Positions 1 to 37,387 of a stretch of 37,387 nt of DNA are shown one piece after another (position 1 is the first letter of the stretch; every line of letters begins with the position of its first letter). This DNA is from Oscillospiraceae bacterium (GTDB taxonomy: Bacteria; Bacillota; Clostridia; Oscillospirales; Ruminococcaceae). A model generated the notes under the pieces. That model searched no databases. It was given only the letters and a program-made list of their open reading frames with translations, and was not told where the DNA came from. The position numbers were made by a program, and so were the translations under genes. Where the stretch lies: NCBI GenBank assembly GCA_016281125.1, contig JAEEIA010000012.1:1-37387 (forward strand), read 5' to 3'.

Positions 1-5
1 ACCAA

Positions 6-3000
6 ATGAAACCAATCCTATTCTTTGATGCAGAAATCAACCCGGAAAACGGGCAGATACTGGACATCGGCGCAGTCGGTTCAGACGGGCGTCAGTTTCA
101 TGCTGCTTCTGTGGGTGAATTCTCTGCCTTTGTCAAAGAATGCGAATGGTTTGGCGGGCATAATATCCTTGCCTTTGACTTAGAATATTTGGAAACGGCG
201 ATACCGCAGAGCACGTCAGTGCAGTACATCGACACGCTCTGCCTGTCGCCGCTTCTGTTTCCCGCAAAGCCCTATCACCGGCTGCTGAAAGACGACAAGC
301 TGCAAACTGATTCTCTCAGCAATCCGCTTGATGACGCGGTGAAATCATGGGAACTGTTCTGTGATGAGGTTGCGGCATTTGAAGCGATGGAGGATAGGCT
401 GAAACAAATATGGTATCTGCTGCTGCATGAATTGCCGGAGTTTTCGGGCTTCTTTTCATATCTGGATTATACTGCGTATCACGATGCCTCTGACCTGATT
501 CAATCCTATTTCAGCGGAAAGATCTGTGCAAATGCGCCGCTGCAGTTTATGGTGATGAATCACCCCCTTGAGCTTGCCTATTGCCTTGCGCTGATTTCTG
601 CGGATGACCGCCATTCCATCACGCCGCCGTGGGTGCAGATGAATTATCCGCTGGTGGACAACTATATGCGTATCCTGCGGAATCACCCGTGCGAACAGGG
701 CTGCCCGTACTGCGCGCAAAAGCTGGATGTCCGCACCAAGCTGACAGAGATTTTCGGGTATCCGGAATTCCGCACCTATGAGGGTGAGCCGCTGCAGGAG
801 CGTGCTGCGGATGCTGCGGTACATAACAAATCGCTGCTTGCGATCTTTCCGACCGGCGGCGGAAAATCCATCACATTTCAGCTTCCGGCACTGATGGCAG
901 GAGAAAACGCCAAAGGTCTGACCGTTGTCATTTCGCCGCTGCAATCGCTGATGAAGGATCAGGTGGATAATCTTGCAGAACGCGGGATCGCCGATGCCGT
1001 GACAATCAACGGTCTGCTGAGTGCTGTGGAGCGTACAGAAGCGATTGAGCGCGTGCTGAACGGCATCGCATCCATCCTCTATATCTCGCCGGAATCGCTG
1101 CGCTCCCGCACGATTGAAAAGCTGCTGTTATCGCGCAATGTCGTGCGGTTTGTCATTGATGAAGCACACTGCTTCTCTGCGTGGGGACAGGATTTCCGCG
1201 TGGATTATCTCTATATCGGTGACTTTATCCGGCAATTACAGGAGAAGAAAAAAATCAGCTATTCGATTCCGGTTTCCTGCTTCACGGCGACTGCAAAGCA
1301 AAAGGTGATTCAGGATATTCGCGATTATTTCAAGGTGAAGCTGGGACTTGATCTGGAACTGTACGCAACATCTGCCGCCCGCAGCAATCTGCGATATGCT
1401 GTGCTTTACAAGGGGGATGATGACAGCAAATATGATACCCTGCGCAGACTGATTGAACAGAAAAGCTGCCCGACGATCATCTATGTATCCCGCACCAAGC
1501 GCACCGTGCAGATCGCCGAAAAGCTCACAAAGGACGGCTATTCCGCACGACCGTTCCACGGAAAAATGGACAGCAGCGAAAAGGTCGAAAATCAGGAGGC
1601 ATTTATTGCCGGGACGGTACAGATCATCGTTGCGACCTCTGCGTTCGGCATGGGCGTTGACAAAAAGGATGTCGGACTTGTCATTCATTATGACATCTCC
1701 GATTCACTGGAAAACTATGTGCAGGAGGCGGGCAGAGCCGGACGCGACCCGAAGCTCAACGCAGACTGCTATGTTCTGTTCAATGAATCCGACCTTGATA
1801 AGCATTTTATTCGGCTGAATCAGACAAAGCTCAGCCAGAGCGAGATTCAGCAGGTCTGGCGTGCGGTCAAAAAGATGGCAGGCAGCCGTGAATCATTCAG
1901 CCGTTCTGCCTTGGAAATCGCAAGAGAAGCCGGTTGGAGCGAAAGCGGTCCGGAAGTGGAAACACGGGTCAAAACTGCGATTGCTGCACTGGAAAATACC
2001 GGATACATTGAACGCGGGCAGAATATCCCCCATGTGTATGCGACAAGCATTATGGTGAAAACAATGGCAGAGGCATCGGAGCGCATTCGCACATCTGACC
2101 TGTTCGATGAACGCACCGAGCAGAATGCAATTCGCATTGTCAAAAGTCTGATTTCGGAGAAAAGCACAAGCCATCGGGCTGACGATGCCGAAAGCCGGAT
2201 TGATTATCTGGCTGATACGCTTAGATTGTCAAAAGAAGAGGTCATTGAAGCGGTGAATCTCATGCGGCAGGAAAAGCTGCTTGCGGATGCAAAGGATATG
2301 AGTGCCTATATCAAAAAAACTGATTCGGAAAACAAATCCATGCAGATATTGATGCGCCATATGCAGCTCGAACAACAGCTGCTGAATATCCTGACCGACG
2401 AGCCGCAGACGGTCAATCTGAAAGAGATCAATGAACAGGCAGAGCAGCAGAACATCAAAGGCGCATCGGTCAAGGCGCTGAATACGATTTTGCTGTACTG
2501 GACAATCAAAGGCTATATACAGAAAACCTATTCCCGCACGGAAAAAGCGCGGGAGATCATCCCGAAAATTGAAAGCGTGAAGCTGACAGATTTGTATATC
2601 AGCCGCATTGCATTGGCGCGATTCATTGTCAGATTTCTGTATAATAGAGCCGCGAACGAGCCTGCAAATCCGAAGGGCGAAATACAAGTTGCATTCTCGG
2701 AATTGGAATTGCTGGAAGCCTACAATGCACAGCTCACAACCGTCACGCCAATCACCGCAGATGCCGTCCGGGATGCGCTGCTGTATCTTTCAAAAATCGA
2801 AGCGCTGACGCTCGAAGGCGGTTTTCTGGTGCTGTATCAGACCATGCACATCCGCCGTCTGGAAATGGACAACCGTATTCAGTATAAGCAGGAGGATTAC
2901 CGGCAGCTCAACGAGTTTTACAAGCAGAAAATCCAGATGATCCACATTGTCGGCGAATATGCGAACATGATGGTGCGCGATTATAATGAAGCGTTACAGT

Positions 3001-4781
3001 TTGTCAGCGACTATTTCCAGATGGACTACAAGGCGTTTCTTGCAAAATATTTCAAGGGCAACCGCATGGGCGAGATTAACCGCAATATCACGCCGCAGAA
3101 ATACAATGAACTCATGGGGAAACTCTCTGAACGGCAGCGTGAGATCATTGACGATGAATCATCGCAGTATATCGTTGTTGCAGCGGGTCCAGGCAGCGGA
3201 AAGACGATGCTGCTGGTGCATAAGCTGGCAGCGCTTGTCATGCTTGACGATGTGAAATACGAGCAGCTTCTGATGCTGACATTTTCCCGCGCAGCAGCGA
3301 CCGAATTCAAGGCGCGTCTGCTTGCTCTGATCGGCAATGCCGCAAAATTCATCGAAATCAAAACATTCCACTCCTATTGCTTTGATCTGCTTGGCAGGAT
3401 CGGTTCACTGGAACAGTCAGAAAACATTGTTCCGCGTGCTGTAGAGATGATTCGTGCGGGAGAAGTAGAGCAGATTTGTGTAACCAAGACAATCGTTGTC
3501 ATTGACGAAGCGCAGGATATGGACGCGCATGAATATGATCTGATTCGTGCGCTTATGGAATGCAATGCCAATATGCGCGTGATCGCAGTCGGCGACGACG
3601 ACCAGAATATCTATGCGTTCCGCGGTTCCAATTCAAAATACATGCGCTCGTTTATCACGGAGTACGGTGCAAAGCAGTATGATCTACCGGATAATTACCG
3701 CAGCACATCAGAGATTGTTGCGCTTGCAAATCGTTTCGCTGAGACGATCAAAAACCGATTGAAAGCAGAGCCGATCAAAGCAGTGCGGACGGATGCGGGC
3801 ATTGTCCGGCTCATCCGACACAGAAGTACGAATCTGGAATATCCGATTGTGCAGAATCTCATCAGCAACCGTGCGCCGGGCAAGACGATCTGCGTGCTGA
3901 CATGGACAAATGAGGAGGCACTGCGCGTGAACGGTCTGCTGCGGCAGATGCAGATTCCGTCAAAGCTGATTCAGAGCAACGACGGGTTCTCGCTCTATGA
4001 TCTGGCGGAGCTGCGGATGTTTCTGAGGCTGACCGGCAAAGAGGATCACCCGATTATCTCCGATGAACAGTGGGAACAGGCAATCGCTGATTTGAAACGG
4101 ATTTACCAAAACAGCCAGTGCCTTGAACTTGTACTGAATCTGCTTGACCGTTTTGCATCAGTCAATGAGAAGAAATACCGCTCCGATCTGGAGAGCTTTA
4201 TCCGCGAATCGCAGATATCTGATTTTGCATTCCCCGATGACGATGAAATCATTGTTTCGACCATACACAAGGCAAAGGGACATGAATTTGACTGTGTCTA
4301 TCTGCTGCTGAATCATGTTGATATATCGGATAATGAACGAAAACGCGTACTCTATGTCGGCATGACAAGAGCAAAAACGGAGTTGTATCTGCACTATAAC
4401 AATCACGCATTTGATGTGTTTGCAGAACAGATTATCGACGATCCGGTGTTGTATCCCGAACCGAATCAGATCATGCTCCAGCTCACGCACCGCGATGTAG
4501 TGCTGAGCTTCTTTATGGATAAGAAAGCTGCGATTCTGAATCTGCGAAGCGGTGATACATTGTCGCTGAAAGGCAAATGCCTGTATGCGCAGATCGGCGG
4601 GAAAACGATACGGGCTGCGATTCTGTCGAAAGCCGCGCAGGATACGCTGAACCGACTGTATGAAAACGGGTATCGTGTGCAGTCGGCGCGGATTCGGTTT
4701 GTTGTGGCATGGCGAAATCAGGATGAGACCGATGACAAGGAATATGCAATCATTCTGCCGGACATATTCTTTGAAAAATGA
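6..4781 (+). CDS. Exonuclease-RecQ-UvrD fusion helicase
   Basis: A 1591-residue protein joining three nucleic-acid modules. Residues 1-125 look like a DnaQ/RNase T exonuclease (D8-A-E10, then a GHN...FD motif ending at D58, then LDDA at 108-111). Residues about 270-620 are a RecQ-type superfamily 2 helicase: Walker A PTGGGKS near 281-287, DEAH at 385-388, the SCFTATA motif III, and QEAGRAGRD motif VI. Residues about 1040-1500 are a UvrD/Rep-type superfamily 1 helicase: AGPGSGKT near 1060, IDEAQD near 1166, DDDQNIYAFRG, NYRST and a late VGMTRAK. The usual RecQ four-cysteine zinc subdomain is not visible after the helicase lobes; instead a CEQGCPYC cluster lies near residue 230 before them. In the exonuclease, Ser105 stands where DEDDh enzymes have His. 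The ATG gives a typical exonuclease N-terminus, but only five bases lie upstream, so the start is not certain. Role inferred: DNA repair or defence against foreign DNA. Confidence 0.9.
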   Translation: MKPILFFDAEINPENGQILDIGAVGSDGRQFHAASVGEFSAFVKECEWFGGHNILAFDLEYLETAIPQSTSVQYIDTLCLSPLLFPAKPYHRLLKDDKLQTDSLSNPLDDAVKSWELFCDEVAAFEAMEDRLKQIWYLLLHELPEFSGFFSYLDYTAYHDASDLIQSYFSGKICANAPLQFMVMNHPLELAYCLALISADDRHSITPPWVQMNYPLVDNYMRILRNHPCEQGCPYCAQKLDVRTKLTEIFGYPEFRTYEGEPLQERAADAAVHNKSLLAIFPTGGGKSITFQLPALMAGENAKGLTVVISPLQSLMKDQVDNLAERGIADAVTINGLLSAVERTEAIERVLNGIASILYISPESLRSRTIEKLLLSRNVVRFVIDEAHCFSAWGQDFRVDYLYIGDFIRQLQEKKKISYSIPVSCFTATAKQKVIQDIRDYFKVKLGLDLELYATSAARSNLRYAVLYKGDDDSKYDTLRRLIEQKSCPTIIYVSRTKRTVQIAEKLTKDGYSARPFHGKMDSSEKVENQEAFIAGTVQIIVATSAFGMGVDKKDVGLVIHYDISDSLENYVQEAGRAGRDPKLNADCYVLFNESDLDKHFIRLNQTKLSQSEIQQVWRAVKKMAGSRESFSRSALEIAREAGWSESGPEVETRVKTAIAALENTGYIERGQNIPHVYATSIMVKTMAEASERIRTSDLFDERTEQNAIRIVKSLISEKSTSHRADDAESRIDYLADTLRLSKEEVIEAVNLMRQEKLLADAKDMSAYIKKTDSENKSMQILMRHMQLEQQLLNILTDEPQTVNLKEINEQAEQQNIKGASVKALNTILLYWTIKGYIQKTYSRTEKAREIIPKIESVKLTDLYISRIALARFIVRFLYNRAANEPANPKGEIQVAFSELELLEAYNAQLTTVTPITADAVRDALLYLSKIEALTLEGGFLVLYQTMHIRRLEMDNRIQYKQEDYRQLNEFYKQKIQMIHIVGEYANMMVRDYNEALQFVSDYFQMDYKAFLAKYFKGNRMGEINRNITPQKYNELMGKLSERQREIIDDESSQYIVVAAGPGSGKTMLLVHKLAALVMLDDVKYEQLLMLTFSRAAATEFKARLLALIGNAAKFIEIKTFHSYCFDLLGRIGSLEQSENIVPRAVEMIRAGEVEQICVTKTIVVIDEAQDMDAHEYDLIRALMECNANMRVIAVGDDDQNIYAFRGSNSKYMRSFITEYGAKQYDLPDNYRSTSEIVALANRFAETIKNRLKAEPIKAVRTDAGIVRLIRHRSTNLEYPIVQNLISNRAPGKTICVLTWTNEEALRVNGLLRQMQIPSKLIQSNDGFSLYDLAELRMFLRLTGKEDHPIISDEQWEQAIADLKRIYQNSQCLELVLNLLDRFASVNEKKYRSDLESFIRESQISDFAFPDDDEIIVSTIHKAKGHEFDCVYLLLNHVDISDNERKRVLYVGMTRAKTELYLHYNNHAFDVFAEQIIDDPVLYPEPNQIMLQLTHRDVVLSFFMDKKAAILNLRSGDTLSLKGKCLYAQIGGKTIRAAILSKAAQDTLNRLYENGYRVQSARIRFVVAWRNQDETDDKEYAIILPDIFFEK

Positions 4782-4798
4782 ATAAATCAGTATTATTA

Positions 4799-4837
4799 AG
4801 CCTTGCTTGCTGTTCAATCAGCAGGCAGGGCTTTTTT
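4799..4837 (+). terminator. Rho-independent terminator of the fusion helicase
   Basis: A 14-bp stem (AGCCTTGCTTGCTG pairing with CAGCAGGCAGGGCT through two G-U pairs) with a six-base loop, followed by six T. It begins 17 bases after the helicase stop codon. Confidence 0.88.
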
Positions 4838-5137
4838 ATGCACCTGATTAAGTTGGAAAGTGCTGATATGCAAAATGAGCAAGTCATATCCTATTTAATC
4901 AGAGATCATTGTGCACTCCTACAAAATTCTCTCAAACATGAAAAAATCAGCCGTTTTGTGAGGATATGGGTGAGAGCTGCCGCTGATCTCAACCATCCTC
5001 TAAACGTAAGCATAATGCACAGAATACTACACCACATTTTGTGCAGTCAGATAATCTTTCGGAGACAGACTATTATTTTTTCCGCGATCCTGTAGGGCTA
5101 TATGAGAGGCAGTTCTCTCAAATCATTCAAAAATCAA
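4838..5137. other. AT-rich gap without a convincing gene
   Basis: About 300 bases between the helicase terminator and the ribosome binding site of the next gene. A 105-codon + strand frame (4778-5095) crosses it, but it overlaps the helicase stop, runs through the terminator hairpin, has no ribosome binding site and no recognisable protein features, so I do not call it. A small hairpin GAGAG-gcagtt-CTCTC lies near 5104-5119, just before the next ribosome binding site. No clear promoter was found. Confidence 0.5.
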
Positions 5138-5150
5138 GGAGGTTACCAAA

Positions 5151-5438
5151 ATGAAACGAAACCAGCAAGAAGTCATTAACCGTATCCTCGATCTGCTGAC
5201 CGAGCTCGTCGATGACACGCCTGCCGAGAAGCAGGCAGAACCGCAGCGCGTGGAAATGCTCACGATCAAGGAATGCACCGAAGCGGTCAGAGGCATTTCC
5301 GAGCATACCATCCGCAAACTGGTTGCACAGGGGCGTGTCAGGTATATCCGCACCGGTGAGGGCGAGCGAGGCAAAATTCTGGTCAGCAAACAGTCGCTGC
5401 TCGACTATCTGGGCGGAGCAGATAATTGCTGCAAATGA
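5151..5438 (+). CDS. Excisionase-like helix-turn-helix protein
   Basis: A 95-residue protein whose second half (residues about 36-90) has the form of an excisionase or MerR-like DNA-binding domain: MLTIKECTEAV, then SEHTIRKLVAQGRVRYIR (helix-turn-helix with a basic recognition segment), a Gly-rich wing and a closing VSKQSLLDYL helix. In known integrative elements such proteins bend DNA at the attachment site and steer the integrase towards excision, and they often sit next to relaxase genes. A strong AAGGAGGT ribosome binding site lies at 5138-5145. It is followed by a MobV relaxase and an integrase, which supports a mobile-element role. A plain transcriptional regulator of the mobilization genes is the alternative. 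Confidence 0.75.
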   Translation: MKRNQQEVINRILDLLTELVDDTPAEKQAEPQRVEMLTIKECTEAVRGISEHTIRKLVAQGRVRYIRTGEGERGKILVSKQSLLDYLGGADNCCK

Positions 5439-5439
5439 A

Positions 5440-5640
5440 GGTTGTGTTCATTTGCAGCTGTCACGGGCGTAAGCCCGAAATCAAGGGAGTGCAGAGGGAA
5501 CGGCTGCCCCACGGACTATTTGCAGGCAAATAGTCCTAATGGGTTACAACTAATCCGCTGATTAGTCCGGTATCCGTACACCTCCGGAAACGCTTGCCTG
5601 ACAGAAAAAAACATTCCCCTCAAAAAAAGAAAGGAGCCGG
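5440..5640 (+). other. Inverted-repeat-rich region before the relaxase gene, possible oriT
   Basis: About 200 non-coding bases with three nearby inverted repeats: CGGGC-gtaa-GCCCG near 5464-5477; a perfect 11-bp repeat GGACTATTTGC/GCAAATAGTCC at 5513-5523 and 5526-5536 with a 2-base loop; and ACTAAT/ATTAGT at 5549-5554 and 5561-5566. MobV relaxases generally act at an origin of transfer just upstream of their own gene, next to an inverted repeat, so this is the natural place for it. No T tail follows the strongest stem, which argues against a terminator. The nick site cannot be fixed from sequence alone. Confidence 0.45.
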
Positions 5641-5645
5641 TACAA

Positions 5646-6872
5646 ATGAGCTTTGCAATCATCCGCAATGAAAACCATAAGATCGGTAGTGTGCCATTGG
5701 CAGAACGGCACAATGAACGCCGGAACAAGCATTACAGCAATCAGGAAATAAACCCTTCCAGAACAGATGAGAATTATCATCTGAAAAAGCCGGAGGGCAG
5801 TTATCTTGACACCTTCTATGCTATCCGTGAAAAGGAACACTTGAAAGGAAATCTGCGTGTGAACGGGAGCAAGCAAAGCACGATCCTTTGTGAATTTGTC
5901 ATGACCTCGGACAAAGCCTATTTTGACCGCATCGGTCCGGAACGGACGCGGCAATTCTTTGAAACCGCATACCGCTTCGCCTGTATGAAGGCGAGCGGGG
6001 AACAGTATATCGTGTCCGCCGCAGTTCACATGGACGAAACTACGCCCCATATGCATCTGATGTTCATTCCGGTTGTGCAGGGTAAAGACCGGAAGGGACA
6101 GCCGTGCAAGCGCATCAACTGCTCCGAGTTCTGGAAAGGGCGTGACAGCTATTCCCGTTTGCAGGACGAGTACCATGAATGGATGACCTTGCACGGCTTT
6201 GACCTGGAACGCGGCACAAAAGGCAGCACTGCCGAGAATCTCACCACGGAGAAATACAAGCTGAAAAAGGTACAGGAGCAGATTGCAGAGGCAACCGGGG
6301 AGATTGTGGAAATCGAGCATATTGAAGAAATCCGGTCAAAGCAGCTTCCTGCAAATACATCTCTTGTCAAAACCTCTGATCTTGAAACGCTGACTGCAGC
6401 AGCAAAAGGATATGCAGCGGTAAAGAAATCGGAAAGCGAAATGCAGGAGTTGAAAACTGAGGTGTCCGCACTTCGCAGTGAGAATGAATCGCTGAAAAAT
6501 GAGAATGCTGCGCTATCTGCAAAATATCAAGAGTTCGATTATCAGTTCGGGGCATTTTATGACAGCGTAGCAGACGAAGTCGCATTGCAGCGGGAAAATG
6601 AACAATTACGGCACGAGGTGCAGACGATCGGCAATCAGTACCACGGTGTATGCCATGATTTGGAAACGGTAACAGCGGAGCGGGATACCCTGACACGAGC
6701 CGTTCAGCAACAAGCTGTGCAAATTCAGAAACTCAACGAAAAGCTGACCGTGCTACAAAAGCTGCATCAGGCTCTGACGGACAAATTCAACCGCGTCATG
6801 CGCTTCATCGAACAGATGAAACTGAAAGAGAAGCTAGATGCGTTTTTGCGTCCGCATCAGCCGAAACGATAA
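5646..6872 (+). CDS. MobV-family relaxase (plasmid recombination/mobilization protein)
   Basis: A 408-residue Mob_Pre (MobV) relaxase, the enzyme that nicks one strand at oriT to start mobilization with help from another element's transfer machinery. The N-terminal motif around residues 16-27 (VPLAERHNERRN) and the metal-binding motif HMDETTPHMHLMFIP from residue 128 are diagnostic of the family. Residues about 250-395 are a long, charged, heptad-like coiled coil (ENESLKNENAALSAKYQE and following), as is usual for MobV C-terminal halves and probably used for dimerization. The ATG has a good ribosome binding site, AAAGGAG, about ten bases upstream. Length is normal for the family and no frameshift is visible, so mobilization may still work even though the integrase downstream is broken. 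Confidence 0.93.
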   Translation: MSFAIIRNENHKIGSVPLAERHNERRNKHYSNQEINPSRTDENYHLKKPEGSYLDTFYAIREKEHLKGNLRVNGSKQSTILCEFVMTSDKAYFDRIGPERTRQFFETAYRFACMKASGEQYIVSAAVHMDETTPHMHLMFIPVVQGKDRKGQPCKRINCSEFWKGRDSYSRLQDEYHEWMTLHGFDLERGTKGSTAENLTTEKYKLKKVQEQIAEATGEIVEIEHIEEIRSKQLPANTSLVKTSDLETLTAAAKGYAAVKKSESEMQELKTEVSALRSENESLKNENAALSAKYQEFDYQFGAFYDSVADEVALQRENEQLRHEVQTIGNQYHGVCHDLETVTAERDTLTRAVQQQAVQIQKLNEKLTVLQKLHQALTDKFNRVMRFIEQMKLKEKLDAFLRPHQPKR

Positions 6873-6875
6873 TTC

Positions 6876-6904
6876 TTGACTTTAAAGTGTGATTGTGGTA
6901 TAAT
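6876..6904 (+). promoter_or_regulatory. Sigma-A promoter of the integrase unit
   Basis: TTGACT at 6876-6881, a 17-bp spacer and TATAAT at 6899-6904, with TGG directly before the -10 box (extended -10). It starts four bases after the relaxase stop codon, so the integrase unit has its own promoter. Confidence 0.85.
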
Positions 6905-6940
6905 GACAGTGATATATTCGCTGTCGGAAACGGAGGTATT

Positions 6941-6991
6941 ATGAAACAGACATTAAGAACCGCCATGACTGGAAAGGCGGCGGTAACATGA
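6941..6991 (+). CDS. 16-residue leader peptide overlapping the integrase start
   Basis: A short frame, MKQTLRTAMTGKAAVT, with a good ribosome binding site (CGGAGGT at 6931-6937) directly behind a strong promoter. Its stop overlaps the integrase start as ATGA at 6988-6991, the arrangement expected for translational coupling. Inside it, ACCGCC at 6959-6964 can pair with GGCGGT at 6979-6984, which covers the weak ribosome binding site of the integrase; translation of the leader would open this hairpin. The regulatory role is inference, and the peptide itself has no recognisable function. Confidence 0.5.
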   Translation: MKQTLRTAMTGKAAVT

Positions 6992-8181
6992 ACATTCAGG
7001 AGCGCAGAAACAAGGACGGAAAGATCACATCCTACCGCATCCGTGTGTTCGATCACAGAGACACGCAGACCTACAGGCAGGTTTTCAGAACGCTGTCGAT
7101 CAAGTACGATTCAACCAATTCTGAGGCGTGGAACAGGAAGAATGCGGAAAAACAATGAACGATCTTTGAAAAGCAGATCGAGGAGCATACGATCAGCGAT
7201 TCTCATATCACCTTTGACAGCTACTGCGATTATGCAATCGGGATGAAGGAACAGTCCGGGCTTTCTCCCTCGACGATCTATAGCTATTCCGGATACCGAA
7301 AGCAAATTGCACCTTACATCGGGCATATTCAGCTAAAGCGGCTTACGCCCGTAGCGATTAACAAGGCTTATTCCGATATGCTCAATGCAGGCGTATCCAA
7401 GGCAATGGTCTATCAGTATCATTTATTTATCCACTCGATGCTCGCAATGGCATATAAGGAGAATCTGATTCCGCGCAATTATGCCAGTGCTGCGATGCCG
7501 CCGAAGCGCGATGCGAGAGAAGTGCAAGCACTCAGCGAGGACGAAATAAATGCATTCTTTACAGCCTTGTATGCAGACAGCATGCACTATATGTATCAGG
7601 TGCTTTTCAGCGTGATGCTTGCTACGGGCTGCCGAATCGGTGAAATCTGTGCGCTGACATGGGACAATATCGACTTTGAGACGAATCGCATTCATATCTG
7701 TCGCCACTTTGTTTCTGTAAAATCTGGCACACAGATTGTTGAGGGATGCAAGACCAATGCAGGTGACCGTTGGCTCACGCTAGATGATAGCATCATGGAA
7801 ATGCTCAGAGAATACCGTGCGTTCTATCTCAAGAAAGCTGAGAGCTTCGGTAGTAATTGGAATTATGAAGCTGATGCTGTGTTCTATGCTGAGAAGCGAT
7901 ACGGCGGTTGTATCAGTCCCGATACAGTTCGTGCTTTTTTGAACAGTTTTACTCAAAAGAACAGACTTCGCCAAATACATCCTCATATGTTCCGTCACAC
8001 GGCAGTCAGCCTCCAGTTGCAGGCTGGCATCAGTATAGCAGATGCTGCCAAGCGAGCAGGACATGCCAGACCAGATGTCACCCTGCGAATCTACTCCCAC
8101 GCGCTGAAAAAGAACGATCTGCACTGCTGTGAAGCTGTCACGAAAGCTATGCCGAAAAAGCCAAAGCACGATGCAGGCTGA
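6988..8181 (+). pseudogene. Tyrosine recombinase (integrase), interrupted by a TGA
   Basis: Read from the ATG at 6988 the frame gives an arm-binding N-terminus (MNIQERRNKDGKITSYRIRV and on), then meets TGA at 7156-7158 after 56 codons. The same frame continues directly (TIFEKQIEEHTISDSHITF) into the core-binding and catalytic domains, so this is one gene with a nonsense change, not two genes. All catalytic residues survive: Arg in TGCRIGE, Lys in CKTNAGDR, the HMFRH box, His in GHARPD and Tyr in RIYSH. The longest intact frame starts at an internal ATG (7243, 312 residues), lacks the arm-binding domain and cuts into the core-binding domain, with no good ribosome binding site. Such a fragment would probably not recombine normally. 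The family integrates and excises the element with the excisionase. Confidence 0.85.
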
Positions 8182-8236
8182 AAGATACGAAAAGCTGTGA
8201 TAATCCTACCTTACTGCATCGTTCAGCAGCGTAAAA

Positions 8237-8271
8237 GTTGACCGATTGTTGACCAAAGTACATAGTTGACC
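8237..8271 (+). repeat. Three direct GTTGACC repeats after the integrase
   Basis: GTTGACC occurs at 8237-8243, 8248-8254 and 8265-8271, at offsets of 11 and 17 bp, 55 bases after the integrase stop. Clusters of short direct repeats at the integrase-proximal end of an element are often arm-type integrase or excisionase sites. That role is inferred. Confidence 0.5.
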
Positions 8272-8339
8272 GTTGAAACCGCTTGAAAACAGCGTGTTTT
8301 CGCAGGAAGGCTTGAAATTTGCGGCTTTATATGCTATAA

Positions 8340-8364
8340 CCGGGCAGTGCCCGGCTCCGTTTTT
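8340..8364 (+). terminator. Terminator downstream of the integrase
   Basis: CCGGGCA and TGCCCGG (8340-8346 and 8348-8354) around a single base, then CTCCG and five T. The loop of one base means some top pairs must open. It separates the element from the radA operon promoter. Confidence 0.6.
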
Positions 8365-8406
8365 GCTCCCGTACAGCGAAGATATTATCTTTTTTCGCTT
8401 CTCCCA

Positions 8407-8435
8407 TTGCACTTTCCGGTATAATATGCTATAAT
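8407..8435 (+). promoter_or_regulatory. Promoter of the radA operon
   Basis: TTGCAC at 8407-8412, 17 bp, TATAAT at 8430-8435. A second TATAAT lies at 8420-8425 but is too close to this -35 box. The ribosome binding site AAAGGAG at 8457-8463 follows. Confidence 0.8.
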
Positions 8436-8472
8436 ATTTCCGAACCCTGAAATCTGAAAGGAGCTTTTCAAC

Positions 8473-8658
8473 ATGAGCAAGCAGAACAACAATAAAAACA
8501 CTGCACCGAACAACGGCCGGAACCGTCAGGAGCGCAGAGAGCAGGCGCGCAGACCGCAGCAGCACAAGTCCAACAAGCCCCTCTGGCTCCGTATCGTCAT
8601 CGTTGCGGTCATTGCTGCGATGATCCTCGGCTTCTTCCTTGTCCCGCTGCTTCGCTGA
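8473..8658 (+). CDS. Small basic single-span membrane protein
   Basis: A 61-residue protein with a hydrophilic, Asn/Gln/Arg-rich first 36 residues and one strongly hydrophobic helix (residues about 38-59, LWLRIVIVAVIAAMILGFFL). The basic N-terminal part suggests that it stays in the cytoplasm with the C-terminus outside. I do not recognise the family. It is first in the radA operon, with its own promoter and an AAAGGAG ribosome binding site ten bases before the ATG, and its stop lies only three bases before the radA start, so the two are almost certainly co-transcribed and probably translationally coupled. No function can be assigned from sequence. Confidence 0.75.
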   Translation: MSKQNNNKNTAPNNGRNRQERREQARRPQQHKSNKPLWLRIVIVAVIAAMILGFFLVPLLR

Positions 8659-8661
8659 GCG

Positions 8662-10062
8662 ATGGCAAAGGCGAAAACACGCTACGAATGCACGGCCTGC
8701 GGCGCCGAATACCTGAAATGGAACGGCCAGTGTACCAGCTGCGGTGCGTGGAATACCATTGAGGAGGCGCTGCCCGAAATCAAACCGGCAGCCCGTACCG
8801 GCGGCAGCGGAAACGCAAGGCGCACAGTCGATCTCTCCGCGCAGATCCGCGAGCTGTCCGAAATCGGCACAAACGAGGATATCCGTTACGACACCGGCAT
8901 CTCAGAGCTGAACCGCGTGCTCGGCGGCGGATTGGTCAAGGGCTCGGTCGTGCTGCTCGGCGGCGAACCGGGCATCGGAAAAAGCACGCTGCTTCTGCAA
9001 ATCTGTCAGTATCTCGGAGAATCGCATTCGGTGCTGTACGTTTCCGGCGAGGAATCTGCCCGGCAGATCAAGCTGCGCGCACAAAGACTCGGCGTTGATA
9101 CCGAAAGCCTGTATCTGCTGACCGTCAGTGATGCAGAGGCTGTCTGTGACACGATCATGGAGAGCGAACCGGACGTCGTCATCATCGACTCGATTCAGAC
9201 CATGCATATTTCCGGACTGACCTCCGGCTCAGGCTCTGTACCGCAGGTGCGCGAGTGTACCTCGCTGTTCATGCAGACCGCCAAAGCCAAGGAAATCCCG
9301 GTTTTTCTGGTCGGGCATGTGACAAAGGAAGGCTCGATTGCCGGCCCGAAGGTCATGGAGCACATCGTCGATGCCGTACTGATCTTTGAGGGCGACCGCT
9401 ACCAGAGCATCCGCATCCTCAGAGCGGTCAAAAACCGCTTCGGCTCCACAAATGAAATCGGCGTGTTTGAGATGAAAGATACCGGGCTGGCGGAAGTCGA
9501 AAACCCGTCCGCGATGCTGCTGGACGGCAGACCGCTCGGCGTATCCGGCACCTGTGTCTGCTGCATGATGGAGGGCAGCCGCCCGATTCTTGCAGAGATT
9601 CAGGCGCTGGTTTCCAAGAGCACGCTTTCCGCGCCGCGCCGCACCGCAACCGGCTTTGACTATAACCGCGTCTACATTCTGCTGGCGGTGCTGGAAAAGC
9701 GCATGGGACTGTTTTTCGGTGCGCTGGACGTGTATCTGAATATCGTCGGCGGTTTCCGGCTGGATGAGCCCGCGGGGGATCTGGCCGTCGCACTGGCGCT
9801 GTATTCCGCGCTCATGGACAAGCCGGTTCCGGAAACGGTCATCGCGTTCGGAGAAATCGGCCTCGGCGGAGAGCTGCGCGCTGTCTCCAATGCGGCACAG
9901 CGGATTCAGGAGGCCGAACGCCTCGGCTTCACGCTCTGCATCCTGCCGAAGCAGACGCTCCGCACGCTGCAAACCGACCGCTTTGCGATCCGGCTGGAGG
10001 GCGTGTCCAATCTGCGGGAGGCATTTGCGGTACTGGAAAAGCAGGTGAAGAAAAAGGCATGA
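8662..10062 (+). CDS. radA: DNA repair protein RadA (Sms)
   Basis: A 466-residue RadA, the RecA-related ATPase that helps process recombination intermediates by extending branch migration. The N-terminal C4 zinc finger is complete (YECTACGAEYLKWNGQC then TSCGAW). Walker A is GGEPGIGKST near residues 98-107, the RadA-specific KNRFGS motif lies near residue 257, and the last third is the Lon-protease-like domain. Length is typical. The start is fixed by the usual MAKAKTRYEC N-terminus. It follows the small membrane protein by three bases and precedes an unknown gene by 21 bases, so it sits in the middle of an operon. No defects are visible. Confidence 0.97.
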   Translation: MAKAKTRYECTACGAEYLKWNGQCTSCGAWNTIEEALPEIKPAARTGGSGNARRTVDLSAQIRELSEIGTNEDIRYDTGISELNRVLGGGLVKGSVVLLGGEPGIGKSTLLLQICQYLGESHSVLYVSGEESARQIKLRAQRLGVDTESLYLLTVSDAEAVCDTIMESEPDVVIIDSIQTMHISGLTSGSGSVPQVRECTSLFMQTAKAKEIPVFLVGHVTKEGSIAGPKVMEHIVDAVLIFEGDRYQSIRILRAVKNRFGSTNEIGVFEMKDTGLAEVENPSAMLLDGRPLGVSGTCVCCMMEGSRPILAEIQALVSKSTLSAPRRTATGFDYNRVYILLAVLEKRMGLFFGALDVYLNIVGGFRLDEPAGDLAVALALYSALMDKPVPETVIAFGEIGLGGELRAVSNAAQRIQEAERLGFTLCILPKQTLRTLQTDRFAIRLEGVSNLREAFAVLEKQVKKKA

Positions 10063-10083
10063 TCTTCTGAAAGAAGCCTGCGT

Positions 10084-10500
10084 ATGCAGTTTTATCTGAA
10101 TTTTGATCCGGATACCGACCCCATGCTTGTGCTGGCTCTGATTGCCGGATTCTTTGAGGGACTTGGCTTCTCGGCAGAGGAAACCTGCTTTCGCGGCGAA
10201 AACGGGCTCTTTATCTGTCAAAAGCTGTGTATTGATACAGATACCGATCCAGAGAATGCGGAAAGCCGCAAGGAATTTGCCAACTGTCTGAACAGGGATT
10301 ACGGTATCAGAACCGGAACCGAACTGGACGGGCAGCTGTATCCGCTTTGCAGCAATCAGGAATTCTGCGATATGATCCGGCATCTCCTTGCAAATATCAA
10401 AGGCGATGTGTATATTTTCAGTGAATGGTACGATATGATTCTGGTGCGCTGCGGCGAAAAGCTGACGATTCACGAGGAATGGCAGCAATATTTCACATGA
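10084..10500 (+). CDS. Hypothetical protein downstream of radA
   Basis: A 138-residue soluble protein without signal peptide or membrane segment. It is acidic and rich in Cys and aromatic residues (for example SEWYDMILVRCGEKLTIHEEW near the C-terminus). I do not recognise the family; the size and composition resemble small immunity-type or SUKH-like proteins, but there is no motif to prove it. It follows radA by 21 bases and is followed, after 13 bases with a CAGGAGG ribosome binding site, by another unknown gene, so all three are probably on one transcript. Confidence 0.7.
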   Translation: MQFYLNFDPDTDPMLVLALIAGFFEGLGFSAEETCFRGENGLFICQKLCIDTDTDPENAESRKEFANCLNRDYGIRTGTELDGQLYPLCSNQEFCDMIRHLLANIKGDVYIFSEWYDMILVRCGEKLTIHEEWQQYFT

Positions 10501-10513
10501 CAGGAGGAACCGT

Positions 10514-11020
10514 ATGGCAGCGATTTTCAGCATCCGCCGGAATGATCCGCCGGAGGAACAGGTCAGTATATCTGATACCGGCACGAATGTCCTGCTGACG
10601 GTGCTGGTGCTTGCGGGTTCGGCGCTCGCGGAAACCGACAGTCAGCGGCGGCTGATTGTCTGGCTGGCGGAGCAGAAGCTCAACGAGGGCATCTGCCGCG
10701 GATTCAGCCTTGCGGATATGCCGTGGGATGCGGACAGCTTTGAGGCTGACCGGCAGTTCATGGTGCGCACGGCGGATGCGGCCTCGCAGAAAACAGGCTG
10801 GCAGTCGCTGAACTACTGGCCGAACGCAAAGGCGCTGATGCCGATGCTCGGATGGTTCCGCAAGGGCTTTGTGCGGCTGAAGGCGGCGGATACGGATCCG
10901 GCGGTGCTGACGCACTGGCTGAGCGAAATGAACGACGACGATCCGGTTCAGTGCGGATTTCCGCGGTGCAGAAAGCACAGAGCATATTTAACGTGGAACG
11001 GGTGCATTGCGTGCAGATAA
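10514..11020 (+). CDS. Hypothetical protein with a cysteine-rich C-terminal tail
   Basis: A 168-residue protein of unknown function, last gene of the radA operon, with a CAGGAGG ribosome binding site at 10501-10507. The first 145 residues are mainly helical in look, without signal peptide. The tail holds CGFPRC, RKHRAY and CIACR: two cysteine pairs (CX4C and CX2C) with a histidine between them, a pattern that could bind zinc. Because the gene ends only about 30 bases before the shared terminator, the tail is not an artefact of read-through. Alternative: a degenerate zinc ribbon fused to a structural domain. Confidence 0.65.
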   Translation: MAAIFSIRRNDPPEEQVSISDTGTNVLLTVLVLAGSALAETDSQRRLIVWLAEQKLNEGICRGFSLADMPWDADSFEADRQFMVRTADAASQKTGWQSLNYWPNAKALMPMLGWFRKGFVRLKAADTDPAVLTHWLSEMNDDDPVQCGFPRCRKHRAYLTWNGCIACR

Positions 11021-11042
11021 ACGGTACCGCGTGTACCGTATA

Positions 11043-11090
11043 TAAAAAACAGGGACAGGAAGCGCAAGGCTTCTTGTCCCTTATTTTTTC
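11043..11090. terminator. Bidirectional terminator between the radA and ffh operons
   Basis: GGGACAGGAAGC-gcaag-GCTTCTTGTCCC at 11052-11080 with a T-rich tail on the + side (TTATTTTTT) and an A run on the other side (AAAAAA at 11044-11049), so it serves both convergent transcripts. A second small hairpin, ACGGTAC/GTACCGT, lies at 11021-11039. Confidence 0.9.
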
Positions 11091-11107
11091 GCATGGTTTT
11101 GCGGAGA

Positions 11108-11341
11108 TCAGTCAATCTCCACTGCGACCTTCCGGTTTTCGCGGGCTGCGCCGGCACGCATCAGGGTGCGGATCGCTTTTGCGATTCTGCCCTGCTTGCC
11201 GATTACTCTGCCCATGTCATCCGGTGCTACGGAGAGATGCAGCACGGTCACGCCTTCTTCATTCACCGCGTCCTCGGTGATCTGAATTGCGGCCTTGTCC
11301 GTGACAAGTCCCTCAACGATCGCGTATAACAGCTCTTTCAT
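11108..11341 (-). CDS. khpA: KH-domain RNA-binding protein KhpA
   Basis: A 77-residue single KH domain with the GRVIGKQGRIAKAIRTL signature (GxxG loop Gly-Lys-Gln-Gly at about residues 48-51). In Firmicutes KhpA, with its partner KhpB, binds RNA and affects cell elongation and division. It is the last gene of the ylxM-ffh-rpsP-khpA transcript, with a GGGAGA ribosome binding site, and sits directly before the bidirectional terminator. In many Firmicutes rimM, trmD and rplS follow; here they are absent. Confidence 0.93.
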   Translation of the reverse strand: MKELLYAIVEGLVTDKAAIQITEDAVNEEGVTVLHLSVAPDDMGRVIGKQGRIAKAIRTLMRAGAARENRKVAVEID

Positions 11342-11378
11342 GATGTTCTCCCAAACACAAAGGCGGAAGGCTTCTGCA

Positions 11379-11621
11379 TTACAGAACGCCCTGCTTCTTC
11401 AGGATGTCGCGAACGGTATCCGTCGGCTGTGCGCCGTTCTGGATCCAGGCCTTTGCCTTGTCAGCATCGACCTTCACAACGCTCGGCTCCTTGGTCGGAT
11501 CGTAAAAACCGATCTCCTCAATGAAGCGGCCGTCTCTCGGGTATCTGCCGTCAGCGACGACGATGCGGTAGAACGGAGCCTTCTTTGCACCCATTCTTCT
11601 CAGACGAATCTTAACTGCCAT
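11379..11621 (-). CDS. rpsP: 30S ribosomal protein S16
   Basis: An 80-residue S16, an assembly protein of the small ribosomal subunit. The N-terminus [20 protein letters not shown] and the following [22 protein letters not shown] are highly conserved in the family, and the length is normal. A strong GGAGGTG ribosome binding site lies upstream. The gap to ffh upstream is 86 bases, and khpA starts 37 bases downstream, the usual Firmicutes order. Confidence 0.98.
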
Positions 11622-11707
11622 TGTAATTCACCTCCATATAATGATAACCTAAGATATATATTCATGCAAATGGTAATTGCAATGAAATCGGATTATGCCG
11701 ATGCGGC

Positions 11708-13087
<1,380 letters not shown>

Positions 13088-13114
13088 ACGGTTTCTGCTC
13101 CCTTCTGTTTGTAA

Positions 13115-13477
13115 TCAGAATAATGCCTTGCCCTTCTGCGCCGCCTCCGCAATCTTTGTGCGGGCGGGCTCCGGGAGTGCTTCGCTGTACTGTTCGATCT
13201 CGCTGAACAGGGCGCGCGCGGCTTTCAGCCTGGCTGCAATGCCCATCTGTTCTTCGAGCTGTTCAAGCTGGCGCTCGCCGCGGCGGATGCTGTCATGCAC
13301 TGCCTGCCGGGAAATCCCAAGCGGCTCTGCGAGCTCCGCCAGCGAAAGATCTTCGTCGTAGTATCCTTCCAGCAGCGCACGCTGCCGTTCTGTCAGCAGA
13401 CTGCCGTAGCAGTCGAGCAGGAGCACGAAATCGAGTTTTTTTATCATCGGGATCACCGCCTGCCTTTCTGCTGTCAT
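13115..13477 (-). CDS. ylxM: YlxM-type HTH protein, SRP accessory
   Basis: A 120-residue protein with a sigma-region-4-like helix-turn-helix (LLTERQRALLEGYYDEDLSLAEL then GISRQAVHDSIRRGERQLE), the signature of the YlxM/p13 family that is almost always found upstream of ffh and is thought to act with the SRP. The open frame continues to 13567, but a perfect promoter lies at 13505-13533, so the transcript begins near 13498 and the first usable start is the ATG at 13477, with AAAGGT as ribosome binding site. The Cys-rich upstream extension is therefore untranslated. The gap to ffh is 27 bases. Confidence 0.92.
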   Translation of the reverse strand: MTAERQAVIPMIKKLDFVLLLDCYGSLLTERQRALLEGYYDEDLSLAELAEPLGISRQAVHDSIRRGERQLEQLEEQMGIAARLKAARALFSEIEQYSEALPEPARTKIAEAAQKGKALF

Positions 13478-13504
13478 GGTACAGACCTTTACACCAGCCT
13501 CCCT

Positions 13505-13533
13505 ATTATAACAGCTTTTTCTGCATTTGTCAA
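13505..13533 (-). promoter_or_regulatory. Consensus promoter of the ylxM-ffh-rpsP-khpA operon
   Basis: Read on the - strand: TTGACA (13533-13528), exactly 17 bp, TATAAT (13510-13505). Both boxes match consensus perfectly. Predicted start of transcription is about 20 bases before the ylxM ATG. Confidence 0.93.
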
Positions 13534-13671
13534 GGGCTCTGCGAAAAAAATGCATGATTCGGCACAATGTGCAAAAGCCGGTGCATCCCGTACGTTTTTT
13601 CCGTCAGCGGCAGGAGAGTTTGTTTGAAATTGCCCCGGAATGAAAATAATGCGTTTTTTTTGCCGGCGGGG

Positions 13672-13700
13672 TTGATTATTTTACGAAAGAATGGTATAAT
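13672..13700 (+). promoter_or_regulatory. Promoter of the 527-residue secreted protein
   Basis: TTGATT at 13672-13677, 17 bp, TATAAT at 13695-13700, with TGG before the -10 (extended -10). It leaves an untranslated leader of roughly 85 bases. Confidence 0.8.
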
Positions 13701-13793
13701 GTATAAAGATTATTCTTGCGGTTATCAGATTCTGTCTGATATTCCGCACAGAACAGTCTGAATGCAATAATAGTTACGGAAAGGAAGGTATGT

Positions 13794-15377
13794 ATGCAAA
13801 GAGGATTTTTCAGGAGCAGGAGGCTGACAGCCTGTGCGGCCGCAGCCATGCTCACGGCATCGTCGCTGGCGGGAGGCACACTGTCGCTGCCGGTGTCAGC
13901 GGCAGACGAGCCGGAGTATTTCTACACGCTGCTGGCCGGCGGCAGTCAGATCGGTATGGAGATTATCGTAAAAGCATCCGGTGATATACACGGGGTGTCG
14001 ATCGACGCGCATGAGCCTGCTGCAAATCAGCTGCACATGACCGACGACGGGTTCCGCTTGACGCTGCCGATCAATGCGGCGGAGCTTCGGAAGCCGCATC
14101 ATCTCGATTTCATGCTGGGGGATGAGGGAAAATCCGTGCAGGGCATTACTGCGGTGGATTACCTGACCAAGATCATGAATGACGATAAATACGAGGAATA
14201 TCTGCCGGTTGTGACAGCCATGCTGAATTACGGCTATGCAGCGGAGGACTATTTCTCCGGAGCGGATTATGCCGATTACTACATGTCGGAAGCGCCGGAT
14301 TTCAGCGGCGTGACCATCAACGGCAGCAAATTCACCGGAAAGGAAGCGTACAATGCCGATCTGGAGGAAAAAAATCTGCCGTACCGGTATTACGGCATGA
14401 ATCTGACGCTGCTCGATAAAATCAAGTTCTCGCTGTATTTCGATACATCATGGAGCGCCGGTGCAGCCTATCTGACAGACGGTGAATTCGGCAACCAGCT
14501 GACCAAAACAGAGGAGGCCGGAGAGGGATTTACGAAGGTCGTCCGGACGATCCCGGCTTACCGGTTGACCGATACCTTTACCTGCGTGCATGCGCCCGCC
14601 GACCCGGTCGATTTCAGCCCGGTGCAGTATCTCGCTGCTGCGGCGGCCGGTTCCAATGCCAAGCTGACAGCGGTCTGCAAGGCGCTGTATGCCTACGGTG
14701 AGGCGGCCAAGGCTGCACAGCCGGGGGATCCGGATACGGAGGTGCATTCCGGCAGACTGACGCATTATGATTATCGCAGCGGCTGTGCATCGCTGGATGA
14801 AATGGTGAATCTGCATCAGTGCCCGGTCGCGGCGCTGACCGATGATGAGTACAACAAATACGCAGGCGGCTGGATCGAGATCACCTGTGGTGACAAGAAG
14901 CTGAATGCGCTGGTCGCGGATGCAATGCCGTTTTCCGATAACCCGTCGCGGAGGGCGGGCGATGTTGATATTGACACGCAGTCCTTCCTTGATTTCATCG
15001 GCGAGGACACCGGCGATCTGCCGATCACCTGGAGGCTGATTCCGATGCCGGACGCAGAGGATTACGATGTCAGGGTCAAGTTCCAGAAGAACTCCAAGGT
15101 ATACTGGTGTGCGGTGACGCTGATGGATGCACGCTATCCGATCAAGGCGGTAAAGTACAACGGCAGGGAGCTTGAACAGAATATGGACGGCGGCCTGAAT
15201 CACAATTTCTTCTTCGGAAGTCTGGAGCAGCCGGAGTCCGATGGGATCTATACGTTCACGTTTATTGATATGTTTGATCATGAACTGACGGTGGATGCGG
15301 AGATCGATCTGCCGACCGGCGACAGCGGCCTTTCCTATTCAAGACTTGTCCGTTGCACGGGTCAGTTCCCGAAATAA
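13794..15377 (+). CDS. Secreted protein of unknown function
   Basis: A 527-residue exported protein. A signal peptide covers about residues 1-36 (basic FRSRR start, Ala/Leu-rich core, cleavage near VSAADE). Two segments resemble each other and a motif I have seen in secreted Clostridia proteins: VVTAMLNYGYAAEDYF and VCKALYAYGEAAKAA, each at the end of a helical block. The second half (about residues 330-525) is a separate acidic, beta-rich domain. There is no dockerin, sortase signal or catalytic motif. The ribosome binding site GGAAAGGAAGGT precedes the ATG. A 36-residue peptide gene follows after 23 bases and shares its terminator, so the two may work together. Function unknown. Confidence 0.8.
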   Translation: MQRGFFRSRRLTACAAAAMLTASSLAGGTLSLPVSAADEPEYFYTLLAGGSQIGMEIIVKASGDIHGVSIDAHEPAANQLHMTDDGFRLTLPINAAELRKPHHLDFMLGDEGKSVQGITAVDYLTKIMNDDKYEEYLPVVTAMLNYGYAAEDYFSGADYADYYMSEAPDFSGVTINGSKFTGKEAYNADLEEKNLPYRYYGMNLTLLDKIKFSLYFDTSWSAGAAYLTDGEFGNQLTKTEEAGEGFTKVVRTIPAYRLTDTFTCVHAPADPVDFSPVQYLAAAAAGSNAKLTAVCKALYAYGEAAKAAQPGDPDTEVHSGRLTHYDYRSGCASLDEMVNLHQCPVAALTDDEYNKYAGGWIEITCGDKKLNALVADAMPFSDNPSRRAGDVDIDTQSFLDFIGEDTGDLPITWRLIPMPDAEDYDVRVKFQKNSKVYWCAVTLMDARYPIKAVKYNGRELEQNMDGGLNHNFFFGSLEQPESDGIYTFTFIDMFDHELTVDAEIDLPTGDSGLSYSRLVRCTGQFPK

Positions 15378-15400
15378 CCGTTACGAAAGGATGAAGCAGT

Positions 15401-15511
15401 ATGAAACAGGAATATACACCGGCTGAACTGGAAATCGTGCAGTTCACTGCCGAGGATGTGATCACCGCATCCCCGCTCAGGGATGAATTCGGACTTCCGA
15501 TTCAGGAGTAA
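15401..15511 (+). CDS. 36-residue peptide downstream of the secreted protein
   Basis: A short frame, 23 bases after the preceding gene, with GAAAGGATG ahead of it as a possible ribosome binding site. The peptide starts MKQEYTPAELEIVQF, continues with the acidic TAEDVITAS, and ends in a short PLRDEFGLPIQE tail. It is acidic, has no Cys and no signal peptide. It is directly followed by a strong terminator, which supports a real 3' gene in this transcript. Similar K-x-Y-x-x-P-E-[LM]-E-I-x-x-[FL]-x-x-E-D-V-[IL]-T-x-S peptides are, as I recall, common near secreted genes of Ruminococcus and relatives, and some look like leader parts of processed peptides. No modifying enzyme is encoded nearby. Confidence 0.6.
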   Translation: MKQEYTPAELEIVQFTAEDVITASPLRDEFGLPIQE

Positions 15512-15519
15512 AAAATGAC

Positions 15520-15556
15520 GGGGCGCCGACTGTTTCCGGTCGGCGCCCCGTTCTGT
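15520..15556 (+). terminator. Strong GC-rich terminator
   Basis: A perfect 11-bp stem GGGGCGCCGAC/GTCGGCGCCCC (15520-15530 and 15539-15549) with an 8-base loop. The tail GTTCTGT is only partly T-rich. Confidence 0.75.
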
Positions 15557-15588
15557 CGATACAGCGGTATCTCCGATGGATTCAGAAT

Positions 15589-15724
15589 GGGGCGCTGCCC
15601 CAAACCCCGCCAAAGGGACAGTGTCCCTTTGGAATCCCACAATATTATAATCTATGCAAATACATTGTTTTCATCACGATGGGATTCTTAAGGGATTAAG
15701 CAGGGGTATGGTGGCGGCACCCCC
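15589..15724. repeat. Palindromic intergenic repeat element
   Basis: Several nested inverted repeats between convergent genes: GGGGC/GCCCC at 15589-15601, AAAGGGACA/TGTCCCTTT at 15612-15630 around one base, GAATCCC/GGGATTC at 15632-15638 and 15681-15687, and GGGGT/ACCCC at 15703-15723. The composition resembles dispersed intergenic repeats of gut Clostridia. No coding frame of note is present. Confidence 0.5.
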
Positions 15725-15756
15725 ATGATAAATCAGCCGGAGGCACCTTTAAACGG

Positions 15757-15787
15757 AATCCCGCCGGAATCACGCTCCGGCGGGATT
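15757..15787 (-). terminator. Terminator of the subtilisin-like protease gene
   Basis: A perfect 12-bp stem AATCCCGCCGGA/TCCGGCGGGATT (15757-15768 and 15776-15787), 20 bases downstream of the - strand stop. The following tail on that strand is weak (CCGTTT). Confidence 0.65.
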
Positions 15788-15806
15788 TGTATCAGAAATC
15801 AGAGTT

Positions 15807-18800
15807 TTACAGCTCGACCTTTTTCGCAATCGCCATCAGGATCAGGCTCAGGTCGCCGTTATCCGGTGTGCCGTTGTGGTTGCAGTCCGCTGCGTTCAGG
15901 CCTTTGCTCTGCACAGCAGCCTCTCTGTCTTCCACAAGATACCGTGCAAGCAGCACCGCGTCTGCAACGTCCAGCTGTCCGCTGAGGTCGGTATCGCCGT
16001 GAACCAGCTTTTCCGTATCGGAGAAGTCGCGCTTGCTGCCGTCCGGAAGCGTTGCAATACCGGTCTTGTAATCCAGCGTGATGCTGACGGTTTCGCGCTG
16101 CTTCAGATCCTTTGAGCAGCATTCGCCCGTAAAGGTCACGACCGCATCCGGCTGGACATCATAGGTCATGTTGATGATGCGGTAGCAGCCGGTCAGCTCT
16201 GTCATCAGCGGCTTGACGCAGCTGTTTTCCGCCTCATAGGAATTGATCGCCAGATAGCCGTCCGCCGTTTTCAGTCCGGTCGGCTTCAGCACATCCTTGT
16301 CCAGCACCGGGATTCCCTGTCCTTGATAGAATCCTACGTGTCCGACGACGTTGCTGTTGTCGATGACATAACCTGTTTCCGGATTTCCGGTCAGGGGACC
16401 GCCGATTCCTTCGTATTTTCCGGGCTTCGACGTATCCGCATCTGCGTGCAGATAGCTGGTGACCCAGTCCGATTCGATCTCATAATGGCAGTTCAGCGTT
16501 TTATCTAAATACACAAACGGAATGTACCGTACTGTTCCCTCTCCGAATTCATAGAGGCCGTAGGCGCCCTGGTAGAGGCCGGGTGCGACCGACATCGGAC
16601 GGGCATCAGCGGGGGCCACGTCGATATACGACATGTTGTAGGCGCGGTCCATCACGGCAATGTGATAGCCTTTCAGATCCGTGATGTCATATTCCAGCGT
16701 ATATTTGCCGTCTGCATCCGGCTTGGTCTGCATGAATTCGGAATAGTCGAACTGATCGAACCAATTTTGCGGATCCCAGCTTTCTTCATTCAGGAATCCT
16801 GCTGCCGGCAGCAACTTGTTCCTGTATTTGTCGTTTTCCTTCATTTCTGCGCCTACATCTTCAAAGTGCAGATTATACCACGCACAGTCGGAGTACAGTC
16901 CGCCTGCGATCGGCATGAACTTGGCATCAATTTTCTTAGGTGCATCCGCACCGGACGGGCTCACAAGCTTGCCGTCGCCGATGCAGAAGAAGGAAATGCT
17001 GTCCAGCATCGGATCCGTGGCCGTCAGCTTCAGGATCTTCCGGCCATTCTGTTCTGTCACGGAGGACTCCAGCTTCGGGGCGGTCTTGTCGATCGTCACG
17101 GGGATATCCAGCACCTGCGGATTGTTCTCCAGCGCCTCCTTGGAAATCGCCGCGCTGATGCGGTAGGTATAATCGCCCTCCGGCAGATCGGACAGATCTT
17201 CAAGGGGCACATACACATTCTGGTACTGCTTGATGTATTCCGACTCCCACTCCGCCTGGAGCGTGCGTTCACTGCATTCGTTGTATATATAGGGCTCTGT
17301 CAGAAGATTGCCCTTTGCGTCATACAGCGCACCTGCCTGAATGATGCAGTCCCGCTGCGCGTTGATCCGGATGCCCGGCTTGTCGGCCAGAAAATCATGG
17401 TTCGGGGAGATATAGACACGTTCCGGGAATCCCCAGGTGTTCATCGCCTTGTTTTCATATTCATCGAGCAGCCGGATATAATTCTGGACGGCCGGATCCG
17501 GGTTGTCAGACCACAGATCCACATCTCCGCTTTCCTGGAGCGATTCGATAGTACTGCGGGCATTTTTGATCTCGTACAGAAATCCTGCATCTGAGAACAA
17601 CAGATCGGAAAAGCTCGTTGTCGCAGTCACGGCATTGGAGCTTGTGAGCGTCACAAATGCGCCGGAATGCTCGCCGAAGATCGGGATTGCTTCAAAATCA
17701 TCGGAAAAGCCCAGCAGCGGGATCGAAATATCCGAATTGTTCTCAGCGCCCTCCAGCAGCAGATAGCCCTCCACAAAGAAGCCGTTGGTGAAGATCTTGC
17801 GGAGCGCTGCGGTCTGCGATGCATCCAGCTGTACTGTGACGTTCTCAGTGCGCGCTTCACCGGCAGCGATCGCGGTCAGGCCGCTCAGATCCGCCGTGCA
17901 CTTCAGTGCCTGCTGATGATCAATTTCATATTTGCCGGTTTCCCGGTTATAGAATGTATCGTCGGTTGTCAGCACGAGCCGTGCATTTTTGAAGGCCACG
18001 TCCTCGTCGCTGATGTTCCGCAGCGTGACCGGGAACGTGAATTTGTCTCCGAGCTTGTCGCGCAGGCTGAGCTTGGATTCGCCTTCCGTTCCGGTCAGCA
18101 GCACCTTCGTGCCGAGTGTGCGATCCATGGAAACCATGCCCGCACCCTGCCGTCTGGGTGATACGTATAACCCGGCCTCGCTGTACGGATACGCACCGGT
18201 CATCAGCAGGTTCCGGATATACTGCTCCTTCTCGGAGCCGGTCAGCGTACAGCCGTGCTTTTGCAGATACTCATTCAGCAGCATGGCACAGCCTGCAATA
18301 TACGGTGAGGCCATCGAGGTGCCGGACTGCACCGACGTGCTGTTGTGATATGCGGCGGATTCCACATAGCCGCCGACACCCATGATGTCCGGGCGCAGTT
18401 CCAGCGAGTTGTGGACGCCGTAACTGGTATAAAAGCTGACGTCCGCCGGAAGCGAAACCGTGACGAGTTCATCGGTAAAGCTGATCTTTTTGTCTTCTGC
18501 GTTCTTCAGGAGCGCGCCGTTTTCGACGGACACGATGCCGATCGGGATGTCAGCATTGCTTACCGGGGTGAAGTATTCATCCGGTCGGTTCTGGATGACG
18601 ATGACACCGACCGCGCCGACCTTTTGCGCGTGAACGGCCTTTTCGGTAAAGCTCAGGACGCCGCGGTCCACCAGCGCGAGCTTTCCGGTCAGATCCTTGC
18701 CTTCAAAATCCGAAGTGTCACCGATCCCGCAGTATTCATATTCATACGATGCCTCTTTCAGTGTATCCGAAAGGAGCTTCTGGGTATCCGCTGTACTGAT

Positions 18801-20033
18801 GCTCATCACATAAGCGGAGTAGCTGATCTTCTGCTCACCCAGCAGCATTGCATGCTGGTCGAATTCCGAGGGATTGTCCGCCGATGCAACCGCCAGCGCA
18901 CGGGTACCTTCCTGCACCAGAACGTTCATCGTGGAAACATCCGGATTATCCGTTGTCTGCCGCGGGCTGACGAGCGTACCGTCCGCACTGTTGCCCGCAC
19001 TGATGCATACCGTAACGCCTGCCGCCTCCGCCGTATTGACCGCATCGCGGAACGGATCCTCCTTGCCGGGCGTTTCCCCGCAGTAGCCCATGCTGAGGTT
19101 GACGGCATCCGCCCGGAGCTTGACCGCATCCTCCAGCGCACCGATGAATTCCGTCACGTCGGAAACATACTGCATCGCCATAAAGACGATCTGTGCATTC
19201 GGCGCGATGCCGGAGAGCGTTCTGCCCTCCGCGTCCTCATAGACATTGCCTGCCGCGATGCCCGCAACATGCGTGCCGTGATACGCGGATTCGCTGGCAT
19301 CACGGACATCCATGGGAATCTGATCTTCATAATCCGCCGCAAACGGGATCTTGTTGCTGCGCCAGACATACTCCGTTCCGATCTGGACATTGAAGCCGAT
19401 ATTGTCTGAGATCGCTTCGACCTGTTCCTGTGTCAGCTTGGTCTGAACATCGTCCGCGAGCGGCGCGAACATCGGATGCTCCAGATCCAGCTCCGAGTCT
19501 ATGATTGCAATGACCTGTCCGTCGCCGCGGCATCCGGTCTGGCTCTGGAACTGCATTGCATTGCTGATGTCCTCCTCAGAAACGGCCTCCGGCACCGCAT
19601 GAACCTTATAGCTCCGCACAACGCTGCGCACCGCCGGGAGCGCCTCTGCATCATCCAGCAGATTTTCCGGCAGCTCGCAGGAAAATGCGTTTGTCAGCAC
19701 GTTGTAGCGATAGCCGACCTCCAGTTCAGGATACCATTCCGTCAGCTGCGCAATGACCGCATCCTGTTCCGCCGCGATTGCAGCGCTTTCTGCGGCAGCC
19801 TCCGGCGTCACAAGCTGCTCCGCTGTCAGCCCGGGCAGAAGCGCATCCGCATCCAGCGTGACAATGACATTGACCGGAGCGCAGCTCTCTGCGGCCGCTG
19901 TGACAATCTCCGCCGCAGGCGATGCGTCCTGTAAGGCGGCAGCAGCTGGGATTCCGTTTGCTGCAAGACTGCTGCAAGCGAGCAGGAGCGCAGTCTGTAC
20001 ACTGATGATTCGTTTGCATAATTGTTTATTCAT
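15807..20033 (-). CDS. Secreted subtilisin-like serine protease with C-terminal dockerin
   Basis: A 1408-residue S8 peptidase of the cell-envelope (lactocepin/C5a peptidase) type. Numbered from the ATG at 20033: signal peptide 1-about 35; an inhibitor-like prodomain to about 165; catalytic Asp179 (IAIIDSELDLEHP), His252 (YHGTHVAG) and Ser573 (SGTSMASPY); a protease-associated insert around 380-500; Ig/fibronectin-like domains after 600; and a type I dockerin in the last about 65 residues (GDTDLSGQLDVADAVLLARY, then DCNHNGTPDNGD). A GTG six codons upstream is also open, but it overlaps the AAAGGG ribosome binding site of the ATG, so the ATG is preferred. The dockerin should attach the enzyme to a cohesin scaffold on the cell surface. 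The catalytic triad is complete. No clear promoter was found. Confidence 0.93.
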   Translation of the reverse strand: MNKQLCKRIISVQTALLLACSSLAANGIPAAAALQDASPAAEIVTAAAESCAPVNVIVTLDADALLPGLTAEQLVTPEAAAESAAIAAEQDAVIAQLTEWYPELEVGYRYNVLTNAFSCELPENLLDDAEALPAVRSVVRSYKVHAVPEAVSEEDISNAMQFQSQTGCRGDGQVIAIIDSELDLEHPMFAPLADDVQTKLTQEQVEAISDNIGFNVQIGTEYVWRSNKIPFAADYEDQIPMDVRDASESAYHGTHVAGIAAGNVYEDAEGRTLSGIAPNAQIVFMAMQYVSDVTEFIGALEDAVKLRADAVNLSMGYCGETPGKEDPFRDAVNTAEAAGVTVCISAGNSADGTLVSPRQTTDNPDVSTMNVLVQEGTRALAVASADNPSEFDQHAMLLGEQKISYSAYVMSISTADTQKLLSDTLKEASYEYEYCGIGDTSDFEGKDLTGKLALVDRGVLSFTEKAVHAQKVGAVGVIVIQNRPDEYFTPVSNADIPIGIVSVENGALLKNAEDKKISFTDELVTVSLPADVSFYTSYGVHNSLELRPDIMGVGGYVESAAYHNSTSVQSGTSMASPYIAGCAMLLNEYLQKHGCTLTGSEKEQYIRNLLMTGAYPYSEAGLYVSPRRQGAGMVSMDRTLGTKVLLTGTEGESKLSLRDKLGDKFTFPVTLRNISDEDVAFKNARLVLTTDDTFYNRETGKYEIDHQQALKCTADLSGLTAIAAGEARTENVTVQLDASQTAALRKIFTNGFFVEGYLLLEGAENNSDISIPLLGFSDDFEAIPIFGEHSGAFVTLTSSNAVTATTSFSDLLFSDAGFLYEIKNARSTIESLQESGDVDLWSDNPDPAVQNYIRLLDEYENKAMNTWGFPERVYISPNHDFLADKPGIRINAQRDCIIQAGALYDAKGNLLTEPYIYNECSERTLQAEWESEYIKQYQNVYVPLEDLSDLPEGDYTYRISAAISKEALENNPQVLDIPVTIDKTAPKLESSVTEQNGRKILKLTATDPMLDSISFFCIGDGKLVSPSGADAPKKIDAKFMPIAGGLYSDCAWYNLHFEDVGAEMKENDKYRNKLLPAAGFLNEESWDPQNWFDQFDYSEFMQTKPDADGKYTLEYDITDLKGYHIAVMDRAYNMSYIDVAPADARPMSVAPGLYQGAYGLYEFGEGTVRYIPFVYLDKTLNCHYEIESDWVTSYLHADADTSKPGKYEGIGGPLTGNPETGYVIDNSNVVGHVGFYQGQGIPVLDKDVLKPTGLKTADGYLAINSYEAENSCVKPLMTELTGCYRIINMTYDVQPDAVVTFTGECCSKDLKQRETVSITLDYKTGIATLPDGSKRDFSDTEKLVHGDTDLSGQLDVADAVLLARYLVEDREAAVQSKGLNAADCNHNGTPDNGDLSLILMAIAKKVEL

Positions 20034-20210
20034 GATTCTCAACCCTTTCACTTTGTATTCGGGAGAGTTGCCTCTCTGTATGGTAAACGGATGGGTGCGC
20101 GATTTGTTGCGTCATATTTGATGATTTGTATGATGTGACAAAAAAGACGACTCTGTTTTGTGCAGCCTGCCGATAGGCGGATCCCGGCGCTGCACCGTGC
20201 CGGTTTTTCA

Positions 20211-20239
20211 TTGACAGTGCGGTCAAATCATGCTATAAT
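20211..20239 (+). promoter_or_regulatory. Consensus promoter of the LRR-dockerin gene
   Basis: TTGACA at 20211-20216, 17 bp, TATAAT at 20234-20239. Both boxes match consensus. It lies about 60 bases before the ATG at 20300. Confidence 0.92.
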
Positions 20240-20299
20240 ACAAGCAGCCGTATCCGATACGGATGACACAAAATACGGACTGTTCGGGAGGTACAATCC

Positions 20300-23200
20300 A
20301 TGAAGCACAGACACAAAAAAACGATGATCATTCTTGCCGCCGCAGCAGCAGCGGCATGCGCCGTTCCGCAGCTTCCGGCGATGCCGGCGCTGTTCCGTCC
20401 GGCGCTCACAGCATCAGCTGCCGAAACCGTCACGGAGGGCGGCATCACATATGCGCTGTATGAGGATCATGCGGTCGTTTACAAGCGGGAACGGGATTCC
20501 GGCCTGACTGCGGTGGAAATCCCCGCGGAGATCAGCGGCCTGCCGGTCACCGAGATCGGCAAAAGTGCATTTGCCGCAGCAGAAGACCTGATTTCCGTCA
20601 GCCTGCCGGACAGCATCACCGTCATCCGGGAATCCGCATTCAGCGGCTGTACCAATATGACGCAATGCAATATTCCTGCCGGTCTGACCGAAATCGAGGC
20701 AGCCGCGTTCAATTACTGCCTGCTGCTTACCGAAGCACAGCTGCCGGAAACGCTGACGGTAATCGGTGACCGCGCTTTTTATCACTGCACCTCGCTGACC
20801 GGCATTCAGCTCCCGGCATCCCTGACCTATCTCGGCGACAGCGCTATGTTCGCCTGTGACGGGCTCACGGAGATCACGATTCCGGTCACACTCACTGAGC
20901 TCGGCCCGAGGGCATTCGCGGAATGCTCCAACATCAAAACCGCTGTCTTTGAGGACGGCATCAAGGTGATCCCGGAATACATTTTCTACTGCTGCTCCTC
21001 CCTGGAAAGCATCAGCATTCCGGAGAGCGTCAGATCCATCGGCAATTATGCCTTCGACGGCTGCAAGAAGCTCACAAGCATCACCTTCCCGGAGGAACTG
21101 GCTGAGCTCGGCGAAAGCGTCGTCCGCGACTGTGCGTCGCTGACCTCGGTGAAGGTGCCGGACAAGATCAGGATCATCCGTCACAGTGCTTTTGAGGGCT
21201 GCACCGGCCTGACGGAGATTCAGCTCCCGCCCGACCTGAAAATGATCGAGAAGGCGGTGTTCCGGAGCTGTGCCTCTCTGACAAGCCTGGAGCTTCCTGC
21301 CGGCGTCACATGGATCGGCGACGGCTGCTTTGAAGCCTGTGTGAATCTCAGAACTGTCAAGCTGCCGGAAAAGATCCGGCGCATCGAGTCCTCGACATTC
21401 CGGCGCTGCACCGTGCTCGAAAAAGTCGAACTGCCGGAAAGCGTCACGGAAATTTCCGCCTATGCGTTCAACGGCTGCAAGGGTCTGACGGAATTCACGC
21501 TGCCGGACAGCATCACCAGCATTGACGACGAAGCATTCTGCTGCTGCTTCAAGCTGGAGAGCATCGTGATCCCGGAGAGCGTCACGGAAATCCGCGCGGC
21601 CGCATTTGCAGGCTGCAAGGCGCTGAAATCCGTCACGCTGCCGGACAGCCTGACGGAAATCCAGATGAACGCGTTCTCCGACTGCGTTGCGCTGGAAAGC
21701 ATTACCCTGCCGAAGAATCTGCCCGTGATCCGGAACAGCTCGTTCTCCGGCTGCACAGGGCTGAAGGAGCTTGTGATTCCTGAGAGCGTCCGGACAATCG
21801 AGGGCGCGGCGTTCAGCGGCTGTTCCGGTCTGGAGAAGATCACGCTGCCCTCCGGTCTGACCGCGATCCCGAAGGAAATGCTCAGCGGATGCACCGCTCT
21901 GAAATCCATCGACCTGCCGGACGGCATTACCCAGATCGGGCCGCGCGCGTTCCTTGACTGCGCTTCCCTGAACGGTATCAAGCTCCCCGCCGGGATTCGC
22001 ATTATTGATAATGCGACTTTTTCCGGCTGCACTGCACTGGAGCGCATTGTGATTCCGGACGGCACAAAAGAGCTCTGCGAAAATGCGTTTTACTGCTGCA
22101 CCGCACTGAAATCGGTTTCTCTGCCGGACACGCTCACCGACATCGACGGCTCCGCATTTCTGTCCTGCACCGTCCTTTCGGATATACAGATTCCCGCTTC
22201 TGTCCGCTTTATCGGCAAGTCCGCATTCCGCGGCTGTGCAATGAAAACAGCTGTCATTCCGGAGAATGTCCGGTTTATCTCCGCAGAAGCATTCATGGAA
22301 TGCACGGCGCTGAACAGCGTCACGATTCCGGACGGCGTTGAATCCATCATGCGGGATGCATTTTACGGCTGCACTTCGCTGAAAGAAGTTAAGATTCCTG
22401 ACAGCGTCACGGTGATAAACGGCGGTGCATTTGCAGGCTGCACATCTCTTGCGAAGATCCGTCTTTCCAACGGGCTCACTGCGCTCGGCAACTCGGTGTT
22501 TTACGGGTGTACCGCGCTGGAAAGCGTTACGCTCCCGGACAGCATCACGCAGCTTGATTCCGGCGCATTTGCAAAATGCAGCGGCCTGAAAACCGTGGCT
22601 TTTCCGGAGCATCTGACCGCAATCGGAAACCACGCGTTTGTGGACTGCACCGGTCTGGAGCATCTTGTGATTCCGAACAGTGTCACTGCCGTTGAGGAAT
22701 CTGCTTTCTCCGGCTGTAAGGGACTGAAAGACATCGTGTTCCCCGGCAGCCTCAGCACGCTGGGAAAATCGGCATTTGAGGGGTGTACTTCCCTGAAAGC
22801 AGTCACGCTGCCCGTCTGCCTGAAGGAACTCGGCGTGACGGTATTCGGCGGATGCAGCAGCCTGGAGCAGGTGACGATTCAGTCGGGCACCGTGTCTGTT
22901 GACGGGGATGCCTTTGACGGATGCGCGGCATTGAAGCGCATCACAATTCCGTCCACCGTGCAGGAGATTGCGGAGGAGGCATTTGCGGACTGCGCTGCCG
23001 GTCTGGTCATCCGCGGATGGGGTGGCTCCTATGCGGAACGCTATGCCGCTGCGCATAATTACCTGTTTGAAGCAATCGGCACGGCGGAGGAGGAACAGGC
23101 ACGCGGCTCCGGCGATACGAACTGTGACGGCGTGATTGACATTTCTGATGCCGTTCTGATCTGCCGGTATGCGGTCGCGGACAGCGAGGTGCAGATGACC

Positions 23201-23311
23201 GACGCAGGCAGACTGAATGCGGACGTCACGCGGGACGGCGTCATTGACTTGTACGATTCCGAAAAGCTGCTGCTGTTTATCGCAAAGAAAATCATGCAGA
23301 TGCACAACTGA
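20300..23311 (+). CDS. BspA-type leucine-rich repeat surface protein with dockerin
   Basis: A 1003-residue secreted protein. After a signal peptide (residues 1-about 43), residues about 50-900 are roughly 35 LRR_5/BspA repeats of about 23 residues, with the pattern xSVTLPDSLTEIxxxAFxGCTxL. Such repeats form an elongated solenoid used for binding proteins or surfaces. The last about 65 residues are a type I dockerin (GDTNCDGVIDISDAVLICRY, then DVTRDGVIDLYDSEKLL), which should tie the protein to a cohesin scaffold. The repeats differ in DNA sequence, so there has been no recent array expansion. A good CGGGAGGT ribosome binding site precedes the ATG. The partner of the solenoid is unknown. Confidence 0.95.
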   Translation: MKHRHKKTMIILAAAAAAACAVPQLPAMPALFRPALTASAAETVTEGGITYALYEDHAVVYKRERDSGLTAVEIPAEISGLPVTEIGKSAFAAAEDLISVSLPDSITVIRESAFSGCTNMTQCNIPAGLTEIEAAAFNYCLLLTEAQLPETLTVIGDRAFYHCTSLTGIQLPASLTYLGDSAMFACDGLTEITIPVTLTELGPRAFAECSNIKTAVFEDGIKVIPEYIFYCCSSLESISIPESVRSIGNYAFDGCKKLTSITFPEELAELGESVVRDCASLTSVKVPDKIRIIRHSAFEGCTGLTEIQLPPDLKMIEKAVFRSCASLTSLELPAGVTWIGDGCFEACVNLRTVKLPEKIRRIESSTFRRCTVLEKVELPESVTEISAYAFNGCKGLTEFTLPDSITSIDDEAFCCCFKLESIVIPESVTEIRAAAFAGCKALKSVTLPDSLTEIQMNAFSDCVALESITLPKNLPVIRNSSFSGCTGLKELVIPESVRTIEGAAFSGCSGLEKITLPSGLTAIPKEMLSGCTALKSIDLPDGITQIGPRAFLDCASLNGIKLPAGIRIIDNATFSGCTALERIVIPDGTKELCENAFYCCTALKSVSLPDTLTDIDGSAFLSCTVLSDIQIPASVRFIGKSAFRGCAMKTAVIPENVRFISAEAFMECTALNSVTIPDGVESIMRDAFYGCTSLKEVKIPDSVTVINGGAFAGCTSLAKIRLSNGLTALGNSVFYGCTALESVTLPDSITQLDSGAFAKCSGLKTVAFPEHLTAIGNHAFVDCTGLEHLVIPNSVTAVEESAFSGCKGLKDIVFPGSLSTLGKSAFEGCTSLKAVTLPVCLKELGVTVFGGCSSLEQVTIQSGTVSVDGDAFDGCAALKRITIPSTVQEIAEEAFADCAAGLVIRGWGGSYAERYAAAHNYLFEAIGTAEEEQARGSGDTNCDGVIDISDAVLICRYAVADSEVQMTDAGRLNADVTRDGVIDLYDSEKLLLFIAKKIMQMHN

Positions 23312-23354
23312 TTTCGCAACCTGTTTTTGAATCATTGCTGAACTGGAGGCACTT

Positions 23355-23666
23355 ATGCAGAAAACCATGCTTTATATCCGTACATTACTTGAAAACACCT
23401 TTCTTTGGCTCGGCGGCATCGCTGCCTTTCTGCTCGGAACCTATTTCTTCTATGACACCTTTGAAAGAGCGTTCGGCGTCCGGTACAGCTTTGTGTTTTA
23501 TTCAATTCTGACGCTGCTGGTCGGCGCGCTGATGATCTGGGTGCTGACAGCGCGCAGAAAATCGCTCGGCACACAGATTTCGACTGCTGTATACATCCTG
23601 CTGAACCTGATCCCGATCATCGCAATCGGTGCGCTGATCCTGATGTGGATTTCCAGCCTCGACTGA
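23355..23666 (+). CDS. Small three-helix membrane protein
   Basis: A 103-residue integral membrane protein with three hydrophobic helices (about residues 15-32, 43-64 and 76-99), a short basic loop TARRKS between the second and third helix, and no motif I recognise. It starts 43 bases after the LRR protein with CTGGAGGC as ribosome binding site, and no terminator separates the two, so it may be co-transcribed. A stem-loop region follows. Its role is unknown; possibilities include an accessory factor for export of the large upstream protein, but nothing in the sequence proves it. Confidence 0.75.
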   Translation: MQKTMLYIRTLLENTFLWLGGIAAFLLGTYFFYDTFERAFGVRYSFVFYSILTLLVGALMIWVLTARRKSLGTQISTAVYILLNLIPIIAIGALILMWISSLD

Positions 23667-23720
23667 TCTCATCTTGCAGTGAATTGCATATTTTGCATAT
23701 CATTATAACGAAATAGCGGC

Positions 23721-23811
23721 GGCTTCCGGGTGCTGACGGCATCCGACGGAAGCCATCGCGATACGGAACAGAGCCCGCGGCAGATATGTGCCCGGGCTCT
23801 GTTTCCGTTTT
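23721..23811 (+). terminator. Tandem hairpins ending the LRR transcript
   Basis: A first stem GGCTTCC/GGAAGCC at 23721-23727 and 23748-23754, then CAGAGCCCG/CGGGCTCTG at 23769-23777 and 23793-23801 followed by TTTCCGTTTT. Confidence 0.7.
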
Positions 23812-23941
23812 CGGCGTGCGGCGCGAAAAAGCCGCGTTTTCGTACATTTTGAGAAGTGATTTTCCGTCTATCAATAATATCCAAAATAAACTAACCCTGC
23901 CCGTCAAATTGCACGGAACGGAACTATCAGTTTCGTACACA

Positions 23942-23971
23942 TTGACAACACACGGTTCCTTGTGCTAAAAT
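23942..23971 (+). promoter_or_regulatory. Promoter of the three-gene surface operon
   Basis: TTGACA at 23942-23947, an 18-bp spacer, and TAAAAT at 23966-23971. Transcription would start near 23979. Confidence 0.7.
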
Positions 23972-23978
23972 TGTGATG

Positions 23979-24154
23979 ATTTTGCATCGGGCTTCTTGAA
24001 TGATCTTGCAGAAGATCGGATTGGGTGCCCGTGGGTGGAAAGGCGGTGCGGACAGTATGGATCGGGGAAGCTGACAGCAGTCATCGGATGCGGCCTTGCA
24101 TCACGAATCTGAACAAGGGGAAAACTTTAGATTGACTGCGAAAAGGAGAAAAGA
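23979..24154 (+). promoter_or_regulatory. Long, possibly structured 5' leader
   Basis: About 175 untranslated bases before the ATG, long for this window. Local stems include GATCTT-gcag-AAGATC near 24002-24017 and GATGC-ggcctt-GCATC near 24087-24102, with a G-rich segment between them. I could not match a known riboswitch family. The ribosome binding site is AAAAGGAGA close to the ATG. Confidence 0.35.
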
Positions 24155-27100
24155 ATGAAACAGCGTTTGAAACGGAATCTCTCATTGATCACGTCGCTTC
24201 TGACGGCGATGAGCTCTGTGACGGCATTGCAGGGTGCGCTTCCTGCGAATGCGGACAGCAGCAAAACCTATGTCTGTGACGGCTTTGACATTGACTACAA
24301 TGTCACCGGCCACTGGACAGGCGGCTATCAGGTTATGCTCACAGTTACGAATACCGGTACGGAAACGATGGAAAACTGGTCGCTTCTGTTTGACTGCGAA
24401 TCACCGATCTTCTATGCATGGAATGCAGAGCTCGGTGACCGCAAAGGGGATTATGTGGTCGCATCTTCGATGCGCTACAATCATGACATTGCGCCGGGCG
24501 AAAGCACTGTATTCGGTTTTTCGGCCGTGGGTGAGCCGTGTTATCCGGAGGGCTTTGTTTATGTATCCGGCCCGGAAACGGTCAGAGCGGAAGACTACAC
24601 TGTGTCCTATGAGGTCATGCAGACTGTCGGCACGGTGCAGTATCTCAACGTGACCGTTGCCAATGAATCGAATACTGCCATCGAAAACTGGAAGCTGGAC
24701 TTTGAATATCCCTGCACCGTCACGAATGCCTGGAATGCCAGAGTGCTCTCGGAGGAGGGCAATCTGCACCGGATCGGCTATGCGGAAAACGCGTACATTG
24801 ATCCTGCATCCTCTGTGACCTTCGGCATGACCGTGGACACGGAAAATCCGGACGGTCTGTTTGATAACTGCACCCTGACACAGGTGCGCAAATATAATAC
24901 CGCACAGCTCGGCCTGCCGATGCGCAAAACCGTCGAGGATGAGCTAGGCGACAAATACCGCATCACATGGCAGTCGGATTCCGACGAGCTGCCGGTCGTT
25001 TCTGCTTATCCGGAATCGCTGGAGGAGCTGATCCATCCGGAGATCCGGTATTCGGTTTCGCAGCTCGGCGTCATTCAGTTCACGATGCCGCCGCTCAAGG
25101 GCAGCGCAATCGTGGAAACAACCTTTGCGGAAAAGCCGGATATGCTCATGCAGCTGGACGAAAGACGCCATATGCTCAAGATGCTGCCGTTCCAGGCAAC
25201 AGAGGACGGCTGCACGTTCCGTCTGACCGGCAGTGCGGTGGTCGTTCCGCTGAAAATGGTTCCGAGGACAACCGCTGCGCCCGTCGAAACAACCGTTCCG
25301 GCTGCTGAAACGACGGCTGCCCCGGCGATTGAAACGACAGCTGCTCCGGCTGCTGAAACGACCGCAGAGGTCGTGACGGAAACGGCAGCAGCAACGGAAC
25401 TGACCTCCGCGGCACCGGCGGAAACCACGGTTCTGACGACAGAAACAACAGCTGCCGTCACCGCTGACGAAGCGGATTCCGACACAGATGCTGCTGGACA
25501 TCCGCAGTATCTGACCGCAGACCGCAGCTACCATTCCGGCAATGACCGGGATGCAAGCTCGACCGTGACAAAGTGGTTCAAGATTCTCTCGAACAGCGGC
25601 GGCTCTTTCACAGTAGACGTTTCCGAAATGAAAAGGGATATCGAAGATCTTTGGGCCGGCTGTCCGCTTTCTCTGACTGCGCATATCTCCCAGGGCGGCA
25701 CCAGCCGGTCGGTTGATGTGCAGCCAGACGGTACATTCTCGTACAGCGGCGCCAATCCCGGCCTTGTGAAGGTCGAAATACAGACCAACTGGGAGCTGGA
25801 AGGTGAGGTTTATCCCGGTGATTATTGCTGGGAACAGAATATTTATGTTCACCAGTCTTCCTCGCTCTCGGCCACGGATCAGAATGCGCTGCTGAGAAAA
25901 TATGCGCCGATCGTCATGTATGCAGATGAAGAAGAGTATGCACCGATGAGCCTGGACGGCATTTTTAACGCAATCCAGAATCAGACCTCGATTGATGAGC
26001 TGTTCTTCAGCACGACATTCGGCATGGAGGAAGTGCCGGTTGCGGATCTGCCGGAGTTTATGGCATACAACGGCAACTCAGATTATTTGCTGGACTGGAA
26101 TGACGATCTGTTCAACAGCGGCAGTCATTCTTTCAGGGAGATTAAGGGCAGCTTCTCGAATGCGTATGTCTATCAGTATTATCAGGAGGACAGCAGCTAT
26201 ATCTATCTGAACTACTATTTCCTCTACGGCTTTGACAACAAGAACGGCCCGTTCGGCGATCATAACCTTGACCGCGAAAGCATGTTTGTTGTGCTGAACA
26301 AGAGTACGAAAGACCCGCTTTACGTGGTAACAGGCGGTCATCTTCCGTCCTCCGATATTCAATATGACAACGGATTCAGCTGGTCAAATGAACTGGTCAA
26401 GGTTGATTATGAAAAGGCAGTTTCACCGTATTCCGAAGGACATCCGATTATCAGTGTTGAGAAGTGCCAGCACTGCACGGTGCCGGTGCCGGGCAAATAC
26501 ACGGTGACAACCGGCAACCTTCCGCCACAGTCGAATCCCGCCGGTATGCGGAGTGACATTGAAAGCAGCGGCACGCTGAACCTGAGCGGGAAAAAGGTCA
26601 TCTTCCCGTCGAATTTCCGTTCCGCTGAGAGCGCACTGAATCATTATACCTCTCTGGAACTGAAAGTCGATAAAATGTACGGAAACAATATCCTGAATTT
26701 CAGCGGCGACTGGGTGGATATGCTGGGAACCGACAATGAAAACTTCCCGCCGTTTCTTGACCGCGATTATGACAAAACAGCAAAATACAGCGGACTTTCG
26801 GAACTGGATCCTGATGCATACACAAAGCAGATGGAAACCAGACGCACTGAGGAACAGTTCTGCAAGGGATATCTGTTCACACTGACCTCTGTTCAGGATT
26901 TCACATATGCTTCCACAGGCAGCGGCGGTTACGATCTGACGTGGGAGCCGATCGAGGGTGCGGCCGGGTATGAGCTCAAGCACACCATCTCCGGCGGCAA
27001 TACGGAAACCATTACCCTTACCGGCGGTTCCCGGAGCTCGTATCAGGACAATTCGGCCATCAACACCACGTTCCGCATCAGAGCTTTCTATGACGTGGAC

Positions 27101-28081
27101 AGAACGAAGTACGATGGTACCGGCAGCTTCCGCGTTTACAACCAGTATGCAACTGCGAGCGTATCGGATGACATCGGCACCGTGCTCGTGACCGTGCGTG
27201 ATGCGGATACCAATGCGGTGCTGTCCGGCGTCCGCGTGTATCTGGACAACACCTATGTCGGTACGACAAGCGGCGGCAGCTATGCAGTCAGCGTTTCCGC
27301 CGATACCACCCACACAATCCGCACCGAAAAGACCGGCTATCTGTCGGTTGAGTACCGCGAGATCACCGTGGAGGGCGGCGAAACCGTTTCGCTGGATACG
27401 CTGATGCAGGTTCCGTACAATGCCGATGCCCCGACGGGCAATGCCTCCCTGACCATCAAGGACGCGCAGACCGGCAATGTCATGCCGGGTGTGGCGTTCG
27501 TCATCCGCAAGGGCATGAACACGACGACCGGCACCGCACTGACCACCGCAACCTCCAACGCAAGCGGCGTGGTATCCCTGACCGGTCTGGATGCAGGCAA
27601 CTATACCGGTGTGATTGAGGAAACCGGCTATATCAAGACCGTATTCAACTTCACGGTTATCGGCGGCAGGAGCAAGAGCTATGAGGTGCATGTCAGCCCG
27701 ATCCTCAGCGGCCAGCAGATCCGCTTTGTTCTGAGCTGGGGCGCAAATCCGAGAGATCTGGATTCCCACATCACCGGCAACAACATCCATGTGTATTACC
27801 GGACACCGGTCGCACAGGGCATCAACCTTGACGTGGACGATGTGGACGGCTACGGACCGGAAACCGTCACGGTCAATCTGGGCGTGGCGCCGGAGGGCAC
27901 TTACAGCTACTATGTCCACCGTTACGCAGGCAGCGGAACAATCCGGAATTCCGGCGCAACGGTCAAGGTCTACCGCGGCAGCACGCTGATTAAGCGGTAT
28001 TCCGCAGAGCAGGCGGAGTCCGGCGATATCTGGCGCGTCTGCACCGTCAACACCAGAACCGGCGTCGTGGCCGACTGGTAA
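24155..28081 (+). CDS. Large secreted multidomain protein with CBM-like, Vps62-like and YfaP-like domains
   Basis: A 1308-residue exported protein. Signal peptide 1-about 33. Residues about 36-140 and 147-245 are two related beta-sandwich modules resembling family 2-type cellulose-binding domains (VMLTVTNTGTETMENWSLLF; LNVTVANESNTAIENWKLDF). A Thr/Ala linker follows at about 371-440. Residues about 575-900 resemble the Vps62 fold (KYAPIVMYADEEEYAPMSLD, then YYFLYGFDNKNGPFGDHN). Next come a fibronectin-like domain (about 910-1000), two PEGA/carboxypeptidase-regulatory-like domains (about 1005-1090 and 1095-1180) and a C-terminal YfaP/DUF2135-like domain (LSWGANPRDLDSHI, VDGYGPETVTV). There is no dockerin. 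First gene of a probable operon; the next gene starts 45 bases later. Role inferred: binding and perhaps processing of polysaccharide or surface ligands. Confidence 0.8.
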   Translation: MKQRLKRNLSLITSLLTAMSSVTALQGALPANADSSKTYVCDGFDIDYNVTGHWTGGYQVMLTVTNTGTETMENWSLLFDCESPIFYAWNAELGDRKGDYVVASSMRYNHDIAPGESTVFGFSAVGEPCYPEGFVYVSGPETVRAEDYTVSYEVMQTVGTVQYLNVTVANESNTAIENWKLDFEYPCTVTNAWNARVLSEEGNLHRIGYAENAYIDPASSVTFGMTVDTENPDGLFDNCTLTQVRKYNTAQLGLPMRKTVEDELGDKYRITWQSDSDELPVVSAYPESLEELIHPEIRYSVSQLGVIQFTMPPLKGSAIVETTFAEKPDMLMQLDERRHMLKMLPFQATEDGCTFRLTGSAVVVPLKMVPRTTAAPVETTVPAAETTAAPAIETTAAPAAETTAEVVTETAAATELTSAAPAETTVLTTETTAAVTADEADSDTDAAGHPQYLTADRSYHSGNDRDASSTVTKWFKILSNSGGSFTVDVSEMKRDIEDLWAGCPLSLTAHISQGGTSRSVDVQPDGTFSYSGANPGLVKVEIQTNWELEGEVYPGDYCWEQNIYVHQSSSLSATDQNALLRKYAPIVMYADEEEYAPMSLDGIFNAIQNQTSIDELFFSTTFGMEEVPVADLPEFMAYNGNSDYLLDWNDDLFNSGSHSFREIKGSFSNAYVYQYYQEDSSYIYLNYYFLYGFDNKNGPFGDHNLDRESMFVVLNKSTKDPLYVVTGGHLPSSDIQYDNGFSWSNELVKVDYEKAVSPYSEGHPIISVEKCQHCTVPVPGKYTVTTGNLPPQSNPAGMRSDIESSGTLNLSGKKVIFPSNFRSAESALNHYTSLELKVDKMYGNNILNFSGDWVDMLGTDNENFPPFLDRDYDKTAKYSGLSELDPDAYTKQMETRRTEEQFCKGYLFTLTSVQDFTYASTGSGGYDLTWEPIEGAAGYELKHTISGGNTETITLTGGSRSSYQDNSAINTTFRIRAFYDVDRTKYDGTGSFRVYNQYATASVSDDIGTVLVTVRDADTNAVLSGVRVYLDNTYVGTTSGGSYAVSVSADTTHTIRTEKTGYLSVEYREITVEGGETVSLDTLMQVPYNADAPTGNASLTIKDAQTGNVMPGVAFVIRKGMNTTTGTALTTATSNASGVVSLTGLDAGNYTGVIEETGYIKTVFNFTVIGGRSKSYEVHVSPILSGQQIRFVLSWGANPRDLDSHITGNNIHVYYRTPVAQGINLDVDDVDGYGPETVTVNLGVAPEGTYSYYVHRYAGSGTIRNSGATVKVYRGSTLIKRYSAEQAESGDIWRVCTVNTRTGVVADW

Positions 28082-28126
28082 GCAGCTCCTCACGAAATAA
28101 ACATCATATTTTTACGGAGAATCAAC

Positions 28127-31100
28127 ATGAAACACAACGACATGATCAAACGCATCCTTTCGGGTGCGATGGGCGCGGTGACAGCCGCAAGCTCTGTGCC
28201 GTTCCTCTCCGCATTTGCCGCAGAGAATCCGGCACCCTTCCCGTATGTTATCTTTGCAGCCTCCGGTGAGGAGGGCGCAATCACCGTTCACGCAGACCAG
28301 ATCTGCGTGAACGGCAATCTGGCCGCGAACGGCACGGTTGTCACCGACGGCACCGTGTACCTGAACGGAACCCTGACCGAGCACGCTGAGGCCGAAATGC
28401 TGAACGTCATGCGAAAGCTCAGCTATCTGTATTTCAGCGGCGACGACGTTACCGTTTACGACGGCGATTTCAGCGACGAGCGGGTCAATCTCCGCGTGAT
28501 GCATCCGGTCAGCTGCGCAGGCAGTTATTCGCTGAAAGGCAACCTCAATCTCCGCGCGGATATCAAGGCGGCGGAGGACATTGTGTTCAGCGGCAGCTCG
28601 CTCAACACGGCGCAGATTGCAGTCTGCTCCGAAAACGGCGATATCCGTCTGGATACGGACAATGTCAATTTCAGCGGTCTGCTCTATGCGCCGAACGGCA
28701 GTGTCGTGATCGACACGGGCAGCCTGAATCTGAACAATGCCGTGATTATTGCGCAGACTGTTACGATTGACTGCGCCAACGCGAATATCAACTACGGCAG
28801 CAATCTGGCAGCTGTCCTCGGCAATACGTCCGACATCATCCCGGAGCTGTACGCACTGGGCTTCTATATGCCGGAGGTCAACGCCATCAGCCTGAAATGG
28901 CTCTCCAATTACAAAGACGCCGAATTTGAGGTGCTGTGCTCGGATGACAACGAAACCTATCAGACCGTTGCGTCTGTGACAGGGCAGGAATACGAGTATC
29001 TGATTCAGTCGGATTTTGAGGAGCGGTATTTCAAAATCCGCTTCACTGCCGATTACGGCGAGATTGTGGAATCCGTTCCGCTGGTTGCCAGAAAAACCGC
29101 CGAAGGCTATACCGTGACGTTCATCGACACGGATGATGACGGCCTTGCAGATGTGTTTGAATATCTCGGCGGCACCGATCCGACGCTGCCGGACACCGAT
29201 GCGGACGGCCTCAGCGATTACGAGGAAATCTATCAGGTCGGCACGGATCCGCTCGTTTACGATTCGGTGGAAGCAGGCATTGCCGATGCCGATGCGGACA
29301 GCGACGGCGACGGCCTGACCAATGCGCAGGAGCTTGCACTCGGAACGAATCCGAAGGAAGCGGATACAGACAGCGACGGTCTGAGCGACGGCGCAGAGCT
29401 GCATGATTATCAGACGAATCCGCTGAATCCCGATACGGACGGTGACACGCTGCCCGACGGCGACGAGCCGCATATCGGGCTGGATCCGACAAACCCGGAA
29501 ACCTTCGGCGTGCCGGATGCGGAGTATACTGTGTCCCAGACCATCGCTGCATCCAGCGCGGTGTTCAGCGAAATCAATGTCAGTGACGCACCGTATGCCG
29601 TATCGCTTCAGACAGAGGCGTCCGGCTATGCGGAGGGCAATCTGACCGTCCGCGAAACAAGCTATGCGGCTGCAATCGAAAACGATGCGATCCTCGGCAC
29701 GGCGCCGGAGATCATCTGCACCGGGAACTGCACGGTTCACAGCGCGGAAATCCGCTTTGCAATCAAGGACGAATATGTCAATAACCCGCAGAGCGCCTTC
29801 CCCGATGAGCCGGAATTGCAGGGGCTGAAACGGCTCGTGATCTTCCGCTACATTGACGAGCTGCACATGATGCTGCCGATGGAAACGCAGTACGATCTGG
29901 AGAACAATGAGATCTATGCCGCAGCAGACGGCCTCGGCACCTACTGCGTCATGGATATGGAAGCATGGCTGCTCAATCTCGGCGTCGTACCGGGCGAATA
30001 CGAGGAGGACGAAGATGCGGAGCCGCTCCGTGACCGCAGCATTCCGGTTCGTTCTGCTGATACGGCTGCTCCCGAAGATACCCGCATTGCACAGAGCGCG
30101 GATGCCGCTGCTGCTACTGCTCCCGTCAGAAAGCAGAAGAGCGCGCTGCCTGTCACCGCAGACACCGCTGACCGCGGCGATTCCGTCACGGACGGCGCAT
30201 CCACGCCGCTGGATCTGGTGATTCTGTTCCAGACGAACGGCCTGCTGCCGGACACCTTTGTATCCCAGAGAAATATGCTCATCAGCCTCTGCACGCGTCT
30301 GTTCACTAGATTCTCCGATGCGAGAATCTATCTGATCGGCTATCGGCAGAACGGCGCACAGTTCCTGAAATCAGGTGCGTTCGGCTACTGCACCGATGCG
30401 GGCGAGGTCCGCACGGCGCTGAATGCGGTCACGTATGTACAGACCAGTGAATACTGCAACCGCGGCGCCGCCTTCACGAAGATGATGAATGAAGTGACCT
30501 TCCGTGAAACTGCCGGAAAGTTTGTGTTCCAGATCATGAACGGAAACACGAATGTCGGCGACAATTATTTCAGTGAGCTGGATGCCTGCGCAAGAGGCAA
30601 TATCAATTATTCCGAGGTAATCCCGGAGGGCTTTGCCTACGTCGATCCCGCCTACGGCCAGAAGGTCGCAAATGCCATTGCCAGAACCGGCGGTCTGAAT
30701 CTGGTCTACGGCAACGATACGCAGCAGACGCTTTACGATCATATCGCGAACAAGATCGCACCGCCGCAGGTGCAGTTTACTGCGGTTGTGCCGACCGGCT
30801 GGAAGACCGTCACGCTTGACGATGTGCTTTCCCCGACAAACGGCGCAAACTCCGACACCGACGATCTGACCGACTGGCAGGAGGTTGATACCGAAAGCGG
30901 GCTGATTACCTGGGACAACACCGGTGCGGTGAACCTCCCGACCTTCCGGGAGTGCCTGAATGTGGCCAGAAGCAGGGGATACAACGTGATTTCCGCGCTG
31001 GCCGGCACACTGAGCACCAGTATTCCGCCCTATCTGATTGATTATTACTATAACCGGAAGATTCTGCCGATCAAATCGGATCCCTGCAATCCGGATACGG

Positions 31101-32002
31101 ATGACGACGGCCTGCTTGACGGCACGCCGGTCTACACGACCATCAGCGGCGGGAAAAAGCAGATTGCACCGACCGACCCGGATCCGATGGCTTATACCGG
31201 CCTGAAAAACCTGTGGAAAACGCAGATCGAACAGATGCAGAATCCCCGCAATGTCAGAACAGAATATGCGCCCAGCCTCGGCCTGGATGTGGAATTTGAC
31301 CAGCTCATCGCGGATACGCTGATTGCAACGCTGCTGTCATTCCGCGGAACGGCGCAAGCGCATTTTGATGAGCTCAGAGCAGCTGCGCTCTGGCTCAAGG
31401 AACGGCTGCCGCTGTCCGCTGCGGTCGGCGCTTATGTCCTGAACTTTGTCCATGACGAAGGCGGAGAGGTCTATCATTCCAAGCCGGATACCTGGCAGCG
31501 TGAATTCGGCTATAATGAAATGTACGACCTGATTTTCCGCATCGGTTCGAATATGAACTACGGCAGAGTCGATTTCACGGTCGGTTCTGTTACATATTCC
31601 CTGTGGGCATGGAAGGGCGATTACTGGAACCTGCACAGCGGCGCAGAGGTCGGCCTGTATGTCTATGACGGATGGGTTTCGGGCATGCGGCATTACGACG
31701 TCGTGACCTTTGAGGTGCCGATGACGCTGAGCCTGTATAACCGTGTGGGCGGCAGTGGCTATCATAATATTTACAACTGGGCACCGCGTCAGAATCAGTG
31801 GTGGGTCACCGGCTTTGCACCGCATTATCCCGATCCGCATCCGGAGATTATGGTATCTGTTTGCAGCGTGGATCTGCATGACCGTCCTTCGATGTTCAAT
31901 GCCATTTCCAACAGAGGCAATGCCAGATACTATGATCAGCTGACTGCCGAGAATCTCATTTTCGATTACAATACGCAGACAGTCTGGCTCCAGTGGAACT
32001 AA
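28127..32002 (+). CDS. Secreted thrombospondin type 3-repeat protein with VWA-like domain
   Basis: A 1291-residue exported protein. Signal peptide 1-about 31. Residues about 40-240 look like a repetitive beta-helix (GEEGAITVHADQICVNGN and similar rungs). Residues about 335-465 hold five or so calcium-binding thrombospondin type 3 repeats (DTDDDGLADVFEY, DTDADGLSDYEE, DSDGDGLTNAQE, DTDSDGLSDG). Residues about 690-890 resemble a von Willebrand A domain, but the metal site is degenerate (DLVILFQTNG where DxSxS is expected). A further DTDDDGLLDG lies near 990, and the last 200 residues are unassigned. No dockerin or sortase signal is seen. Ribosome binding site ACGGAGA. It is followed after 12 bases by a lipoprotein gene, so these are co-transcribed. 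Confidence 0.8.
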   Translation: MKHNDMIKRILSGAMGAVTAASSVPFLSAFAAENPAPFPYVIFAASGEEGAITVHADQICVNGNLAANGTVVTDGTVYLNGTLTEHAEAEMLNVMRKLSYLYFSGDDVTVYDGDFSDERVNLRVMHPVSCAGSYSLKGNLNLRADIKAAEDIVFSGSSLNTAQIAVCSENGDIRLDTDNVNFSGLLYAPNGSVVIDTGSLNLNNAVIIAQTVTIDCANANINYGSNLAAVLGNTSDIIPELYALGFYMPEVNAISLKWLSNYKDAEFEVLCSDDNETYQTVASVTGQEYEYLIQSDFEERYFKIRFTADYGEIVESVPLVARKTAEGYTVTFIDTDDDGLADVFEYLGGTDPTLPDTDADGLSDYEEIYQVGTDPLVYDSVEAGIADADADSDGDGLTNAQELALGTNPKEADTDSDGLSDGAELHDYQTNPLNPDTDGDTLPDGDEPHIGLDPTNPETFGVPDAEYTVSQTIAASSAVFSEINVSDAPYAVSLQTEASGYAEGNLTVRETSYAAAIENDAILGTAPEIICTGNCTVHSAEIRFAIKDEYVNNPQSAFPDEPELQGLKRLVIFRYIDELHMMLPMETQYDLENNEIYAAADGLGTYCVMDMEAWLLNLGVVPGEYEEDEDAEPLRDRSIPVRSADTAAPEDTRIAQSADAAAATAPVRKQKSALPVTADTADRGDSVTDGASTPLDLVILFQTNGLLPDTFVSQRNMLISLCTRLFTRFSDARIYLIGYRQNGAQFLKSGAFGYCTDAGEVRTALNAVTYVQTSEYCNRGAAFTKMMNEVTFRETAGKFVFQIMNGNTNVGDNYFSELDACARGNINYSEVIPEGFAYVDPAYGQKVANAIARTGGLNLVYGNDTQQTLYDHIANKIAPPQVQFTAVVPTGWKTVTLDDVLSPTNGANSDTDDLTDWQEVDTESGLITWDNTGAVNLPTFRECLNVARSRGYNVISALAGTLSTSIPPYLIDYYYNRKILPIKSDPCNPDTDDDGLLDGTPVYTTISGGKKQIAPTDPDPMAYTGLKNLWKTQIEQMQNPRNVRTEYAPSLGLDVEFDQLIADTLIATLLSFRGTAQAHFDELRAAALWLKERLPLSAAVGAYVLNFVHDEGGEVYHSKPDTWQREFGYNEMYDLIFRIGSNMNYGRVDFTVGSVTYSLWAWKGDYWNLHSGAEVGLYVYDGWVSGMRHYDVVTFEVPMTLSLYNRVGGSGYHNIYNWAPRQNQWWVTGFAPHYPDPHPEIMVSVCSVDLHDRPSMFNAISNRGNARYYDQLTAENLIFDYNTQTVWLQWN

Positions 32003-32014
32003 GGGGATCAGAAT

Positions 32015-32518
32015 ATGAAAGAATGGTTATGCTTTCCGGCGGCCATGATGTTGCTTGCATCCTGCACAGGCCAAAACGGCGAAACGGCAAAAACACCGGA
32101 TCAGCAGGCAACGGAGCTGATGACGCAGGTCGTTTCCTGCTTTGAAAACGGTGACAGAGCCGGTCTGAAACAGCTGTTCAGTGAACATGTCATTCAGACG
32201 GACGAGGAGCTTGACAGTGCGCTTGACAGTGCGTTCTCCCTGATCGACGGCAAAATCACATCATACGATCCGCCCTTTGGCAGTGCAATGGGCAGCCATG
32301 AGCAGAAGGCATGCGGCGGTGAAACATTCCATATCCTGACGGAAAAGGGGACATCGTACAACATTGCCTATACCGGCTGGCTGACCTATGACAGCGATCC
32401 GACCTATATCGGCATCAAGGGACTCCGCGTTGTGAATGCAACAAAGGATGAACAGATCCCGCCCGCCGAGCGGCGCACAGTCGATCCGGATGTCTGCATT
32501 CTGGTCGGAGAATTCTGA
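32015..32518 (+). CDS. DUF5104-like lipoprotein
   Basis: A 167-residue lipoprotein. The signal ends in a lipobox LLASC (Cys18 or so), so it should be lipid-anchored outside the membrane. The mature part matches the DUF5104 pattern as I know it: a helical start (ATELMTQVVSCFENGDRAGLKQLF), then DEELDSALDSAFSLIDGKITSY, and a central GTSYNIAYTGWL strand followed by GIKGLRV. The family is common in gut Firmicutes and has no known function. AAGGGGA serves as ribosome binding site, 12 bases after the previous gene. It ends the three-gene operon before a bidirectional terminator. Confidence 0.8.
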   Translation: MKEWLCFPAAMMLLASCTGQNGETAKTPDQQATELMTQVVSCFENGDRAGLKQLFSEHVIQTDEELDSALDSAFSLIDGKITSYDPPFGSAMGSHEQKACGGETFHILTEKGTSYNIAYTGWLTYDSDPTYIGIKGLRVVNATKDEQIPPAERRTVDPDVCILVGEF

Positions 32519-32540
32519 CGCGCAACCCCCTGATTACAAA

Positions 32541-32586
32541 CAAAAACACCCGTATTCCGGTGCGCCGGGATACGGGTGTTTGTTCT
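32541..32586. terminator. Bidirectional terminator
   Basis: AACACCCGTATTCCGG and CCGGGATACGGGTGTT (32545-32560 and 32565-32580) around a 4-base loop, with T runs on the + side and A runs on the other, serving the lipoprotein gene and the convergent SGNH-fold gene. Confidence 0.92.
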
Positions 32587-32588
32587 GT

Positions 32589-34622
32589 TCAGTTCACGAC
32601 AGTGAAGTCGATTCTGGTGCGGACGCCGCCGCCTTTCAGAATGATATAACAACTGCTGCCGATTCTGGTTTTGCCGCCGATCTGCCATGTCCACGATACA
32701 AATCCGCTGCTGTCCGTGACACGGTTTTCGAGTCCTTTTGCCCTTGAGGCGCCGGAGGAATAGTACACGTCAATATCATATTCGGTATTTGGCAGTCCGA
32801 TGACCCTGAGCGTGATATCCTCGTTCCGCCGCACAATGAGCGGATACGGCGAGATTTGCAGGCTGCCGACCTGCGCATAGACCGGAGCAGGCTCCGCGGT
32901 GGCCGCCGGTTCCGTATGCATCACCGGTGCGTTTGTGACCGGCACTGTTGTGTGTACGGCTGTTGTCGTGACCGGAGCAGCCGTTGTTGTGTGTACGGTC
33001 GTTGTTGTGCGTGCAGCCGTTACGGCGGCTGTTGTTGTAACAGCGGACGTTGTTGTAACGGCGGCGGCAGGCGTTTTGAGCAGCATATCCCATGTGACAT
33101 CCATCCCTGCAACGACCTTTTCGGTGTAATATCTGAGGATCAGCTGGGCATCGTCCACACTGACGCTGCCGTCCCCGTTGATGTCAGCGGCCAGAATCTG
33201 CTCGCTGCTCAGCCCGGTGGGGTTGCCCGCAATCCGGTTGGTATAGGATCGCAGCGTCAGCTGGGCGTCGTCCACGCTGACGGCATTGTCCAGATTCGTA
33301 TCCCCGCGCAGAACGGGCTTCGGGGGCTGCGTTGTGGTCGTCGTGGTCGTCGTTGTTGTGGCAGTGGTGGTCGTTGTCGTTGTCGTTGTCGTGGTTGTTG
33401 TGGTGGTGGTGGTTGTGGTCGTAGTTGTGGTGGTAATGGTTGTGGTCGTAGTTGTGGTGGTAGTGGTGGTGGTAGTTGTTGCGGTCGTCGTTGTTGTGGT
33501 AGTGGTCGTTGTTGTTGTGGTTGTAGTTGTGGTCGTTGTTGTTGTGGTCGTTGTTGTCGTGGTCGTCGTTGTGGTAGCTGCTGTTGTGGTAGCTGCCGTT
33601 GTAGTCGCTGCTGAGGCCGCAGTGGTTGCCGGAACCTGCGGTACTGCGGTCGTGACGGCGGGCGGCGCTTCTGCACAGGCCTGCATCGCCGCAAGATCAT
33701 CTGCCGGAATCTGTGATGCCAGCTCCAGAGTGAGTCCGCTGAGCGTCTGCTGCATCAGCGGCGACCGCCTGGACGGAAGCTCCAGCTGACTGAGCACCGC
33801 CGCGGCAATCAGCATATGACCGAGCGGTGTCGGAATCGCATCCTTTTCATAGAGCCAGCCCGAGCCCGCAAAAGCAGCGCACACATCCGCGACCTTCACC
33901 CCGGATGCCTTTTTCATCGCGTTGTTCAGCTGCTTTTCCGTGCTGTTGACATAAGTCATCAGCAGCTCGTACTGATTCAGCGCGCTGTCGGAATAGCCGC
34001 CTGCCTTCAGCTGCTCCGGCGACTTTTCAAACGAATTGTATACGGTCTGGAACACAATCTGTGCATCCGGATTCAGCGCGCGCAGCTTTTCCGCAATGAC
34101 CGGATAATTTGCGGCCGCGGTCGTCCGCGGTGTGCGGAGCGCAGAGGTCAGTCCGAGAATGGTCGTGAGCGCATCGCCCTCACCGGCAGCGCGCCTGACC
34201 GTATCCGTCAGGCTTTCGCCCTCTTTGGCCATGGCGGACAGATATGCCTTTGCGGGCTGGAGCAGATCGTTTCCGCCCGCGCTGATGCAGATGATGTCCG
34301 CATCAGCAATGGTATCTGTATTTGCGGGATCGCAGATCACGTCGATCACATCACCGGTTTTCATACCGGATGCTGCAAGATTGATGACGGTGCCGCCGGT
34401 GCAGTCGGCGATATAATCATAGTAAGCATGTTCGTGTTCGCTAAGGCCTCCGCCGGCGGAGATCCCGTCCCCGAGAATCAGAACGGTTCCTGTTCCCGGC
34501 TGATGATCCTGAACGGCCGCATCGGCACATGCAGCGGGAGCAGCTGCATGCATCCCGGCGGAAAGTCCGGTCAGCGCAGTGCATACGGCACAGGCAAGCG
34601 CCTGCATTCGCAGAGCTTTCAT
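32589..34622 (-). CDS. SGNH-hydrolase-fold secreted protein with poly-Thr stalk and internal dockerin
   Basis: A 677-residue exported protein. Signal peptide 1-about 33. Residues about 45-285 have the SGNH/GDSL fold: block I LILGDGISAGGG, block III ISAGGNDLL (Asn118), and block V DAIPTPLGH. Two catalytic residues appear changed: the block I nucleophile position is Gly53 (GDG, not GDS) and the His before the conserved Pro264 is Ile263. A run of about 80 almost pure Thr (about residues 350-430) forms a stalk, followed by a type I dockerin (GDTNLDNAVSVDDAQLTLRS, DINGDGSVSVDDAQLILRY), a second Thr-rich linker, and a C-terminal beta domain of about 85 residues. The dockerin is internal, not terminal as usual. 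GAAAGGA precedes the ATG. Probably a binding protein rather than an active esterase. Confidence 0.85.
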   Translation of the reverse strand: MKALRMQALACAVCTALTGLSAGMHAAAPAACADAAVQDHQPGTGTVLILGDGISAGGGLSEHEHAYYDYIADCTGGTVINLAASGMKTGDVIDVICDPANTDTIADADIICISAGGNDLLQPAKAYLSAMAKEGESLTDTVRRAAGEGDALTTILGLTSALRTPRTTAAANYPVIAEKLRALNPDAQIVFQTVYNSFEKSPEQLKAGGYSDSALNQYELLMTYVNSTEKQLNNAMKKASGVKVADVCAAFAGSGWLYEKDAIPTPLGHMLIAAAVLSQLELPSRRSPLMQQTLSGLTLELASQIPADDLAAMQACAEAPPAVTTAVPQVPATTAASAATTTAATTTAATTTTTTTTTTTTTTTTTTTTTTTTTTTTTTTATTTTTTTTTTTTTTITTTTTTTTTTTTTTTTTTTTTTTTATTTTTTTTTTQPPKPVLRGDTNLDNAVSVDDAQLTLRSYTNRIAGNPTGLSSEQILAADINGDGSVSVDDAQLILRYYTEKVVAGMDVTWDMLLKTPAAAVTTTSAVTTTAAVTAARTTTTVHTTTAAPVTTTAVHTTVPVTNAPVMHTEPAATAEPAPVYAQVGSLQISPYPLIVRRNEDITLRVIGLPNTEYDIDVYYSSGASRAKGLENRVTDSSGFVSWTWQIGGKTRIGSSCYIILKGGGVRTRIDFTVVN
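33330..33620 (-). repeat. Low-complexity poly-threonine codon tract
   Basis: About 80 consecutive ACN codons on the - strand, broken by a few Ala and one Ile codon. All four ACN codons occur (GTN on the + strand), so selection appears to act on protein, not on a pure DNA repeat. The poly-valine frame on the + strand is its shadow. Confidence 0.85.
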
Positions 34623-34666
34623 GGTGTTTTCCTTTCAAAAGTTGTACTGTGACGGTTACTGAAACG

Positions 34667-34695
34667 ATTATAGCACAAATGGTTTTGAATTGCAA
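34667..34695 (-). promoter_or_regulatory. Promoter of the SGNH-fold gene
   Basis: On the - strand TTGCAA (34695-34690), 17 bp, TATAAT (34672-34667), about 45 bases before the ATG. Confidence 0.8.
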
Positions 34696-34706
34696 GACTT
34701 CTTCCT

Positions 34707-34744
34707 GTAAAAAGCGGACAGCAGGCGTAAAAACCTGCTGTCCG
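34707..34744 (-). terminator. Terminator of the giant repeat protein gene
   Basis: CGGACAGCAGG/CCTGCTGTCCG stem at 34715-34725 and 34734-34744, followed on the - strand by CTTTTTAC. It begins 16 bases after the stop codon. Confidence 0.85.
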
Positions 34745-34759
34745 TTTTCCGGGATACGA

Positions 34760-37387
34760 TTATGAAAACAGCTTGCGGAAGAACCGCTTCAGGAACGGGA
34801 ATGTCTGTACTCTCTTTTCGAGCAGATCCTCCCATGTAATATTCAGTCCTGCAACAACCTTCTGCGTGTAGTATTTCAGAATCCACTGTGCGTCATCGAC
34901 ACTGACGATGCCGTCACCGTTGATATCCGCAGCCTTGATCTGTCTGTCGGTCAGGCCCATGTCGTTGCCTGCGATGCGCTGTGTGTACGCTCTGAGCGTG
35001 AGCTGTGCGTCATCGACGCTGACCTCATTGTCCAGGTTGGTATCGCCGCGCAGCGGTTCAGGATCGGACGGTGTTGTGACGGTCGGATCCGTTGTGGTAA
35101 TCGGATTGGTCGTTGTAGTCGGATCGGTTGTCGTGGTCGGATCGGTTGTCGTGGTCGGATCGGTCGTCGTGGTCGGATCGGTCGTGACGGTCGGATCGGT
35201 TGTGACGGTCGGATCGGTCGTCGTGGTCGGATCGGTTGTGACGGTCGGATCGGTCGTGACAGTCGGATCGGTTGTGACGGTCGGATCGGTCGTGACAGTC
35301 GGATCGGTTGTCGTGGTCGGATCGGTCGTGACGGTCGGATCGGTCGTGACGGTCGGATCGGTCGTGACGGTCGGATCGGTCGTGACGGTCGGATCGGTCG
35401 TGACAGTCGGATCGGTTGTGACAGTCGGATCGGTTGTGACGGTCGGATCGGTTGTAACGGTCGGATTGGTCGTGACAGTCGGATCGGTCGTAGTAGTCGG
35501 ATCGAAGAATTCATCCGTCGTTGTTGTTTCGGTGGTCGGATCGGTCGTTTCGGGTACCGTCGTGGTAACGGCCGGTTTGATGCTTTCGCCGAGGACATCG
35601 ACACTCAGGCGGGTGACATTGTGCTGCGCATCAATGATCAGGACGGTTGCATGGCCGCCGCCAACCGCAGTGATGACGCCGTTTTCGGAAACCACAACAA
35701 CGTCCCAGTCGCTGGAACGGAAGATGACGTTTTCCTGATCGGTGAAGAGTGTGAACTGCTCGCCCTTGTTCAGCGTGATGCTTTCCGGAATTGTGTGCGG
35801 AAGCTCCGGCTCTGTTTCTGATGTCGTGACCGAAGTCGTGATATCCGTGGTTGCGCCGGACTCAGTGGTTGCGCCGGACTCGGTGGTTACACCGGACTCA
35901 GTGGTTGCGCCGGGCTCAGTGGTTGCGCCAGGCTCAGTCGTTCCGGTGACCTTTTCAGTCGTGCCGGTGATGTTTGCGGTTGTGCCAGTGACCTTATCGG
36001 TTGTGCCAGTGATATTTGCAGTGGTACCGGTGACCTTAGAGGTCGTGCCGGTGATATTTGCGGTTGTACCGGTGACCTTAGAGGTTGTGCCGGTGATGTT
36101 TGCGGTTGTGCCAGTGACCTTATCGGTTGTGCCAGTGATATTTGCAGTGGTACCGGTGACCTTAGCGGTCGTGCCAGTGATATTTGCGGTTGTACCGGTG
36201 ATATTTGCGGTTGTACCGGTGATGTTTGCGGTTGTGCCGGTTACCTTAGAGGTCGTGCCAGTGATATTTGTGGTCGTGCCGGTTACCTTAGAGGTCGTGC
36301 CAGTGATGTTTGCGGTTGTGACAGTGACCTTAGAGGTCGTGCCAGTGATATTTGCGGTTGTGCCGGTGACCTTAGAGGTCGTGCCAGTGATATTTGCGGT
36401 TGTGCCGGTGACCTTTGCGGTTGTGCCGGTGACTTTCGCGGTTGTGCCGGTGACCTTCGCGGTTGTGCCGGTGACCTTAGAGGTCGTGCCAGTGATATTT
36501 GCGGTTGTTCCGGTAACCTTTGCGGTGGTACCGGTGATCTTTGCGGTGGTACCGGTGATCTTTGCGGTGGTACCGGTGATCTTCGCAGTGGTATCGGTGA
36601 TGTTTGCGGTCGTGCCGGTGATCTTTGCAGTTGTGCCGGTGACCTTAGAGGTCGTGCCAGTGATATTTGCGGTTGTACCGGTGATCTTTGCGGTCGTGCC
36701 GGTAATCTTCGCAGTGGTGCCGGTAACCTTTGCAGTGGTGCCGGTAACCTTCGCGGTTGTGCCGGTGATCTTCGCAGTGGTGCCGGTGACCTTCGCAGTG
36801 GTGCCGGTGACCTTCGCAGTGGTGCCGGTAACCTTTGCAGTCGTGCCGGTGACCTTCGCAGTCGTGCCGGTAACCTTCGCGGTTGTGCCGGTAATCTTTG
36901 CAGTGGTGCCGGTGATCTTTGCGGTCGTGCCGGTAACCTTAGAGGTTGTACCGGTGACCTTAGAGGTTGTGCCGGTGACCTTTGCAGTGGTGCCGGTGAC
37001 CTTTGCGGTCGTTCCGGTGACCTTTGCAGTGGTGCCGGTGACCTTTGCGGTCGTTCCGGTGACCTTTGCGGTTGTGCCAGTAACCTTTGCTGTGGTGCCG
37101 GTGATCTTTGCGGTCGTGCCGGTAACCTTCGCAGTCGTGCCGGTGACCTTTGCAGTCGTGCCGGTGACCTTTGCGGTTGTGCCGGTGACCTTTGCGGTGG
37201 TACCGGTGACCTTTGCAGTGGTGCCTGTTACTTTAGAGGTAGTGCCGGTAACCTTTGCAGTCGTGCCGGTAACCTTCGCAGTCGTGCCGGTGACCTTTGC
37301 AGTGGTGCCTGTTACTTTAGAGGTAGTGCCGGTAACCTTTGCAGTCGTGCCGGTAACCTTCGCAGTCGTGCCGGTGACCTTTGCAGT
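34760..37387 (-). CDS. Giant repeat stalk protein with Big_2-like domain and dockerin (5' end outside window)
   Basis: The - strand frame is open from the window edge to the stop at 34760-34762, giving 875 residues, and starts beyond the window. In order from the N-terminal side: about 69 heptapeptides of consensus TTAKVTG (37387-35940); five hexapeptides E[SP]GATT (35936-35847); a Thr-rich bridge; an Ig-like Big_2 domain (from IPESITLNKGEQFTLF to VTRLSVDV, about 35800-35595); exactly 24 hexapeptides DPTVTT (35503-35072); a type I dockerin (GDTNLDNEVSVDDAQLTLRA, DINGDGIVSVDDAQWILKY); and a basic aromatic tail (FPFLKRFFRKLFS). A GTG at 35695 begins the longest start-to-stop frame, but this is inside the Big_2 domain and is not the start. 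The dockerin should attach the protein to a scaffold, with the repeats as a long extended spacer. The N-terminal function is out of view. Confidence 0.88.
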   Translation of the reverse strand, partial: TAKVTGTTAKVTGTTAKVTGTTSKVTGTTAKVTGTTAKVTGTTAKVTGTTSKVTGTTAKVTGTTAKVTGTTAKVTGTTAKVTGTTAKVTGTTAKITGTTAKVTGTTAKVTGTTAKVTGTTAKVTGTTAKVTGTTAKVTGTTSKVTGTTSKVTGTTAKITGTTAKITGTTAKVTGTTAKVTGTTAKVTGTTAKVTGTTAKVTGTTAKITGTTAKVTGTTAKVTGTTAKITGTTAKITGTTANITGTTSKVTGTTAKITGTTANITDTTAKITGTTAKITGTTAKITGTTAKVTGTTANITGTTSKVTGTTAKVTGTTAKVTGTTAKVTGTTANITGTTSKVTGTTANITGTTSKVTVTTANITGTTSKVTGTTTNITGTTSKVTGTTANITGTTANITGTTANITGTTAKVTGTTANITGTTDKVTGTTANITGTTSKVTGTTANITGTTSKVTGTTANITGTTDKVTGTTANITGTTEKVTGTTEPGATTEPGATTESGVTTESGATTESGATTDITTSVTTSETEPELPHTIPESITLNKGEQFTLFTDQENVIFRSSDWDVVVVSENGVITAVGGGHATVLIIDAQHNVTRLSVDVLGESIKPAVTTTVPETTDPTTETTTTDEFFDPTTTTDPTVTTNPTVTTDPTVTTDPTVTTDPTVTTDPTVTTDPTVTTDPTVTTDPTVTTDPTTTTDPTVTTDPTVTTDPTVTTDPTVTTDPTTTTDPTVTTDPTVTTDPTTTTDPTTTTDPTTTTDPTTTTNPITTTDPTVTTPSDPEPLRGDTNLDNEVSVDDAQLTLRAYTQRIAGNDMGLTDRQIKAADINGDGIVSVDDAQWILKYYTQKVVAGLNITWEDLLEKRVQTFPFLKRFFRKLFS
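35072..35503 (-). repeat. 24 tandem 18-bp units encoding DPTVTT
   Basis: Exactly 144 codons, 24 units of six residues, with no phase break. Variants are DPTTTT, NPTVTT and NPITTT. Many neighbouring units are identical or nearly so in DNA, so the array can expand or contract by recombination. Confidence 0.95.
35847..35936 (-). repeat. Five tandem 18-bp units encoding E[SP]GATT
   Basis: Five contiguous 18-bp units differing at a few bases (two EPGATT, three ESG[AV]TT). They directly join the heptapeptide array. Confidence 0.9.
35940..37387 (-). repeat. 69 tandem 21-bp units encoding TTAKVTG-type heptapeptides
   Basis: Counted by eye: one EKVTG unit at 35940-35960, then 68 units from 35961 to the edge (the last lacks one base). 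Every unit is 21 bp, with no insertion or deletion. Variation is mostly at two places, A/S/D/T-K/N and V/I. An 84-bp block (37221-37304) is repeated without change at 37305-37387 as far as the window goes. The array continues past the window. Confidence 0.95.

Follow-up and report, generated by a model that had tools for sequence, protein, structure and literature searches.

A threonine-rich heptad array in a dockerin protein

The window, by which we mean the whole 37,387-nucleotide stretch of DNA that was analysed, corresponds to contig C27 in a genome (G000) that was assembled into 98 contigs and rated 95.5% complete. At its end we found the C-terminal part of a gene that reads inward from the contig edge and whose 5' end is open (Table 1). 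The frame encodes an array of TTAKVTG-type heptads that adjoins a short hexapeptide array and is followed by a Big_2-like domain, a threonine-rich linker with a second hexapeptide array, and a dockerin. An earlier note on this DNA had counted 69 units; by frame translation and unit counting these are 68 complete heptads and a six-residue cut unit at the edge. The note had also described an array without indels that leaves the window, and both points hold: Tandem Repeats Finder (score 1456, 42-bp consensus) reports 0% indels, 67 of 67 gaps between successive position-4 residues equal seven, and the array is open at the contig edge. The array that had been placed at 35940–37387 is confirmed, although its exact bounds are 35942–37387.

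Table 1. Features of the array gene in the window and on contig C14.
Feature	Position	Strand	Basis or remark
C-terminal part of gene, 875 aa, 5' end open	34760..37387	minus	frame translation
Dockerin	34814..35047	minus	PF00404, 25.0 bits on fragment, cut-off 22.9
Thr-rich linker with (TTDPTV)n hexapeptide array	35072..35566	minus	repeat finding, translation
Big_2-like domain	35567..35818	minus	below cut-off here; G016 homologue passes Big_2 cut-off
(TTE[PS]G[AV])5 hexapeptide array, adjoining heptads	35852..35941	minus	repeat finding, translation
TTAKVTG-type array	35942..37387	minus	cut unit (six residues) and 68 complete 21-bp units; open at contig edge
101-bp exact repeat, 84-bp offset, reaching contig end	37203..37387	minus	sequence self-comparison
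Inferred N-terminal part of gene	G000:C14:4238-6253	plus	LRR_5, cohesin, 28 more heptads

At the DNA level 45 of the 68 complete units are distinct, and at the protein level there are 9 distinct forms. All 68 units have threonine at heptad positions 1, 2 and 6 and valine or isoleucine at position 5, and the heptads contain no proline. The make-up of the units drifts along the array. In the last 28 units, identity is higher between units two apart (0.85) than between neighbours (0.755), because ANI units alternate with SKV, DKV or EKV units. The exact repeat at the edge probably broke the assembly, and because an identical 101-bp copy lies 84 bp inside, the number of units there could be off by about four.

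Beyond the array, the dockerin passes its cut-off on the window fragment and scores 20.3 bits, below the cut-off, on the whole 875-aa protein. The claim of a dockerin protein is thus upheld, and so is that of a threonine-rich repetitive spacer within it. The Big_2-like domain is a more mixed case: the window copy misses the Big_2 (PF02368) cut-off (19.6 bits on the fragment against 22.8) and is absent from the whole-protein Pfam list, but a homologue in a related genome (G016), 37–39% identical to it, passes with 35.7 bits. There is no cohesin (Pfam PF00963) in the window itself. The first start listed in the window frame would give 311 aa, and the warning that start-based gene finders miss most of the array is right for the window; however, a gene caller that allows a gene to be truncated at the end of a contig would find the frame, and contig C14 offers a plausible ATG.

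A second contig and the inferred join

When the unit was searched against its own genome at E ≤ 1e-6, only contigs C14 and C27 matched; elsewhere in the genome the weaker matches are to different threonine-rich repeats. Contig C14 is 6253 bp long and ends 28 units into a TTAKVTG-type array. Its frame opens with an ATG and encodes 672 aa, with an N-terminus that by eye looks like a leader, BspA-type LRR_5 repeats (157.6 bits, Pfam) and a cohesin (PF00963, 31.6 bits on the fragment and 31.4 in the genome search, cut-off 24.1). The cohesin is not listed in the whole-protein Pfam scan of the 672-aa protein, a kind of scan that also missed the cohesins of two comparison proteins described below (on G001:C8 and on C1 of the same genome). 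With phmmer, the cohesin region weakly matches chains labelled ScaE or cell-wall anchoring protein (E 0.003–0.03). The gene start lies outside the window, as the earlier note had supposed, and C14 most likely carries the missing N-terminus.

Each of the two contigs stops inside the array and lacks the half that the other carries. The two arrays have five identical 21-bp units in common and similar G+C (0.556 and 0.543), and over the 96 units of both, threonine fills positions 1, 2 and 6 in 287 of 288 cases and valine or isoleucine fills position 5 in 96 of 96. The contig ends share no exact overlap of at least 10 bp, and when less than 8% mismatch is allowed, one stretch of 39 bp (3 mismatches) is the only near-overlap. 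The most likely reading of these sequences is that C14 and C27 are one gene split by assembly, although the ends do not overlap. The likely order along this gene would be LRR_5, cohesin, at least 96 TTAKVTG-type heptads, Big_2-like domain, (TTDPTV)n and dockerin, and we infer a joined spacer of at least 96 heptads, or at least 672 aa.

The cohesin on C14 and the dockerin in the window are on separate contigs; relatives have both in one frame. In a relative from the same genus (G001:C8), one open frame holds LRR_5, a cohesin, 22 TTTVKPA-type threonine heptads (172 aa, with proline) and a dockerin-like end, its N-terminus lying beyond the stretch fetched. The cohesin scores 33.8 bits on the fragment and is not listed on the whole piece, and the dockerin-like end reaches 19.2 bits against a cut-off of 22.9 when the whole piece is scanned. 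This protein is 40.9% identical to the LRR-cohesin part of C14 over 391 columns and 58.8% identical to the window dockerin over 97 columns. On contig C1 of the window's own genome, one frame holds LRR_5, a cohesin-like region, a threonine linker of 68 aa and a dockerin (26.1 bits); the cohesin-like region matches the C14 cohesin at 3.8e-10 and is absent from the whole-protein Pfam list. In G016:C29, a cohesin (41.3 bits) is followed by a threonine linker, Big_2 (35.7 bits) and a threonine array that runs off the contig. Because these three each hold parts of it, the combined C14 and C27 order is covered piecewise. None of the relatives compared has every module of the inferred protein. The flanks of G001:C8 (19 kb on each side) give no synteny support when compared with those of C14 and C27, their only matches being gene family, LRR and dockerin genes and one short match of 45 residues. 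As a separate observation, the G001 cohesin is not uniquely closest to the C14 cohesin; several others score alike at 35–38% identity.

We weighed two alternatives to this reading. C14 and C27 could be two different array genes whose other halves are missing from the assembly, a reading that would fit the lack of sequence overlap between the contig ends and the different unit make-up (pure TTAKVTG in 28 of 68 complete units in the window and 21 of 28 on C14). However, the make-up drifts within the window array too, no further contig carries the array in a genome rated 95.5% complete, and relatives cover the combined order piecewise; we regard two genes as improbable. The length of the array could also be an assembly artefact, a false extension through a short repeat such as the 101-bp exact repeat at the contig edge. 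This is highly improbable: since 45 of 68 units in the window and 22 of 28 on C14 are distinct at the DNA level, no short stretch was copied over, and only about four edge units are doubtful.

Threonine heptad linkers in the genus

The heptad (TTTTAKA)n lies shortly upstream of dockerins at four other loci of the same genome (C5, C30, C4 and C66). A (TTTTAKA)10 query, which itself has period 7 and is uninformative on whether that period is preferred, matches in 9 of 30 genus genomes; not all of the matches have a TTAK core, those in G021 being TVRPA-type units. Rotated to a common start, the units read TTAK-ATT, TTAK-PAA, TTAK-SAA, TTAK-VTT and TTAK-VTG. In G008, TTAKVTG and TTAKATG units stand within the TTAKPAA array of an LRR_5-like protein, which shows that the TTAKVTG unit occurs alongside proline-containing units. 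A search of the unit across the genus gave matches to TTAKVTG in 4 of 30 genomes at E ≤ 0.001: the long run occurs in the window's genome only, G008 has a short one, and G002 and G015 have other threonine-rich heptads. The array fits a set of threonine-rich heptads, mostly with a TTAK core, that lie between modules of secreted proteins. Judged by unit sequence, TTAKVTG is one of several threonine heptad linkers in the genus, a grouping of our own and not a curated family.

Outside the genus set, 288 pattern matches to the array in named genomes were found and none was confirmed by tblastn, a weak negative given that the sequence is repetitive and that entries close to this genome may have been excluded. 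A search for the array in the wider family, covering 396 genomes sampled from a larger group, gave matches in three at E ≤ 1e-8. One of these three, in G117 (35% identity), was rejected as spuriously periodic, the retrieved DNA encoding a Glu/Pro/Ala-rich heptad.

In the window's genome, 84 stretches, fragments included, match the window dockerin at E ≤ 0.001, and there are 25 cohesin matches, 16 of them over the Pfam cut-off; as read from these matches, the genome is rich in cellulosome-type modules. A scan with a dockerin alignment gave five named MAG loci at 45–54% identity, in MAGs called Oscillospiraceae, Clostridia, Clostridiales or Ruminococcus. Two of the five have threonine-rich stretches of other units and three have none.

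Selection and register of the units

To the earlier note, perfect phase with many synonymous differences had suggested selection on protein length and register. In the window units pS and pN are 0.481 and 0.088 (pN/pS 0.18), and in the C14 units 0.445 and 0.042 (0.10). Both ratios lie within the range of 11 other arrays (0.02–0.30), two of which are the hexads of the window. Purifying selection acts on the unit, though not more strongly than on other linkers. We also counted gaps between units that were off register, across 28 loci of which 3 had no countable array. There were none among 92 gaps in the window and C14, 21 among 282 across 23 other threonine-rich arrays (six of them in one array with 13-residue spacing), and 1 among 58 in five sister arrays of the same genome; units arise by duplication, and these counts are not independent. 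The sister arrays are thus nearly as clean, and the claim of special selection on length and register is not supported. Perfect phase is no proof of special selection, because expansion in whole 21-bp units keeps phase.

Predicted fold of the array

The unit had been said to belong to no named family, which is nearly right. PF21300 (LbR_Ice_bind), a grass antifreeze beta roll, matches the window protein at 69.7 bits and the C14 protein at 39.2 bits, above the Pfam cut-off of 30, but by the permutation controls this does not count as evidence of homology. The pure TTAKVTG unit scores 39.2 bits on PF21300. Five of five hand-chosen permutations that keep V-x-G pass (36.7, 36.8, 61.8, 68.7 and 72.7 bits), three of them outscoring the pure unit, and none of seven random unit permutations passes (7 of 9 generated). 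Pure TTANITG, with asparagine, scores 19.3 bits and an SKV/ANI alternation 26.5 bits, both below the cut-off, and neither the sister heptad nor the TTDPTV hexad matches PF21300. Because the permutations that keep V-x-G pass, the match reflects V-x-G every seven residues; not being specific to the natural unit, it gives no ground for common descent with the grass antifreeze beta roll. NCBIfam matches of the array to SMC, Rad50-like and TigB models are below their cut-offs and look like periodicity, as do PDB phmmer matches to the RNA polymerase II tail. One model, TIGR02167, scores 30.4 with a cut-off of 30, though its match is to the LRR part.

A structure prediction had also been proposed as a check. 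AlphaFold2 drew a confident beta-solenoid for the sense protein, with a strand in nearly every heptad and ten-residue block means of up to 95 in the best model, an outcome that is a known artefact for repeats. After the array, pLDDT is almost wholly below 50, TTDPTV hexads and domains included; low values there, the domains included, are expected because no alignment was used. Mean pLDDT runs from 62.6 to 43.4 over the five models. The antisense (plus-strand) reading of the array gave a mean pLDDT of 38.9 without strands; it is open and heptad-periodic, but less regular than the sense reading at the protein level and therefore an imperfect match. The contrast between the two readings lends mild support to a real beta propensity. 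In the modelled strands, A/S-3 and V/I-5 lie on one face and T-2, K/N-4 and T-6 on the other, a register that would be physically reasonable and keeps a solenoid in play.

If the model were correct, the array would be a two-sheet beta-solenoid in which each heptad forms a strand and a coil takes about 14 residues; A/S-3 and V/I-5 would point inwards, T-2, K/N-4 and T-6 outwards, and G7-T1 would sit at the turns. The cohesin and the dockerin would then be held apart by a rigid rod of about 23 nm (at 0.48 nm per coil), as compared with a contour of about 235 nm (0.35 nm per residue) for the extended array. The block means of up to 95 and the strands in the heptads, set against a hexad array almost wholly below 50 and strandless antisense heptads of the same DNA at a mean of 38.9, speak for such a fold, but AlphaFold2 is biased towards it, having drawn such solenoids with confidence for 41% of random repeats (32 of 78) in one published test (PMC11795689), and its five models vary here from 62.6 to 43.4. 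Foldseek with the whole 875-aa model found no solved structure at E ≤ 0.001 (best E 0.96). From the sequence, valine or isoleucine in 96 of 96 units and only at position 5, the alternation with a period of 42 bp, or two heptads, over the last 28 units and the absence of breaks in 92 register gaps would all suit a solenoid; against this, PF21300 is passed by five of five permutations that keep V-x-G, proline occurs in the heptads of the G001 relative with LRR_5, cohesin and dockerin, and V, A and P units are found side by side in G008. The strictness of V/I-5 and Thr-1/2/6 goes beyond the need of an unstructured linker and counts against a flexible spacer. On balance we consider the solenoid unlikely. 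Rather unlikely too is a more specific proposal, in which at least 96 proline-free heptads fold by themselves into a two-strand beta-solenoid rod, a cohesin-dockerin ruler of fixed length derived from a disordered TTAK-type linker; in its evolution the linker would have lost its prolines and acquired V-x-G, and the reach of the complex would then depend on how many units there are.

Interpretation and comparison with known systems

Taken together, these data suggest that C14 and C27 are one gene and that the array is probably the central spacer, extended and flexible, of a secreted adaptor scaffoldin with a cohesin and a dockerin. Most likely, then, the array is a known kind of part at unusual length and not a new kind of protein. 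The dockerin would plug into a scaffoldin or an anchoring cohesin, and the LRR_5-cohesin end would capture another dockerin protein or a surface. Between the two ends, the threonine-rich array would act as an extended, flexible and possibly O-glycosylated putative spacer that holds the LRR_5-cohesin end away from the dockerin-anchored end. It may have arisen from the threonine heptad linkers found in this genus and grown in steps of 21 and 42 bp through slippage or unequal exchange, with purifying selection acting on unit composition and not on a specific fold.

If the join holds, the spacer has over fifteen times the length of the 27–41 aa linkers of the papers cited below and about four times that of the closest comparator (G001), and it is built from one repeated heptad. 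Such a protein would offer a natural test of the effect of spacer length on cellulosome reach, and of whether small changes to the unit could make a folded rod out of a disordered linker repeat. In addition, it illustrates that contigs broken in repeats can hide both ends of such proteins from annotation, and it is a worked case in which a Pfam repeat family and AlphaFold2 both fire on plain periodic sequence. Our literature search returned no paper with the string TTAKVTG, and the titles and abstract openings that it covered name no such array.

The array resembles the grass antifreeze beta roll (PF21300) in its seven-residue period with V-x-G. It differs from that family in that the match follows V-x-G spacing, TTANITG with its asparagine reaching only 19.3 bits.

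The inferred protein is like the ScaC-type adaptor scaffoldins of Ruminococcus flavefaciens, which carry one cohesin and one dockerin per protein; each strain reportedly has 5–11 such adaptors (PMC4081043). Unlike the ScaC type, it has LRR_5 before the cohesin, a heptad spacer of at least 672 aa and a Big_2-like domain, and its cohesin and dockerin are placed in one chain across two contigs. It also recalls the LRR-dockerin proteins of R. flavefaciens FD-1 (SIGN-LRR-Doc), which combine LRR and dockerin, but those entries, in the accessible part of their description, show no cohesin and no such array (PMC2930009).

Finally, the array is like the threonine-rich linkers of ruminococcal cellulosome proteins, and threonine heptad linkers recur in this genus. 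Threonine-rich linkers are reported to predominate in FD-1 glycoside hydrolases (PMC2721979), native linkers in a designer-scaffoldin study are 27–35 aa long (PMC3878649), the Sas20 linker has 41 aa (PMC9112005), and a threonine-rich linker of R. bromii is discussed, without data, as a possible O-glycosylation target (PMC9112005). In designer cellulosomes, activity rose when the linkers between modules were longer (PMC3878649). Unlike these other threonine-rich linkers, with their 27–41 aa or, in G001, 172 aa, the array described here is at least 672 aa long and has no proline.

A probable continuation of the array gene on a second contig, and an architecture that recurs within the genus

On a separate 6.3-kb contig of the same genome, we found an LRR_5 and cohesin part that is followed by the array at the contig end (L021); this is likely the N-terminal half missing from the gene that carries the array in the window. 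Two genomes encode proteins with the module order LRR_5 - cohesin - Thr linker - dockerin (L179, G001:C8; L180, G000:C1), an architecture that recurs within the genus. The co-directional gene that adjoins the array gene encodes a GDSL-type lipase/acylhydrolase, whose dockerin has 75% identity to that of the array gene.

Features in the window and on the second contig
Feature	Position	Strand
DEAD/Helicase_C and UvrD helicase regions, single open frame	6-4781	+
Subtilase with PA and Fn3-like domains	15807-20051	-
Long LRR_5 protein, C-terminal dockerin (28.1 bits)	20300-23311	+
CBM_2, carboxypeptidase-regulatory-like and SpaA domains, single protein	24155-28081	+
TSP3 repeats and DUF4474, adjoins preceding protein	28127-32002	
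GDSL-type lipase/acylhydrolase, dockerin, long Thr-rich repeats	32589-34622	-
Heptad array	35942-37387	-
LRR_5 and cohesin part, then array	G000:C14:4238-6253	

Thr heptads elsewhere and the match to PF21300

Contig C5 of the same genome likewise ends within a (TTTTAKA)n array preceding a dockerin (L024); with contigs broken at repeats in this way, more split genes like the array gene may be hidden. In a very long LRR_5-like protein (L075, G008:C18), one linker mixes TTAKPAA, TTAKVTG and TTAKATG heptads. As seen at the heptad array, Pfam PF21300 (grass antifreeze beta roll) matches heptad repeats with V-x-G spacing generally, a response that is a possible origin of false antifreeze annotations.
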